In this document: positions 1 through 49,932 of the stretch, one piece after another | How positions within the stretch are numbered: position 1 is the first letter of the stretch | How the letters are laid out: each line of letters begins with the position of its first letter | From: a virus | Virus record (IMG/VR): IMGVR_UViG_3300034685_000408 | Coordinates: 1 to 49,932 of that record | DNA length: 49,932 nt | Reading direction: 5' to 3' (one strand) | Position numbers and translations under genes: made by a program | Notes under the pieces: generated by a model | Databases searched by the model: none | Told to the model about the DNA's origin: nothing | The model's input: the letters and a program-made list of their open reading frames with translations, nothing else

Positions 1-180
1 GGCGTTCGGCCCGCTTGGTTTCTTAAATCTGATATCTTGGTATCTGATGAGGAAGAAGAAAGTGGGTGCGCATGTATTGCTTCCGAAAGGACGTTGGAGT
101 CGTACAGCACGAGAGAGCTCTTGGAAGAGCTTATCAGAAGAGAAGGATTAGAAAAACATGAGGACGAGGAAGAGGAATAG
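1..180 (+). CDS. C-terminal end of a second DGR target protein (partial)
   Basis: This frame is open from base 1 and stops at TAG 178-180, so the gene begins outside the window. Its first 16 residues (GVRPAWFLKSDILVSD) align without gaps to GVRPACNLPSSILVSD just after the variable repeat of the DGR target at 36823-38541. The DNA at 1-16 is identical to 37567-37582, and positions 34-48 are identical to 37600-37614. After this core the protein ends in a short acidic tail instead of Ig-like domains. It is therefore inferred to be a short target with its variable repeat close to the C terminus. The next gene starts inside its last codons. Only the C terminus is visible, so membership of the diversified set is likely but not proven. 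Confidence 0.75.
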   Translation, partial: GVRPAWFLKSDILVSDEEEESGCACIASERTLESYSTRELLEELIRREGLEKHEDEEEE

Positions 181-832
181 ACGAACGAGTCTTAGACTGC
201 GCTTTATCGTCCTGCTTGTTTTTTCAATGGCTGCATCGATTGCAGTTACAGCACCTAAAGAAACGGGAAATGCGGTTCTGATAACAGAAAACCCTGAGAC
301 GAAAACAGAAAAACAGCTTTATATAACAGAAACCGATGAATCCGTACCGGCATTGGAGGTAGTAGAAGCTGATGAGACAGAAAATGAAGGGTTTATCCTC
401 TACGATGTGCCGCTTGATGCAGAACTCCAGAAATACACCTACGATATTTGTACTGAAAACAACGTGGATTACAAAATGGTCCTGGCAATGATGGGACAGG
501 AAAGCAGCTACCAGGAAGATGCAATAAGCAAGACCAAAGATTACGGTATTTTGCAGATTAACCAGATTAATCATAAGTGGCTTGAAGACAAGCTCGGCAT
601 AGAAAACTTCCTGGATGCAAAACAGAACATATTGGCCGGAGTTTACATGCTGGCTGACCTAACAGATAAATACGCAGACATTGATAAAGTTTTGATGGCT
701 TACAACTGCGGAGAATCAGGTGCCCAAAAGCTTTGGGAAAAAGGAATATACAGCACAGAATACAGTCGGAAAATCCATCAGTTGATGGATGAGATGATGG
801 AGGTGGAGGGAGCAAATGAAAAGATGGATTAA
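158..832 (+). CDS. Secreted lytic transglycosylase (SLT domain)
   Basis: The 224-residue protein has a basic N terminus and a hydrophobic stretch at about residues 14-32, typical of a signal peptide or membrane anchor, then an acidic linker to about residue 85. The rest is a goose-lysozyme-like SLT domain: catalytic glutamate E115 in the GQESSYQ motif, then the YGILQIN and AYNCGE segments of the fold. The family cleaves the glycan strands of peptidoglycan. An export signal and an early-gene position, far from the holin/amidase cassette, suggest a cell-wall role other than final lysis, such as remodelling during infection. The ATG lies 23 bases before the stop of the preceding DGR-target-like gene, so the two are probably translationally coupled. 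Confidence 0.85.
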   Translation: MRTRKRNRRTSLRLRFIVLLVFSMAASIAVTAPKETGNAVLITENPETKTEKQLYITETDESVPALEVVEADETENEGFILYDVPLDAELQKYTYDICTENNVDYKMVLAMMGQESSYQEDAISKTKDYGILQINQINHKWLEDKLGIENFLDAKQNILAGVYMLADLTDKYADIDKVLMAYNCGESGAQKLWEKGIYSTEYSRKIHQLMDEMMEVEGANEKMD

Positions 833-1076
833 AAAAAACTGGCTTTACATAGCTGCGGTGCTTGCAGGAGCAATACTAACTCCTTATGCAGTACAGATGG
901 CAGCCAGGGAGAGAGGGTATAGCGGAACATTCGGAGGAGAGTTCCTCATTATTCCGTTGTTTACCCTCATAGTTCAGCTTGGGTATGGCATTAAAGATAT
1001 GTTTGATGAGTTTAAGGAGGTGAATGTAAGTAATGAGTTTGGAAGAAAGGCTCAAGCAGGCGAGGATATACGCTGA
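816..1076 (+). CDS. Small two-helix membrane protein
   Basis: The 86-residue protein has a positively charged start (MKRWIKKNW), a hydrophobic segment at about residues 9-27, a second at about 43-58, and an amphipathic acidic/basic tail. It overlaps the transglycosylase by 17 bases and has a strong GGAGG site just upstream. The pairing with a secreted wall hydrolase suggests an envelope function, possibly holin-like or an exclusion factor, but no family was recognised. Confidence 0.7.
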   Translation: MKRWIKKNWLYIAAVLAGAILTPYAVQMAARERGYSGTFGGEFLIIPLFTLIVQLGYGIKDMFDEFKEVNVSNEFGRKAQAGEDIR

Positions 1077-1293
1077 GGAAAAGCTCGGATTCAAGGTTCC
1101 GGAGGATGAATACCAAAGCATACTGGCTTATGCAGTAAGGAAATTAGGATATATCAAGAAAGATGAAGATTACCTGCCATTGTTGCTTGAGACCGAAATT
1201 ACAGACTTCTATATGAGACGCTACATCAACATGCAGTCAATGTTCATTATGACTCAAAGAGAAAATTCAGAAATGATGACGGTGAGGGGGTGA
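1033..1293 (+). CDS. Hypothetical helical protein
   Basis: An 86-residue charged protein, mostly helical by composition, with no recognisable motif. The ATG at 1033 follows AAGGAGG with good spacing and overlaps the membrane-protein gene. It belongs to the same early operon. Confidence 0.65.
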   Translation: MSLEERLKQARIYAEEKLGFKVPEDEYQSILAYAVRKLGYIKKDEDYLPLLLETEITDFYMRRYINMQSMFIMTQRENSEMMTVRG

Positions 1294-1297
1294 GAAA

Positions 1298-1531
1298 ATG
1301 TGTTCTGTATGTTTGCAAATGCCATGCCATCCAAGATGTCCAAACGCTCCGGAACCGGTGGTGGTTTATAACTGCTCGAATTGCGGAGAAGGGATTTTGG
1401 ACGGAGATGAATACGTCGAAATTGACGGCAAGTATATCTGCATGGACTGTCTCGATAACATGACAACCAAGGAATTGTTAGAAACATGCGGGTATGAAGT
1501 TGAAACGGCGGAGGTGGATTGCGGATGGTAG
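1298..1531 (+). CDS. Small zinc-ribbon protein
   Basis: A 77-residue protein with ten cysteines. The pair CSNC (about residues 26-29) and the pair CMDC (about 47-50) bracket a short beta segment (YVEIDGKYI), the usual plan of a treble-clef or zinc-ribbon fold; CSVC and CHPRC near the N terminus could bind a second metal. The fold suggests nucleic-acid or protein binding; the specific role is unknown. The stop overlaps the start of the following nuclease. Confidence 0.7.
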   Translation: MCSVCLQMPCHPRCPNAPEPVVVYNCSNCGEGILDGDEYVEIDGKYICMDCLDNMTTKELLETCGYEVETAEVDCGW

Positions 1532-2145
1532 ATGTTACGTTGCCAAAATTTCCTGAACTGACCTTTGAACCGAAGAAGCACATCTACAAGCTTAACGGCA
1601 TCTACATACCAAGCGTAACCACCGTAATGAGGCCGTTATCCAACGAATTTTACAAAGATGTCGATGAAGATATCCTCAACGCAGCGGCAGACAGGGGAAG
1701 GGCGGTGCACAACGGCATTGAAAACTATGTCAAGTTTGAAATTGAGGATATTGCTCCACAGCACAGAGGGTACTTTGACGGATTCCTTAAGTGGATGGCT
1801 GATTTAAAACCAATTCCTATAGAAACAGAATGCAGGGTTTATCACAAGTATCTTAGGTATGCAGGCACGGCTGATATGCCGTGTGTAATCGGCAAAAACC
1901 TGGTATGCGTAGACTTTAAAACGTCGGCAGAAATAAACCGGATGCTGACGGGAGTACAGCTTGAAGCATACTCCAAAGCTTATGAAAGTCATGGAGTCAA
2001 GTTTGACGAGAAGGCCATCGTACATCTGAAAAGTGATGGGACTTACTCGATGGAAAGGTATAAGGCTAACGATAGCGAAAGTTGGGAGGTTTTTGGTGCG
2101 CTCCTCACAATCTGGAACCATCAACAAAAATATAAACGGAGGTAG
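1525..2145 (+). CDS. PD-(D/E)XK family nuclease
   Basis: The 206-residue protein resembles phage members of the Cas4/AddB-like PD-(D/E)XK exonuclease superfamily. The core is GTADMP (first acidic residue), then VDFKTS (D-x-K) and VQLEAYSKAY, the conserved glutamine/tyrosine helix following the active site. Position directly upstream of a coiled-coil protein and the Bet annealing protein fits the exonuclease half of a phage two-component recombinase, which resects DNA ends for single-strand annealing. The ATG at 1525 is chosen because GAGGTGG lies 7-8 bases before it; a TTG six bases earlier is too close to that site. Confidence 0.8.
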   Translation: MVDVTLPKFPELTFEPKKHIYKLNGIYIPSVTTVMRPLSNEFYKDVDEDILNAAADRGRAVHNGIENYVKFEIEDIAPQHRGYFDGFLKWMADLKPIPIETECRVYHKYLRYAGTADMPCVIGKNLVCVDFKTSAEINRMLTGVQLEAYSKAYESHGVKFDEKAIVHLKSDGTYSMERYKANDSESWEVFGALLTIWNHQQKYKRR

Positions 2146-2150
2146 AAATT

Positions 2151-2870
2151 ATGAGTATTTCAACAGTAAAAGAAGAAGTCGTGGCAGTACTTCCCACGAC
2201 GGTAACACCAGACGAAAAGAAAATATCGAAAGAGGTAACGGCAATCGAATTCCAGGCAGAATCTATCATTATTCAGGATGAGGCAGATTACCAGCAAGCT
2301 GCTGAGTTTGGGAGGACTATAAAGCAGAAAGCGGCTGAGGTAGTCGAGTTCTTTAAGCCAATGAAAGATTCGGCATACAAGGCTCACAAGGAAATATGTG
2401 ACAGGGAAAAGATGATGCTGACACCTCTCAAGAATGCAGAGAACATCCTCAAGAAAACGATGAGTGCATATGCGCTGGAACAAGAAAGAAAGCGTAAAGC
2501 CCTGGAAGAGGAAATGCGTAGAAAGGCGGAAGAAGAGGCCAACAGGAAAATTGAAGAGGCAATAGCCCTTGAGGAGCAAGGAAAAATCGAAGAAGCAGAA
2601 GCTGCTATGCTCGATGCCCAGATAACAGACTCGGTTGCAAGAGGAGCAACCCTGGTAGTTGAAAAACCGAAGGCGGAAGGAGTTTCCGTAAGTAAGGACT
2701 GGGAAATTGTATCGATTAACGATGCGATAGTTCCCCTCAAGGTAGCAGGAGTAACCATAAGGCCGGTTGACGAGAAAGCAGTCATGAGACTCATCAGAGC
2801 GTCAAAAGGCACGGTCAGCATCCCTGGGGTAGTCTACAAAGAAACTGCAAAAATGAGTTTTAGGAGGTAG
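2151..2870 (+). CDS. Coiled-coil protein of the recombination cluster
   Basis: The 239-residue protein has a central charged coiled coil (about residues 95-150, rich in E, K, R and A) between a helical N-terminal region and a small alpha/beta C-terminal domain. It lies between the nuclease and Bet with gaps of 5 bases on each side. Proteins of this architecture commonly sit next to RecT/Bet genes in phages of Gram-positive bacteria, so a recombination or replication accessory role is inferred. No catalytic motif is visible. Confidence 0.7.
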   Translation: MSISTVKEEVVAVLPTTVTPDEKKISKEVTAIEFQAESIIIQDEADYQQAAEFGRTIKQKAAEVVEFFKPMKDSAYKAHKEICDREKMMLTPLKNAENILKKTMSAYALEQERKRKALEEEMRRKAEEEANRKIEEAIALEEQGKIEEAEAAMLDAQITDSVARGATLVVEKPKAEGVSVSKDWEIVSINDAIVPLKVAGVTIRPVDEKAVMRLIRASKGTVSIPGVVYKETAKMSFRR

Positions 2871-2875
2871 TTCAT

Positions 2876-3709
2876 ATGTCCAATAGTTTGATGGTCAAAT
2901 ATGACACAGCTTTTGGAGCCGTTGAAATTACAGCGGAAGATGTAAAGAAGTACCTGGTAAGAGGCGGAGGGAATATCACAGACCAGGAAATCAAACTCTT
3001 CCTGGAATTGTGCAAGTACCAGAAGCTCAACCCGTTTGTTGGTGAGTGCTATCCTATCAAGTTCGGAAATGACTTCCAGCTTGTAGTCGGATACGAAACC
3101 TACAAGAGAAGAGCGGAAGAAAACCCGACATATGCCGGAAGAAAATCCGGAATAGTTGTTCTTCGTGGAGACCAGGTAGTGCAGAAAGAGGGTACATGCC
3201 TCTATCCAAAAGAGGAGCTTATCGGCGGGTGGTGCAGAGTATTCCGCAAAAAGAATGGCGAGATTGAAGAGACTTACAAGGAAGTCAGCCTGAAAGAATA
3301 CGATAAAGGCCAAGCCAACTGGAAAACAAAACCTTGCACAATGATTGAAAAGGTTGCGGTTTCCCAGGCACTGAGAGCAGCTTTCCCTCGTGATTACGAA
3401 GGACTTTACACGGTAGAGGAAGCGGGTCCGGAAGGATATGTAGATGCTGACTATCATGTGGTTGAAGAAGACGAACCAATTACGCAGGAACAAAGGCAGC
3501 AAATGTTCGCACTTGCTCAAGCGAATTTTGGAAAAAAGAAAGGCAATGAGCTAATAGCTTCACTGATAGCGGAAGAAGGTTTCCAGTCCACGACAGGAAT
3601 GCCGACATCGGTTTACAAGAGAGTGATGGAAAAAATCCAGGAAGCCATCGACAAAGCGAAGTCCGGAGATGCGTCCCCAAATGATGAGGACAAAGGCAAT
3701 GAATCCTAA
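2876..3709 (+). CDS. bet: Phage recombination protein Bet (single-strand annealing protein)
   Basis: The 277-residue protein matches the lambda Red-beta family. The conserved core runs from about residue 35 (DQEIKLFLELCKYQKLNPF) through VGYETYKRRAEENP to the segment near residues 160-172 that ends in QALRAAFP. These proteins form rings or filaments on single-stranded DNA and anneal complementary strands at resected ends. The C-terminal third is divergent and contains the peptide VDADYHVVEED at 189-199, which recurs in the interrupted gene at 6029-6673. The ATG is preceded by TTTTAGGAGG. The upstream PD-(D/E)XK protein is the likely exonuclease partner. Confidence 0.92.
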   Translation: MSNSLMVKYDTAFGAVEITAEDVKKYLVRGGGNITDQEIKLFLELCKYQKLNPFVGECYPIKFGNDFQLVVGYETYKRRAEENPTYAGRKSGIVVLRGDQVVQKEGTCLYPKEELIGGWCRVFRKKNGEIEETYKEVSLKEYDKGQANWKTKPCTMIEKVAVSQALRAAFPRDYEGLYTVEEAGPEGYVDADYHVVEEDEPITQEQRQQMFALAQANFGKKKGNELIASLIAEEGFQSTTGMPTSVYKRVMEKIQEAIDKAKSGDASPNDEDKGNES

Positions 3710-3718
3710 TAATGAAAC

Positions 3719-3749
3719 AAGCAGGGGGACTCTGCAAAGCCCCCTGCTT
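3719..3749 (+). terminator. GC-rich hairpin between bet and replication genes
   Basis: A perfect 10-bp stem, with AAGCAGGGGG at 3719-3728 pairing with CCCCCTGCTT at 3740-3749 around an 11-base loop. No U-run follows, so it may be an attenuator, an RNA-processing or stability element, or a weak terminator, rather than a classic intrinsic terminator. Confidence 0.55.
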
Positions 3750-3769
3750 CATAAAGGAAGGTGAGATGA

Positions 3770-4561
3770 TTGGCATGGATAAGCGTTCATGACCATGTAG
3801 TGGGCGGAAAGCTGAGAGAGTTATCCAAACAGATAGGATGCTCACAGAAAGAAGCCCTCGGTATTCTCATCTCGCTTTGGCTGTGGGGGATTAACAATGC
3901 GGACAAAAGCGGTGAGATAAAAAGTGCAGATAGAGAGGATGTGGCGGATGCTCTATCGACAGGTTTAAGCATTGGGTTGGACCCGATGCACATAGTTAAT
4001 AGCCTCATCGCAACAAGATGGCTTGACGAAGTAGATGGAACCTTATACCTGCACGATTGGGACCAATGGCAGGAACAGTGGTTTAAGTTTCTCTCTCAAA
4101 AAGAATACGATGCCAGACGCAAGAGAGAAGAAAGAGCGAGAAAAAGGCAAGAAGAAAAGCAAAAACTTGAACGGGCATCGGACAATCCATCGGACAGTCC
4201 GCCGGACAGTCCACCGGACAATGCGAGAAAGGAAGAAAATCCGCCAGAAAAACCTAAGAAAGCAAAAGTTGAAAAAACAAAGTATGCAGACTACGTAAGC
4301 ATGAAGCCGGAAGAGTATCAAAAATTAGTTGATGCATACGGAGAGCCATTTACCAAAGCCTGCATCCAGAAGCTTGATTTTTATAAAGGCTCGAAAGGGA
4401 AGACCTACAAGGATGATTACCGAGCTATTCTTTCCTGGGTGGTAGACGAAATCAAAAAGACGAACCCTGGACTTATTCAGCAGGCAAGCAAACCGGAAAC
4501 TCAGAACGGAGGGAATCCGTTCGCAAAATACAAGAGAGGAGGCGATAACGATGGAAGTTAG
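3770..4561 (+). CDS. Replisome organizer / replication initiation protein
   Basis: The 263-residue protein starts with a winged-helix-like domain (WISVHDHVVGGKLRELSKQ, about residues 3-100). This is the organisation of phage replisome-organizer N-terminal domains in Gram-positive phages. A charged linker with PSDSPPDSPPDN repeats follows, then a DnaD-like C-terminal helical region (EEYQKLVDAYG ... YKDDYRAILSWV). It directly precedes the DnaC loader, the usual partner. The TTG start is chosen because GGAAGGTGAG lies at proper distance and no ATG is in frame nearby. It probably binds an origin, although no iteron array was found here. Confidence 0.75.
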   Translation: MAWISVHDHVVGGKLRELSKQIGCSQKEALGILISLWLWGINNADKSGEIKSADREDVADALSTGLSIGLDPMHIVNSLIATRWLDEVDGTLYLHDWDQWQEQWFKFLSQKEYDARRKREERARKRQEEKQKLERASDNPSDSPPDSPPDNARKEENPPEKPKKAKVEKTKYADYVSMKPEEYQKLVDAYGEPFTKACIQKLDFYKGSKGKTYKDDYRAILSWVVDEIKKTNPGLIQQASKPETQNGGNPFAKYKRGGDNDGS

Positions 4562-5420
4562 TTACATACTGGGGTCTGTTATAGGAAAGGCGTGCGAAAA
4601 CCAGCCCAAACGTGATGATGACTATATCGGTAAAGATGGCCTCCTTTATTGTGGAAAGTGCAGGACTCGTAAACAATCGATTCTATCACTGCCAGATAAC
4701 CCTTCAAAGACATACAAAGTGCCTGTTATGTGCAAATGCCGAGAGGAAGAGTACAGAAGAGAACAGGAGGAAATGAGAAAGCGGGAGGAGATGGAACGGG
4801 TTGCACGGCTTAAAGGCAATAGTCTTATGGATGAGAAATTCAGAAGCACCACCTTTGATACGTTTGAAGTTATAAAAGAAAACGCCAAGCTTTATAAGAT
4901 GTGCTTAAGGTATGCAGAGCACTTTGATGAGATGATGGAGAAGAATCAAGGGTTGCTCCTTTACGGGCCTGTAGGAACGGGGAAAAGCTTTGCTGCTGCT
5001 TGCATAGCAAATTATCTGCTCGACCGGATGGTTCCTGTGGTAATGACATCGTTTGTGAAAATACTGCAAAGCGTTCAGTTTTTTTCAGGAGAAGACGCAG
5101 AACAGAAATTTATAAACCGGATGAATGAAGCAAAGCTGCTCATCATTGACGACCTCGGAGCCGAACGAAACACAGATTTTGCCCTGGAAAAAGTTTATAA
5201 CATCATCGACAGTCGTTACAGGGCAAGAAAGCCTCTCATTCTTACCACGAATCTTTCCCTTATGCAGATGCAGGAAACTGCGGATATACGGTACTCAAGA
5301 ATCTACGACAGGATATTTGAAATGTGCTATCCGGTTGAGTTTAACGGTCCTTCCTGGAGGAAGGAAGAAGCGGCCAAAAGGTATGATGAGATGACTAAGT
5401 TTTTGGAGGGAGAGGCGTGA
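4551..5420 (+). CDS. dnaC: DnaC-like AAA+ helicase loader
   Basis: The 289-residue protein carries Walker A GPVGTGKS (139-146), Walker B LLIID-D (ending at D200-D201) and a sensor segment LILTTN. A cysteine-rich N terminus (CGKC at 34-37, CKC at 61-63) probably binds zinc, and a charged helix at about 64-90 leads into the ATPase. The family loads the replicative helicase onto origin DNA. The start overlaps the replisome organizer by 11 bases, supporting co-expression of the initiation pair. Confidence 0.9.
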   Translation: MEVSYILGSVIGKACENQPKRDDDYIGKDGLLYCGKCRTRKQSILSLPDNPSKTYKVPVMCKCREEEYRREQEEMRKREEMERVARLKGNSLMDEKFRSTTFDTFEVIKENAKLYKMCLRYAEHFDEMMEKNQGLLLYGPVGTGKSFAAACIANYLLDRMVPVVMTSFVKILQSVQFFSGEDAEQKFINRMNEAKLLIIDDLGAERNTDFALEKVYNIIDSRYRARKPLILTTNLSLMQMQETADIRYSRIYDRIFEMCYPVEFNGPSWRKEEAAKRYDEMTKFLEGEA

Positions 5421-5593
5421 AGATAAAGATATTTATGGAAGCAGACAGGTTGACGGTAGCGGCAATCCTTGTGAAAAACGGTTATACCGTACGGCAAGGC
5501 AAAGAAAAGAGGACCAGAACGGGTAAGAGTTATGATTACTACCTTGAAACACTGGATGATGAAAACGCAGGAAGGGAGGATGATAAAGAGTGA
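5417..5593 (+). CDS. Small hypothetical protein
   Basis: A 58-residue protein (MKIKIFMEADRLTVAAILVK...) starting at a GTG that overlaps the dnaC stop; its TGA stop overlaps the rusA GTG start in the same way. The double four-base overlaps and GGGAGAGG upstream support expression. No family was recognised; an alternating beta/helix pattern suggests a small compact fold. Confidence 0.6.
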   Translation: MKIKIFMEADRLTVAAILVKNGYTVRQGKEKRTRTGKSYDYYLETLDDENAGREDDKE

Positions 5594-6015
5594 AGGTAAG
5601 ATTTACGGTCCTGGGTGAACCGCAGGGGAAAGGGAGGCCGAAGTTCAGCAAGCGGGGAGACTTTGTAGTCACCAGGACACCGGACGAAACAGTTATTTAC
5701 GAGAATCTTATTCAGACGGAATTTTTAAGACAGTGCGGAAATGTGAGATTCAACGATAATGACTATCTTGATATGAGAATTATGGCCTATTATTCGATAC
5801 CTTCCAGTGCAAGCAAAAAGAAGCGTCGGATGATGATTGAAAAAGAGATAAGACCGACCAAAAAGCCGGATGCGGACAACATCATCAAGGTAGTAGCGGA
5901 TAGCCTCAACCAGGTAGCATACAGGGATGACTCGCAGATAGTGGACACGATGCTAAGAAAGTATTACTCAGAACAACCAAGAATTGAAGTGGTTATTCAG
6001 ACTACGAAAGAATAA
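5590..6015 (+). CDS. rusA: RusA-family Holliday junction resolvase
   Basis: The 141-residue protein has the usual RusA length and motifs: PQGKGRP near the N terminus, KKPDADN (D94, D96) with D104, and DDSQI (D113-D114), which supply the acidic metal-binding residues. RusA resolvases cut branched DNA and are a common phage counterpart to Bet/RecT recombination, clearing junctions before packaging. The GTG start overlaps the upstream stop. Confidence 0.9.
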   Translation: MKVRFTVLGEPQGKGRPKFSKRGDFVVTRTPDETVIYENLIQTEFLRQCGNVRFNDNDYLDMRIMAYYSIPSSASKKKRRMMIEKEIRPTKKPDADNIIKVVADSLNQVAYRDDSQIVDTMLRKYYSEQPRIEVVIQTTKE

Positions 6016-6028
6016 GGAGGATTATACT

Positions 6029-6382
6029 ATGAATCAGCAAAACGTATGGGCTTTAACGCTCAGTAGCGACACGTTCAATGCACTCAAGTCAGATTTCGAC
6101 CAGGTATTAAGGAAGACTCTTACCAATATGGAAAACAAAGAGAGTGAACAGGCAGAGCTTACAGTTAAACTGAAAATCTCTCTCATGAAAGAACAAGCTC
6201 CAAACTTCGATTCATTAATCCCAGGTGCACAGAGAGAAGTAATCAAACCTAAGTTTGACCACAAAGTAAGCTCGGTAATGCAGATTAAAGACGAGAAAAC
6301 GGGAACCTTAAGCGGCAATTATGAGTTAGTTTGGGACGGAGAACTCGGACAATACGTAATGAGGGAGATAAAAGACCCTTAG
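6029..6382 (+). CDS. Hypothetical protein ending at an in-frame amber codon
   Basis: The 117-residue protein starts at ATG 6029 behind AAGGAGG. The first half is helical; the second half resembles a beta domain (KPKFDHKVSSVMQIKD ... YELVWDGELGQYVMREIKDP). The frame stops at TAG 6380-6382 but stays open for another 96 codons to 6673, and no independent start with a ribosome site is visible there. If the TAG were CAG, the junction would read DPQLSIFEYD, where QLSIF resembles the bacterial beta-clamp-binding motif. Either a point mutation truncated the protein or the stop is read through at some rate. Confidence 0.75.
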   Translation: MNQQNVWALTLSSDTFNALKSDFDQVLRKTLTNMENKESEQAELTVKLKISLMKEQAPNFDSLIPGAQREVIKPKFDHKVSSVMQIKDEKTGTLSGNYELVWDGELGQYVMREIKDP

Positions 6383-6673
6383 CTTAGCATCTTTGAATAT
6401 GACAAAGAGGTTTATGATGAGGATGCTCTTAAAGGCAGGAAAGTCTTAAGCATTACTGGCTCAACAGAAGAATTTGTAGACGCAGATTACAGAATAGTGG
6501 ATGAGGATATGGAAGAAGACGAAGATGACAGCAATGATACTGAGGACGAAAACTTGCCTGACGATGAGCTGGAAGATGACGAAACGGAAAACGTTCAGGA
6601 TACGGACGAAGATTTTTACGACGGATACCAGTACGATAGTCCGGAGGAGGAAGCCAATGGAACTGCTATTTAA
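6383..6673 (+). pseudogene. In-frame acidic continuation after the amber codon
   Basis: This stretch continues the frame of the preceding gene from LSIFEYDKEVYDEDALKG to TAA 6671-6673. It contains VDADYRIVDED (nucleotides 6476-6508), nearly identical to VDADYHVVEED of Bet, then a strongly acidic tail rich in D and E. The ribosome site for the next gene (GGAGGAGG before 6657) lies inside its end. It is read as the disconnected C terminus of the 6029 gene, translated only by readthrough, or else decaying. Confidence 0.6.
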
Positions 6674-7010
6674 GGCTGTACAAGCAGAAATAGATAGGGA
6701 ACTGCAAAGGGCGGAAGTTAAGTTTGGACCTAAGAACAATTCCCCTCATGAATCCTATGCAGTAATCAAAGTAGAGCTTGAAGAAGCAATGGATGATGCA
6801 GTTGAAGCTGCTGCACATCTTGAGGAGTATTGGGATGCAGTGAAAGCAGACGACAGAGATGAGCAGAACAATATCCTTTTTGACCTTAAAAGAATAGCTA
6901 CACTGGCAGCCTGCGAAATGATACAGGTAGCAGCTATGGCTCAAAAGGCTCTCAACGGATACGAAAGGCAAAAAGACTACGCTGCTACGGGTACGGAGAC
7001 TGGGAGGTGA
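6657..7010 (+). CDS. Helical hypothetical protein, MazG-like
   Basis: A 117-residue, almost entirely helical protein. The ATG at 6657 follows GGAGGAGG; the longer open frame upstream is a shadow of the acidic tail in another frame. A first helix with EVKFGP, then KVELEEAMDDAVEAAAHLEEYW and a helix ending in QVAAMAQKAL, recalls MazG-type nucleotide pyrophosphohydrolases with their clustered E/D residues, but the complete ExxE...ExxD signature is not clear. The family assignment is tentative. Confidence 0.65.
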   Translation: MELLFKAVQAEIDRELQRAEVKFGPKNNSPHESYAVIKVELEEAMDDAVEAAAHLEEYWDAVKADDRDEQNNILFDLKRIATLAACEMIQVAAMAQKALNGYERQKDYAATGTETGR

Positions 7011-7014
7011 GAGG

Positions 7015-7080
7015 ATGAACGAAACAAAGATTGAATGGTACGATATAAGTTGGAATCCGGTAAAAGCTGTCTGCTGGTAA
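7015..7080 (+). pseudogene. Remnant of a DUF5131 (phage Gp37/Gp68) gene
   Basis: A 21-codon frame reads MNETKIEWYDISWNPVKAVC-W and ends in TAA. The segment KIEW-D--WNPV is the characteristic N terminus of DUF5131 (Gp37/Gp68) proteins, which normally continue for about 200 more residues with a cysteine cluster. Here everything after about residue 16 is lost. The ribosome site (GGGAGGTGAGAGG) is intact, so a short peptide may still be made. It is best read as a deletion scar. Confidence 0.6.
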
Positions 7081-7098
7081 AAGGAGGGGATGTGGGAA

Positions 7099-7542
7099 AT
7101 GAAAACCTACATGAACCGAATCGATAGAGAACACCATTTGATGATGTTAATTGTATGGGATTACCTCGGAAACTGGCTGGAGAAAACGAGCTGCCTTACC
7201 ACAGAAGAAAGAAAAAGGATAAAAACCGCTACTACTCATCTGCTACATGCCAGCGACAGCATAGTTGGAAGGCTTGAAGTAGACTATGCAAAGAAATTGA
7301 TGAGAGATGCCAAAAACACCGAAGTCAGGATAGTTGACAGAGTAAACGAGAAGCTGGGGAGAACCGAGGGAGGAAGGTATATAGACGTTGAGGATTTGTA
7401 CGACCTTGCCAGCTTCTCCTTAAAAGAATGTGTCGGGTGTAATAAAACAAATCATAAAGAGTGTGAGCGGTACAAGCTTTTCATGAAACTCAACATACCG
7501 GTAGCCCAAGAGCAAACAGACGGTTGTCCATACGAGAATTAA
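7099..7542 (+). CDS. Hypothetical phage protein (DUF5651-like)
   Basis: A 147-residue helical protein beginning MKTYMNRIDREHHLMML, followed by a helical middle and a cysteine cluster at the C terminus (CVGCNKTNHKECERYK), which may bind zinc. Its layout recalls DUF5651 proteins of Gram-positive phages, a family without assigned function. An ATG at 7090 is also in frame but only 2 bases from the AAGGAGG core, so 7099 is preferred. Confidence 0.65.
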   Translation: MKTYMNRIDREHHLMMLIVWDYLGNWLEKTSCLTTEERKRIKTATTHLLHASDSIVGRLEVDYAKKLMRDAKNTEVRIVDRVNEKLGRTEGGRYIDVEDLYDLASFSLKECVGCNKTNHKECERYKLFMKLNIPVAQEQTDGCPYEN

Positions 7543-7553
7543 GGGGGATAGAT

Positions 7554-8114
7554 ATGAAAGACAAATTTATAAGTATATTCGAGGAAAATATTCAAAGAGA
7601 TGGCTCAACTGAGCTTCTTAACTGGCTCAAAAAGTCGGATTTCTTTACAGCACCGGCAAGTACCAAATACCATCTTAGCAGAGAAGGTGGATTATGCGAG
7701 CATAGCATTCATGTTTATGAAAGGCTGCTCAACTATGTGACCCGTGAGATGGTAGACGTTTCAGCAGAGACTATTGCAATATGCGGATTGTTGCACGATG
7801 TTTGCAAGGTTGATTTTTATAAGACGGAGCTTAGAAACGCAAAGGATGAATATGGACAGTGGGTTAAAGTACCGTATTATACGGTAGAGGATAAGCTCCC
7901 ATACGGACATGGTGAAAAGTCGGTCTACATAGTGAGCGGGTTTATGAGACTCTCCAGAGAAGAAGCAATGGCTATCAGGTGGCACATGGGAAGTTTCGAC
8001 GACTCTGTAAGGGGAGGAAGCTACACCCTGAACAATGCATTTGAAAGGTATCCACTTTCACTGATGCTTCACATAGCAGACTTAGAAGCTACTTATCTGG
8101 ATGAAAAAGAGTAA
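7554..8114 (+). CDS. HD-domain phosphohydrolase
   Basis: The 186-residue protein has HD-superfamily metal ligands: CEHSIHV (H50, H53), LLHDVCK with the HD dyad at 81-82, GHGEKS, RWHMG, and a final HIADLEAT aspartate. HD enzymes hydrolyse nucleotides, cyclic nucleotides or oligonucleotides. In a phage replication cluster the likely jobs are nucleotide-pool control or removal of a signalling nucleotide. The ATG follows AAGGGGGATAG. Confidence 0.85.
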   Translation: MKDKFISIFEENIQRDGSTELLNWLKKSDFFTAPASTKYHLSREGGLCEHSIHVYERLLNYVTREMVDVSAETIAICGLLHDVCKVDFYKTELRNAKDEYGQWVKVPYYTVEDKLPYGHGEKSVYIVSGFMRLSREEAMAIRWHMGSFDDSVRGGSYTLNNAFERYPLSLMLHIADLEATYLDEKE

Positions 8115-8117
8115 GCC

Positions 8118-8405
8118 ATGAAGATGGAGACGTACTATATGTGCCCTGTATGCACTAAAGAATATTGGACGCAAAGTGAAGCTATTGAATGCCGGGATAG
8201 TCATCCTGTAGTCAAAAAACAGATTTACTATTGCGAAGCGTGCGGGCAAGGTTGGAATCCAGATGCAATTTGGGGGCCAAAAGGAGCGGCAGACCGAGCC
8301 AGAAAATGTGAACAGGAACATAGAGACAAAGGAGAATTTGAAGAAGTAAGCACTCGAACCTTTTTTTTAAGCGGAGGGAGACATGGCAGATATTATGGAC
8401 CATAG
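8118..8405 (+). CDS. Zinc-finger protein
   Basis: A 95-residue protein with two cysteine pairs, CPVC (9-12) and CEAC (39-42), plus H29 and C64, suggesting one or two zinc ribbons. A run of eight T residues near 8361-8368 encodes FFL close to its end, a place where polymerase or ribosome slippage could change the C terminus. The next small gene starts inside its last codons. Function unknown; nucleic-acid binding is plausible. Confidence 0.65.
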   Translation: MKMETYYMCPVCTKEYWTQSEAIECRDSHPVVKKQIYYCEACGQGWNPDAIWGPKGAADRARKCEQEHRDKGEFEEVSTRTFFLSGGRHGRYYGP

Positions 8406-8463
8406 CAAATATAAAGAAGCAGTAGATTATTTTTTTAGACAAGACTTACCGATTCGTAAGTAA
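8383..8463 (+). CDS. Very small hypothetical protein
   Basis: A 26-residue frame (MADIMDHSKYKEAVDYFFRQ...) with a good ribosome site (GCGGAGGGAG) upstream. It overlaps the zinc-finger gene and its last codons contain one of the seven (A/C)TTAC-N6-GTAAG palindromes. The coding assignment rests only on the ribosome site and spacing. Confidence 0.4.
   Translation: MADIMDHSKYKEAVDYFFRQDLPIRK
8445..8460. promoter_or_regulatory. Operator-like palindrome, copy 1
   Basis: CTTACCGATTCGTAAG matches the consensus (A/C)TTAC-N6-GTAAG seen at six other places in the window. It sits just before the HNH-like gene at 8478. No convincing promoter boxes accompany it, unlike the other copies. Confidence 0.5.
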
Positions 8464-8477
8464 GAAGGTGAAGAGGA

Positions 8478-8747
8478 ATGTATTATGGGCGATGCTTCCT
8501 CTGCGGGGAATGGGGACTGCTGGAGGAACACCATATTTTCGGCGGAGCGAACCGGAAGAAATCAGAAAAATATGGACTTAAAGTAGGACTCTGCGGAGAT
8601 AAGTGCCACAGGAACGGAAAGAAAGCAGCCCACCAATGTCCAGAAACGGCACAAAAGCTCCATGAATATGGGCAGAGGAAGTACATGATTGAAAACGGAG
8701 CTTCTATTGAGGAGTTTATAAAGGAATTTGGAAGAAATTATTTGTGA
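8478..8747 (+). CDS. HNH-like / DUF968-like phage protein
   Basis: An 89-residue protein with CFLCG (6-10), EEHHIFGGANR and CHRNGKKAAHQ, the cysteine/histidine pattern of a small HNH or treble-clef nuclease fold of the type found in phage recombination clusters (DUF968-like). It stands directly before ssb. Catalysis has to be considered likely but unproven, because the last HNH histidine/asparagine positions cannot be assigned confidently. Confidence 0.7.
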   Translation: MYYGRCFLCGEWGLLEEHHIFGGANRKKSEKYGLKVGLCGDKCHRNGKKAAHQCPETAQKLHEYGQRKYMIENGASIEEFIKEFGRNYL

Positions 8748-8760
8748 GGAGATGAGAGAA

Positions 8761-9162
8761 ATGTCCATGCTGAACGATGTACAGTTAATGGGTAGACTGA
8801 CCAGGGACCCAGAGCTTAGGTACACAACTCAGGGGATGGCAGTAGCAGCATTTACTCTTGCGGTTGAAAGGAAAACGAAGAAGGATGCTGAAAAACAGAC
8901 GGACTTTATAGACATTGTTGCCTGGAGGGGAACAGCAGAGTTCGTAGGAAAATATTTCACAAAAGGGCAGCTTGTAGTAGTGAGAGGCTCACTTCGGACC
9001 AGAACCTATGAGAAGGACGGAACAAAGAGAAAAGTCACTGAGGTAAACGCTGAGGAAGTATTCTTTGCAGAGAAGAAGAGAGAGGGACAATCGGAAGGAA
9101 CAGCAAGCCTTCCGGATGGATTTGAGGAGGTAGATTGTAATGAAGGAGACTTGCCATTCTGA
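8761..9162 (+). CDS. ssb: Single-stranded DNA-binding protein
   Basis: The 133-residue protein has the SSB OB-fold sequence: LMGRLTRDPELRYT, AAFTLAVER, TDFIDIVAW, GQLVVVRGSLRTRTYE. It ends in the acidic tail GDLPF, the standard peptide that recruits partner proteins. It protects single-stranded DNA in replication and Bet-mediated annealing. The ATG at 8761 fits GAGGAGATGAGAGA upstream; the preceding frame is an in-frame extension overlapping the HNH-like gene. Confidence 0.95.
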   Translation: MSMLNDVQLMGRLTRDPELRYTTQGMAVAAFTLAVERKTKKDAEKQTDFIDIVAWRGTAEFVGKYFTKGQLVVVRGSLRTRTYEKDGTKRKVTEVNAEEVFFAEKKREGQSEGTASLPDGFEEVDCNEGDLPF

Positions 9163-9463
9163 GATTGAAAGAGTAAGAGACCCGAAGGAGGGACCACTTG
9201 ACGGTGTATCGCTGAACGCCTATTGTGCAGTGACAGATTTCCAGAGCCAAGGGAACAAAGTCAGAATCAAAAAGCAGAAGGTGCTTCCTTGCAGCATCAA
9301 AGCCAGTTATGAAATAGGGACAGTATCCATCTCAGTAAGGGATAGAAGGATGATGGTAGCTGTAAGACTTGATGAGTTGATGGAAGTTCTCAAAGAAGCT
9401 TCACTGGCTGCTATGGAAACAAGAGAAGAAAGCAATAAAAACAACGGGGAGGTAAAACAATGA
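9140..9463 (+). CDS. Hypothetical protein between ssb and metK
   Basis: A 107-residue protein with a beta-rich middle ([39 protein letters not shown]) and a helical tail. It overlaps ssb by 23 bases and metK by four, so it is part of the same operon. No family was recognised. Confidence 0.65.
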
Positions 9464-10680
9464 GAAAGCTATTTACATCAGAATCGGTAACAGAAGGACA
9501 TCCCGATAAAGTGTGCGACAGGATATCTGACGCAGTGCTTGATGCCATACTCGAAAAAGACCCATACGCAAGAGTGGCCTGTGAAACAGCAGTAACTACC
9601 GGCATGGTACTTGTTATGGGGGAAATATCCACGGACAGTTACGTGGACATTCCTGGGACTGTCCGCAGGACATTAAAAGAAATTGGGTATGACGGACCGG
9701 ATGCAGGATTCGATGGAAACACTTGTGCCGTATTGACAACTATAGACGAACAAAGTCCGGATATCAGCATGGGAGTTATGGGTTCCTTAGAGGCAAAAAA
9801 CGGAAGCGCAGACGAAATGGACACATTGGGAGCAGGGGACCAGGGGATGGTTTTCGGGTATGCCTGTAATGAAACGCCTGAGTATCTTCCACTTCCAATT
9901 GTTCTCGCTCATAAACTGGCGTATAAGTTATCACAGACACGAAAAGACGGAACAATTCCCTTGATACTTCCGGATGGAAAAACTCAGGTAACAGTTGAAT
10001 ATGGAGATGATGGGAAGCCTGTAGGAATTAATACAATAATCGTATCCACTCAGCATATGCCGGAAATTACTCAGGATGAGCTAACGGAAGCCCTTATCTC
10101 CTATGTAATAGACCCAGTTATTAACAGTTATTCAAAAGAACTCGGCATAGAAGGGAAAGACGTTAACTTATTCATCAATCCTGCCGGACGTTTTGTAAAG
10201 GGAGGACCTGCTGCTGACAGCGGATTAACCGGAAGAAAAATCATAGTGGACACCTACGGAGGGTGGGGAAGGCACGGAGGAGGAGCATTCTCCGGAAAGG
10301 ACCCAACAAAAGTAGACAGAAGTGCCGCATACATGGCGAGATATATAGCAAAGAACATTGTGGCTTCCGGATATGCGGATAAGTGCGAAATCCAGATAGC
10401 ATATGCAATAGGTGTGGCCGAACCGGTATCAGTTTACGTGGATACTTATGGTACAGGAAAGAAAGTTGATGACCTGACCCTTACAAAGGCAGTATTGGAA
10501 TGTTTCGATATGAGGCCAAAAGCCATAATTGACAAGCTTGACCTGAGAAGACCAATATACAAAAAAACCTCTGCTTATGGGCATTTCGGGAACATCATAG
10601 GAGACGAAGACCGAACCTGGGAAAAGACAGATATGACTATAAGCTTTGACGAAGCGGTAAAGCAGGTAATAAGAAGATGA
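9460..10680 (+). CDS. metK: S-adenosylmethionine synthetase
   Basis: The 406-residue protein is full length for the family. Visible signatures include [10 protein letters not shown] (11-20), [12 protein letters not shown] and [16 protein letters not shown], which bind ATP, metal and phosphate. The enzyme makes S-adenosylmethionine from methionine and ATP. It is housekeeping in bacteria and unusual in a phage replication operon. The methyltransferase-like protein at 12858 gives a possible use, or the phage may compensate for SAM depletion. The start overlaps the upstream stop by four bases and its stop overlaps the toxin-like gene, so it is embedded in the operon. Confidence 0.95.
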
Positions 10681-11063
10681 CAGACGCAAACGTTCAGCCG
10701 AGAAGAGGAGATATATTCATGGCGGACCTCACTCAGCATAAGATAGATTCCGTATGCGGAGTAAGGCCGGTGCTTATAATCCAGAACGATAAGGGAAATC
10801 TCCACAGCACAAGCGTAATCGCAGCCCTTATAACAAGCAAGCCTAAGAAATATCTCCCGACACATGTAAAGCTCTATCCTGATTGTGGTCTTCGGAAGAA
10901 AAGCATCGTTCTCTGTGAGCATATAATCACTCTGGAGAAAAGTATGCTGAAATCCTATATAGGAACTGTAGTAAATACCAAAGCAGAGAAGCAGTTGAAC
11001 CGAGCCCTCAAGGTTTCTCTCTCCCTCGACCCCGAAGGGGGAGAGGGGAGGAAACCGAGGTAG
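10677..11063 (+). CDS. MazF/PemK-family endoribonuclease-like protein without antitoxin
   Basis: The 128-residue protein shows the MazF/PemK fold: [10 protein letters not shown] at the N terminus, [15 protein letters not shown] with the conserved arginine, [11 protein letters not shown] and the final LNRALKVSL helix. Family members cut mRNA at short motifs and normally follow an antitoxin. No antitoxin gene lies next to it; metK precedes with an ATGA overlap and the next gene is a sigma-like regulator. It could act as a host-takeover nuclease, carry changed catalytic residues, or be neutralised by an unlinked antitoxin. Confidence 0.8.
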
Positions 11064-11079
11064 GGGGAGGAAAAAGGAA

Positions 11080-11114
11080 AGGCCGCCTCCACCGTGTTAA
11101 CGACTTAGCGGCCT
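11080..11114 (+). other. Inverted repeat in the gap after the MazF-like gene
   Basis: AGGCCGC at 11080-11086 pairs with GCGGCCT at 11108-11114 around a 21-base loop. It lies in the 126-base gap before the regulator gene; a second imperfect C-rich/G-rich stem ends the toxin gene at about 11026-11054. Neither has a T-run, so intrinsic termination is uncertain. Confidence 0.4.
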
Positions 11115-11189
11115 ATAATCTATTCGACAAGAATATTTTACCAGGCTCGCAATCAAAAATCAATATAACGGTAAGAGGGGGTTAAAGGC

Positions 11190-11744
11190 ATGAGCCAAAA
11201 GAAATATAAAAAGTTAGACCACGAGACCATAAAGGAAATTACTGATATCGTAATTGAAAAGTATAAGGAAGAAGCTGAGAAAGAAAGAAAGGCACGTTAT
11301 GACAAGAGGCTCAGGAACACCAAAATGCTGCTTAGAAATTTCAGGGAGTTATCAGAACATAGCGAAAACGCAATCTACGAAGCGGCACAGGTTCATGACG
11401 AAAGCCTTGCTGAAATCCTTGAAATAATGAGCGGAAATTATTTCGGGAAAGAAGAGCTTTACATAGACAGCATCAAAAAGAGCTCGGCAAGAACAAGAAT
11501 CATCATAGAACATGTAAAAGAGATGATGAGAATATATGAGTCATACTGCATGAGGTCGCAAAAGCCGGAAGACAAACGCAGATATAGGACGGTTTGCAGC
11601 CTATACATAGACGAAAACCCCAAAACTGTGCAGGAAATTGCAAAAGAAGAGGCTATTGATGAAAGGACAGTTTACAAGGATGTTGACGCCGCCTGCGAGA
11701 AGCTGTCGGCCTTGATATTTGGCGTTGAGTGGTTAAACCGATAG
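11190..11744 (+). CDS. Sigma-70 region-4-like / ArpU-type phage regulator
   Basis: The 184-residue protein is helical and highly charged. Its C terminus reads like a helix-turn-helix: KTVQEIAKEEAIDERTVYKDVDAACEKLS, as in sigma region 4 and ArpU-type late activators. Such proteins in this genome position, just ahead of the terminase block, often switch on late genes. A partial operator half-site (AACGGTAAG, about 11167-11175) sits before its ribosome site. Control of the late operon is inferred from position only. Confidence 0.75.
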   Translation: MSQKKYKKLDHETIKEITDIVIEKYKEEAEKERKARYDKRLRNTKMLLRNFRELSEHSENAIYEAAQVHDESLAEILEIMSGNYFGKEELYIDSIKKSSARTRIIIEHVKEMMRIYESYCMRSQKPEDKRRYRTVCSLYIDENPKTVQEIAKEEAIDERTVYKDVDAACEKLSALIFGVEWLNR

Positions 11745-11773
11745 GGAAAATTATTCAGGGCAAAAAGTGGGCA

Positions 11774-11802
11774 TTGACAAGGCAATTACGATATCGTAAG
11801 AT
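11774..11802 (+). promoter_or_regulatory. Promoter with overlapping operator, copy 2
   Basis: TTGACA at 11774-11779, a 17-base spacer and TAAGAT at 11797-11802 form a good sigma-A-type promoter. The palindrome ATTACGATATCGTAAG (11785-11800) lies in the spacer and overlaps the -10 box. The 237-base gap 11745-11981 holds no gene; this promoter and the one at 11908 both face the gene at 11982. Confidence 0.65.
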
Positions 11803-11907
11803 GGTATCGATGAAATTGGGTAATGTCACACCATAAAAAAGGACGGCACGAAAAGCCCAAATTTCGCTCCTATCCGGTTATTTTAAGTAAATACCTCGCT
11901 CTTTCGT

Positions 11908-11966
11908 TTGACTCCAGACGGTAAAATGTTAGAATGATTACAAGGAACAAATTACCGAATGGTAAG
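11908..11966 (+). promoter_or_regulatory. Promoter with half operator and downstream operator, copy 3
   Basis: TTGACT at 11908-11913 and TAGAAT at 11930-11935 (spacer 16) form the promoter. The spacer carries a right half-site (ACGGTAA). The full palindrome ATTACCGAATGGTAAG is at 11951-11966, between the start point and the ribosome site of the gene at 11982. The arrangement matches the promoters at 41376 and 47622. Confidence 0.65.
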
Positions 11967-11981
11967 AAAGGAGGCGAGGGA

Positions 11982-12209
11982 ATGGTTAAGAAAACGGATA
12001 TCGTGAGGGAATTGGTAAAAGCAGGGGAATATAAAAAAGCCCTGAAAATAGCCAAAGACTTCCGGCTCGGAATTACGCCAGCTCAATCCAACAGCATGAA
12101 AAAGGCGTACGAATGCATGGTCCACAGTAGATTTTATCTCTCCATCGGTGAGGATGTTCCAAAAAGAATAGAGGAGGGAGTAAACGTACTGGTTGGCCTA
12201 TACGGTTAG
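11982..12209 (+). CDS. Small helical hypothetical protein
   Basis: A 75-residue protein (MVKKTDIVRELVKAGEYKKAL...) with an alternating helical pattern. It is the first gene behind the operator-bearing promoter at 11908, with AAAGGAGG just upstream. Being expressed first from a controlled promoter suggests an early or regulatory role; no family was recognised. Confidence 0.65.
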   Translation: MVKKTDIVRELVKAGEYKKALKIAKDFRLGITPAQSNSMKKAYECMVHSRFYLSIGEDVPKRIEEGVNVLVGLYG

Positions 12210-12219
12210 GAGCGATAGA

Positions 12220-12720
12220 ATGTTGAAAATTTATACAAGCAGGTATCAAAATCCGGAACTCTCAAATGGGAGTTATACGGTAGTTGGGATAACAAGAGGA
12301 GCACCGAAGTTTCCACTTCGGTATGTACTGGCAGGAAACATAATAGAAATAGCCCCGCCAGGTTATCTTTTTAATGAATATGACCGAACAAGATTCACCA
12401 GGCCATATTTCGCAAATATGGACAGAGTAGGAGTGGCAAAGATAAGGTCAATTCTCAATCAGTATCTTGTGTTAGGAAAAGACGTAGTGCTGTGTTGCTA
12501 CGAAGACGTAACAAAACCTGGTGAGTGGTGCCACAGACTGGTTTTTGCTGAATGGTGGAAAGCAAGAACCGGAGAAACGATAGAAGAATTGAAAGACCCT
12601 TCCACCTATAAAGCCAAGCAAGGTTCCGGTTTAATATTACCGAAGAAAGAACCGGAAAAGCATAAAGAACCGGAACCAGAACAATTATCATTATTTGGTT
12701 TGCAACCGCCGATAGCTTAG
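12220..12720 (+). CDS. DUF488 family protein with C-terminal clamp-binding-like motif
   Basis: A 166-residue protein of the DUF488 type: LKIYTSRY near the start, DVVLCCYEDV and KPGEWCHRLVFAEWW in the second half, the conserved cysteine/histidine core of that family, whose function is unsettled. The C terminus carries PEQLSLFGLQ, a close match to the bacterial beta-sliding-clamp-binding motif QLSLF, suggesting docking to the host replisome. The start is the ATG behind TTAGGAG; upstream codons are an in-frame extension. Its last 15 bases lie inside the tRNA gene. Confidence 0.75.
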   Translation: MLKIYTSRYQNPELSNGSYTVVGITRGAPKFPLRYVLAGNIIEIAPPGYLFNEYDRTRFTRPYFANMDRVGVAKIRSILNQYLVLGKDVVLCCYEDVTKPGEWCHRLVFAEWWKARTGETIEELKDPSTYKAKQGSGLILPKKEPEKHKEPEPEQLSLFGLQPPIA

Positions 12721-12781
12721 TGGCAGAGCACCTGGCTCTTTACCAGGAGGGCGCAGCGTTCAATTCCTGCTCGGCGGACCA
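12706..12781 (+). tRNA. tRNA-Lys (anticodon CTT), slightly irregular
   Basis: The sequence folds as a cloverleaf: acceptor CCGCCGA/TCGGCGG (7 bp) with ACCA 3' end encoded; D arm GCTT/GAGC with GG in the loop; anticodon stem CCTGG/CCAGG with loop CTCTTTA, anticodon CTT, reading AAG codons. The variable loop is AGGGC. The T arm GCAGCG-TTCAATT-CCTGC needs one bulged C, so it may be a weak or decaying tRNA. It overlaps the 3' end of the DUF488 gene and is followed by a terminator. Confidence 0.8.
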
Positions 12782-12795
12782 AATATAAGTACAAT

Positions 12796-12828
12796 GGCAT
12801 CGTATGAAAGGTACGGTGCCTTTTATAT
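12796..12828 (+). terminator. Intrinsic terminator after tRNA-Lys
   Basis: GGCATCGTA (12796-12804) pairs with TACGGTGCC (12812-12820) in a 9-bp stem with one wobble pair and a 7-base loop. TTTTATATT follows directly. It ends the transcript that carries DUF488 and the tRNA. Confidence 0.8.
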
Positions 12829-12857
12829 TGTCTGAGTAAGAAATAAGTAAGGAAAGG

Positions 12858-14303
12858 ATGGTGAATATTGTGGCGAAGTTTCAGAATCCAGGAGCATTTT
12901 TTCTGGGAACATTGGTAGCAGCGGAACAGAAATTCCTTAAGCCTTTAATTGAAAATGCCAGAAAGAATGGATATACGAGATTCGTAGAACCTTGCGCCGG
13001 AGCTTTTGCAATGGCTCATCTTGCAGTGCAGGCGGGATACAAACCGAGCGAGATAGAAACAAGCGATGTTGCTATGTTTACTACCATCATGGGTTATGCC
13101 ATCACTGGACAGTCGTTGAAAGAGCTGGAAATCAAGGCTCATGGATTTACTGACGAAGAGCTGCTTGACCCTGCGACCGCTTTGTTTGCTCAGCTCTACC
13201 TGCGAGCAGCAAAACAAGCAGGGAAAGAATACTATTACAACATTATGATGGACCTGGAGTACAGAAGAGAGCAGCATATCAAAAACATCAATGAACAGCT
13301 CCAGAGGGCGAGAGATGTGCTACATGGAATGAGTTATAGACCTCTTGATATGTGGGTACATCTTGATGAGGTTATTGACGACCCCCACACTTTGGTAATA
13401 GCCAATCCTCCGACCTATGCTGCCGGTTTTGAAAAATGGTATGACACCGGAGGGAAGATGACATGGAAGGAGCCTGAGTATAAGATATTTGACCCGAAAA
13501 CCGGTCTTATAGAGCTAATGCGTAAATGTGATGATGCCAAATGTCTTATCATCTGCTATGAAGAAAATGAACCAGGAAAAACAGCCGGTCAACCTATATT
13601 CGCTCGTTATGGAGTAAGGAACGGAGTGAATGTATATCTGACAACCAATAGACCTGATGAAGCCACAGCATTGGCTCATGGGAAGATGGTAGCAAGACCC
13701 AATGAAAGCAAGCTCAATCCTCTTGATTGTTCAATATTGCCAAGGGATTATGTCATAACCGAAAAATCAAAGGTTCAGCTATGTCAGGTTGAACGGTCAG
13801 AGGCTCAGTATTACAGGCAGCTCTGGACACATAACTTCGTAGGCTCCTCAGCTCCCATAAACATAGCTGTCCTCATCGACGGAAAAATTGCCGGTGTTTT
13901 TGGGCTTGATAAGTCGGCTCTGACTATGGGAGCTTTCGGGACACAAGTTAGCAATGCCGTATTTCTTATGTATGGAATGACGGTTCCACACAAAGAGTAC
14001 CGGCTTAACAGACTATTGACAATGCTGGCACAGAATGAAGACTTCATCCTTAGCCTATGCACTGACCTTGAAAAAGAAAAGGCAAAGACACTGAAAACAG
14101 TACAAATGACCAAATATCCGGAAGCAAAGGAAATGAGGGGAATCATGAAGCTCACCAAGAAGGTTCCGGATAAGAAGTACGGATTCAGGCTTACCTATGA
14201 ATCTGACCTGGTCAAGAGAAACGAAAAAGAAACTCTTAAAGAGTGGTTATGGAGGGAAGAAAGATGGAAGAAGGAAAGAGCAAAATCCAAGTCGATAAGT
14301 TAG
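12858..14303 (+). CDS. Adenine methyltransferase-like protein
   Basis: The 481-residue protein has a SAM-binding motif I (VEPCAGAF, about residue 43) and VIANPPTY (about 180), a variant of the NPPY catalytic motif of amino-methyltransferases. A C-terminal domain (INIAVLIDGKIAGVFGLDKS) resembles an acetyltransferase-like fold. Such proteins occur in phages as putative anti-restriction adenine methyltransferases, often near ParB-like proteins and terminases, as here. A role in protecting phage DNA from host restriction is inferred and would link with the phage metK. The ATG at 12858 touches GGAAAGG with no spacing, so a GTG at 12870 may be the true start. Confidence 0.7.
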   Translation: MVNIVAKFQNPGAFFLGTLVAAEQKFLKPLIENARKNGYTRFVEPCAGAFAMAHLAVQAGYKPSEIETSDVAMFTTIMGYAITGQSLKELEIKAHGFTDEELLDPATALFAQLYLRAAKQAGKEYYYNIMMDLEYRREQHIKNINEQLQRARDVLHGMSYRPLDMWVHLDEVIDDPHTLVIANPPTYAAGFEKWYDTGGKMTWKEPEYKIFDPKTGLIELMRKCDDAKCLIICYEENEPGKTAGQPIFARYGVRNGVNVYLTTNRPDEATALAHGKMVARPNESKLNPLDCSILPRDYVITEKSKVQLCQVERSEAQYYRQLWTHNFVGSSAPINIAVLIDGKIAGVFGLDKSALTMGAFGTQVSNAVFLMYGMTVPHKEYRLNRLLTMLAQNEDFILSLCTDLEKEKAKTLKTVQMTKYPEAKEMRGIMKLTKKVPDKKYGFRLTYESDLVKRNEKETLKEWLWREERWKKERAKSKSIS

Positions 14304-15172
14304 CCGACCTGGGTTCCGGCCTTATTATAGCAAAAGTCAAAATTGCCAACATAAAGGAGCAGGACATCAACGCCAGAATAATGAAGCCGGAGATGTTCAA
14401 GCAGTTGGTTGACAATATAAAAAAGAGGGGGCAACTTGAAAGCCTCCCTTTGTGCGTTTTGGTTGGCGATAAGATTGAAATTATATCGGGGCACCACAGA
14501 ATACGTGCGGCACGTGAAGCTGGAATGGATGAAGTTGTAGTCATACTGGATATCAGCGGTTTAAGCCGTTCTCAAATAGCAGCAAAACAGATTGCTCATA
14601 ATGCCATCTCCGGATTTGATGACCAGTCAACGCTTAAAGAGATAGTGAAGCTCATCGAGGATGTTGACGACATGCTTGAAAGCTATATCGGAAAAGAAAT
14701 CCTCGAACAGCCGATGGCGGAACTTGAGAAGCTCTTGTCTCCGAAGGTTGAATTTGACTGGAGAAACATAACCTTTACGTTCCTGCCTCACCAGTTGAAA
14801 GACCTTGAAAAGCTTATTGCCGCACTGGAAAGCACAAAACCGGACTTTATAGGGGTTGCTCCTATCGAAGAACATAAGCCTTTCATGGAAGCAATCAACA
14901 AGTATCAGAAGTTTGCCAATGTCAAAAATACCGGTTCTGCTATTCATGCAATGATACGATGCACTGAGCAGATGTTTGAGGACATTGGATACGAGGAAAG
15001 CCAGGAATGGGTACAGCTTACTTCAATATTCGGCAGCAGTGCTGTTCCTAAAGAAGCAGCAGATGTTATTTCGGAAGCTGTCAAAAAGATGTGTGAGGAA
15101 GGGATTGTCGGCCAGAAAAACAAGTGGCAGGCTATTGAGTATTGGGCTGCTGATTTTCTTGCCGGAAGGTAG
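14264..15172 (+). CDS. ParB/Srx N-terminal domain protein
   Basis: The 302-residue protein carries the ParB N-terminal fold: IKEQDINARIMKP, FKQLVDNIKKRGQLESLPL and the nucleotide-binding ISGHHRIRAAREAG. A helical middle resembles the ParB DNA-binding segment, followed by a phage-specific C-terminal domain. It overlaps the methyltransferase-like gene and precedes the terminase, the usual place of ParB-like proteins in such phages. Nuclease, NTPase or packaging-linked roles are all possible. The ATG at 14264 follows TGGAGGGAAGA. Confidence 0.8.
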   Translation: MEEGKSKIQVDKLADLGSGLIIAKVKIANIKEQDINARIMKPEMFKQLVDNIKKRGQLESLPLCVLVGDKIEIISGHHRIRAAREAGMDEVVVILDISGLSRSQIAAKQIAHNAISGFDDQSTLKEIVKLIEDVDDMLESYIGKEILEQPMAELEKLLSPKVEFDWRNITFTFLPHQLKDLEKLIAALESTKPDFIGVAPIEEHKPFMEAINKYQKFANVKNTGSAIHAMIRCTEQMFEDIGYEESQEWVQLTSIFGSSAVPKEAADVISEAVKKMCEEGIVGQKNKWQAIEYWAADFLAGR

Positions 15173-15181
15173 GTGATATAG

Positions 15182-15667
15182 ATGGCTGCACCTAAGAAAT
15201 ACAATCCGAAATATCACGATGCCTGGGCATGGTCACTTGCCATGAAGGGATGTGACAACAAGGAAATAGCTGAGGCGATGGGGGTATCAGTCAGGACAAT
15301 TCTCAGATGGTCCAAAACAACCGATGCTAACGGAAACGAAGTTCTCACATCGTTCGGCGAAGCGTTGCAGGAAGGGAAGGATGCAGCAGATGCCAAAGTT
15401 GAAAAGAAGCTTTACGAAAGGGCACTCGGATATGATATCGAAGAATCGGAGAACGTTGTTAACATAGACACTAACGGAAACATCAAACCGGTTAGGAGAA
15501 AAACTACCAAGAAGCACGTTCCTCCGGACACGATGGCAATTATGTACTGGCTCAATAATCGCAGACGAGGAGAATGGTCTCAGAAGCAGGATGTGAACAT
15601 AAGCACGGACAATGGAGAGGATGTGGTAATCTACATGCCTGCGAATGGGCGTGATAGTGATGGCTAA
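15182..15667 (+). CDS. terS: Terminase small subunit
   Basis: The 161-residue protein has a helix-turn-helix near the N terminus (NKEIAEAMGVSVRTILRWSK, about 32-51), a central helical oligomerisation region and a C-terminal tail, the expected plan for a small terminase. It recognises the packaging site and recruits the large subunit encoded next. Its stop overlaps the large-subunit start by 8 bases. Confidence 0.85.
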   Translation: MAAPKKYNPKYHDAWAWSLAMKGCDNKEIAEAMGVSVRTILRWSKTTDANGNEVLTSFGEALQEGKDAADAKVEKKLYERALGYDIEESENVVNIDTNGNIKPVRRKTTKKHVPPDTMAIMYWLNNRRRGEWSQKQDVNISTDNGEDVVIYMPANGRDSDG

Positions 15668-17054
15668 TAACGTCCGAATACTGAAACCGCAGGAGGGGCC
15701 ACAGGAGGCGTTTTTATCGTCTTCTGCTGACATAGTGATATACGGAGGTGCTGCTGGAGGAGGAAAGACTTACGGGTTACTGCTTGAGCCACTGAGACAC
15801 AAAAACAACCCAAAGTATGGCGCAGTAATCTTCCGAAGAAATGCAATCCAGGTAACGATTGAAGGAGGTTTACTTGACGAGAGCCGTGAAATCTACGCTG
15901 GAATCAGAGGAGCGGAGCTCAGGATGTCCCCGCGTCCGACGTGGATTTTCAACGGTGGTGCGAAAGTTGGATTTGCCCACATTGAAAGCGACGATGACCT
16001 CCCAAAATGGCAGGGAGCTCAGATATGTTATATCGGATTTGATGAGCTCACGCACTTCACTGAGCACCAGTTTTTCTATATGCTCATACGTAACCGTTCG
16101 ACGTGCGGCGTAAAACCGTATATCCGAGCGACATGTAACCCAGATGCGGATAGCTGGGTGGCTAAGTTCATTGAATGGTGGATAGACCAAGACACCGGAT
16201 ACCCTATTCCGGAACGCTCAGGTGTGATTCGCTGGTTCATCCGAAGAAATGAGGTAGTCACATGGGCAAACACGAAAGAAGAACTCTGGGAACGCTTCAA
16301 TCTGATCACACCGGAAGAACGCAGAGAGCCCAAGTCGGTCACATTCATTGCCAGCACAGTTTACGATAACAAGATATTGCTGGAGAAAGACCCGTCGTAC
16401 CTTGCTAACCTTAAAGCCCAGTCCCTCATCGAGAGAGAACGTATGCTCCATGGAAACTGGAAGATAAAACCGGCTGCCGGATTGTTCTTTAAACGAACGC
16501 AAGTTAACATGATACCAACCATACCGGAGGATGTTGTCAGATGGGTTAGAGCATGGGATCTTGCAGCAACTACCGATGAGGAGAGTAAGGAGTCAGCCTT
16601 CACAGCGGGAGTTCTTATAGGGAAACGAAGGAATGGACGATATGTAGTAGCTGATGTAATCAATGAACGGATGTCGGCATCAGATGTTAGGACTACCATA
16701 AAGAACACGGCGACTACAGACCTTGTTCGTTTCAAGAGGGTTCGGATTAGACTTCCGCAGGACCCAGGGCAGGCAGGAAAAGAACAGGCTCAAAGCTACA
16801 TCAAGTTCCTCGCTGGATTCGACGTTACTGCAATACCGGAATCCGGAAACAAAGAGGTACGTGCGGAACCGATGGCGGCTCAATGGCAAGCCGGAAATTT
16901 CGATGTAGTTGTTGGGGATTGGAACGAAATCTATTTCAACCAGCTTGAAAGTTTTCCTGCCAGTAAGTTTAAAGACATGGTTGATGCCAGCAGCTCAGCT
17001 TTTGCAGAGCTTGAACTTGAAAATGTATTCAACCTTAACAGCCTAATTACTTAA
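15660..17054 (+). CDS. terL: Terminase large subunit
   Basis: The 464-residue protein has Walker A GGAAGGGKT (29-37), Walker B CYIGFDE (D128, E129), and a C-terminal RNase-H-like nuclease beginning with RAWDLAATTDE. It is the motor that pumps DNA into the prohead and cuts concatemers. The ATG at 15660 overlaps the terS stop; an ATG 15 bases earlier is in frame, and neither has a strong ribosome site, implying translational coupling. Confidence 0.95.
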   Translation: MANNVRILKPQEGPQEAFLSSSADIVIYGGAAGGGKTYGLLLEPLRHKNNPKYGAVIFRRNAIQVTIEGGLLDESREIYAGIRGAELRMSPRPTWIFNGGAKVGFAHIESDDDLPKWQGAQICYIGFDELTHFTEHQFFYMLIRNRSTCGVKPYIRATCNPDADSWVAKFIEWWIDQDTGYPIPERSGVIRWFIRRNEVVTWANTKEELWERFNLITPEERREPKSVTFIASTVYDNKILLEKDPSYLANLKAQSLIERERMLHGNWKIKPAAGLFFKRTQVNMIPTIPEDVVRWVRAWDLAATTDEESKESAFTAGVLIGKRRNGRYVVADVINERMSASDVRTTIKNTATTDLVRFKRVRIRLPQDPGQAGKEQAQSYIKFLAGFDVTAIPESGNKEVRAEPMAAQWQAGNFDVVVGDWNEIYFNQLESFPASKFKDMVDASSSAFAELELENVFNLNSLIT

Positions 17055-17068
17055 AGCGAGGTGAGAAA

Positions 17069-18994
17069 GTGAACGATTATAATGCTCGTAAAATAGCGCA
17101 GATGCAAAGATTGGAAAGAGGGAAGCAAATAATTGCCGGTAAGGTTGACAGAGCAGACAGCACATACCGAAGAGACGGATATGTCAATCTACTTAACAAG
17201 TACGGTACTGCGCAGGACAATACGACGGCATACTTTTTTGAGGGAGAGCCGACAGTACCGGATATGGACCTTGCCAGGCACTACGAAGGCGAAGGACTCT
17301 TCGCTAAAATAATTGACACCCCCGCCGAAGAGGCTGTGAAGCACGGGTTTGAGCTTGGCATCAACAATCCGGATATAGAAAGTTTTATCACAGATAGTCT
17401 TGACGAGCTGGATTGGGAGGAAAAAGCAGCTACAGCTATCAAGTGGGCTCGGCTTTACGGGGGAAGCCTCATAGTCATGCTGGTTGATGATGGAAGGGGG
17501 TTGGAGCAGCCATTAGACTGGAAAAACATCCGTAGCATAGATGAGCTAAGGGTATACGAAAGAGCAGTAGTGCAGCCGGACTATACCAACATCTACAATT
17601 ACGACCCGAAGGACCCAGCAAGAAGGACGACATCGAAATTCGGAATGCCGGAGTATTACCATGTTTTTAGTGCATACGGTACGTTTACAGTCCACGAAAG
17701 CAGGTGCTTGATATTCCGGAACGGCATCCTGCCAGAATACATCACTCAGTCGTATTATCGGTTCTGGGGAATACCGGAATATATAAGAATCAAGAGAGCA
17801 CTGAGGGAAACAATAACAGCCCACGGAGATGCAGTAAAACTGCTTGAACGTTCAGTACAGGCAATCTACAAGATGAAGAACCTGGCTCAACTCCTTGCCA
17901 CAAGCGATGGAGAAGACCAGGTTCTTAAGCGTTTGCAGGTAATCGACATGGCACGTGGCATTCTTAACAGCATATCAATTGACGCTGAGGGAGAAGACTA
18001 CAGCTTTCAGACATTCCAACTTTCAGGAGTAAAAGATGTAATAGACTCAACCTGCAATATGCTCTCTGCACTCACAAGCATACCACAGACGATACTGTTT
18101 GGGCGTTCGCCTGCCGGACAAAACAGCACAGGCGAGAGTGACCTGGAAAACTACTACAATTACGTCGAGAGGATACAGAAGCTGATGCTTAGAGGGAACC
18201 TCAAGACATTGATTGATGTTATTCTCCAGGCTGGACTTGCAAGCGGGAAAATACCTGAAATACCTGACTATAAGCTAAAGTTCTCACCATTGTGGAGCAT
18301 GAGCGACACTGAACAGGCTACAGTAGAAAGCACAAAAGCTCAGACCAGTTACACCAAAGCCCAAACAGCACAACTATACGTTGACATGGGTGCACTAGAC
18401 CCATCAGAGGTAAGGGCAGGACTTGCTAAGACGGAAGAATTTAACGTCGAAGACTTGCTCGATGAACAAGACATTGAAGATGAAGACTGGGGATTAGCGG
18501 GCAATGTTCAAGAACAGTTTGGAGCCGAAGGAGAGAAAGGGCCACTTTATGTCCCGCCAGATATGTTTGTGGAAAATGTGGAACAGCCCAATATGGATGA
18601 ATCGGCGTGTACTTCTGCTGCAACCCTGGTAGTGAAAGATGGCGAGATACTCATTGGTAGAAGAAGGGACGGAACCGGATGGTGTGGTCCGGGGGGTGGC
18701 ATTGAAGATGGCGAAACACCGGAACAGGCAGCAAGAAGAGAGCTGAATGAAGAGTTCGGGATAAAAGCAAATGAAATGATACCTGTCGGAGTGATGAACG
18801 GTTTACCGGAAAGATACGGAGTGCCGTTCATTTTCTTATGTACGGACTATGACGGAATCCCGAAATGTGACGGTAAGGAAATGGAGGATGCAAGGTTCTG
18901 CAAACTTGATGAGTTGCCTGAATTTCATTTGTTCCCGCCGTTCATGAAATCAGTATCCATGCTGTTAAAGGAGCTGAGACGTAAAGATGAATGA
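17069..18994 (+). CDS. Portal protein (DUF1073-like) fused to a C-terminal Nudix hydrolase domain
   Basis: Residues 1 to about 480 resemble DUF1073-type portals: ARLYGGSLIVML, the SIPQTILFGRSPAGQNSTGE loop and the following helical clip/crown region. From about residue 510 a separate domain begins (CTSAATLVVKDGEILIGRRR). It contains a complete Nudix box at 543-565: G543-x5-E549-x7-R557-E558-x2-E561-E562-x-G564. Both domains are in one uninterrupted frame. Twelve copies would sit in the portal ring, placing a nucleotide-hydrolysing domain at the vertex or ejected with DNA. NCBI also relates DUF1073 to Acb1-type anti-CBASS names. The GTG start follows GCGAGGTGAG. Confidence 0.85.
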   Translation: MNDYNARKIAQMQRLERGKQIIAGKVDRADSTYRRDGYVNLLNKYGTAQDNTTAYFFEGEPTVPDMDLARHYEGEGLFAKIIDTPAEEAVKHGFELGINNPDIESFITDSLDELDWEEKAATAIKWARLYGGSLIVMLVDDGRGLEQPLDWKNIRSIDELRVYERAVVQPDYTNIYNYDPKDPARRTTSKFGMPEYYHVFSAYGTFTVHESRCLIFRNGILPEYITQSYYRFWGIPEYIRIKRALRETITAHGDAVKLLERSVQAIYKMKNLAQLLATSDGEDQVLKRLQVIDMARGILNSISIDAEGEDYSFQTFQLSGVKDVIDSTCNMLSALTSIPQTILFGRSPAGQNSTGESDLENYYNYVERIQKLMLRGNLKTLIDVILQAGLASGKIPEIPDYKLKFSPLWSMSDTEQATVESTKAQTSYTKAQTAQLYVDMGALDPSEVRAGLAKTEEFNVEDLLDEQDIEDEDWGLAGNVQEQFGAEGEKGPLYVPPDMFVENVEQPNMDESACTSAATLVVKDGEILIGRRRDGTGWCGPGGGIEDGETPEQAARRELNEEFGIKANEMIPVGVMNGLPERYGVPFIFLCTDYDGIPKCDGKEMEDARFCKLDELPEFHLFPPFMKSVSMLLKELRRKDE

Positions 18995-19883
18995 TATAGC
19001 AATGAAGCAGGCGGCTCAGGCAGCAGTAAAGCCAAAATTTCGAGGCAACCAGAAGCTTAAAAGCAAAGTCCATACTTATTATCCCGAAAGCATAGAAAGA
19101 GAGTACCAGAGGGTCACAGACGCTTATATGAAGCTTGTGAAAGATGTCCTCAAGGAATATCTGCCTATGATTAAAGATGCGTTGATGCAGGAAAAAGGCA
19201 ATGTACGCAAAGACGACATCAGGGACCTGGGACACGTTGTAAAAGATGCGTTTGATGCTATGCATAAACAGCTTGAGCAAAAGACCGAATCCTTCGGATT
19301 GCGCAGGAAGCTCGAAGCCCTTGCTCATCTTACGAGGAAGCTGACAATCAAAGAGTGGAAAAAGGTGGTCAAACAAACCCTCGGAATTGACATCATGGAT
19401 GACTACTATATGGGCGAGTTTTACCGTGAAGCTCTCAATGTATGGGTTGAGGATAACGTCAATCTCATCAAGACGATACCGAAAGACTCCCTTGGCAGAA
19501 TGAAAGAAATCGTCCAGGAAGGATTTAAAGCCGGAAAGACAACGACTTCTATAGTTAAGGAGATACAACGTACCTACGGAATAGAAAAACGTCATGCAAG
19601 GCTTATAGCTCGTGACCAGACGGCCAAGCTCCACGGGCAGTTGGCAAAAGCACAGCAGACAGACGCAGGAGTAAACGAGTATACATGGAGCACTTCCGGT
19701 GACAGCCGAGTGAGAGAACGGCATAGGGAGTTGAACGGCAAAAGGTTCCGGTGGGATGACCCTCCGGTGGTTGATAAAAAGACCGGCAGAAGAGCACATC
19801 CAGGTGAAGATTATCAGTGCAGATGTGTTGCGTTGCCGGTCTTTGATATAGATACAATCAATATTCCGATTGCAAAAGGATAG
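18987..19883 (+). CDS. Phage head morphogenesis protein (Mu F-like)
   Basis: The 298-residue protein has a helical N-terminal half and the Mu gpF/SPP1 gp7 signature in the C-terminal half: RLIARDQTAKLHGQL, EYTWSTSGDSRVRERHRELNGK and HPGEDYQCRCVALP. Such minor head proteins bind the portal and often enter the virion. It overlaps the portal gene by 8 bases. Confidence 0.9.
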   Translation: MNDIAMKQAAQAAVKPKFRGNQKLKSKVHTYYPESIEREYQRVTDAYMKLVKDVLKEYLPMIKDALMQEKGNVRKDDIRDLGHVVKDAFDAMHKQLEQKTESFGLRRKLEALAHLTRKLTIKEWKKVVKQTLGIDIMDDYYMGEFYREALNVWVEDNVNLIKTIPKDSLGRMKEIVQEGFKAGKTTTSIVKEIQRTYGIEKRHARLIARDQTAKLHGQLAKAQQTDAGVNEYTWSTSGDSRVRERHRELNGKRFRWDDPPVVDKKTGRRAHPGEDYQCRCVALPVFDIDTINIPIAKG

Positions 19884-19946
19884 GAGGTGCTGTGTGTGAA
19901 GAAATGACTTGCAAAACGAGAATCTTGGAAGAAAGGAGATTGAGAC

Positions 19947-20171
19947 ATGTCGGCAATAGCGATAGCAGCCTTGTGCAGACAGTTGATAGCAGAGGCAGAG
20001 GCAATCATCAAATATACCGAAGACATTGAAGCGACAAAAGCAATCGAAGGCGGTGCCGCTGCTCTGTTTGACGAACTGAGGCTTGATGAGCTTGAGCATA
20101 TCCAGAAACTAACGCTCGAACTCACAGAAGCATTAAGCACAGGCGAAGAGGAAACTGGGGGTGAGGAATAG
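19947..20171 (+). CDS. Small ferritin/rubrerythrin-like helical protein
   Basis: A 74-residue two-helix protein whose first helix has EAEAIIKYTEDIE and second LRLDELEHIQKLTLE, resembling the ExxH-type metal helices of rubrerythrin-like proteins. Small proteins of this kind occur next to DUF2213 genes in phages. Metal binding is inferred. The 63-base gap upstream holds no gene. Confidence 0.6.
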   Translation: MSAIAIAALCRQLIAEAEAIIKYTEDIEATKAIEGGAAALFDELRLDELEHIQKLTLELTEALSTGEEETGGEE

Positions 20172-21544
20172 TGAAAGTCCCCCAATTAAGAAGGGTACTT
20201 AGACTCGACAGCATCAAGCTTGACGAAACGTATTTCACAGAAGAAGGGTATCTCATTGACCACCCGATTGTTACATCGTGTGGGATATTTGAGTACACAA
20301 ATCCGGATGGCTCAATCAGAAGGGAGCTAAGACTGCCGGAGCATGTATTTGCTCAAAAAAGCCTGGATAGCTACGAGGGCAAGCCTATCATCATAACTCA
20401 CGATGCTGGGGTTGTGGACAAAAACAATGTTGATAAGGAAATCATCGGCACAATGCTATCCAAGGGATACCAGGACGGAGACAACGTAAGAGTGAAAATA
20501 GTCATACACGATACAGACAGGATGAAAGAGAGTGGGCTTAGAGAACTGTCTCTCGGATACAACCTGACTCTTGATGAAACGCCTGGTGTCTGGAACGGTC
20601 AACCTTACGATGCCATCCAAAAAGACATCGAAATCAACCATCTTGCACTTGTAGCAAATGCCCGAGCAGGAGAGAAAGCTCGCCTGAATATTGACGGGCA
20701 AGAAACTAAATCAATTCTTAAAGGAGGTAAATCCATGAGTACAAAAACAAAAAGAAAGGACGGAGGCTCTATGACTCCAGAAGATTTCGCTGCCGCAGTT
20801 GAAGCTTTCAAGGCCAGAAGGGCAGCGAGAAATGCTGCTAAAGCAGGTAATGAAGGGACTGCATCCCAAGCAACACCTGCAAAAGACAGCGATGCAGAAC
20901 CTGCCGCAGCTCCGGCAACATCTGCCGAGAAAACCATGTCCACAGATGAAACCATTCAGATGGTTAAGGACAGACGTGACAGGAGAGACCAGGAAGGAGA
21001 CCCTGCTACTCCGGAAGCGGCAATGGGTATTATTGCCCAGCAGGATGAGGACATCGAAACACTGCTTGAAATCATCGAGGCTCTCAAGGCTGAAAAAGAC
21101 TTTGGAGAGGCTGCACAGGCAGCAGACTGCAACAAAGATGAGGATGCGGAAGAAGGCAAGAAGGACAGCTCCGAAGACCAATCCGGCTCTCTCAATATGG
21201 ATGCCGCTGATGCACTGTTCAGAACAAGACTGGAACTTGTCCGTATCGGAGACCGCTTGAACATCGATGGAATAGAGAACATGCCAATCATTGATGCAAA
21301 GAAGGCCATCATCAAAGCGGTTAATCCTCAAATGAGGCTCGACGGAAAAGGAAAGGCATATATCAACGCAGCCTTTGACCTGGCAAAGGAAACCCTCAAT
21401 GCCAGAAAGGATACCAATTATCAGCGTTCTCAGATGTTCAATGCTGATAGCGCAAGACCGAATAGAAATGAAATCGGAATGTCTGCCGCAGAGAAAGCGA
21501 GAGCGAGGATGATTGAAAGAAAACAGAATGGAGGTAATAAGTAA
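20171..21544 (+). CDS. DUF2213 head protease with fused scaffold region
   Basis: The 457-residue protein has a DUF2213 protease-like domain to about residue 180 (GKPIIITHD, RELSLGYNLTLDE, INHLALVANARAG). A long, acidic/alanine-rich helical region follows, as expected for a scaffold. It lies before the cement and capsid genes, the place of prohead protease/scaffold functions. It would shape the prohead and cleave the scaffold. The GTG start overlaps the previous stop. An internal start at 20735 is listed separately. Confidence 0.8.
   Translation: MKVPQLRRVLRLDSIKLDETYFTEEGYLIDHPIVTSCGIFEYTNPDGSIRRELRLPEHVFAQKSLDSYEGKPIIITHDAGVVDKNNVDKEIIGTMLSKGYQDGDNVRVKIVIHDTDRMKESGLRELSLGYNLTLDETPGVWNGQPYDAIQKDIEINHLALVANARAGEKARLNIDGQETKSILKGGKSMSTKTKRKDGGSMTPEDFAAAVEAFKARRAARNAAKAGNEGTASQATPAKDSDAEPAAAPATSAEKTMSTDETIQMVKDRRDRRDQEGDPATPEAAMGIIAQQDEDIETLLEIIEALKAEKDFGEAAQAADCNKDEDAEEGKKDSSEDQSGSLNMDAADALFRTRLELVRIGDRLNIDGIENMPIIDAKKAIIKAVNPQMRLDGKGKAYINAAFDLAKETLNARKDTNYQRSQMFNADSARPNRNEIGMSAAEKARARMIERKQNGGNK
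20735..21544 (+). CDS. Predicted nested scaffold protein from an internal start
   Basis: Inside the DUF2213 gene, in the same frame, AAGGAGGT (20721-20728) is followed after 6 bases by ATG 20735. The product would be the last 269 residues, beginning MSTKTKRKDGG, which is exactly the helical scaffold part without the protease. Lambda uses the same plan for C and Nu3. The ribosome site is as strong as those of neighbouring genes, but expression is inferred. Confidence 0.6.
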   Translation: MSTKTKRKDGGSMTPEDFAAAVEAFKARRAARNAAKAGNEGTASQATPAKDSDAEPAAAPATSAEKTMSTDETIQMVKDRRDRRDQEGDPATPEAAMGIIAQQDEDIETLLEIIEALKAEKDFGEAAQAADCNKDEDAEEGKKDSSEDQSGSLNMDAADALFRTRLELVRIGDRLNIDGIENMPIIDAKKAIIKAVNPQMRLDGKGKAYINAAFDLAKETLNARKDTNYQRSQMFNADSARPNRNEIGMSAAEKARARMIERKQNGGNK

Positions 21545-22041
21545 TGAGTGCACAAACAAGTTATGGGTTTGCAACTCCAAAAGGCGTAGCTGGCGGTCTT
21601 TTAGACATTGCGCCTTATTCCATTGACACCCGTGTCAACAATGAAGCTGCTGCTGACTCCCTTAAATATGGAATGGGAGTCGTGCAGGGGGATACCGCTG
21701 GAGTCGGGGTAAGAAAACCGATAAGCACAGATACAGCGGCAGTATTCGAGGGCATAGTTATGACTGGGTTCAGCAACCAGCAGACCATTGAAGGAAACGT
21801 AAACATCCTGCCCAACCAGAGTGTAGGAATTCTTCGTTACGGAAAAGCGTGGGCAAGAATCAAGTCTGGCGATACCCCTGCATATGGCGGAAAGCTCTAT
21901 CTGATTATCAACGGAGCTGATGCAGGATTGTTTACTACCACATCAAGTGTCGACACCATTGAAGTCAAAGGAAGATTTATAGGCAGCAAGGGTTCTGGTG
22001 ATATAGCTCCTGTTGAGCTATTCAACCAGGCTCAAGCCTAA
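21544..22041 (+). CDS. Capsid cement (decoration) protein
   Basis: The 165-residue beta-rich protein (GMGVVQGDTAGVGVRKPI, SVGILRYGKAWARI, AYGGKLYLI) resembles gp24-like structural cement proteins that stabilise the capsid. It stands between scaffold and capsid, starting with a four-base overlap. Confidence 0.7.
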   Translation: MSAQTSYGFATPKGVAGGLLDIAPYSIDTRVNNEAAADSLKYGMGVVQGDTAGVGVRKPISTDTAAVFEGIVMTGFSNQQTIEGNVNILPNQSVGILRYGKAWARIKSGDTPAYGGKLYLIINGADAGLFTTTSSVDTIEVKGRFIGSKGSGDIAPVELFNQAQA

Positions 22042-22061
22042 AAAGGAGGAGGACGAACAAT

Positions 22062-23096
22062 ATGAGCTATAACGCACAAATGCCGTCTACAGGTTACTCT
22101 GTAGCAGATTATGAAGCTCTTATGAGCTCTACTATTCCTGCTGCCCTTGTCGGGGTTCTGGGAATGAGATTTGACAGTGCTGAGGATGCATCAGTATTCT
22201 TCGCTCGTGAGCTTGACTACATCAAGAGTCAGTCTTACGACGTAGAATATCCAGAGTTTACTGCGCTGTCGATTTTCCCAATTTCCAGCGAAGTTAATCC
22301 TGGAGCTGAGACAGTAACCTACTACAGCTACGACAAGACCGGTATGGCTAAGATTATAAGCAATTATGCCACTGACTTACCGAGAGCTGACGCAAAAGGA
22401 AAACCCACAACGGCTATCATCAAGTCCATCGGAGCAAGCTACGGTTACTCGGTACAGGAGATGAGAGCCAGCCGTATGGCGGGAAAATCTCTTGACGTAA
22501 GGAAAGCAGAAGCCGCACGTTACCAGATTGACTATCTGAACAATAAGATTGCGTGGGCCGGAGACGAAGAAACGGGCTTAATCGGTGTTCTGTCTGCAGG
22601 AAACAACATCCCGTTCTACACCATTCCGGCAAACGGAGAAGGAAGCTCCACTCTGTGGAAGAACAAGACTGCTGCTCAGATTCTCGCCGATATAAACGGA
22701 ATGCAGGCTCAGGTAGCCAAGAACACCAAGAACGTAGAAAGGCCGGATACATTGGTTCTCCCTGCTGACGTGTACATTGACATTTCAACCAGGCAGATAG
22801 ACAATACCGGTTACACCATCAAGAGGTTTGTTCTTGAAAACGCTCCATACCTGAAAGAAATCGTTCCTGCTGCCGAATTGCAGTCTGATGCAACCGATAC
22901 TAACCCATACGCACCGCAGGCAGTTGCATTGCTGTTCAAGAAGGACCCGAGGAAAATTACTATCGAGAATCCACTGCCCTTCTATCAGTATCCTTTACAG
23001 CCGCAAGGGCTTGAGGTTATCGTTCCCTGCGAAGCAAGAACAGCCGGAGCGATTATCTACTATCCTCTGTCCCTGTTGATTGCACTGGGGATATAA
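22062..23096 (+). CDS. Major capsid protein (DUF2184-like)
   Basis: The 344-residue protein resembles DUF2184 major capsid proteins with the HK97 fold: an N-terminal arm, VFFARELDYIKSQSYDVEYP, and the C-terminal PLQPQGLEVIVPCEARTAGAIIYYPLS that forms the axial/peripheral core. The ribosome site AAAGGAGGAGG is strong, as expected for the most abundant virion protein. Size and position fit. Confidence 0.85.
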   Translation: MSYNAQMPSTGYSVADYEALMSSTIPAALVGVLGMRFDSAEDASVFFARELDYIKSQSYDVEYPEFTALSIFPISSEVNPGAETVTYYSYDKTGMAKIISNYATDLPRADAKGKPTTAIIKSIGASYGYSVQEMRASRMAGKSLDVRKAEAARYQIDYLNNKIAWAGDEETGLIGVLSAGNNIPFYTIPANGEGSSTLWKNKTAAQILADINGMQAQVAKNTKNVERPDTLVLPADVYIDISTRQIDNTGYTIKRFVLENAPYLKEIVPAAELQSDATDTNPYAPQAVALLFKKDPRKITIENPLPFYQYPLQPQGLEVIVPCEARTAGAIIYYPLSLLIALGI

Positions 23097-23112
23097 GAAA
23101 GGAGAATGACGC

Positions 23113-23433
23113 ATGAAGGTTACGAACAATTCAGTTAAGATAATCAACATCGGAGAGCTGTCTGTTTTGCCTGGAGCAACTGAAACAGTACCCAAAGATT
23201 TCGTCGGCAACCCCGTGCTTAAGTTTTTGGAAAAGCGCGGGGATATTGCCCTTTTCGATGAAGAAGCTGCTGCTAAAGAAGCGGAAGAAGCTAAAGCGAG
23301 AGCAGAGGCCGAAGCAAAACTGAAAGCAGAAGCCGAGGCAAAAGCTAAAGCGGAAGAAGAAGCCAAAGCTAAAGCAGCAGATGCAGCGAAAGCAAAGGCT
23401 GCCGAGGGGAATACGACACAGAAGAAGGCGTAA
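23113..23433 (+). CDS. Head protein with Ala/Lys/Glu repeat tail
   Basis: The first about 50 residues form a small beta domain (VKIINIGELSVLPGATETVP). The rest is an almost uninterrupted helix of alanine, lysine and glutamate repeats (KAEAEAKAKAEE type), probably a solvent-exposed single helix or coiled coil. Likely a minor head or decoration protein, from its position between capsid and connector. Confidence 0.65.
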   Translation: MKVTNNSVKIINIGELSVLPGATETVPKDFVGNPVLKFLEKRGDIALFDEEAAAKEAEEAKARAEAEAKLKAEAEAKAKAEEEAKAKAADAAKAKAAEGNTTQKKA

Positions 23434-23446
23434 GGAGGGGTGACAT

Positions 23447-23824
23447 ATGACCCCTATTGAAATCCTGAGGCTATTGGCACCGGAGTTTTCCTCAATAAGC
23501 GATGAAGTTATCACTCAATGGATTGAACTCTTTACGCCTCTTGTAAGTGCCAAACGGTTCGGAAATACCTATAACCAGGCTGTTGCTCTATTAACGGCAC
23601 ATAAGCTGAAAATGGCAGGCTATGGCGACAATACAAACGGAACCATCGGGGACACCCTTCGAGTCGGCTCATACTCGGAGGGTGAAACCTCGATTGGGTA
23701 TACAGTCAACCAGGGAACAAACCTTCTCAACGATGCGGAGTTGACACTCACAACATACGGCCTGCAATACCTTTCATTGCGCAGGGCAAGGATAATACCT
23801 ATAGTCTCGGCAGGTGAGGCATAG
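23447..23824 (+). CDS. Head-tail connector (DUF4054-like)
   Basis: The 125-residue helical protein (LAPEFSSISDEVITQWIEL, AVALLTAHKLKMAG, GYTVNQG) resembles DUF4054/gp6-like adaptor proteins, which form a ring under the portal. Position directly after the capsid cluster agrees. Confidence 0.75.
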   Translation: MTPIEILRLLAPEFSSISDEVITQWIELFTPLVSAKRFGNTYNQAVALLTAHKLKMAGYGDNTNGTIGDTLRVGSYSEGETSIGYTVNQGTNLLNDAELTLTTYGLQYLSLRRARIIPIVSAGEA

Positions 23825-23825
23825 C

Positions 23826-24293
23826 ATGGCAGGAAAAGCAAAAGACCGTTGGACGGCTGAGGGGAAGAAATTCAAAGCTGAAATAGAAAAGCTCAAAAAG
23901 TTACAGGTAAGGATAGGATACCAGCAGGGTGATGTGATAACTGAGGATGGAGTTGACATGCTTGACATTGCCATGTGGAATGAGTTGGGAACTATCAATG
24001 CGCCATCGAGGCCGTTTTTAAGAAAGAGTGTTGACGAAAATGCAGACAAAATAAATTCCTTTTGCAAGGCGCAATTGCAAAGGCTGACAAAAGGCGCAAC
24101 GGCAGAAGAAATACTTAAGCAAATCGGGGTATTCTCTAAGGGGCTTGTGCAGGAGAAAATCGTTGATGGCGAATTTGAGCCAAATGCTCCGTCTACCATC
24201 AGACGAAAGAAATCCGACAAGCCTCTTATTGATACCGGTCTCATGAGGATATCTGTAAACTATATAATCGTTGAGAAAGGAGGTAGGAAATGA
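23826..24293 (+). CDS. Neck / virion morphogenesis protein (gp10-like)
   Basis: The 155-residue protein has the pattern of HK97-gp10/phage virion morphogenesis proteins: RIGYQQGD, MWNELGTINAPSRPFLRKSVDEN and the C-terminal IDTGLMRISVNYII. It would help form the neck or complete the tail. The ATG at 23826 is preferred over an upstream GTG; it follows CAGGTGAGG. Confidence 0.75.
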   Translation: MAGKAKDRWTAEGKKFKAEIEKLKKLQVRIGYQQGDVITEDGVDMLDIAMWNELGTINAPSRPFLRKSVDENADKINSFCKAQLQRLTKGATAEEILKQIGVFSKGLVQEKIVDGEFEPNAPSTIRRKKSDKPLIDTGLMRISVNYIIVEKGGRK

Positions 24294-24679
24294 ACATCTG
24301 GAAGAAACAGTACACAATGCGAAGATACCAAGCGCAAAAGGTTGGAAGAAAAGGATATGTCACCACGGGATATGAGGATATACCGGTAATGCTCAATGTT
24401 CAGCCTTTAAGCAACGACGAGCTGGAGGTTATTCCGGAAGGTTCTCGTTCCGTTAAAAGGATAAAGTGTTTCGGCGATTTTCCGTTTGCCACAGCAAATC
24501 AGAAGACCGGCGTTCAAGCTGACAGACTTTTCTTTGAAGGGAAGTGGTATGAGTGCGAGATGTCTGTCCTCTGGGACCATACACCGTTGAAGCATTACCG
24601 TTCACAGTTTGTGCAGGTATCAGAAGCAGAACCGGATAATGCCGTAGAGCCTCCTTCCCAGGATGGTGGTAGCTCATGA
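24290..24679 (+). CDS. Head closure / neck protein
   Basis: The 129-residue protein is beta-rich (GYVTTGYEDIPVMLNVQPL, FEGKWYECEMSVLWDHTPLKHYRSQFVQV), which fits small stopper or head-closure proteins. Assignment rests on order between gp10-like and tail-terminator genes, with four-base overlaps on both sides. Confidence 0.65.
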   Translation: MNIWKKQYTMRRYQAQKVGRKGYVTTGYEDIPVMLNVQPLSNDELEVIPEGSRSVKRIKCFGDFPFATANQKTGVQADRLFFEGKWYECEMSVLWDHTPLKHYRSQFVQVSEAEPDNAVEPPSQDGGSS

Positions 24680-25275
24680 ATCTAAGGACGCTGAGGGATA
24701 ACCTGTACGACATAGTGAAGCAGTATTTTGAAGGGGCAACGGTAGTATGGGCAGAGCAGCATATGGTTAAGCCCACATTGCCCCTAATAACGCTTAAAAC
24801 GGGCTCATTATCGTTGACAACATTTCCTATCACGGAAGATATAAACGGCGTTCCTACCGGCTATTATCCATCCAGAGTGACACTTGAGATTAACCTCTAT
24901 ACTAAAGGGGCTCCGGTGGAAATGGAACCAGGGGAAGTTGGAGCAACGGAAAACACGGCAGTAAATGATTTGATGGATTTTTTAAGATACATCAATTCTC
25001 AGTATGTAACAGACCTTTGTGAAAGCCTCGACATTGCTATAACCCCAAACGGACCTGTACAAGATGTTACTGCTCTGCTGAACGATACCAGGTATCAGTA
25101 CAGGGCAATGCTGGAACTAAATGTAGACTTTATGCAAGTAGCAAAGGGATACGCTGGAATCATACCTGAGGAAGGTGAATGGACTCAAACACCAAGCGGA
25201 GGAGGAACAGAGGTGCTCCTCAACAAAGAAACCGGATACTTTGAAAAAGTAATCATTGAAAAGGAGGATATATGA
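24676..25275 (+). CDS. Tail terminator-like neck protein
   Basis: The 199-residue protein (PLITLKTGSLSLTTF, GYYPSRVTLEINLYT, YRAMLELNVDFMQVAKG) resembles neck/terminator proteins placed just before the sheath gene in myoviruses. It caps the tail tube and meets the head. Overlaps the previous gene by four bases. Confidence 0.7.
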   Translation: MNLRTLRDNLYDIVKQYFEGATVVWAEQHMVKPTLPLITLKTGSLSLTTFPITEDINGVPTGYYPSRVTLEINLYTKGAPVEMEPGEVGATENTAVNDLMDFLRYINSQYVTDLCESLDIAITPNGPVQDVTALLNDTRYQYRAMLELNVDFMQVAKGYAGIIPEEGEWTQTPSGGGTEVLLNKETGYFEKVIIEKEDI

Positions 25276-25276
25276 C

Positions 25277-26368
25277 ATGAGCAATCTTAGCGACATAGTA
25301 AATGTGCAAATTGACGTACGCACGCCTGTCGTAGATAGCGCAAGCTTCGATACAATGCTCATTGTAGGGCCTGGACCGGCTGATACTTCGGCTCCTGGAT
25401 ATGAACCGCCACCAGATGTCGGAGTGTATACTTCTCTTAAAGAGGTTACGGACGCTGGATGGGTAGCATCTGGAGAAAGTGCAGACCCAATCGGCTTAGC
25501 AGCAGTTGCGGCATTCTCACAAAGCCCACAGCCTTCAAAAATCTATATTGCTGTCCAGAAAAAAGTCGGGGAAACACTGGAGCCGGTAACGACAACTCTT
25601 GACAGGGCACTTAATTACCCTGGATGGTATGCAGTCGCTCCTGCCGGTATAGCAGAAACTGACTTCCAGACAATAGCAACATGGGTCGAAGCAAATGAAA
25701 AGCTGTTTGCGTACACCACGATGGCAACTACCAATCCTGTAGATTTGACGCTGTACCGCAGCTTTGGAATCTACGGAAAAACATCTACAGGCGCAACATC
25801 AACGCCGGAGAGCAACAAATATGCTCATGTGGCATGGCTTGCAAAATGCCTTGGTTATGATGCTGGTTCTGAAACCTGGGCATTGAAGACGTTAGCAACA
25901 ATTTCACCATCTACACTCAGCGTAACTGAAATGAATGAACTTAAGGCACAGAAGATTAACTACTATGTGACCTACGCAGGAAGGAATGTAACACAGCTCG
26001 GTCAGACGTGTGCAGGTGAGTGGATTGATGTAATCAGGTTTAGGGACTGGTTGAAGAACGATATGCAGTTGAGAGTTTTCAACCTGCTCGTACTCAATCC
26101 GAAAATCCCGTATACCAATGCCGGAATCTCTCTTGTTCAGAACCAGATGCTTGCATCGCTCAAGCAGGGCCAGGCAAACGGCGGCATTGACGAAGATGAG
26201 TTTGATGAAGACGGAAATGTAATTGTAGGTTATACAGTTACTGTTCCAAATGCAGCAAACATAAGCGATACAGACAAAGCTTCAAGGATATTAAGCGGGT
26301 GCAAGTTCACGGCACGTTTGGCTGGAGCTATCCACGTAGCAAATATCCAAGGTTCTCTCGTTTACTAA
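25277..26368 (+). CDS. Tail sheath protein (DUF3383-like)
   Basis: The 363-residue protein has sheath features: an N-terminal variable domain (SFDTMLIVGPGPADTSAPGY), VAAFSQSPQPSKIYIA and a C-terminal core with FRDWLKNDMQLRVFNLLV, GISLVQNQM and CKFTARLAGAIH. It polymerises around the tube and contracts at infection, so the virion is a myovirus. The ATG at 25277 is chosen over an upstream in-frame codon because AAGGAGG precedes it. Confidence 0.88.
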   Translation: MSNLSDIVNVQIDVRTPVVDSASFDTMLIVGPGPADTSAPGYEPPPDVGVYTSLKEVTDAGWVASGESADPIGLAAVAAFSQSPQPSKIYIAVQKKVGETLEPVTTTLDRALNYPGWYAVAPAGIAETDFQTIATWVEANEKLFAYTTMATTNPVDLTLYRSFGIYGKTSTGATSTPESNKYAHVAWLAKCLGYDAGSETWALKTLATISPSTLSVTEMNELKAQKINYYVTYAGRNVTQLGQTCAGEWIDVIRFRDWLKNDMQLRVFNLLVLNPKIPYTNAGISLVQNQMLASLKQGQANGGIDEDEFDEDGNVIVGYTVTVPNAANISDTDKASRILSGCKFTARLAGAIHVANIQGSLVY

Positions 26369-26381
26369 GGAGGTGTGAACA

Positions 26382-26801
26382 ATGGGAACTGTAAAGACTT
26401 ATAGCAGCAGACAAGTAATGATTGCCTTTGGAAACCATTCCGTATCAGGGTACGCCGATGACAGCTTTGTTACCATCGAAGCAAAGGGCGACGGAGTAAT
26501 GTCTAAGACCGGATGCGACGGAGAAATTGCCAGGGCAATTGACCCAAACGACCAGTACAGCATAAAAGTTGTTGTGCTACAGACCTCTCCTACCAATAAG
26601 TTTCTCCAGGATAAATATACCCTGGACAAAAAGACTGGAAACGGAACCTTCCCTGTCCTTATAAAGGACTTGAAAGGCGGTACGCTTTTCTCGTGCGATG
26701 AAGCATGGGTAACAAAGCCTGCCAGCAGGGTATATGGGAAGGACACAAATAACCGTGAGTGGACAATAGAAACTGGCGCAGGAGAGCTGAAAGAAGGATA
26801 A
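26382..26801 (+). CDS. Tail tube protein (DUF3277-like)
   Basis: The 139-residue protein (YSSRQVMIAFGNHSVSGYAD, AIDPNDQYSIKVVVLQTSPTN) has the length and beta-barrel pattern of contractile-tail tube proteins, and it follows the sheath gene with a strong GGAGG site. It forms the inner tube through which DNA passes. Confidence 0.85.
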   Translation: MGTVKTYSSRQVMIAFGNHSVSGYADDSFVTIEAKGDGVMSKTGCDGEIARAIDPNDQYSIKVVVLQTSPTNKFLQDKYTLDKKTGNGTFPVLIKDLKGGTLFSCDEAWVTKPASRVYGKDTNNREWTIETGAGELKEG

Positions 26802-26814
26802 AGGAGGTTAAACG

Positions 26815-27303
26815 ATGAAACAGTTTGAACCAAAACAGGTGACGATAGGCGGGAATGTGTTTTATATCTTTCCGTTCCCTGCATTTAAGGCCAGCAATCT
26901 TAGTGGCGAGCTTGCGGCTCTTGCCATACCGCTGCTCGGAAGCCTTGCTCCCTTCTTGGGAGTAAAGAAGCCGGACGGTTCAGAAACCAGCCTCCTTGAT
27001 ATAGATGTTGAAGATGCAGCCCCTGCGATTGCAGGGGCTTTCAACTCTATTTCAGGGGATAAAGTTGAAAGCTTAATGAAGAAACTTCTCATAACCGGAA
27101 AGAACATTACCGTAGAGCTTGAAGACGGAGAAGAACCGCAAAGACTCACCGAGGACCTGGCGAATGAACTTTTCTGCGGTGAAGTGCAGAATATGTTCAT
27201 CCTTGCATTTGAGGTTATCAGAGTCAACTTTGCAGGTTTTTTCAGGAAGCTCGGCGGCCAATCTGGTGCGGTCGTCGAGAAATTTATGAAACAGATGAAA
27301 TAA
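26815..27303 (+). CDS. Tail assembly chaperone (0-frame product)
   Basis: The 162-residue product lies between tube and tape measure, where tail assembly chaperones (lambda gpG type) are encoded. A region with FKASNLSGELAALAIPLLG at the N terminus and a helical C terminus is visible. A slippery heptamer TTTTTTC at 27237-27243 lies in the correct reading phase (T-TTT-TTC). A -1 shift there continues in an open frame to 27503. Confidence 0.8.
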   Translation: MKQFEPKQVTIGGNVFYIFPFPAFKASNLSGELAALAIPLLGSLAPFLGVKKPDGSETSLLDIDVEDAAPAIAGAFNSISGDKVESLMKKLLITGKNITVELEDGEEPQRLTEDLANELFCGEVQNMFILAFEVIRVNFAGFFRKLGGQSGAVVEKFMKQMK

Positions 27304-27503
27304 GCAAATATGGAAAGCTTGACGTAAGTCAGTTTACAGAACTTGAGCTGAGAATGTATACACTCATCAAAGCAAGGCTGGCATCAAAATATGAGCTTGA
27401 AACATGCTATACGCTGGATGAGGCATTGAAGCTCTACGCACTGCACAGGATGGATTTGGACATAGAATACGGGAAGACGATGGAATTGAGAGAAGGGAGG
27501 TAG
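26815..27503 (+). CDS. Tail assembly chaperone -1 frameshift fusion
   Basis: A -1 shift on TTTTTTC after codon 143 joins the 0-frame to a second frame (QEARRPIWCGREIYETDEIS..., 86 codons) that ends at TAG 27501-27503. That frame is open only from 27213, and its later part (LDVSQFTELELRMYTLIKARL ...) has no start codon with a ribosome site, so fusion is the likely way of expression. The product would be 229 residues, the gpGT equivalent. Listed as join 26815-27243 and 27243-27503. Confidence 0.75.
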
Positions 27504-27506
27504 CCT

Positions 27507-29399
27507 ATGGTTATAAGAGATATTGCTATTCTTTTCGGATATGAAGTTGACAAGAAAACCGAAAACGCCGCAGAAAACAGCATCAAAGGGCTTAAAGATA
27601 TGGCTACCAAACTGCTTGGAGCCATCGGAATAGGGTTTTCACTTGTTCAACTTAACGCCATTGCCGAAGAGTTCAATGGTATTAACGACCAGATACGGAA
27701 TGCTACGAAGCAGCTTGGAAACCAGGAAGAGATACAGCAGAAAATTCTTAAGGCGGCGAACGATACAAGGTCCTCCTACGCAGATATGGCAAACGTGGTA
27801 AGCACTCTGATACAAAGCGACCATTCATTATTTGGGTCAGTCGAGGAAGCTACAGAGTTTGCTACACTGACAACAAAACTCTTTAAGACTGCCGGTAAAA
27901 GCAACGAAGAAGTCAAGTCATTGCAGGAGGCACTTAATAAATCGTTCGCAAAAGGGATAGTGGATTCGGAAACGCTCAACCGGCTATACGAAAGAGCTCC
28001 GGAGGCCATAAACCTGATATCAAAAAGTCTCGGTGTAGCAAAGGAAAAACTTGCTGATATGGCAAGCAAAGGAACCTTCACTGTAGCAGACTTGAAAAAA
28101 GCCTTTATATCCAATGCGGACGAAATAAACGCCGGATTTGAAACACTGGATTTCAGCATTTCGGATGCTCTTCTGAACATTCGGAACCAGTGGGGGCTTT
28201 GGGTTGACAGCATGAACAGTTCCCTTGGGTTAAGTCAAACAATCGGAAGATTCATGGTCCGTTCTTTTACACAGATAATGGAGGTTCTGAAAAAGGCAAC
28301 GACATTCGTTGAAAGACTTGCTGACCGTGTAGGAGGGTTTGATAATCTGCTCAAACTGGTAGCAGTAACGGCGGCAGCGATATTTGTAGCACTCAACGCA
28401 CAGAAAATCCTTGCATTCCTTGCCGGTGTTGGGAAACTATTAACGGGAATCAACTTCAAGATGCTTGCTATAGTAGCAGTCATTGTAGCAGTATTCCTCA
28501 TTATCGACGACTTCATAAATTTCATGAAGGGCAATGACAGTGTTATAGGGAAGCTTCTCGAAAAAGCCGGAGTAGACACAGAAAAAGTAAGGCAAACCAT
28601 CATCGCAGCATGGGAAAGCATCAAGTCATTCTTGCTTGCTGCCTGGGATTTCATTAAACAAGTAGCCTCAACGATATGGGAAGGATTGAAAGATTTCTGG
28701 GCACAAAACGGCGATGAAATAAAATCTACCTTGCTTGCGGTATGGGATGCTATTAAATCAACCCTGGGTGCATTATGGGAAGCGTTGAAGGCTATTGCCA
28801 TAGCAGTATTTGGAGCACTGCAAGATTTCTGGAACCAGTGGGGCGACCAGATTATAGCCCAGTTTGAAATATTGTGGAACTTCTTAAGCAGTCTGGTTAT
28901 GAGTTTTCTTACGGTAATAAGAGGCATAGCAGAATTCATCGCAGGGGTGTTTACCGGAGACTGGGAAAAAGCCTGGAATGGAATAAAGACCATCTTTGAA
29001 GGAGTATGGAACGGCATACAGGCTTTCTTCGTGTATATCTGGGATACCATTTACAACTGGTTTGGAGAAAAGATTGACGCAATCGTTGCGAAGGTTACGG
29101 GCTTTGTAGACGCAATCAAGCAAAAGATACAGGCGGTGAAAGACTTCTTCGGAGGGATAGGCGATGCAATAGGCAAGTTCTTCGGAGGAGGAGACATGAA
29201 AGCAACGGTTTCGGCTTCTACTGCTGGTGCAGCAGCAGGTGGAGGAAACAGGACCAGCAATGTCAATCAGAATGTGAACATTACAAACAATTTCAACGGC
29301 GGCGATGTCTCTGCTCAAAAAGCTGGTGCTAAGGCAATGAGCAAATCTGCCTATGACGCAACAAGCTATATGGCCCGTGGATTGGCATATGGGAGGTGA
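27507..29399 (+). CDS. Tape measure protein
   Basis: The 630-residue protein has an N-terminal helical region with alternating small motifs (SSYADMANVVSTLIQSDHS, ETLNRLYERAPEAINLIS) and a hydrophobic segment (about 290-340). A Trp-rich repeat region follows (AAWESIKSFLLAAWDFIK ... LAVWDAIKSTLGALWEAL) to about 560, then a low-complexity Gly/Asn tail. It sets tail length and is expelled at infection. The length predicts a fairly short tail. Confidence 0.85.
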   Translation: MVIRDIAILFGYEVDKKTENAAENSIKGLKDMATKLLGAIGIGFSLVQLNAIAEEFNGINDQIRNATKQLGNQEEIQQKILKAANDTRSSYADMANVVSTLIQSDHSLFGSVEEATEFATLTTKLFKTAGKSNEEVKSLQEALNKSFAKGIVDSETLNRLYERAPEAINLISKSLGVAKEKLADMASKGTFTVADLKKAFISNADEINAGFETLDFSISDALLNIRNQWGLWVDSMNSSLGLSQTIGRFMVRSFTQIMEVLKKATTFVERLADRVGGFDNLLKLVAVTAAAIFVALNAQKILAFLAGVGKLLTGINFKMLAIVAVIVAVFLIIDDFINFMKGNDSVIGKLLEKAGVDTEKVRQTIIAAWESIKSFLLAAWDFIKQVASTIWEGLKDFWAQNGDEIKSTLLAVWDAIKSTLGALWEALKAIAIAVFGALQDFWNQWGDQIIAQFEILWNFLSSLVMSFLTVIRGIAEFIAGVFTGDWEKAWNGIKTIFEGVWNGIQAFFVYIWDTIYNWFGEKIDAIVAKVTGFVDAIKQKIQAVKDFFGGIGDAIGKFFGGGDMKATVSASTAGAAAGGGNRTSNVNQNVNITNNFNGGDVSAQKAGAKAMSKSAYDATSYMARGLAYGR

Positions 29400-29404
29400 G
29401 GAAG

Positions 29405-29983
29405 ATGAGAGCTACAAGACCTGCAAGCATCAATGGGATTGAGTTTGATGTGCTCATAAACCAGACAACAACTTACGAGGCAGACATTCCTGAGTATCCG
29501 ACTGAGAAGGGATATTCTGTTGAAGATACAATCATCTTGAAGCCGTTGCTGATTGATTTAACCATCTTCCTTACCGATACTCCCGTTACATGGGCAAAAA
29601 GATTCGGCAAAAACAGAAACCGTGTAAAGGCAGTAACAGAGGAATTGAAAAGGCTGTATTTCAACAAGCAACCAGTTACTTTCACAACGAGTGAAGGTAC
29701 ATGGAAGAACATGGGCATAGTCAGCATCACTATACCGAAGACTGCCGAGACCGGATACGCCTGCGAGATACCGATTAAGCTCAAGCAGATAAGAGTCACA
29801 GAAGCTAAAACAGTAGCAATCCAGGCTTCGTACGGGAAAAGCGGGGCTACCGGAGCTAATGCAGGAACAATTAATTCAAAAAATGCTACAAATTCTACGA
29901 ACAAGTCCGAACAAAAGAAAGACTCGAAAAAAGCCGCATCGATTCTATACGGTTTAGCTGATTCAGCTAAGCTGTTTGGTTAG
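29405..29983 (+). CDS. Baseplate protein, Dit-like N-terminal domain
   Basis: The 192-residue protein resembles Dit-like/LysM-flanked baseplate proteins: INGIEFDVLINQTTTYEAD, YPTEKGYSVEDTIILKPLL and the RVKAVTEELKRLYFNKQ helix. A lysine/asparagine/serine-rich tail follows. It stands after the tape measure. The ATG at 29405 follows GGGAGGTGAGG. Confidence 0.72.
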   Translation: MRATRPASINGIEFDVLINQTTTYEADIPEYPTEKGYSVEDTIILKPLLIDLTIFLTDTPVTWAKRFGKNRNRVKAVTEELKRLYFNKQPVTFTTSEGTWKNMGIVSITIPKTAETGYACEIPIKLKQIRVTEAKTVAIQASYGKSGATGANAGTINSKNATNSTNKSEQKKDSKKAASILYGLADSAKLFG

Positions 29984-29997
29984 AGGGGGTGGTCTTA

Positions 29998-30318
29998 ATG
30001 ATGCAATACATTACGCCTCCGGACCTCAACGATAGCTTCTCCAGGGTTGTTCTTGGCGGAAAAGAGTATTTGCTCCGGTTTACCTATAACGATACATTCG
30101 GGTACTGGTCGTTTGGAATATATGACTTAGAGGAAACTCCTATTGTAGCAATGACGAAGATTGTGCCCAATTCGCCGCTGACATTCTTTTATGAAAACAG
30201 AGACCTGCCTTCCGGAGTTTTTGGAGTGCTGACAGACCTTGAAAAGGTTGGAAGAAACGACTTCATTAACGGGAAGGCCGTTTTTGTGTTTATACCCTAC
30301 GAAGACCTTAAGGAATAG
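29998..30318 (+). CDS. Baseplate plug-like protein
   Basis: The 106-residue protein (MMQYITPPDLNDSFSRVVLG, LLRFTYNDTFGYWSFGIYD, KVGRNDFINGKAVFVFIPYE) matches the pattern of baseplate-plug proteins of contractile phages that sit in the tube at the hub. The start ATG 29998 or 30001 is used because GAGGGGGTGG lies at proper distance. Confidence 0.75.
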   Translation: MMQYITPPDLNDSFSRVVLGGKEYLLRFTYNDTFGYWSFGIYDLEETPIVAMTKIVPNSPLTFFYENRDLPSGVFGVLTDLEKVGRNDFINGKAVFVFIPYEDLKE

Positions 30319-30328
30319 GAGGTGGAGC

Positions 30329-31210
30329 ATGAATAACTTTGATAGGCAATATAGGTTTTCGGCTGGAGTACCTGGAAGGCCAGGCTTTGAAGTTGGCTCC
30401 ACCGACTTCCCGCATAAAACAGCCCTTCATATCAGTTTTTCTATAGAGAAGTCAGATTTGGAGAGTGCAAACACAGGAAAGATTACGCTTTGGAACTTAT
30501 CTCCAGCACAGCTTGCCACATTAAATCTCAAGGACTGTGAAGTAGTGCTTAAGGCAGGCTATGGGACGATAATGCCCCTTGCTTTTGTTGGGAATATCAC
30601 CAATGTTGTTACTACTCAAGACGGTCCGGACACTATGACAGAAATTGAGGCTGTGGATAGCCGAGTAGCTTTACGTGATACCTACATCTCGGTTTCGTAT
30701 GCCGGTGTTATCAACAGCAAGAAAATTATTGAAGATACTGCCGGACAAATGGGAGTGCCTGTCGTATTTTCTCCCAAAGCAAAGTTTGTTGACCTTCAAA
30801 ATGGGTTCAGCTATGTAGGTGCCGCAAAAGGAGCTTTGAAAAAAGCCTGTGCTTCGAGCGGGCTTGCATGGTCATTGCAGAACGGGGTCCTGCAAGTTAA
30901 GATGCCTAATGAACCTATCAGTACGAGAGCTTTTCTTCTCAGTGCAGAAACAGGATTAATCGGAATACCTAAAAGAATTACTAAGGCATCTCAGACACCA
31001 AACGAAGGCAACGGAAATAATACAATGCAGACCGCTCAGACAGGATGGGAAGTACGATACTTCATGAACGCAGCTATCAACGTCAATGATTATGTGAGAT
31101 TGGAAAGCAAGATTGCAACTGGGAATTTCCGAGTTTCAAAACTGACTATAGACGGAGACAACATCGAAGGCGAATGGACTTGCACAGCCGAATTGCTGGA
31201 GGTGAAGTAA
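30329..31210 (+). CDS. Baseplate hub protein
   Basis: The 293-residue protein has the gp27/gpD-like hub pattern (ISFSIEKSDLESANTGKITLW, CEVVLKAGYG, GNITNVVTTQDGPDTMTEIEA) and a C-terminal segment (NDYVRLESKIATGNFRVSKL) typical of hub proteins. It links tube to spike. AGGAGGTGGAG precedes the ATG. Confidence 0.8.
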   Translation: MNNFDRQYRFSAGVPGRPGFEVGSTDFPHKTALHISFSIEKSDLESANTGKITLWNLSPAQLATLNLKDCEVVLKAGYGTIMPLAFVGNITNVVTTQDGPDTMTEIEAVDSRVALRDTYISVSYAGVINSKKIIEDTAGQMGVPVVFSPKAKFVDLQNGFSYVGAAKGALKKACASSGLAWSLQNGVLQVKMPNEPISTRAFLLSAETGLIGIPKRITKASQTPNEGNGNNTMQTAQTGWEVRYFMNAAINVNDYVRLESKIATGNFRVSKLTIDGDNIEGEWTCTAELLEVK

Positions 31211-31846
31211 TTGCTGCAAGAATTTACAGAACAAATAGGAAGGACTATTGAAGAATTCCTTTCTGGCGTTCATACTGCGATGCCAGGAGAAATTAAAAGT
31301 TTTGACTCTGCCACATGCACGGCTGTTGTCCTACCGAAAGGACAGTTTAGGTCTCCGGATGGCAGGGTTTTTAACTATCCGGTCATATCCGGTGTTCCAG
31401 TGGTGCTGCTACAGGGAGGAGGACAGGATGCCACCATTGCGTTTCCGGTAAAGGAAGGCGACGGATGTCTGCTTATAATCTGCGAGCAGGCCCTTGATTA
31501 CTGGAGATACGGCGGTGAGACACAGGCAGAATTGAGACATGACCTTACCAATGCAGTTGCAATACCAGGGCTTTTTGCAAAGCCAAATGCTGCGGTTAAG
31601 GAAGCTATCGACAATGATGCAATAGTGATTAAGAAAGGGGATAGCAAAATAACCCTTTCTCAAAGCGGAATAGCCATCAGGGGCGATTTAACAGTGGAGG
31701 GTAATATAACAACTACCACAGGAAAAATAACGGCCTCACAAGGGCTCTCAGTGCTTTCCGGAGATGTAACAGCAGGAAATATCTCATTGAAGAATCATAC
31801 TCATACATCATCGGAACCTGGAAGCCAGACCTCAGCACCACAGTAA
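31211..31846 (+). CDS. Baseplate spike (gp138/gpV-like)
   Basis: The 211-residue protein has an OB-like N-terminal half (PGEIKSFDSATCTAVVLPKG, FPVKEGDGCLLIICE) as in gp138-type spike proteins, a beta-helical region (GDLTVEGNITTTTGKIT) and the end KNHTHTSSEPG. The HTH motif near the tip is a known iron-binding arrangement in phage spikes. It punctures the outer surface. TTG start behind GAGGTGAAG. Confidence 0.8.
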   Translation: MLQEFTEQIGRTIEEFLSGVHTAMPGEIKSFDSATCTAVVLPKGQFRSPDGRVFNYPVISGVPVVLLQGGGQDATIAFPVKEGDGCLLIICEQALDYWRYGGETQAELRHDLTNAVAIPGLFAKPNAAVKEAIDNDAIVIKKGDSKITLSQSGIAIRGDLTVEGNITTTTGKITASQGLSVLSGDVTAGNISLKNHTHTSSEPGSQTSAPQ

Positions 31847-31860
31847 AGGAGGGATGATAA

Positions 31861-32214
31861 TTGAAAGATTTGTTGCTTGATGCTACAGGAGACCTTGCAG
31901 TATCCAGTAGTGGCGATATTTCCATTACAGACAGCGTAAGCCAGGCAATTAAGATACGGCTGCAATGGTTTGCCGGAGAATGGAAGTTTAACGAAGAGCT
32001 CGGAATCCCTTACTTTGATGAGGTGCTTGTAAAAGGAGGAAATGACTTCCGGACCGAACAGCTCATTAGAGAGCAGATACTCAGCGTTGATGAGGTAACA
32101 GAAGTTACATCGCTTACTATTACTGCAAATAAGGCTGAGAGAACTTTAACTATTTCATTTGAGGCAAAAGCAGGCAGTGAATATATAAGTGAGGAGGTGA
32201 CGGTTAATGCCTGA
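31861..32214 (+). CDS. Baseplate wedge protein (gp25/gpW-like, DUF2634-like)
   Basis: The 117-residue protein (SVSQAIKIRLQWFAGEWKFNEELGIPY, LIREQILSVDEVTEV) matches small gp25/gpW-like wedge proteins that trigger sheath contraction. Short TTG-started gene directly before baseplate J, the usual order. Confidence 0.8.
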   Translation: MKDLLLDATGDLAVSSSGDISITDSVSQAIKIRLQWFAGEWKFNEELGIPYFDEVLVKGGNDFRTEQLIREQILSVDEVTEVTSLTITANKAERTLTISFEAKAGSEYISEEVTVNA

Positions 32215-33694
32215 TTATGGAGTTACTCCGGATGGTTTTGTTTTGAAAAGACTTGATACCATTATGGATACCATCTATGGAAAGCTTAAAGACGGATGGG
32301 GATTTGACCCTACTATTAATCCGCAGTCTCTTCTAAACGTTCTTGTAACATCTTTTGCCGACGAAATTGCTTCATTGTGGGAAGTTGGACAGGATGTATA
32401 CTACTCACAGTATCCATCGTCTGCTGAGGGCCTGAGTCTTGACAATGCTATGCAGTTTGGCGGAGTCACAAGATTAAAAAAGGCAAGGACGATATACTCG
32501 TTAAAATGTACCGGCGCAGACGGAACAAACATCTTGTACGGAAGCCTTGTTAAATCAACTACCCAACCGGCTAAGATGTTCCAATGTTCACGACTTCAAA
32601 CTATAAGTCGAAGCAATTTCAGAAGAATAAGGATTCGTCCTGTTGTGGGCGAAGGTACGATTGCAGAGCTTTATACCATTGCCATCAATAACGGAACATA
32701 TTCTTACGAGGCGCAAGAAGGGGATAATGAAGAAACGATTCTTAATGCCTTAAGCAATGCCATTACGGACACGGATTTTACAAAAACAGTTGCCGAAAGA
32801 GAGATAGAAGGAGTAACGCACTTTGAATTGACGATAGAGCACATTGGAGGGCAATCCTCGAACGTAATGGTTTTGTCCGATAACTTAATTGTTACGGAAT
32901 GCACATCCAACATCGTTTTTGAAAGCGTTGATTATGGTGAGGTAATTGTTCCCAACAACACCATAACGGAAATAGTTACAGTCATCAATGGCTTTTACTC
33001 CGTTACAAACGACATTGCTCCGGTCCGTGGTAGACTTACCGAAACAGATGTTGAAGCGAGACAGTCTTACATCAAAAGAATTGCTGTAAGGTCCAAGAAC
33101 ATGCTTGAGAGCATTACATCCGCCTTGTATGACAGCGTACAGGGAGTTACCGCAGCTATGGGTTACGAAAATTGCACAAGCACAACAGATTCAGAAGGAA
33201 GACCTCCTCACAGCATAGAGATTGTGGTTGATGGCGGAGATGATGGCGAAGTAGCCCAAGTAATCTTTAGCGAGAAAGCTAATGGAATCCAAACTTACGG
33301 CAGTACAACTATGGATGTAGCTGACGAGTTCGGGAATATACACAATATTAGTTTCAGCAGGCCAACATACAGATACGTCTGGATGAAAGTATCGCTCACA
33401 AGAAATACTGCGGAGGCAATTCCGCCGAATTACGCAGCAAGAACAAAATTAGCCATCATTGAAGACGGAAAGAATTTGAACGTAGGCCAAACCGTATTCT
33501 TGCAAAAGTTCCTTACGAACATTTACAAAAATGTCACCGGAGTTTCCTATATTTCCATTACCGCATGTACGACGGAGATTGAGTCACAGATTCCATCAGC
33601 TGAGGACTACACTTCTGACAATATAGTAATTGGGCAAAGGGAAAAGGCGGTGTTTGATGCAGCAAGAATCGAGGTGAATCTCGGTGGCAATTAA
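32207..33694 (+). CDS. Baseplate J protein (gp47-like)
   Basis: The 495-residue protein has the baseplate-J plan: an N-terminal helical region (GFVLKRLDTIMDTIYGKL), a central jelly-roll-like domain and a C-terminal core with VKSTTQPAKM, RGRLTETDVEARQSYIKR and GVTAAMGYENC. It forms the wedge of the baseplate. Overlaps the previous gene by 8 bases and the next by 11. Confidence 0.9.
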   Translation: MPDYGVTPDGFVLKRLDTIMDTIYGKLKDGWGFDPTINPQSLLNVLVTSFADEIASLWEVGQDVYYSQYPSSAEGLSLDNAMQFGGVTRLKKARTIYSLKCTGADGTNILYGSLVKSTTQPAKMFQCSRLQTISRSNFRRIRIRPVVGEGTIAELYTIAINNGTYSYEAQEGDNEETILNALSNAITDTDFTKTVAEREIEGVTHFELTIEHIGGQSSNVMVLSDNLIVTECTSNIVFESVDYGEVIVPNNTITEIVTVINGFYSVTNDIAPVRGRLTETDVEARQSYIKRIAVRSKNMLESITSALYDSVQGVTAAMGYENCTSTTDSEGRPPHSIEIVVDGGDDGEVAQVIFSEKANGIQTYGSTTMDVADEFGNIHNISFSRPTYRYVWMKVSLTRNTAEAIPPNYAARTKLAIIEDGKNLNVGQTVFLQKFLTNIYKNVTGVSYISITACTTEIESQIPSAEDYTSDNIVIGQREKAVFDAARIEVNLGGN

Positions 33695-34298
33695 AGATGA
33701 TTGGCTTAGCTGTATACCTCAGCAATTCCAAGACAAACGCAAACTTGAAGTACTTATCGGTGCTTTTTCCGATGAGCTACAGGAAGTTCATGACATGTTT
33801 GAACAGCTAAAAACGATGAGAGGACTTGATACTGCGACCGGACAACAACTCGACAATATAGGGGATATTGTTGTTTTAAGCAGAGCTCAGTCGGCCCTTT
33901 ATGCCGGAGTGCTCGACTTCGATGTAATCGACGATGAAAGGTATCGTTTATTCCTCAAATACAAAGCACTAAGAAACGCAAATCTTTGCACCTTTTCAGA
34001 GCTTGTTGCAGCATGTCGTCTTCTCTATAATTCGGAGATTGTATACTATAGGGAAGATAAAAACTATCCCGCAACATTCTTTCTAAATATCGGTGCAAAG
34101 TTTAGCAACGAAATACTCGGCTTGCTTCAAAGTTCCGATTTAACGATAAGACCTGCTGGAGTAACTGCAAATATAAGCTACTTCAATATGGAGTTTTTCG
34201 GTTTTTCTGACATGAACAGACTTGCACTTGGGTTCGGACAAGGGCCGTTTGCACAGTCTATTATCCAAGAACCACAAGAACCGGGAGGGGAGGTATAA
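33684..34298 (+). CDS. DUF2612-like tail protein (gpI position)
   Basis: The 204-residue protein (LEVLIGAFSDELQEVHDMFEQL, LDTATGQQLDNIGDIV, FRLFLK-like segment DERYRLFLKYK) has the layout of DUF2612/gpI proteins that connect wedge and fibre. GTG start overlaps baseplate J. Confidence 0.8.
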   Translation: MAIKDDWLSCIPQQFQDKRKLEVLIGAFSDELQEVHDMFEQLKTMRGLDTATGQQLDNIGDIVVLSRAQSALYAGVLDFDVIDDERYRLFLKYKALRNANLCTFSELVAACRLLYNSEIVYYREDKNYPATFFLNIGAKFSNEILGLLQSSDLTIRPAGVTANISYFNMEFFGFSDMNRLALGFGQGPFAQSIIQEPQEPGGEV

Positions 34299-34303
34299 GA
34301 TTT

Positions 34304-34885
34304 ATGGACCCTAATTTCAATATCACTTTTGCAGAGAATGGAAGCAGAGCGGCAATCTCAGATGAAGAGTGGGCCGGAGGTTGGGCGGCCATAGTTGGAG
34401 GTATTAACGGGATACCTACAGCACAGCAGTTTAATACTTTTGGCTATCTGATGGAGCAAAAAAGCAATATAGCAAAAGGGATAGCCGATAATTCCTGGAA
34501 TGCTTCTCAGTTAGCTGTCACGACCGCAAACCAGGCTACTTCAATCGCCAACACTGCTAATGCCAATGCCGACGATGCGAAGGCACAGGTTGTAAACGCT
34601 GTTGCTGCGGCAGCCCTTGCACAAAGTATGGCAAACTCGGCAAGCGATTCGGCAGCCCAAGCACAATCAAGTGCAGATGCAGCTTATTCATACGCAGAAG
34701 CAAACTATCAGCTTATACTGGCACTACAAAATTTGATAACGAACCATGAAGCTCGAATCAAAACTCTCGAAGATGCTCTCTTTAACGATATTATAGGAAA
34801 TCCCTTCACCATTCTATTTGATGACCTGAACGATGTTACGGTTACTGGCGTCTGGAATGTAGCGTTGCAGCGGATTGAATGTTAA
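34304..34885 (+). CDS. Tail fibre / adaptor with coiled-coil stalk
   Basis: The 193-residue protein has a small N-terminal domain (DEEWAGGWAAIVGGINGIPTAQQFN) and an alanine/asparagine/serine-rich helical repeat (about 75-150) typical of trimeric fibre stalks. It ends in NPFTILFDDLNDVTVTGVWN. It probably anchors the receptor-binding apparatus; the DGR target downstream would be its variable partner. Confidence 0.75.
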   Translation: MDPNFNITFAENGSRAAISDEEWAGGWAAIVGGINGIPTAQQFNTFGYLMEQKSNIAKGIADNSWNASQLAVTTANQATSIANTANANADDAKAQVVNAVAAAALAQSMANSASDSAAQAQSSADAAYSYAEANYQLILALQNLITNHEARIKTLEDALFNDIIGNPFTILFDDLNDVTVTGVWNVALQRIEC

Positions 34886-35148
34886 TGAACAGATACGCCT
34901 GCACAAAACAGGAGCTTTCATGCATACTCGGAAATCTGTTTACAGAAATTATGCCTCCATGCTGCCCGAAAGATAATGTGGTCGTTATCAAAGGGATAAC
35001 TTACAGCGGAAAGGAGGCATTATTTTTAATCCTTGATGATGGATTCGCTTATTCTGGAGACCGTGAGGACATCGAAAAAATAAGGGATAAGAGGTGCATT
35101 TATGAGAGAGCCTGCAAACAGAGAGCCTTCGGAATTGAATGTTATTAG
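34879..35148 (+). CDS. Small protein between fibre and Avd
   Basis: An 89-residue protein with seven cysteines and a short beta core (NVVVIKGITYSGKEALFLILDDG). It overlaps both the fibre stop and the Avd gene. No family recognised. ATG 34885 is an alternative start, as no strong ribosome site is seen before either. Confidence 0.6.
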   Translation: MLMNRYACTKQELSCILGNLFTEIMPPCCPKDNVVVIKGITYSGKEALFLILDDGFAYSGDREDIEKIRDKRCIYERACKQRAFGIECY

Positions 35149-35497
35149 CAAAGCAAAAGATTTGGTAAAGCATAGCTTTCTGATTACCAACGGGACCAGC
35201 AGGTATCCCAAAAAGATGAGGTTTACCCTGGTCAACCGGATACAGGATAAAGCTATGAATATATACGAATGTTTGCTTGAGGCTAACGAGCTAAACATCA
35301 AAGATCCTCAGCAGAAACCTGAGAGATTAAGTCTACAAGCAAAAGCTATAACTTATTGCAAGGAGCTTTTGTTTCTGGTAGAGCTATCCTTTGATATGCA
35401 GTATCTAAGTGCCAAGAGCTGCGAGTATTGGACGAAGAAAATACTTGATGTGAAATACATGACTTCGGCCTGGCTCAAAAAGGATAGGCAGCGATAA
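35102..35497 (+). CDS. avd: Avd, DGR accessory variability determinant
   Basis: The 131-residue protein is helical with charged, basic faces: SKAKDLVKHSFLITNGTSRYPKKMRFT, VNRIQDKAMNIYECLLEANEL and CKELLFLVELSFDM. This fits the four-helix Avd family, which forms a basic pentamer that binds the DGR reverse transcriptase and RNA. It ends 21 bases before the template repeat, in the order avd-TR-RT known from BPP-1-like DGRs. Confidence 0.85.
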   Translation: MREPANREPSELNVISKAKDLVKHSFLITNGTSRYPKKMRFTLVNRIQDKAMNIYECLLEANELNIKDPQQKPERLSLQAKAITYCKELLFLVELSFDMQYLSAKSCEYWTKKILDVKYMTSAWLKKDRQR

Positions 35498-35780
35498 ATC
35501 CTATTGGGTGCAGCTTGTAACGCTTCCAACGCCCACAACGTGCGCAACGTCAACTCCGATGGCAGCCTCAACAACAACAACGCCTACAACGGCAACAACG
35601 GCGTTCGGCCCGATTGAGAGGAAATTGAGACCGAGTAGTCTTTAAGACGAAAGCAGTAACCCTCTCTCAAGGAAGCTGCATCCATCCTTGCGGCACGAGG
35701 TAAACACATGATTGCCGATGTCGAGACGTTAACTCTCTATGAGTGAGGTCAAGACTACCAAACGGCAAGGAGGTTTTTTA
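35498..35780 (+). ncRNA. DGR template RNA region
   Basis: The 283 bases between avd and the reverse transcriptase hold no gene. They contain the template repeat (35519-35617) and a 163-base spacer with a hairpin (CAAGGA 35668-35673 with TCCTTG 35685-35690). In studied DGRs, the RNA from avd through TR and the following spacer is the structured template for cDNA synthesis. Ends of the RNA are unknown. Confidence 0.7.
35519..35617 (+). repeat. DGR template repeat (TR)
   Basis: The 99 bases align without gaps to the variable repeat at 37486-37584. All 14 differences fall on template adenines (7 A-to-T, 5 A-to-G, 2 A-to-C) and none on its other bases. The TR contains 30 adenines and is dominated by AAC codons (12 in the target frame), which can mutate widely without making stop codons. 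The last two differences (35613 and 35617) may be fixed IMH/IMH* differences, because both known variable copies have C at the first and a non-A base at the second. Confidence 0.95.
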
Positions 35781-36839
35781 ATGTATGAACAAGTTTATAA
35801 ATTTGAAAACCTTTATAATGCATTCAGGAAAACCAGGAAGGGAAAGCAATGGAAGAATACCACTGCTCGGTATGAGATTAACCTTTTAGAAGCTACAGCA
35901 CTGCTTTCCGAACAGCTACAATCGAAGACATACACAGTTTCTCCTTATACGGTTTTCTACGTTTACGAACCGAAAAAGAGAGAAGTCAAGACGAATTCTT
36001 TAAAAGATAAGGTTGTACAGGAAAGCTTGTGCACCCATGTTTTGGAACCGTTAATCGAACCGAGCTTTATTCTCGACAACTACGCATCACAGGTAGGGAA
36101 GGGAACGCATTTCGGTCTGAACAGACTTGCTGAATTCATGCGGCGATATTACAGGGAAAACGGCTTTGCAAACGGTTGGGTATTGAAATGTGATATTAAA
36201 AAGTATTTCTACAGGATTCAACATGAACCTTTGAAGCGCATGGTAAGAAAGTATATTAAAGAACCCGATGTGCTCTGGCTTGTGGATTTAATTATTGACA
36301 GCACAGAAGACCCTGGCATCCCGATAGGAAACCAAACAAGTCAGATTTTCGCATTGTTGTACCTGAATGGCATGGACCATCTTGTTAAAGATAAGCTCGG
36401 GGTTAAGTTTTATGGGAGGTATATGGACGATTTCTACCTCATCCACAAAGATAAGGATTTTCTCAGGAAATGCCTTGTGGACATTCAAAACCATGTCGGA
36501 AACCTTGGATTAGAGCTTAATGACAAAACTCAAATCTTCCCCTTGAAGAACGGCATTGATTTTCTTGGGTTTCACACCTATTTAACGGATACCGGAAAAG
36601 TAATACGTAAAGTCAGAAGAAGGAGCAAGAACAACTTTAGGCGAAAGCTCAAGAAATTCAAGGTGCTTGTAGAGAATGGAAAAATGACGCAGGACAGAGT
36701 GGAGTTGTCGTATCAAAGCTGGCGAGGTCATGTAGAGCACGGCAACTGTCACCACCTGCTCAGGAATATGGACGAACTCTACAGAAAATTATTCAATACT
36801 GAAAGGTCAGGTGATAAACCAAATGTCACAGCCAATTAG
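35781..36839 (+). CDS. DGR reverse transcriptase
   Basis: The 352-residue protein has retroelement RT motifs: CDIKKYF (D138 of the catalytic triad), PIGNQTSQ (motif 4, 181-188, the DGR hallmark), YMDD (214-217) and LGLELNDKTQ/IDFLGF with a basic C-terminal thumb. It makes error-prone cDNA from the template RNA with A-specific misincorporation, aided by Avd. The ATG follows AAGGAGG at 6-8 bases. Its last codons overlap the target gene. Confidence 0.97.
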   Translation: MYEQVYKFENLYNAFRKTRKGKQWKNTTARYEINLLEATALLSEQLQSKTYTVSPYTVFYVYEPKKREVKTNSLKDKVVQESLCTHVLEPLIEPSFILDNYASQVGKGTHFGLNRLAEFMRRYYRENGFANGWVLKCDIKKYFYRIQHEPLKRMVRKYIKEPDVLWLVDLIIDSTEDPGIPIGNQTSQIFALLYLNGMDHLVKDKLGVKFYGRYMDDFYLIHKDKDFLRKCLVDIQNHVGNLGLELNDKTQIFPLKNGIDFLGFHTYLTDTGKVIRKVRRRSKNNFRRKLKKFKVLVENGKMTQDRVELSYQSWRGHVEHGNCHHLLRNMDELYRKLFNTERSGDKPNVTAN

Positions 36840-38541
36840 CAATTTGCCTGTTGGTGCTCTTGTTAAAGACACCACGACGAAGTATTATGGTTCGCCTATA
36901 ATCTGGACGATTGCGGACAAAAACCATGCAGGCTATCCGGCTAATTCCGTTACGTTGCTATCAAAGTATATTCTCACATTGAAATGTTCGGACGCCAAGG
37001 AACCATCAAACAGCAACAGCGACCGTCAAAGCTATGGAAACAACAGATATCTATACAGTAACATAAGGCAATGGCTAAACAGTGCGGCTGCTGCTGGAGC
37101 ATGGTACACAGCTCAGCATAGTGCTGACGCTCCTCCTACAAACGCAAATGTCTGGAGTAATTACAACGAATATGATGCACAAGCAGGATTCCAAAATGAT
37201 TTCTCCGCAAACTTTAGAAACGCCCTGCTAAGCACATCCCTTACTGTTGTCAAGGCAAGCGTAGATGGAGGCGGAACAGAAACCGTTGCCGACAAGGTCT
37301 TCTTATTAAGCACTACCGAGGTTGGACTTGCGGACGAAGGTTATGCAGAAGGAAGCAAGTTGGCATTGTTTTCTGATAACGCAAGCAGGCTGGCTTATCC
37401 TACAGCTTTGTGTGTAAGCAACAGTGAGTACACCAATGCAAGCTTAAATACCAGCTCTCCTTGGTACTGGTGGCTTCGTACTCCATACGCTTCCAACGCC
37501 CGCTACGTGCGCCGCGTCAACTCCGATGGCAGCCTCTACTACAACGTCGCCTACAGCGGCGTCAACGGCGTTCGGCCCGCTTGTAATCTTCCATCTTCAA
37601 TCTTGGTATCTGATTCGCCAGATGGAGACGGAGCATACACGATTGTATGGAACCAGCCACCAACTACGCCCAGTTCTATTACAGTTCCTACGACAGTGCG
37701 TGGAGGACAGACGCTTGCAATTTCATGGGGAGCATCAACAGACCCGGATGGAAACCTTGCCGGATATAGATTGGAACGTAGCGTAAATGGCGGAGCATAC
37801 TCCCAGATTTACCAGGGGACGCAACTAAGTTATACGGATAACATTACCTACGGATGGACAACTGTACAGTACAGAGTTAAAGCATATGATACGGCAGAAG
37901 CTGAATCCGGATACCAAACAAGTCCAAGCCGAACCGTTATCAATAACACAGCACCAGTTATTTCGGGAAGTGACGGAAACCTCGGAACAAAGTCGGGAGA
38001 CTTCTCACAAACCTATACCGTTACAGATGCTGAATCAGATGCAGTAACAGTTGTAGAAAAGATAGATGGAGTTCAGCTTAGGAGCTACACTGTGACGCTG
38101 GGGGCAACCAATACATTCTCAGTTTCAGGATTAACCTTCATGAAACTGCTGAATGGCAGTCATACCTTGACTGTTACTGCAACTGATAGCGCAGGAGCAT
38201 CCTCAACAAGAACGTGGACCTTCACCAAATCAGTTACTTCATTGAGCATTGTCCTATCTGCTCCAATGGCAACGGATGCTATGGTAACGAAATGTATAAT
38301 CAATGTTACAAGAGCAATTCCTGCCGGAGCTGACTTCAAAGTTGAGGTATGCAACAATGGATTTGATGCTTCTCCTGCATGGGAAGATTGCACAAGTGCA
38401 GTACTTGGAGGACGAAAATTTTTCCTTTCAAATACCACCAAAACAGCAGCACAATGGGGCTTCAATGTAAGAGTAACCGTGTCAAGGAATGGTGCCATAG
38501 GCGATTGTTATGTATCAGGGATAGGAGGTAATTTTGAATGA
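36823..38541 (+). CDS. DGR target protein with internal variable lectin-like domain and Ig-like domains
   Basis: The 572-residue protein starts with a C-type-lectin-like (DUF6273-like) domain: NNRYLYSNIRQWLN, FLLSTTEVGL and SPWYWWLRTPYAS. The variable repeat (VR) encodes residues 222-254. It is followed by GVRPA and then an FN3-like domain (about 280-370), a second Ig-like domain (about 375-470) and a C-terminal domain. The VR is therefore internal, unlike most DGR targets, where it ends the protein. Probably a tail-tip receptor-binding protein. The ATG 36823 overlaps the RT end; GTG 36811 is possible. Confidence 0.9.
   Translation: MSQPISNLPVGALVKDTTTKYYGSPIIWTIADKNHAGYPANSVTLLSKYILTLKCSDAKEPSNSNSDRQSYGNNRYLYSNIRQWLNSAAAAGAWYTAQHSADAPPTNANVWSNYNEYDAQAGFQNDFSANFRNALLSTSLTVVKASVDGGGTETVADKVFLLSTTEVGLADEGYAEGSKLALFSDNASRLAYPTALCVSNSEYTNASLNTSSPWYWWLRTPYASNARYVRRVNSDGSLYYNVAYSGVNGVRPACNLPSSILVSDSPDGDGAYTIVWNQPPTTPSSITVPTTVRGGQTLAISWGASTDPDGNLAGYRLERSVNGGAYSQIYQGTQLSYTDNITYGWTTVQYRVKAYDTAEAESGYQTSPSRTVINNTAPVISGSDGNLGTKSGDFSQTYTVTDAESDAVTVVEKIDGVQLRSYTVTLGATNTFSVSGLTFMKLLNGSHTLTVTATDSAGASSTRTWTFTKSVTSLSIVLSAPMATDAMVTKCIINVTRAIPAGADFKVEVCNNGFDASPAWEDCTSAVLGGRKFFLSNTTKTAAQWGFNVRVTVSRNGAIGDCYVSGIGGNFE
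37486..37584 (+). repeat. DGR variable repeat (VR)
   Basis: Copy of the template repeat with 14 adenine-only differences, encoding AAC-to-TAC, AAC-to-GTC, AAC-to-CGC and similar replacements. The final part, GGCGTTCGGCCCG (37567-37579), matches the TR exactly and is inferred to belong to the initiation of mutagenic homing element. Surface tyrosines, serines and arginines dominate the varied residues, as usual in C-type-lectin ligand sites. Confidence 0.93.
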
Positions 38542-38699
38542 GCCTTAAACGTAAAGTGGACAGTATTGTAGAGCTCAAAGAAAAAAATCAAAAAATAGCT
38601 GAGCTTGAACAGCGCAACCAGGAATTAGAGCAGCAAGTCACCGATTTGCAGATTGCTCTTTGTGAGGTATATGAAACTATGATAGGAGGTGCGAACTGA
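38538..38699 (+). CDS. Small coiled-coil protein
   Basis: A 53-residue protein (MSLKRKVDSIVELKEKNQKI...) with a leucine/isoleucine heptad helix. It overlaps the target stop with ATGA and has ATAGGAGG upstream. Short coiled-coil proteins of this kind commonly follow tail-fibre genes in clostridial phages. Confidence 0.6.
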   Translation: MSLKRKVDSIVELKEKNQKIAELEQRNQELEQQVTDLQIALCEVYETMIGGAN

Positions 38700-38800
38700 T
38701 GGCAAAAATCTATGCCAATCTAATCAAGAAGGGTATCAAAACTATTGATGATGTCCCTGAAAATCTTAAAGAAGAAGTGGAGAGGTTGCTCAATGAGTAA
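38699..38800 (+). CDS. Short CD1375/XkdX-like protein A
   Basis: A 33-residue protein beginning MAKIYANLIKKGIKTIDDVP, which recalls CD1375/XkdX-like small proteins at phage tail ends. It overlaps the previous stop (TGATGG) and has GGAGG upstream. A paralogue lies 50 bases downstream. Confidence 0.6.
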   Translation: MAKIYANLIKKGIKTIDDVPENLKEEVERLLNE

Positions 38801-38849
38801 CCTTTTCTTTTTCCTCGCAAAGATGCTGCTTAGGAAGGAGGTGGAACAG

Positions 38850-38966
38850 ATGGCAGTAGTATATGCAACTCTTATTGTTAAGGGTATAAAAACCCTTGAA
38901 CAGGTTCCTGTTCTAATTAGAGACCAGGTTAAAGCAATTCTGGAGGCACTTGAAGTCGAAGCTTGA
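38850..38966 (+). CDS. Short CD1375/XkdX-like protein B
   Basis: A 38-residue protein, MAVVYATLIVKGIKTLEQVP..., clearly similar to its neighbour (shared YA-LI-KGIKT--VP). A strong AAGGAGGTGG lies 8 bases upstream. The frame stays open from ATG 38793, which overlaps the preceding stop, so a longer 57-residue form with a hydrophobic start is possible. Confidence 0.55.
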   Translation: MAVVYATLIVKGIKTLEQVPVLIRDQVKAILEALEVEA

Positions 38967-38984
38967 TGAAAGCATATGGATTAA

Positions 38985-39027
38985 GGACGTAAGTTTGCCG
39001 ACCGGCATTCTTACGTCCTATTTATTT
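38985..39027 (+). terminator. Intrinsic terminator after the tail-end genes
   Basis: GGACGTAAG (38985-38993) pairs perfectly with CTTACGTCC (39010-39018); an inner GCC/GGC pair extends the stem. TATTTATTTG follows. It separates the DGR/tail genes from the lysis cassette. Confidence 0.75.
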
Positions 39028-39068
39028 GTATTGATGTGCCTCAAACAATAAAGAAGGGAGTGAAGCAT

Positions 39069-39392
39069 TTGGCAATTGATTTTTTATCACTTCTCGCCCT
39101 GATGGGGATACCGTCCGCTGTTACAGGACTGTGCTTCTGGGCAATTCAGAAATCCATTACAAGGCGTGATGCCAAAAGGGACAGACAGGAGGAAGCAAGA
39201 AAAAAAAACGAGCTACTGCTTATCAAAGGTGTTGGAGCGGCGATAGCCCTCGGTGAAGCTACGGCTCAATCAATCAAGAGGCTTGACAGCAAATGCAACG
39301 GAGAGATGGAAAAAGCTCTGGAGTATGCACGAGCTGTTAAGCACGAACAGAAAGACTTTTTAAATGAACAGGGGGTTAATAATTTCCTATGA
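39069..39392 (+). CDS. Membrane-anchored lysis-cassette protein
   Basis: The 107-residue protein has one N-terminal transmembrane helix (FLSLLALMGIPSAVTGLCFWAI) and a long charged cytoplasmic coiled-coil (RRDAKRDRQEEARKKNELLL). Likely holin-like or spanin-like partner of the amidase. The TTG at 39069 follows GAAGGGAGTG; codons upstream lie outside this context. Confidence 0.6.
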   Translation: MAIDFLSLLALMGIPSAVTGLCFWAIQKSITRRDAKRDRQEEARKKNELLLIKGVGAAIALGEATAQSIKRLDSKCNGEMEKALEYARAVKHEQKDFLNEQGVNNFL

Positions 39393-39407
39393 TTGGAGGC
39401 GGTTTGT

Positions 39408-39692
39408 ATGAGAAGCAAGAAAAGAAATCCTCCTGAGTTTTCAAAGAAAATATTCATTGGCGTGTCCATTGTAAACCTATTCATTCTCATTTTTGCTTGC
39501 ATCATGATATGGAGAACAATGGACCTCACACCGCTAAGTTATTTAATCCCCGCAGCAGCCGCAGAGATGGCAACAGCTACGGGGTTTTATTATAACAAGG
39601 CGAAGATGGAAAACCAAATTAAACTTAAGAAATTGTACGGTGATAAATACGTCCCAGGAGAGGACATCGGAAATCAAAATAGTCAAGTTTGA
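39408..39692 (+). CDS. Probable holin (two transmembrane segments)
   Basis: The 94-residue protein has a basic start, transmembrane helix (FIGVSIVNLFILIFACIMIW), a second hydrophobic segment (PLSYLIPAAAAEMATATGFYY) and a charged tail. It fits small class II holins and lies before the amidase. The ATG at 39408 follows TTGGAGG. Confidence 0.65.
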   Translation: MRSKKRNPPEFSKKIFIGVSIVNLFILIFACIMIWRTMDLTPLSYLIPAAAAEMATATGFYYNKAKMENQIKLKKLYGDKYVPGEDIGNQNSQV

Positions 39693-39706
39693 AAGGGGAG
39701 ATAGAC

Positions 39707-40726
39707 ATGAACATAACCCAGAGGCCGTCACCGAACAAATACGATGGACGTAAAGGCTGGAAGCCTGACATGATTGTGTGCCACATTACCGAAGGCAGTT
39801 ATGAAGGCGCAGTAAGCTGGCTCTGCAACCCGCAAGCTCAAGCATCGGCTCATTTCGTAGTTGCTCAGGATGGAAGAGTATCACAGCTTGTTCCACTCAC
39901 GGATGGAGCATGGTGCAACGGAACCAGCACAGACGCAAGTTCGAGTGTGTACTACGGGAAAAGTACCCTTGCAGCCGTTAGAGAGCGCAAGACCAATGCC
40001 AATTATTATACCGTGAGCATCGAACATGAAGGGATATGGGCCAAGACAAAAGGCAGGCTTACTGATGCGCAGCTTGCAGCCACAATCGAATTGATTAAGT
40101 ACATCCGCAGCGAGGTAAAACGCATTTACGGCGTTGAAATACCACTTGACCGTGAACATATTGTCGGGCACTATAAGATAAATCCGATTACAAAGCCAAA
40201 CTGCCCAGGCTCCGAATTCCAGTTCGATGCTATCATAGCAGCATTGAAAGGTAGTGAATCCTCCACAGGAAATCAAGGCAATTCGACGTCAGGAACCGTT
40301 CTATATAGGGTACAGGTTGGTGCCTATGGGGTTAAAGCCAATGCTGAAAAAACACTGGAAGCTCTTAAGTCTAAGGGATATGATACCATGCTTGTTCAGG
40401 TAGGAAACCTATACAAAGTTCAGGTAGGAGCGTATTCCAAGAAAGAAAATGCTGACAACATGGCCGCAAAGCTTAAGGCTGATGGCTTCGATACCTTTAT
40501 TACCACCCAGGGAGGAACAACTGTTGGTACAGAATCAGCTTCCGCATCCATAACAGTCGGCAGCAAGGTTAAGATTAAAAGCAGTGCTGCCAAGTATAGT
40601 ACAGGACAGGAAATCCCTGACTGGGTAAAAAATAACACATATACGGTGCAACAACTCGGTGACGGAAAAGTGTTGCTCAAAGAAATAGTTAGCTGGGTGA
40701 ACATCAGTGATGTTTCACTCGTATAA
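39707..40726 (+). CDS. N-acetylmuramoyl-L-alanine amidase with SPOR-like repeats (endolysin)
   Basis: The 339-residue protein has an Ami_2/PGRP amidase domain: MIVCHITEG (first zinc histidine), ASAHFVVAQDGRV, YYTVSIEHEG and IVGHYKINPITKPNCPG (second zinc histidine and cysteine). Two SPOR-like repeats follow (YRVQVGAYGVKANAEKTL and YKVQVGAYSKKENADNMA), then a small beta C-terminal domain. It cuts the amide bond between MurNAc and the peptide. SPOR domains bind denuded septal glycan, so activity may be directed to the division septum. Confidence 0.9.
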   Translation: MNITQRPSPNKYDGRKGWKPDMIVCHITEGSYEGAVSWLCNPQAQASAHFVVAQDGRVSQLVPLTDGAWCNGTSTDASSSVYYGKSTLAAVRERKTNANYYTVSIEHEGIWAKTKGRLTDAQLAATIELIKYIRSEVKRIYGVEIPLDREHIVGHYKINPITKPNCPGSEFQFDAIIAALKGSESSTGNQGNSTSGTVLYRVQVGAYGVKANAEKTLEALKSKGYDTMLVQVGNLYKVQVGAYSKKENADNMAAKLKADGFDTFITTQGGTTVGTESASASITVGSKVKIKSSAAKYSTGQEIPDWVKNNTYTVQQLGDGKVLLKEIVSWVNISDVSLV

Positions 40727-40742
40727 AAAGGAGGAGTGAATT

Positions 40743-41132
40743 GTGAACGAAATACTTACGACTTTGATTCAGGTAGTAATCATTCCGGCCATACCGGTTT
40801 TAGTTACCTTCCTCGTGAAATACTTTAAGACTAAAACAAATGAAGCAATTGCCACCATAGACAACGATACCCTGCAACAGGCTCTCTACGAGGCCGCCGA
40901 TGCCGTTTATACAGCAGTAACCTACACAGCGCAGACCTATGTTGACAGCCTTAAGAAAGCAGGAACCTTTGATGCAGAAGCACAAAAGACAGCGTTTAAC
41001 ACAGCAAAAGAAATGGCTGTTAAATTGTTATCGCAGAAAACCAAAGAATTGCTTGAGTCGTTATACGGAGACCTCGACACCTGGCTCACTGCAAAAATTG
41101 AGCAGGCCGTCAAAGAACAAAAGAGCAAGTAA
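40743..41132 (+). CDS. Holin, LLH-like family
   Basis: The 129-residue protein starts with a transmembrane helix (LIQVVIIPAIPVLVTFLVKYF) and continues with a helical charged region (DTLQQALYEAADAVYTAV, KTAFNTAKEMAVKLLSQKTK), as in LLH-type holins. GTG start behind AAAGGAGGAG; a terminator follows directly. Confidence 0.75.
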   Translation: MNEILTTLIQVVIIPAIPVLVTFLVKYFKTKTNEAIATIDNDTLQQALYEAADAVYTAVTYTAQTYVDSLKKAGTFDAEAQKTAFNTAKEMAVKLLSQKTKELLESLYGDLDTWLTAKIEQAVKEQKSK

Positions 41133-41138
41133 CAAGTT

Positions 41139-41182
41139 AAGCCCTCTCTTGGAGAAAATCCTTGAGGGGGCTTTATTTTTTT
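41139..41182 (+). terminator. Strong intrinsic terminator at the end of the late operon
   Basis: AAGCCCTCTC pairs with the segment ending in GAGGGGGCTT at 41173 (10 bp with a G-T pair, extended by GG/CC). The run TTATTTTTTT follows. It ends the lysis module; accessory genes start under a new promoter. Confidence 0.9.
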
Positions 41183-41375
41183 GCCCAAAATCCACTATTT
41201 ACAAGGCTTACGGGATTTTCGATTTTCAGAAGCTTTCAGACGTTTTGAATATAAAACTATAGGCTTGCATTATCAAGGCTTATAAAGAAACTGGGAAGCT
41301 CTCAGAGGCTTTTGCTCATTTGCTATAAATGAATAACTTGATAATAAAAAAAATTATAAAAAATAAATTATTTGA
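41183..41375. other. Gene-free AT-rich stretch before the accessory promoter
   Basis: No frame with a ribosome site lies here. AGGCTT occurs four times in 108 bases (41204, 41261, 41276, 41306), and an A/T-only tract runs from about 41335 to 41374 before the promoter. It could be an UP element or binding region, but evidence is weak. Confidence 0.35.
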
Positions 41376-41437
41376 TTGACACTTACGATACGGTAAGTTA
41401 GAATGAAGACAAGATTTAAAACTTACAAAACGGTAAG
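41376..41437 (+). promoter_or_regulatory. Promoter with two operator palindromes, copies 4 and 5
   Basis: TTGACA (41376-41381), a 17-base spacer and TAGAAT (41399-41404). The spacer is palindrome CTTACGATACGGTAAG (41382-41397); the second, CTTACAAAACGGTAAG, is at 41422-41437, directly before the ribosome site. The two start exactly 40 bases apart. An A/T tract precedes the -35 box. A regulator bound here would block RNA polymerase and could loop the DNA. Confidence 0.8.
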
Positions 41438-41453
41438 TCTGGAGGTTGTTGAT

Positions 41454-41747
41454 ATGAAGAAAGCAAGAGAAGGCAGAAAGTTCATCGACGTAGATGAAAT
41501 GATTGCGAGGGCATCCTCACAAGAAGAAAAGCTGGCATGGGAAGCTAACCGTGAGCTCCTTAACAAAGTGGACTTCGTGGAAGACTGGTACGTTGACATT
41601 TACAAGCAGGCATGTGGTCACTGGGAAATCTTGCAGACTCCGGTATATGCCGGACGCACAGTTGAAGAAACAAAAGCAGAAATGGCTGCTGAGTCAGCTA
41701 AAAGAAAATGCACCAGTTGTGTCTGCAACTGGGGAAGGGAGGCATGA
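41454..41747 (+). CDS. First accessory-operon protein, hypothetical
   Basis: A 97-residue protein (MKKAREGRKFIDVDEMIARA...) with a cysteine cluster at the C terminus (CTSCVCNW). The open frame extends upstream to ATG 41403, but that codon overlaps the -10 box, so 41454 behind TGGAGG is the real start. Function unknown. Confidence 0.65.
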   Translation: MKKAREGRKFIDVDEMIARASSQEEKLAWEANRELLNKVDFVEDWYVDIYKQACGHWEILQTPVYAGRTVEETKAEMAAESAKRKCTSCVCNWGREA

Positions 41748-41751
41748 TGAG

Positions 41752-41922
41752 ATGAGAAAACATTTTTTTAAAGGTGGGATGCAGTTAGCATTAAACGACA
41801 GAATGGTCGGGACCGGAATTATTATTGGATTCGAAAGAGGCATCATTGTCGGAACCAAATGTATTCAGTTTTTTTGGGATTGTGGGTTTAGTTCAATTGG
41901 AATTGGAGGTGAAAGCAAATGA
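41752..41922 (+). CDS. Small hypothetical protein
   Basis: A 56-residue Gly/Ile/Phe-rich protein (MRKHFFKGGMQLALNDRMVG...) with a mildly hydrophobic middle (GTGIIIGFERGIIVGT). It starts just after the previous stop behind GGGAAGGGAGG and overlaps the next gene by four bases. Possibly membrane associated. Confidence 0.5.
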   Translation: MRKHFFKGGMQLALNDRMVGTGIIIGFERGIIVGTKCIQFFWDCGFSSIGIGGESK

Positions 41923-42749
41923 TGATAGCCAAAAGCGGACCGTTCGTAGTGACAGTAGAGTTTGATAATGACCCGTTGGACCCAAGAGAGCAATACGATA
42001 ATTTCGGGCACATGATTTGCTGGCACAGGAGGTACAACCTGGGCGACAATCACGGATATGATAGCCCAGAGGAATTCCTGAGCGAGCTGGTTCATGACAA
42101 CACAGGAAATGCCGAACGCAAGAAAATCATAGCAGACGTGAAGCGTGGCGAGTATGAAGGAATGAAACTGGAATACAACCGGTCAAGCAGAGAGTGGGAA
42201 CTGAACGTATACAGCAACTTCCTCAAGAAATGGTTCACAGAATACACCTTTGCTGCACCGCTTGATAACGAGCTGGACCTGGTGTTTGATGCAGTAGTTG
42301 AAAACATGAGTATGGATGCGTTGGTCTCCGTAGCAGAGGATTTAGTAGTTATTCTTCCTCTTTACCTGTATGACCATAGCGGCATCACGATGAATACTAC
42401 CGGATTCAGTTGCCGGTGGGACAGCGGTCAAGTTGGCTGGATTTACGCTACAAAATACGAAATTCGCAAGGAGTATGGAAAGCTCACAGAAGATACAATC
42501 GACGCTGCCAGACGGCTTCTCGTGGCTGAGGTGAGCGAATATGACTCGTACATCAGCGGCCAATGCTACGGATTCCGACTCTACGAAGACGGCAAAGAAA
42601 TAGATAGCTGCTGGGGATTCCTTGGAGACTTCCGTGAAGTTATCCAGTGGATGAAGCAATACATGCCGGAAGGCCATGAAGACATGCTCGACAATCTTGA
42701 AGAGCTGGAATATGGCGAAAGTATTGAAGACTATCTGGAGGTGTCGTAA
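41919..42749 (+). CDS. Conserved phage protein of unknown function
   Basis: The 276-residue protein has an N-terminal half resembling small mobile-element proteins (YNLGDNHGYDSPEEFLSELV) and a C-terminal half with VILPLYLYDHSGITMNTTGF and CRWDSGQVGWIYATKYEIRK, a widely spread phage/plasmid family without known function. Strong GGAGG site. Placement in an accessory cluster suggests host-interaction or anti-defence roles. Confidence 0.75.
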   Translation: MMIAKSGPFVVTVEFDNDPLDPREQYDNFGHMICWHRRYNLGDNHGYDSPEEFLSELVHDNTGNAERKKIIADVKRGEYEGMKLEYNRSSREWELNVYSNFLKKWFTEYTFAAPLDNELDLVFDAVVENMSMDALVSVAEDLVVILPLYLYDHSGITMNTTGFSCRWDSGQVGWIYATKYEIRKEYGKLTEDTIDAARRLLVAEVSEYDSYISGQCYGFRLYEDGKEIDSCWGFLGDFREVIQWMKQYMPEGHEDMLDNLEELEYGESIEDYLEVS

Positions 42750-42751
42750 AG

Positions 42752-43000
42752 ATGATTGAAAAGATACACTTCTCAACGCTGGATGAGGCAATCGAATATG
42801 CGAAAGACAATGGAGGATGGATATTCTCAGACGACAACAGGGTTATCGGTATTTGGTATAACCCAGCAGTATACGGAATGTCACAGATATTAAGAGATGT
42901 ACCTGGTACAGGCAGGGTTGATAGGAGAAGTTGGTTCTTATCGGAAAGAAACGCAAAGGGAGGAGGTGGAAGTCATGAAGTTAATGACAAGGGAAATTGA
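42752..43000 (+). CDS. Small hypothetical protein
   Basis: An 82-residue protein (MIEKIHFSTLDEAIEYAKDN...) with a glycine/charged tail (KGGGGSHEVNDKG). The tail overlaps the ribosome site and start of the next gene in another frame. Confidence 0.55.
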   Translation: MIEKIHFSTLDEAIEYAKDNGGWIFSDDNRVIGIWYNPAVYGMSQILRDVPGTGRVDRRSWFLSERNAKGGGGSHEVNDKGN

Positions 43001-43286
43001 AGAAAAGCTCGCACAGTGCCCGCTTGGTTCAAAAGATGGGCAAGGATATGAAGCAGAAGTGGTAGTTAAGTATTTCAATCCGTGCGGTGCCGGTACGTGG
43101 CTCATTACCGAGGGTGAAAAGCAGGAAGATGGAGATTGGTTGTTATTCGGAATGTGCCATATCTTCGAGTGGGAATGGGGCTATGTAATGTTGAGTGAGC
43201 TGGAAAACCTCAAGTTGCCTTTTGGATTGACTATCGAGCGTGACCTGTATGCAAGCGGAACAGTAGAAGAGTTGATGAGGAGGTGA
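42975..43286 (+). CDS. DUF2958 family protein
   Basis: The 103-residue protein has the DUF2958 sequence pattern: KLAQCPLGSKDGQGYEAEVV, KYFNPCGAGTWLITEGE, DWLLFGMCHIFEWEWGYVML and LPFGLTIERDLY. The family is common on plasmids, ICEs and phages and has no settled function; context suggests anti-restriction or leading-region roles. ATG 42975 follows GGGAGGAGGTGG. Confidence 0.8.
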   Translation: MKLMTREIEEKLAQCPLGSKDGQGYEAEVVVKYFNPCGAGTWLITEGEKQEDGDWLLFGMCHIFEWEWGYVMLSELENLKLPFGLTIERDLYASGTVEELMRR

Positions 43287-43291
43287 TTTAA

Positions 43292-43528
43292 GTGGGACGA
43301 CCTGAAATGCCATCAAATATTGAGGTTGGAAAAGTGTTTGCCATTGAAAAAGGTAAAAGAAAAGCTTATTACAAGATAATACCCCACCCTTATTTCGATG
43401 ATGCGTATGCACTAATAGCAGACCATGCATATTTGAGAGGGAACTTATTAACCTTTGATAAGATGCATATTTGTAGCGGCTCAAAAACCATAGAAGGTGC
43501 CTGGCAACAGGCATACGACCATACTTAA
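43292..43528 (+). CDS. Small hypothetical protein
   Basis: A 78-residue protein starting MGRPEMPSNIEVGKVFAIEK, beta-rich in the middle. GTG start behind GAGGAGGTG. No family recognised. Confidence 0.5.
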   Translation: MGRPEMPSNIEVGKVFAIEKGKRKAYYKIIPHPYFDDAYALIADHAYLRGNLLTFDKMHICSGSKTIEGAWQQAYDHT

Positions 43529-43547
43529 ATAAAAAGGAGGCGAGGTC

Positions 43548-43772
43548 ATGAAAAGACTATTCAAGTTCTTAGGATACGACAACTGGGACAGACCGGTGTA
43601 CGAAGGCGAAGATGGAATGCTTCTCGTTGACACAGACCCGGTATCATACAAACCCATGAACTTGTGCACGAAGCTCAATAACAAATTCAACGGAGAGCCG
43701 GACACCCCAATCGAGCACACCAAGTACAAGGATGACGAAATCGTAGTGGACCGCCGCGTGACATGGAGATAA
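43548..43772 (+). CDS. Small hypothetical protein
   Basis: A 74-residue protein (MKRLFKFLGYDNWDRPVYEG...) with a strong AAGGAGG site. It has a mixed beta pattern and a basic end (VVDRRVTWR). No family recognised. Confidence 0.55.
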   Translation: MKRLFKFLGYDNWDRPVYEGEDGMLLVDTDPVSYKPMNLCTKLNNKFNGEPDTPIEHTKYKDDEIVVDRRVTWR

Positions 43773-43784
43773 GGAGGAACAGAC

Positions 43785-43985
43785 ATGAAGATGAAATTCG
43801 AGGTCAACAACGGCAGGACAATCGAAGTATTTCAGGCGAGGGACGATGGCCCGGTCTATGTAACGAGATACGACAGCAAAGGCCAGAAGGAAAGCAGTGA
43901 CATTATAAGCGCCGGAGACTTCATAACGATGCTCAACTGGTACTGGTATCAGAAGGAAAACGGAAACGAAAATCTTAATTTTTAG
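43785..43985 (+). CDS. Small hypothetical protein
   Basis: A 66-residue protein with a beta start (KFEVNNGRTIEVFQARDD) and an aromatic helix (MLNWYWYQKENG). AAGGAGG lies upstream. No family recognised. Confidence 0.55.
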   Translation: MKMKFEVNNGRTIEVFQARDDGPVYVTRYDSKGQKESSDIISAGDFITMLNWYWYQKENGNENLNF

Positions 43986-43997
43986 GAGGGTTAACCA

Positions 43998-44189
43998 ATG
44001 GATGGGGATATCAGAGAGTGCGGAAGATGCTCAAAACCGACACTACGGTCTGAAATGCAGTTCAGCAAGGATTGCCACGGAATTCCATTCCGGCTTGTTT
44101 GCCCGGACTGCATGGAGGAAATCTGGGAGCAGGGATACGACGGAGAGCTCTATGACGAGAGCGATGAGCAGATAGATGATGATTATTAA
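43998..44189 (+). CDS. Small zinc-ribbon protein
   Basis: A 63-residue protein with CGRC (8-11) and CPDC (35-38), the two metal knuckles of a zinc ribbon, followed by an acidic tail ending DEQIDDDY. A strong TAGGAGG site lies upstream. Confidence 0.65.
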   Translation: MDGDIRECGRCSKPTLRSEMQFSKDCHGIPFRLVCPDCMEEIWEQGYDGELYDESDEQIDDDY

Positions 44190-44204
44190 GAGGAGGTATT
44201 GATG

Positions 44205-44492
44205 ATGAGTAAATTTTTGGACCTTTTGCGCAGTGGAGAAGAACTTGATTGCGACCTGATAATCGGAGGAAGCGACATGCCAGCATCCTTCGTATGGTAC
44301 GAAGACAGCAAAATCACAGACTATGGCGTAGAAAAATTCAAGCCCATTATGGAAGCTGAGTACACCAGGCTGAAAAATGGAAACATTGAAATCCACTGCG
44401 ATGATGAAAAGCTTGGCGAGGTTTTCTGCTTGGCTGCTGCGGGATACATCGGAGAGAGTGAATATGCTCGAATATTCGGAGAGGAAGAATGA
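44205..44492 (+). CDS. Small hypothetical protein
   Basis: A 95-residue acidic protein (MSKFLDLLRSGEELDCDLII...) with a beta middle (RLKNGNIEIHCDDEKLGEVF). The third possible start codon (44205) is 8 bases after AGGAGG; TTG 44199 and ATG 44202 are closer. Overlaps the next gene by four bases. Confidence 0.55.
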   Translation: MSKFLDLLRSGEELDCDLIIGGSDMPASFVWYEDSKITDYGVEKFKPIMEAEYTRLKNGNIEIHCDDEKLGEVFCLAAAGYIGESEYARIFGEEE

Positions 44493-44809
44493 ACATGAAA
44501 AGTATTGAGGAAAGACACAAAGAAGACCTTGCGTACGGACGTATGATATGGGTGCGGTATCCTGATAGCCCGATGTGCCGCCACCTGACCATGATGGAGT
44601 TTGAAGAGGCCAAGAAGGAGTTCAACCGGAAGGCAATCGAAGTCCAGAAGGAAACCGGTGCTGACTGTGTGGTTTACGCTACTAAGAGCTATAACCAAGA
44701 CGGAAGCATTAAGAGTGCTCAGCTTGGGATAATCCCAATGACTTCCGAAGAGTACGAGCTGAGGACTAAAAATACGGACGAATTGGTATATACGGTTTTC
44801 AAAAGATAG
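44489..44809 (+). CDS. Small hypothetical protein
   Basis: A 106-residue mixed protein (MMEFEEAKKEFNRKAIEVQK, GADCVVYATKSYNQDG). GAGGAAG precedes the ATG. No family recognised. Confidence 0.55.
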   Translation: MNMKSIEERHKEDLAYGRMIWVRYPDSPMCRHLTMMEFEEAKKEFNRKAIEVQKETGADCVVYATKSYNQDGSIKSAQLGIIPMTSEEYELRTKNTDELVYTVFKR

Positions 44810-44825
44810 GAGTTGATTTTTTAAT

Positions 44826-45017
44826 ATGAACAAAAATGTGTTGGATGTCTTAGAACAAATAACTAATACATGCGAGCAATTATGCGAAGAAATTTACAGA
44901 AATTCAGATTATTCCAATGTTACTTTTGCAATGTGCGTAGACAAGTTTAGAAATATAGGTCATGAAATATGCAGATTGCAAGAAGAACTTGCAGAAGAAG
45001 CAGAACAGGCTAAATAA
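44826..45017 (+). CDS. Small helical hypothetical protein
   Basis: A 63-residue helical, acidic protein (MNKNVLDVLEQITNTCEQLC...) with a weak ribosome site (TAGGAGTTG). No family recognised. Confidence 0.5.
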   Translation: MNKNVLDVLEQITNTCEQLCEEIYRNSDYSNVTFAMCVDKFRNIGHEICRLQEELAEEAEQAK

Positions 45018-45043
45018 GAACAACAAAGAAAGGAGTATTAAAG

Positions 45044-45358
45044 ATGAGTTGTTTAGCTGAAAGCGCAATGGAACTTCTGAATGAGCTTCATACTGAACGT
45101 CTCGAATACCACGAATATTCATTATTAGCAGACGCAATTCTGAAACTTATGGAATATGAAGAGCTTATAGAAGAAAAGGAACAAGACAATAAAAAATACC
45201 TGGAAGAAGCTTGTAGACAGTGGTGCGATTTTATAGATGAAGCTCCGGAAAGAAAAGATGGAATTGGCTTTGCTGATTTTTATGAAGAGATTAAGCGGCA
45301 GATGATAAAGGAAGAAATCTACAGGAGGGTTGTATATGGAAATTGTTCTGGTTGCTGA
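45044..45358 (+). CDS. Helical hypothetical protein
   Basis: A 104-residue helical protein (MSCLAESAMELLNELHTERL ... FADFYEEIKRQMIK) ending in CSGC. AAAGGAG lies upstream. Its end overlaps the next gene. Confidence 0.55.
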   Translation: MSCLAESAMELLNELHTERLEYHEYSLLADAILKLMEYEELIEEKEQDNKKYLEEACRQWCDFIDEAPERKDGIGFADFYEEIKRQMIKEEIYRRVVYGNCSGC

Positions 45359-45560
45359 TAAATGCTATCCCTACATTGCAAAGTGCAATTGCAGGAGCTG
45401 TGGGAGGAGGTTCCTTGCAGAATACACCGATGATGGGGTTAGATATTTCGGTAATGTGTGCGAATGCAATGAAGATTATGCTCCGGTAGAAGGTTATCCA
45501 TCTTATTCGGAGTGGAGAGAAATCAGGCGAAAGCAAAAGGAGGAGTATAAAAAATGTTAG
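45336..45560 (+). CDS. Small zinc-binding protein
   Basis: A 74-residue protein with CNCRSC (17-22) and CEC (42-44), a probable zinc ribbon, then a charged tail. ATG 45336 follows AGGAGG; TTG 45330 is in frame but too close. Confidence 0.6.
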   Translation: MEIVLVADKCYPYIAKCNCRSCGRRFLAEYTDDGVRYFGNVCECNEDYAPVEGYPSYSEWREIRRKQKEEYKKC

Positions 45561-45682
45561 GCGGAGGACCTTACGAGTGCAGAAGATGCCCAAAATGCGG
45601 ATGCCTCATGTGGAATGGGCGTTGTGAGAACAAAGAGTGTGAATACCATTGGCATCCAATCGAAGACGATGAGGAGGAGTAA
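45554..45682 (+). CDS. Very small cysteine-rich protein
   Basis: A 42-residue protein with CRRCPKCGC (9-17), CENKEC and HWH, enough ligands for one or two zinc ions, then an acidic tail. AAAAGGAGG lies upstream; the start overlaps the preceding stop. Confidence 0.55.
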   Translation: MLGGGPYECRRCPKCGCLMWNGRCENKECEYHWHPIEDDEEE

Positions 45683-45686
45683 AGAT

Positions 45687-45866
45687 ATGGCTCATAAAGG
45701 CTGGTGCGGAAAACCTTGCTGTGATTGCGAGTCGCCATGCTCGCTTGAAGAGAGTATGGCCTGCTCCCCAGATTGCGAGCTGCTGATGCCGGACGGGAGA
45801 AGAATGAAGGATAAATGCGAAGAATGCGGATGTGATGCATATGCATCGAATGAAGGAGGGATTTAG
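45687..45866 (+). CDS. Small cysteine-rich protein
   Basis: A 59-residue protein with nine cysteines (CGKPCCDCESPC, CSPDC, CEECGC), likely two zinc sites. GAGGAGGAG lies upstream. Similar in style to the neighbouring small zinc proteins but not a clear duplicate. Confidence 0.55.
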   Translation: MAHKGWCGKPCCDCESPCSLEESMACSPDCELLMPDGRRMKDKCEECGCDAYASNEGGI

Positions 45867-46268
45867 ATGTTTTTCATAGATGATGAGCATATGGACAGGC
45901 TGTTGGCTGCATTGCAGAAAACCGGTGCAATAAAGCCTGACGGAAGGATTGATTCATATTACGGCGCAAGTCTTTATCTGCTGACCGGACTTAAATACGC
46001 TTGGCCGAGGTTACAAAAATATGTTTGCTCTGGGTATATTGACTTCAAGCCGATGCTGCAAAGCGGTCTATCTTCCGGTGAAGCAATTATAGTTAGAATG
46101 GCCGGAAACTTTTATAACGGAGGATTTTGGGATGGAACGACACCCTTTGATATAGTAAGCACACTTGATGAAGAACATCGTGAACTTGCGCTGACAGCTA
46201 TGATTCTTAGACCAATGAGGCTTACTATTGATGCTATCAGGAAAAGTCAAAGATACTTGTCGGCATAA
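45867..46268 (+). CDS. DUF6075-like protein
   Basis: The 133-residue protein (MFFIDDEHMDRLLAAL, SYYGASLYLLTGLKYAWPRL, VRMAGNFYNGGFWDGTTPFD) fits the pattern of DUF6075 proteins from mobile elements. It starts directly after the preceding stop. Function unknown; the family is commonly carried on ICEs. Confidence 0.6.
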   Translation: MFFIDDEHMDRLLAALQKTGAIKPDGRIDSYYGASLYLLTGLKYAWPRLQKYVCSGYIDFKPMLQSGLSSGEAIIVRMAGNFYNGGFWDGTTPFDIVSTLDEEHRELALTAMILRPMRLTIDAIRKSQRYLSA

Positions 46269-46281
46269 GGAGGGAAAGCGG

Positions 46282-46665
46282 ATGAGTTGCATTTTTAAAA
46301 ATGGAAAACGGTATGACAATACCGACTTGATTTGTAAAACCTGCGGAAGTCCGGTGTGGGAAGCAGACGATACAAGGTACATATACCAATGTTTCAAATG
46401 CAATAAGCACCTGGAAGATACCGAGGTTGAGGAGCAAAATGGGCTCTATCTTCCTCCGGTAATTGTCGGCAGACACATCAAGGGCATCACGTTGAATGAC
46501 TTTGAATGGCTGCTTGATGAAGACGGAAACGAAATGGTATTTAAAAACCAGCCGGAAGCAGAAGCTTTCCTGCTTAAGAATGGATTCAGTCAAGAGGACC
46601 TGGAATGGTTTATATTTTTGGAGGTGGAGAAGAATGAAGATTATGCGGAAGCTCCCAGGAACTGA
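46282..46665 (+). CDS. Zinc-ribbon hypothetical protein
   Basis: A 127-residue protein with CKTC (18-21) and CFKC (37-40) giving one zinc ribbon, then an acidic C-terminal domain (FEWLLDEDGNEMVF, EAEAFLLKNGFS). GGAGGG precedes the ATG. Confidence 0.6.
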   Translation: MSCIFKNGKRYDNTDLICKTCGSPVWEADDTRYIYQCFKCNKHLEDTEVEEQNGLYLPPVIVGRHIKGITLNDFEWLLDEDGNEMVFKNQPEAEAFLLKNGFSQEDLEWFIFLEVEKNEDYAEAPRN

Positions 46666-46939
46666 TGAACCTTTTGAAATAGAATTGACCCAGGTGGAGA
46701 TGGAAAAGGCTTATCGTATTGTGCAAAAGCAGTATGAACTTGAAGACATCAAGTGTGAGATTAAGGGCATGGATGAGGATGACCTTTGCGGATTTAAGCA
46801 TGAGGAAATCCTCAATAATGATGAGCTGCTTGAGGAAATTCATACGAGGTTCACTAAAAGCAAAGATTGCACACTACCTTATTGGGATGTGATGGACGCT
46901 TCTATCCAGTATGTACTTGAAGAATACAGAAGGGAGTAA
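46634..46939 (+). CDS. Hypothetical acidic protein
   Basis: A 101-residue acidic protein (IELTQVEMEKAYRIVQKQYE, DDLCGFKHEEILNNDELLEE). ATG 46634 follows GGAGGTGGAG; it overlaps the preceding gene by 32 bases. Confidence 0.55.
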   Translation: MKIMRKLPGTDEPFEIELTQVEMEKAYRIVQKQYELEDIKCEIKGMDEDDLCGFKHEEILNNDELLEEIHTRFTKSKDCTLPYWDVMDASIQYVLEEYRRE

Positions 46940-46943
46940 ACTG

Positions 46944-47507
46944 ATGAGTGGATTAGTTGATAAGATTGACACGTTATCAAGCCCTGAGTATAATGAAGTA
47001 AACATTATACTGGGAGGTGGTAACATGACCGTTGCAGACATCATAAGAGATGCTCTGAAAGCCAAGAACTGGTCTCAAAGAGAATTGGCAGCAAAGATGG
47101 GTTGGAGTCCTCAGAATCTAAGCGGAAGGCTTAAGAACAATTCCCTCTCAGCCGAGGAATGGCGTAAGGTTGCTGCCATCCTGGGATTTGAAATAAAGAT
47201 GGTTGAGATTGACAGCAATGAAGAGTTAAAGACGAGGAAAAGAGGAATCGGCCCCAGGGTTCGTCAGATGGTTAATGGTGTTATATACGATACTTATAAA
47301 GCCGATGCTCTTTGTCATACTTTATGGACAGACGGGTGGTTTATGGAGCTTTACAGAGACGGAGAAGGTAGATATTTTGTAGCTCATTATACCGACTGGA
47401 AGAATGGAGTAAATCATATATCACCCTGTAGCATAGAAGATGCAAGAAGGCTTTATGAGCAATATGGCGAAGACGGAGATGCCGATTCAGTATTCGGAGC
47501 AGCTTAA
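46944..47507 (+). CDS. XRE-family helix-turn-helix regulator
   Basis: The 187-residue protein has an HTH (DALKAKNWSQRELAAKMGWS and NLSGRLKNNSLSAEEW) followed by a conserved small domain (VIYDTYKADALCHTLW, FVAHYTDWKNGVNHISPCS). It is the only clear DNA-binding regulator in the accessory block and a candidate for the regulon palindromes. A second start, ATG 47025 behind GGGAGGTGG, would remove 27 residues and begin right at the HTH. Confidence 0.75.
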   Translation: MSGLVDKIDTLSSPEYNEVNIILGGGNMTVADIIRDALKAKNWSQRELAAKMGWSPQNLSGRLKNNSLSAEEWRKVAAILGFEIKMVEIDSNEELKTRKRGIGPRVRQMVNGVIYDTYKADALCHTLWTDGWFMELYRDGEGRYFVAHYTDWKNGVNHISPCSIEDARRLYEQYGEDGDADSVFGAA

Positions 47508-47525
47508 AAGCGCAGAAGTATAACG

Positions 47526-47555
47526 ACAGCAGGTTTACATGCCTGCTGTTTTTTT
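47526..47555 (+). terminator. Intrinsic terminator after the XRE gene
   Basis: ACAGCAGG (47526-47533) pairs with CCTGCTGT (47542-47549), 8-base loop, then six T. It ends the first accessory operon. Confidence 0.9.
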
Positions 47556-47621
47556 CATGCCTTACAAATACATTCATAAGTTAATTTTTGAAAAATTTTT
47601 AGCAAAATAAAGTAATTATGA

Positions 47622-47683
47622 TTGACTCTTACGATTACGTAAGTTAAGATGAAGACAAGATAAATAAATTACCAAACGGTAAG
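47622..47683 (+). promoter_or_regulatory. Promoter with two operator palindromes, copies 6 and 7
   Basis: TTGACT (47622-47627), a 17-base spacer with CTTACGATTACGTAAG (47628-47643) and TAAGAT (47645-47650). The second palindrome ATTACCAAACGGTAAG is at 47668-47683 before TAGGAGG. The two begin exactly 40 bases apart, as at 41376. The segment GATGAAGACAAGAT downstream is nearly the same in both. Confidence 0.8.
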
Positions 47684-47698
47684 TAGGAGGTAGTTGAA

Positions 47699-48145
47699 AT
47701 GACAGCATCCAAAGAAATGGAGCGCAAGACTCTTGAAAAAATCAGACAGATGGTAGCTGAGCTCGGAACAGATAGTTATTTGGCTAAAGCATTCGATGGA
47801 GTCTATGAAATAGCAGAACAGAATATCGAAAACGACTGGGGCTGCACAACACGTGAGTATGTGGAAGCATCCTTCAAGATTGAAGAAAAGGCCAGAAAAG
47901 AAAGAGAGGAAATGGAAAAACAGATTGAGAGGATGAAACGGGACCTCGAAGCTAAAGCTCAGGTTGAAGCAGTCCTGAAAAGAAATGCCGAGTATCACGA
48001 AAAGCAGCTTGTGGAGCTTAACGAAACGCTGGTGAAAGTAAAGAGAGAAGCAGAATCCTACAAAGTAATGATTGAAGACCTTGAGTGCGACGTTATGAAA
48101 CTGAAAGCCAAGTTGTATGACTACATGACGGGGGAGGTGAAATAG
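47699..48145 (+). CDS. Coiled-coil hypothetical protein
   Basis: A 148-residue protein with a short globular start and a long coiled coil from about residue 60 (KIEEKARKEREEMEKQIERM). First gene behind the second operator-controlled accessory promoter. No family recognised. Confidence 0.6.
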   Translation: MTASKEMERKTLEKIRQMVAELGTDSYLAKAFDGVYEIAEQNIENDWGCTTREYVEASFKIEEKARKEREEMEKQIERMKRDLEAKAQVEAVLKRNAEYHEKQLVELNETLVKVKREAESYKVMIEDLECDVMKLKAKLYDYMTGEVK

Positions 48146-48322
48146 TTGCTGAAAGAAGTGCCTGGTCATGAGCATCTGGTCCATGTTTGTAGGCAGGGAA
48201 CCGGAAAGCCAGAAGTTAACCTGCACGATGTAATGCCCTACATGATAATAGATGGCAAGCTGGTTCCCATAACGTATTGCCCGTACTGCGGAGTCAAGAT
48301 TGAAGAGGATGAAAGAAAGTAA
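48146..48322 (+). CDS. Small zinc-ribbon-tail protein
   Basis: A 58-residue protein starting at TTG behind GGGGAGGTG, with a C-terminal CPYCG motif and another cysteine upstream (CRQGTG), the remains of a zinc ribbon. It abuts the previous gene. Confidence 0.5.
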   Translation: MLKEVPGHEHLVHVCRQGTGKPEVNLHDVMPYMIIDGKLVPITYCPYCGVKIEEDERK

Positions 48323-48375
48323 CTATGAATAGCCGGTGGGCGGCGGCGAAACCGCCCAGAAGGGAGTTGTTGATA

Positions 48376-48843
48376 ATGGCAAATGTAAAGTCGAATACAG
48401 TGAATAGTATAAATATCTATAAATTAAAAATGGTCCGTGAAGACATTGTTCCATATGCGAAAACACCGATTTTTTCTCCTGAAAACATTGCTTCATTCGC
48501 TTGGGATGCTATGAAGTTGCATGAAGAGCCGGAAGAGAATTTTGTTATAGCATGCTTGAACACAAAGAACAGGATAGTAGGAGTTCATGTAATAAGCATC
48601 GGGAGCTTGAACAGCAGCATAGTTCACCCGAGAGAAGTTTTTAAGGCAGCAATGCTCAATAACGCTGCAAGTATAATATGTCTACATAATCATCCGAGCG
48701 GAGACCCCGAACCAAGCAGAGAAGATAAAGAAACAACCGAAAGGATTGTTGAGGCAGGAAAAGTTATTGGAATAAAAGTTCTTGACCATATTGTTATTGG
48801 GGAAAACAGATATACAAGCTTCAAAGAAAGGGGGCTAATGTAA
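48376..48843 (+). CDS. RadC-like JAB/JAMM-domain protein
   Basis: The 155-residue protein has the JAB1/JAMM metal motif HNHPSGDPEPSREDKE with an upstream glutamate-containing strand (ENFVIACLNTKNRIVGV) and LDHIVIGENRYTSFKERG. These RadC-type proteins occur on many mobile elements; function unsettled. ATG 48376 follows AGGGAG; a GC-rich hairpin (GGGCGG/CCGCCC) lies before it. Confidence 0.85.
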   Translation: MANVKSNTVNSINIYKLKMVREDIVPYAKTPIFSPENIASFAWDAMKLHEEPEENFVIACLNTKNRIVGVHVISIGSLNSSIVHPREVFKAAMLNNAASIICLHNHPSGDPEPSREDKETTERIVEAGKVIGIKVLDHIVIGENRYTSFKERGLM

Positions 48844-48844
48844 T

Positions 48845-49276
48845 ATGAATAAGTACAGAGAAATGAAAGAGAAGCATCAGAATGAGGTCAATTCCTTCCC
48901 AATGGTATTTGCATTCAGTAATAAGCAATTCGAAGAAGGAATGAGAAAGTTAGGGTTGGAGCCTACTGACACGGACAAGGTTTATAAGTTAGGAGGAACA
49001 GGAGGCTTTTACAGAAAAGATGACTCAAAAGCATTGCATGAGATGTTTGACCGTCACAGCAAAGAGCTCTCTGAGGCGATGCAGGATGAGGAGTTTATTT
49101 TTGAGGCCTTTGATTATGAGCTCGGAAACCATGAGTTTATCGTTACGGGCGATGTTACTGATGCGGTAGAAGCTCTCGGGATGACTGTAGAAGAAGTCTA
49201 TGAAAATCCTAAGATGCTGAATGCCCTGAAAAAGGCTGTTAAGTCCCAGAGAGAATGGTATGAGAAACATAGATAA
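48845..49276 (+). CDS. DUF7659-like mobile-element protein
   Basis: The 143-residue protein (PMVFAFSNKQFEEGMRKLGL, GGFYRKDDSKALHEMFDRHS, FDYELGNHEFIVTGDVTDAV) has the pattern of DUF7659 proteins from ICEs and phages. It follows the RadC-like gene with a two-base gap. Function unknown. Confidence 0.65.
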   Translation: MNKYREMKEKHQNEVNSFPMVFAFSNKQFEEGMRKLGLEPTDTDKVYKLGGTGGFYRKDDSKALHEMFDRHSKELSEAMQDEEFIFEAFDYELGNHEFIVTGDVTDAVEALGMTVEEVYENPKMLNALKKAVKSQREWYEKHR

Positions 49277-49287
49277 CGGAGGAGGCG

Positions 49288-49932
49288 ATGATGGATAAGA
49301 TAGTTTTGACCATAAAGGATACCGAGTTTCTCCTTGACTGGAGAGACAAGAACAAGGACTTTGTTCGCCGGTATCCTCCGGTTTTACCGGCATGTAAGAT
49401 AGATTGCACCGAGTCCGGTTATGTTATCAAAGGGTTCCGGAATGAATCGAAGATAAGGCTCTATGTAAGTCATAAGGGATTAAGTCTTGGAATGATGGAA
49501 TATAGAATACGACCAGACGGACTGCTTGATTTGGTTAAGGATAGAACGGACCTGAGCAGTGAAGATAAGCAATCTGTACTCACCGTTTACTGTTCAGCAA
49601 TGGCTTTTATGGCATACTGCAAAGAAACTGTGCCGGAAGCTCTGGAAGGGAATGAGAGGGAGAACAGTGAAACCCACAGCATACGAAAAAACGTTCAGAA
49701 AAACCGAAGTAAGAAGAAGGAAAGCTCAGCATCTACAGTTTATCTCATGAAAAACAGCAGTGGGAAGAGACATTTTGCTGCATCCGGTTATCGAAAATCT
49801 CCAAGCGGGCAGTTTACGGTCCGAGGGCATTTCAGACATTACAAAAGCGGAAAAGTTATTTGGATAGATTCATTCATTAAAGGGTCCGGAAAAGGGAAGG
49901 ATAAGATATATAAGATTGGTAACAGGATATAG
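49288..49932 (+). CDS. Hypothetical basic protein at the right edge
   Basis: The 214-residue protein starts behind GGAGGAGG and its stop is the last codon of the window. A beta N-terminal domain (CKIDCTESGYVIKGFRNESK) is followed by a basic, serine/lysine-rich linker (KNVQKNRSKKKESSAS) and a basic C-terminal domain (GHFRHYKSGKVIWIDSFIKG). DNA or RNA binding is plausible. Confidence 0.6.
   Translation: MMDKIVLTIKDTEFLLDWRDKNKDFVRRYPPVLPACKIDCTESGYVIKGFRNESKIRLYVSHKGLSLGMMEYRIRPDGLLDLVKDRTDLSSEDKQSVLTVYCSAMAFMAYCKETVPEALEGNERENSETHSIRKNVQKNRSKKKESSASTVYLMKNSSGKRHFAASGYRKSPSGQFTVRGHFRHYKSGKVIWIDSFIKGSGKGKDKIYKIGNRI

Follow-up and report, generated by a model that had tools for sequence, protein, structure and literature searches.

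Results

Architecture of the window DGR

The window analysed here is a complete viral record (G000), a single contig of 49,932 bases that carries a DGR with its first target among the tail genes and, at its left edge, the truncated end of a second, smaller gene (Table 1). A DGR is recognized by a reverse transcriptase (RT) gene together with a template repeat (TR) whose variable repeat (VR) differs from it at adenines, and the window holds both. The RT reading frame has no internal stops and is 43–62% identical to the RTs of phages nd4, nd12, Toutatis, Lelie and Brigit, while the TR and the first variable repeat (VR1) differ at 12 of 97 bases, all of them TR adenines and none elsewhere. An Avd-like reading frame adjoins the TR, which is the fitting position, and its bAvd score lies below the curated cutoff. 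Target1, surrounded by baseplate families, contains a DUF6273 domain (residues 45–262) followed by an Ig-like Big_13 region (residues 401–472) that scores just under the cutoff. Also beside the baseplate genes, at 31211–31843, a phage protein is encoded that weakly matches the RAMA domain, under the cutoff (E 1.2e-4).

Elsewhere, the window-type template was found only in L017, an 8.8-kb stretch from another sample that does not reach target2 and that carries the window-type cassette at 96.6% identity over 8,765 bases. Between the window and L017, VR1 differs at 16 of 28 adenine sites and at 0 of 69 others; this confinement to adenines indicates that the window DGR type probably is, or was, active.

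Table 1 Features of the window and its collinearity with the sister prophage G001.
Feature	Position	Strand	Evidence
Target2 (small DUF6273/C-type-lectin protein), 3′ end, 59 codons + stop	1..180	+	Open frame; 97.1% DNA identity to G001 from base 1
VR2, 3′ end	1..17	+	Identical to VR1 37567-37583; one template difference, at its only adenine there
Transglycosylase (SLT), hydrophobic N-terminus	158..832 (or end at 829)	+	Pfam SLT E 1.2e-20; 98% amino acid identity in G001
Avd-like accessory protein	35102..35497	+	Pfam bAvd E 6.3e-5, 23.9 bits (curated cutoff 40)
Template repeat (TR)	35520..35616	+	Pairs with VR1 and with G001 VR2
DGR reverse transcriptase	35739..36839	+	Pfam RVT_1 E 6.4e-17; no internal stops
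Target1, tentaclin-like (N-terminal DUF6273, then Ig-like region)	36811..38541	+	DUF6273 E 5e-38; 57-58% identity to nd12/nd4 target1 over nearly full length
First variable repeat (VR1)	37487..37583	+	TR pairing; allele differences to L017
Tail/DGR segment exchanged in G001	32464..39051	+	No blastn match to G001 between flanking blocks
Collinear block	1-7063		97.1%
Collinear block	7075-8765		95.9%
Collinear block	9163-18979		96.0%
Collinear block	18984-23278		97.3%
Collinear block	23279-32463		96.4%
Collinear block	39052-41471		94.6%

A truncated gene at the left edge

Because the window is the whole record, base 1 is the end of that record and not a cut made by our scan. As a sequence-only reading had proposed, the first 48 bases align without gaps to the downstream target, at 37567–37614, with 40 of 48 identities (BLAST E 2.3e-9). 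The second-best ungapped 48-mer in the entire window, on either strand, reaches 25/48, so this match is not due to chance. Perfect identity, which the same reading had placed at bases 1–16, is real and extends to 17 bases. Against the corresponding template bases (35600–35616) the single difference is A to C, and both VRs end in the GC-rich GGCGTTCGGCCCG followed by C where the template has A. The template adenine that is the last mutable one before GGCGTTCGG is two bases 5′ of base 1. Beyond the repeat, bases 18–48 are alike to their target1 counterpart at 23 of 31 positions (by subtraction). Frame 1 contains no stop from base 1 until 178–180, and its translation, which starts GVRPAWFLKSDILVSD, resembles the end of the target1 DUF6273 domain; the translation of bases 1–180 alone has no Pfam match.

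The complete target2 gene in a sister prophage

In the viral collection, the window transglycosylase has a single close relative, encoded by the prophage IMG/VR 2887281495_000001 (50,136 bases; hereafter G001), a sister of the window phage. Searches with the transglycosylase and with the exact left-edge pattern returned no relative besides G001. Since the record begins at base 1 and its own VR2 is visible for 17 bases, the leftward extension of the repeat was read from this sister.

G001 holds the full target2, a DUF6273 protein of 219 amino acids (L003:4526-5185). Its VR2 (L003:4935-5022) aligns over 88 bases with the window template (35529–35616), with 12 mismatches that fall at 12 of 26 adenine sites and at 0 of 62 other sites (hypergeometric P 4.7e-8). 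The match to the window template thus extends through the 71 bases that precede the shared end, in frame with the protein, and the differences are adenine-only (12/12) in frame with the 59 visible codons, as the sequence-only reading had predicted for this extension. As a control, the same VR2 was compared with 11 other templates, and none gave fewer than 8 non-adenine mismatches in 70 bases. Only the window template fits among those tested, which points to it as the specific source of G001 VR2. The same template fits VR1 and G001 VR2, in agreement with the earlier proposal that one reverse transcriptase serves two different proteins, one fibre-like and one beside a secreted wall hydrolase; these are the tentaclin-like target1 and target2, whose gene overlaps that of the transglycosylase. 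By this comparison, the gene cut by the left edge of the window is very probably a second target of the phage's own DGR, remote from it, with its 3′ end at bases 1–180.

The start of the record within a repeat had been taken as a possible assembly break at that repeat. G001 starts and stops exactly at gene ends, and the last base of the window belongs to the stop codon of the same gene that closes G001. Records of this type seem to be trimmed to gene boundaries, in which case the original contig of the window may have been at most two bases longer. A long exact repeat is the poorer explanation of the break, with 17–18 bases shared at this end. The longest exact matches of G001 VR2 are 22 bases to the template and 29 to VR1, both mid-repeat and not at the 3′ end; differing VR2 alleles are therefore the likelier cause. 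We infer that the record begins at base 1 owing to VR2 allele differences in the sampled population, the assembler having halted at the final variable position. Benler et al. 2021 (PMC8008677), in the available text, note that assemblies break at variable repeats.

Exchange of the tail/DGR cassette

By blastn, identity between the window and G001 is about 96% for the greater part of their length and 95.9–97.3% in the main collinear blocks. The segment absent from G001 comprises the tail tip plus the entire DGR. In its place, G001 carries a cassette with a different DGR, whose RT is 37% identical to the window RT in the aligned parts and whose own template differs from the neighbouring target by 10 adenine and 2 other mismatches in 116 bases. 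This cassette lies at L049:4354-7341, with its RT, a template at about L049:5669-5784 and a sulfatase/FGE-like target (labelled by eye) at 6277-7341. G001 has two further insertions, of about 0.7 kb near window position 7063 and 1.5 kb near 18979.

When the window template and RT region were searched against G001 at the DNA level, VR2 was the sole match. As G001 has no matching template, its VR2 reads as a repeat written by a template since lost, and activity at its target2 locus is probably over. The 62 unchanged non-adenine sites of this VR2 suggest that the exchange was recent. On the evidence of these alignments, G001 corresponds to the window phage after a swap of the tail/DGR cassette for an unrelated DGR, and VR2 appears to be the stranded record of the lost template.

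Remote second repeats in other phages

Relatives of target2 occur in phages nd4, nd12, Lelie, Toutatis and Brigit, and a profile search places them at 39 viral loci; RT genes are present in 20 of the 40 records searched. We divided target2 proteins by their C-terminal tail, which clade A has and clade B lacks, and counted every examined record that has both an RT and a clade-A target2, leaving clade B out. In all 11 such records besides the window (nd4, nd12, Toutatis, Lelie, Brigit, G002, G003, G015, G019, G024 and G037), the record's own template fits the remote VR2, and the RT and target2 lie at least 7.7 kb apart by their coordinates. Summed over these records, template and VR2 differ at 120 of 276 adenine sites and at 5 of 662 others. 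In Brigit, for example, the remote early repeat has 7 adenine mismatches and 1 other in 77 bases. When set against templates of other families, the same VR2s show 5–27 non-adenine mismatches per 70 bases; the exceptions, with 0–1, are the pairs sharing a template type (Toutatis/Lelie, Brigit/G037 and G002/G003). Counting each sharing pair once, there are nine template families including that of the window. The fit of the own template in 11 of 11 records indicates that the remote repeat follows its template through evolution. VR2 alleles also vary among near relatives: comparing L213 with L215, differences occur at 12 of 22 adenine sites, at 0 of 54 other sites of the repeat and at 0 of 572 positions in the rest of the gene.

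In clade B (L217, L219, L222 and others), most repeats lie within about 1 kb of the RT. L226 and the repeat at L223:4285 depart from this, lying several kb from the RT without a C-terminal helix, so that the helix and the remote position coincide imperfectly. The RT-less records, which were left out of the counts, were compared with the template of a relative; no match was obtained for 2 of 20, and the rest gave 0 to 9 non-adenine mismatches. L225 (G031) yielded no template/VR pair at the threshold. In G024 (L218), two DUF6273 genes stand in tandem in the early region (9110-9889 and 9983-10633), and the template matches the second only.

Broader searches added little. A TR/VR pair scan of 40 pattern-derived records and other loci, which was not exhaustive in that it missed the L049 pair, recovered only L017 apart from the window itself. 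A degenerate repeat-core pattern matched 12 stretches in viral contigs, including L013 and L017, and at least 118 in genome contigs; the latter were rejected because they lie in unrelated genomes and are evidently chance matches. For the phage host, a protein search of genome contigs gave 15 candidate stretches, none of them a relative; four Clostridia-type genomes gave 0/4, and 391 genomes of one class gave 4 at E 1e-15, with 34–40% identity.

Family and predicted fold of target2

The G001 target2 consists of a single DUF6273/C-lec domain (DUF6273 E 7e-14) with the VR near its C terminus. Its AlphaFold2 model (pLDDT 88) adopts a C-type-lectin fold with a helix at residues 197–207, a short helical tail as in the nd4/nd12 tgt2 type. 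A fold search with this model returned an IgA peptidase domain (Z 17.1), Treponema TvpA (Z 8.3) and PvdO (Z 7.6), where Z below 8 may mean a common arrangement only. The matches other than the IgA peptidase domain are C-type lectins and FGE-like folds, by which the ligand is not indicated. The peptidase domain, from Thomasclavelia ramosa (PDB 9qa6), also matches the target2 profile (E 3e-7), which suggests that a target2-like domain is used for binding elsewhere.

Among PHROG families, G001 target2 matches phrog_9958 best (E 3e-69; function class unknown), and the Hoc-like decoration family phrog_10993 matches all 21 members too, more weakly. By reading of its sequence, the G001 N terminus has no apparent signal peptide. 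A known counter-defence family was considered and rejected, as a PADLOC search of five proteins at E 0.01 gave no family and left target2 without a match. An ELLxEIxRR-like C-terminal motif, sought in all ORFs of 15 sequences, lies near the C terminus of 8 target2 proteins and 2 other ORFs; in these 15 sequences no docking motif common to target2 and other early proteins was found.

Genomic setting of target2

The transglycosylase gene starts within the end of target2. Upstream of target2, G001 encodes a large serine recombinase (named by reading its sequence) and HTH repressors, and downstream of the transglycosylase the window encodes RecT (2876–3706) and RusA (5590–6012). We then surveyed the neighbours at 19 target2 loci after dropping near-duplicates, which gave 124 ORFs of at least 60 amino acids on the target2 strand from a simple caller, so that some may be spurious. 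These ORFs match 96 PHROG families, 25 of the 96 being among the matches listed, and 24 and 14 Pfam families in the two halves of the search, such as DNA methylases, HTH, exonuclease, RecT and ERF, and further Gam, DarA_C, helicase, SLT and Band_7. Virion families are absent from the Pfam matches of these 124 ORFs.

A transglycosylase of the same family adjoins target2 in the window and G001 and lies on the opposite side of target2 in L196 and L197, an inverted order that hints at a functional link. In Toutatis-type phages, an SPFH/Band_7 membrane protein is encoded a few genes upstream of target2 (L182:9627-10538, L216:8104-9012 and L228:8095-9003). Further into the window, a complete S-adenosylmethionine synthetase gene (9460–10680) overlaps a gene for a PemK-like toxin (10677–11063); an S-adenosylmethionine synthetase is annotated in Brigit too.

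Relation to known systems

The arrangement of a tentaclin with a small remote target2 is already published for nd4, nd12 and Lelie, and the window phage is thus a further member. Like the window, nd4 and nd12 have a tentaclin beside the RT and a small, DUF6273-only second target served by one template; their RTs are 53–62% identical to that of the window, and their target2 proteins are 42% and 39% identical to that of G001. They differ from the window in their template families. In the portions available, Baykov et al. 2023 (PMC10743442) report DUF3310 in nd12 target2 and treat tgt2 as a probable Mtd-like receptor-binding protein; these portions do not discuss the early position or an exchanged cassette.

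The Faecalibacterium phages Lelie, CP11, Toutatis and Brigit resemble the window in having large and small DUF6273 targets. Lelie and CP11 are described in the accessible text of PMC11792537 as having two repeats, both varying among CP11 relatives, and the Roseburia phage Shimadzu, with two targets, is cited there as well. Lelie is reported to be inducible in Faecalibacterium. The target2 proteins of Lelie and Toutatis are 36% identical to that of G001, and the target2 of Brigit directly follows HTH genes, as in G001. For Brigit and Toutatis, Cornuault et al. 2018 (PMC5883640) give single targets in the text at hand; the remote early repeat of Brigit was found in the present analysis. In contrast to the window, Lelie, Toutatis and Brigit gave no window-type transglycosylase in the vicinity of target2.

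Four gut prophage species whose second repeat is distal (PMC12629997) and Quimbyvirus (Benler et al. 2021, PMC8008677) resemble the window in that this repeat lies outside the structural module, near methyltransferases; their authors suggest a role in host conflict. Quimbyvirus differs from the window phage in being a Bacteroides phage with its RT spread over three frames. The survey of Roux et al. 2021, as its accessible text indicates, could not detect remote targets (PMC8144416). In the literature examined, mostly papers outside subscription journals and in part seen as excerpts, we met neither a pairing of target2 with a transglycosylase nor the remote early repeat of Brigit nor a VR2 stranded after a cassette swap, the last of which is new as far as we searched.

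Discussion

Phage DGRs are mostly read as host-range devices for the particle. The second target described here would point to an additional use. From known DGR biology, the template RNA would be copied with errors at adenines, and the cDNA would overwrite two repeats, VR1 of the tentaclin gene and VR2 of the early one, with GGCGTTCGGCCCG and the C-for-A at both VR ends as a plausible initiation-of-homing mark. We give somewhat better than even chances to target2 being a non-virion C-type-lectin binder that the repressor/recombination operon expresses early or in the lysogen. Its variable face would then meet a changing ligand of the host or of a rival phage, and diversification of the particle would fall to the tentaclin.

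We favour this reading over one that makes target2 a receptor-binding protein of the virion, comparable to Mtd of BPP-1, with its early position incidental; that rival we regard as unlikely. The predicted C-type-lectin fold would suit such a protein, known phage DGR targets are mostly structural, and Baykov et al. 2023 (PMC10743442), in the part available, put this forward as a hypothesis for nd4/nd12 tgt2; an early gene position alone does not exclude a virion role. Against it stand the lack of virion families among the Pfam matches of the neighbouring ORFs, the overlap of target2 with a transglycosylase gene in an early operon, the N-terminal DUF3310 fusion in nd12 and the best match to phrog_9958, a family of unknown function, ahead of the weaker Hoc-like one. 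Published second repeats that are distal from the RT or outside the structural module lie beside counter-defence genes, as the available text of two studies describes (PMC8008677, PMC12629997).

That the window target2 is itself a relic, no longer diversified, is improbable. G001 demonstrates that a VR2 can be kept when its template is gone, but the window RT frame is free of stops, its template matches G001 VR2 exactly at non-adenine sites, and template and remote repeat are in step in 11 of 11 other records. Still less credit is due to mere homology of two DUF6273 C-termini without DGR rewriting: DUF6273 is widespread, and bases 18–48, outside the repeat, are alike and encode the same domain end in both genes, but the adenine-only pattern over 88 bases in G001 is specific to the window template. 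Misassembly of a stray repeat end onto the early region is the least credible, for although repeats break assemblies and the record starts inside one, the separate record G001 is collinear with the window across this junction, from base 1 to 7063.

Returning to the early, non-virion binder, we tentatively extend it to temperate Firmicutes phages more widely, where one DGR may diversify two arms at once. One would be the particle protein with which cells are found; the other, a cytoplasmic binder with a lectin fold, would be expressed early, be linked to a repressor/recombination/anti-restriction operon and act inside the infected or lysogenic cell against a changing partner from the host or a rival phage. 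VR2 would follow its own template across the nine families and could outlive its DGR. If this is true, with a second target kept in step with its template in an early operon across nine template families, the DGR would have a further role, before assembly or in the lysogen, that is open to testing in phages which can already be induced in the laboratory. The window and G001 provide a natural experiment, in which one phage occurs in two states, with a matching template and without. DGR surveys confined to the RT neighbourhood, or to records broken at variable repeats, miss remote targets of this kind, and a VR2 that outlives its DGR after a tail-cassette swap may keep a readable record of the lost template.

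Follow-up and report, generated by a model that had tools for sequence, protein, structure and literature searches.

The 49,932-nucleotide stretch of viral DNA analysed here (IMG/VR record IMGVR_UViG_3300034685_000408), referred to as "the window", very probably belongs to a phage whose diversity-generating retroelement (DGR) uses one template for two targets: a tentaclin (target 1), and an early, non-virion and probably intracellular protein (target 2, encoded by tgt2). Cassettes of this kind have been published, and for specialists this one is ordinary; the surprise is the second target, which is separated from the cassette by about 35 kb and of which the window holds only the end. The relevant features are as follows.

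1 to 17, plus strand: 3' end of the second variable repeat (VR2), 94% identical to positions 82-98 of the template repeat (TR)
1 to 180, plus strand: C-terminus of tgt2 (DUF6273-only, phrog_9958 family), 94% protein identity to the relative L105 over residues 1-50
158 to 832, plus strand: membrane-anchored lytic-transglycosylase-like protein (PHROG and NCBIfam matches), its start overlapping the end of tgt2
35102 to 35497, plus strand: avd, DGR accessory protein (phrog_3206, "Avd protein of DGR", 1e-26)
35519 to 35617, plus strand: TR, with 12 of 33 codons AAC, identical in the strain L004
35613 (TR, A) versus 37580 (VR1, C), plus strand: fixed difference; both strains have C in VR1, as does the relative G001 in VR2
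35781 to 36839, plus strand: DGR-type reverse transcriptase (RT) with IGNQTSQ and YMDD motifs (phrog_1423, 1.5e-131)
36823 to 38541, plus strand: target 1, tentaclin (DUF6273, 5e-38; phrog_10993, 6e-243; structure model)
37486 to 37584, plus strand: VR1, in frame in the middle of the target 1 gene, with 14 differences from the TR

The avd gene, the TR, the RT gene and the target 1 gene follow one another along the plus strand within 35102-38541. This order had been claimed, with its coordinates and counts, in a sequence-only reading of the same DNA, and all of it holds on recheck. The same reading had classed the RT as DGR-type, for which the two motifs, the phrog_1423 match and the best solved relative all argue; the latter is 8ub7 (8.7e-41), which we take to be the Bordetella phage DGR enzyme, and the next is a group II intron RT (5e-13). 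Retron, group II or DRT identities were considered and gave weaker matches only. The RT reading frame is open from 35739; the ATG at 35781 has a strong ribosome-binding site, GGAGG, in front of it. For Avd, the matches to NCBIfam DivGenRetAVD (1.6e-12) and to Pfam bAvd are both under the curated cut-offs of these families.

The TR and VR1 (99 bases each) had been said to differ at adenines only, and all 14 mismatches were indeed found at TR adenines (chance p = 4e-9). Three of them were nevertheless discounted, two because they are the edges of the repeat (35519 and 35617) and one because it is fixed (35613). As the last is shared by the two strains and by VR2 of the relative, it looks like an IMH*/IMH-type difference involving no mutagenesis event. 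The differences of mutagenesis type that are left are all at TR adenines (11/11, p = 2e-7), and with p values from 2e-7 to 4e-9 a chance repeat was ruled out as the source of the pair. The count of AAC codons in the TR was also confirmed; under adenine mutagenesis such a codon can come to encode any of 15 amino acids but never a stop. When the whole window was searched with the TR, no third VR was found beyond VR1 and bases 1-17. The predicted RNA fold of the TR region was not unusual (z -1.29), and a search for a DNA hairpin of the BPP-1 type 3' of VR1 found none, the fold of 37560-37680 being no better than that of shuffled sequences (z -0.16). Such a hairpin is an auxiliary feature, and some DGRs are without one.

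A second strain, represented by the IMG/VR contig L004 (aligned over 8.7 kb, 96.8% identity to the window), allowed the proposed check on strain-level variation to be carried out. The TR is constant between the two (0/99 differences) and VR1 is variable (17/99, all 17 at TR adenines), while the adjoining genes differ by about 0.4-5.6%; the excess in the VR is significant (Fisher p 1e-8). Past mutagenic homing in a complete DGR, as had been proposed, is therefore supported by the RT, Avd, the TR/VR pair, the C-lectin target and a VR that changes over a constant TR.

Judged from its domain matches, target 1 is a tentaclin: its VR lies in an N-terminal DUF6273 (residues 45-262), and Ig-like matches follow beyond residue 379, an N-terminal DUF6273/C-lectin plus Ig-like architecture for which that name is used in PMC10743442. 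The reading frame opens with GTG at 36811, the ATG at 36823 is the likelier start, and the gene ends at 38541. As the gene lies between baseplate-like genes (before) and lysis genes (an endolysin after), and as its Ig part finds a match, among solved structures, in a tail-fibre protein, a role as a tail receptor-binding protein is plausible. The PHROGs label of its family is Hoc-like head decoration. The sequence-only reading had named this protein "the" receptor-binding candidate of the phage; the candidacy stands as plausible on location and the tail-fibre match, whereas the Hoc-like label speaks against it and the uniqueness is lost with a second target for the same cassette.

That second target was missed in the earlier reading; the window begins inside the gene. 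Base 1 of the window corresponds to index 81 of the TR, and the last mutable adenine is index 79, i.e. two bases outside. The window carries the invariant end of VR2 only, and the variable part lies just upstream of base 1. A full-length relative (219 amino acids, L105 4526-5185) is provided by the 50-kb phage record G001, of which L105 is a part. This record is collinear with window positions 1-32463 at 96-97% identity, and its tail-tip/DGR region is a different module with a DGR of its own. When VR2 of G001 was compared with the TR of the window, 12 of 12 differences were at TR adenines, and G001's own DGR, with no similarity, was ruled out as the source of this VR2. Because its own DGR differs yet its VR2 fits the window TR, tgt2 of G001 seems to have been left without its DGR when a module was swapped. 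For the window phage, whose own tgt2 is cut off at the window edge, we infer VR2 from such relatives. The tgt2 product is without a signal peptide; this does not discriminate, as virion proteins also lack one.

Variation in VR2 was followed across 14 phage records and 12 bacterial genomes; of 312 differences in total, 303 fall on adenines of the respective own TR. The phage records with a DGR contributed 175 of 181 differences (remote VR2, 15 copies summed) and the bacterial genomes 128 of 131; a 13th bacterial genome was left out as it has the same sequence as G006, and the two sets may otherwise overlap. The distance from RT to tgt2 in these records is about 8 to 37 kb. The record G024 both opens and closes inside tgt2, and its ends overlap by 161 bases with 14 differences, which are at TR adenines at 14 of 14 VR2 sites. 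Two pairs of records differ within VR2 and nowhere outside it (10 differences for L172/L175, 12 for L201/L204). On retesting, 9 of 10 VR2 differences in nd4 and 13 of 13 in nd12 were at TR adenines, as were 13 of 14 in the remote small target of FP_Toutatis. There were also negative cases: an early DUF6273-like gene in G012 and G013 has no VR2 similarity; for G073 and G089 no fit of VR2 was found among the TR loci examined; and in G030 both targets are present and the script found no TR/VR pair. At the level of sequence, these comparisons establish a two-target DGR structure, with adenine-specific variation in both targets, in this phage group.

The position of tgt2 is among early genes. In the window it is followed by genes for exonucleases, RecT, a replisome organizer and a DnaC-like loader; in nd4 it is directly before a gene annotated as DNA polymerase III and upstream of SSB; and in Toutatis it is upstream of a replication initiation gene, with a Lelie homologue in the matching place. 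Early markers were present within 4 kb of 52 of 67 tgt2 loci, a proportion biased upwards as some of these markers were picked from tgt2 neighbours, and structural markers near 1 of 67; with the same marker set, tentaclin loci gave 0/29 early and 15/29 structural. A recurring neighbour of tgt2 is a gene for a membrane-anchored peptidoglycan hydrolase, which could hint at an envelope role. No match was found between tgt2 and the PADLOC defence families.

Some tgt2 proteins carry extra domains: a dUTPase (L205), a MazG-type pyrophosphatase (L180, G006 and L195) or DUF3310 (nd12). In G006 and nd12 the fused gene has a VR2 matching its own TR; L205 (dUTPase fusion) and L180 (MazG fusion) lie in records without an RT. 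A screen of dUTPase relatives for further tgt2 fusions returned nearly all plain dUTPases. In four further records (G034, G035, G037 and G042), two tandem tgt2-like targets lie directly upstream of avd-TR-RT, in cassettes situated among SSB, DnaC or methyltransferase genes, and no tail target was found in them.

The AlphaFold2 model of tgt2 (pLDDT 90) has a single strong solved match, the best in Foldseek, to 9qa6, an IgA peptidase with a DUF6273 domain. Weaker matches, to the C-terminal domain of Legionella Lcl and to C-type lectins, are consistent with the C-lectin assignment of DUF6273 in PMC10743442; the DUF6273 match and that assignment place the VR, as is typical of DGRs, in a target predicted to have a C-type-lectin fold. 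For target 2 of nd4 and nd12 that paper proposes host-receptor binding; the location of this target amid replication genes is not taken up in the accessible part of the text. The genomic evidence favours instead a non-virion, probably intracellular tgt2 product, because of its early-module position, its fusions to nucleotide enzymes and the existence of cassettes that serve no other kind of target.

In the mechanism that we propose, TR RNA would be reverse transcribed by the RT with Avd, as is established for this family, random bases would enter opposite adenines, and the cDNA would then replace the VR of a target. The sequences show that adenine mutagenesis has altered VR1 of target 1 in the window phage and, among relatives, VR2 of target 2. 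Target 1 would be an Ig-like stalk tipped with a C-lectin domain, a putative binder of host or environmental ligands; target 2 would be a small hypervariable C-lectin binder, most likely for phage-host or phage-phage conflict in the cell.

A rival account would have the DGR serve a single target and alter host tropism by varying one receptor-binding protein, with the similarity of window positions 1-17 to the TR as a coincidence. VR1 alone is complete in the window, the logic is the classic one of BPP-1, and target 1 lies in a tail/lysis region. However, the 17-base match is in a frame 94% identical to the full tgt2 of a collinear phage, the VR2 of that phage fits the window TR at every difference, and remote VR2 copies are widespread in relatives, so that we give this account hardly any credence. 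Little more can be given to a decayed, inactive DGR with old VR differences. The failure to detect a hairpin above chance 3' of VR1 and published induction data without an activity peak for Lelie (PMC11792537) would agree with it, but avd and RT are intact open reading frames, VR1 has diverged between strains otherwise about 3% apart over an identical TR, and the contig breaks exactly at the variable edge of VR2, as expected for a mixed population.

The roles of the two targets leave more room for disagreement. Target 2 might also be a virion receptor-binding protein, Mtd-like, as proposed for nd4 and nd12; the C-lectin fold and hypervariable hairpin suit this idea, which is the hypothesis of the authors of PMC10743442. 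We consider it unlikely, given that most tgt2 loci are in early modules with none or one near structural genes, that tgt2 is fused to nucleotide-handling domains, and that the stalk parts of Mtd are absent, as that paper indicates. Target 1, for its part, might be a capsid decoration or a mucus- or environment-binding adhesin (Hoc-like) and not a tail receptor-binding protein, as its PHROGs label, its Ig-like domains and the Faecalibacterium literature (PMC5883640) would allow; this too seems improbable for a gene that lies between baseplate-like and lysis genes and whose product resembles, in its Ig part, a tail-fibre protein of known structure. We therefore retain the reading of one template serving a tentaclin and an early intracellular protein. 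With slightly better than even confidence, it may be extended as follows: the protein hypermutated by the DGR in many Firmicutes phages would be an intracellular C-lectin, encoded among early genes and absent from the virion, to which nucleotide-handling domains (MazG-type, dUTPase or DUF3310) have been fused repeatedly; diversifying it would be the sole job of the DGR in one group; and it would act as a rapidly evolving binder for intracellular conflict.

The position, fusions and dedicated cassettes of tgt2 point away from host attachment and towards intracellular conflict. The case also shows that an assembled contig may start or stop right at the variable repeat of a DGR, so that remote targets are easily lost from metagenome assemblies. 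PMC10743442 calls it unclear what purpose is served when two genes of different function are both diversified.

Among the nearest annotated relatives of the window phage are nd4 and nd12, metagenomic gut phages (PMC10743442) that are different from it and that have the same avd-TR-RT-tentaclin order, a DUF6273 plus Ig target 1 and a remote DUF6273-only target 2. The Faecalibacterium phages Lelie and CP11 (PMC11792537) likewise have a large and a small DUF6273 target, and FP_Toutatis (PMC5883640) a remote small one before its replication initiation gene, but the identity of their target 2 proteins to that of the window is only about 37%. The DGR of Bordetella phage BPP-1 (mtd, avd, brt) has the same mechanism and parts; it has a single C-terminal VR in Mtd, whereas VR1 of the window is in mid-gene before Ig domains and a remote second target is added. 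DGR targets in NACHT and ternary conflict systems (PMC10907252) are a precedent for ties to conflict instead of surface attachment, although those systems are chromosomal, occur in multicellular bacteria and have other targets. For a non-structural target, the nearest precedent is the Quimbyvirus DGR (PMC8008677), which is alike in having one structural and one distal non-structural C-lectin target; it differs in that the phage infects Bacteroidetes, its RT is frameshifted, and its second target is on the opposite strand beside defence/counter-defence genes.

The tail-tip and DGR region of the window (32463-39052) has been swapped as a block relative to G001, a related 50-kb phage record, while the remainder is 96-97% identical between the two. 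At the corresponding place, G001 carries an unrelated DGR (TR 5669-5784, VR 6295-6410). On a smaller scale, when the window was compared with L004, a closely related IMG/VR contig, 26 of 186 bases differed just 5' (window 37305-37476) of VR1, the variable repeat of tentaclin, as opposed to 2 of 216 just 3' of it. The excess of differences on the 5' side may mark a tract where tentaclin alleles have recombined.

Features of the window
158-832: membrane-anchored peptidoglycan hydrolase near tgt2, the remote second DGR target
17069-18994: portal protein (portal match, 2.5e-225)
38700-38966: two short, mutually similar ORFs after tentaclin (MAKIYANLIKKGIKTIDDVPENLK... and MAVVYATLIVKGIKTLEQVPVLIR...)

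By eye, the short ORF pair resembles small XkdX-type proteins. The C-terminal domain of the portal protein is MutT/NUDIX-like (NUDIX 5e-17, residues 508-624).

In 20 of the 67 loci compared (for example, L164, L168 and L200), a gene for a membrane-anchored peptidoglycan hydrolase sits no more than 4 kb from tgt2; the enzyme is of the SLT, SleB or 3D type, as assigned by eye. The hydrolase genes around tgt2 nonetheless belong to the early module.

Among solved structures, the tentaclin tip (window 36823-37600) is most closely related to the DUF6273 domain of 9qa6, an IgA peptidase from a gut bacterium (1.5e-8), and DUF6273 is therefore also present in a secreted bacterial enzyme.
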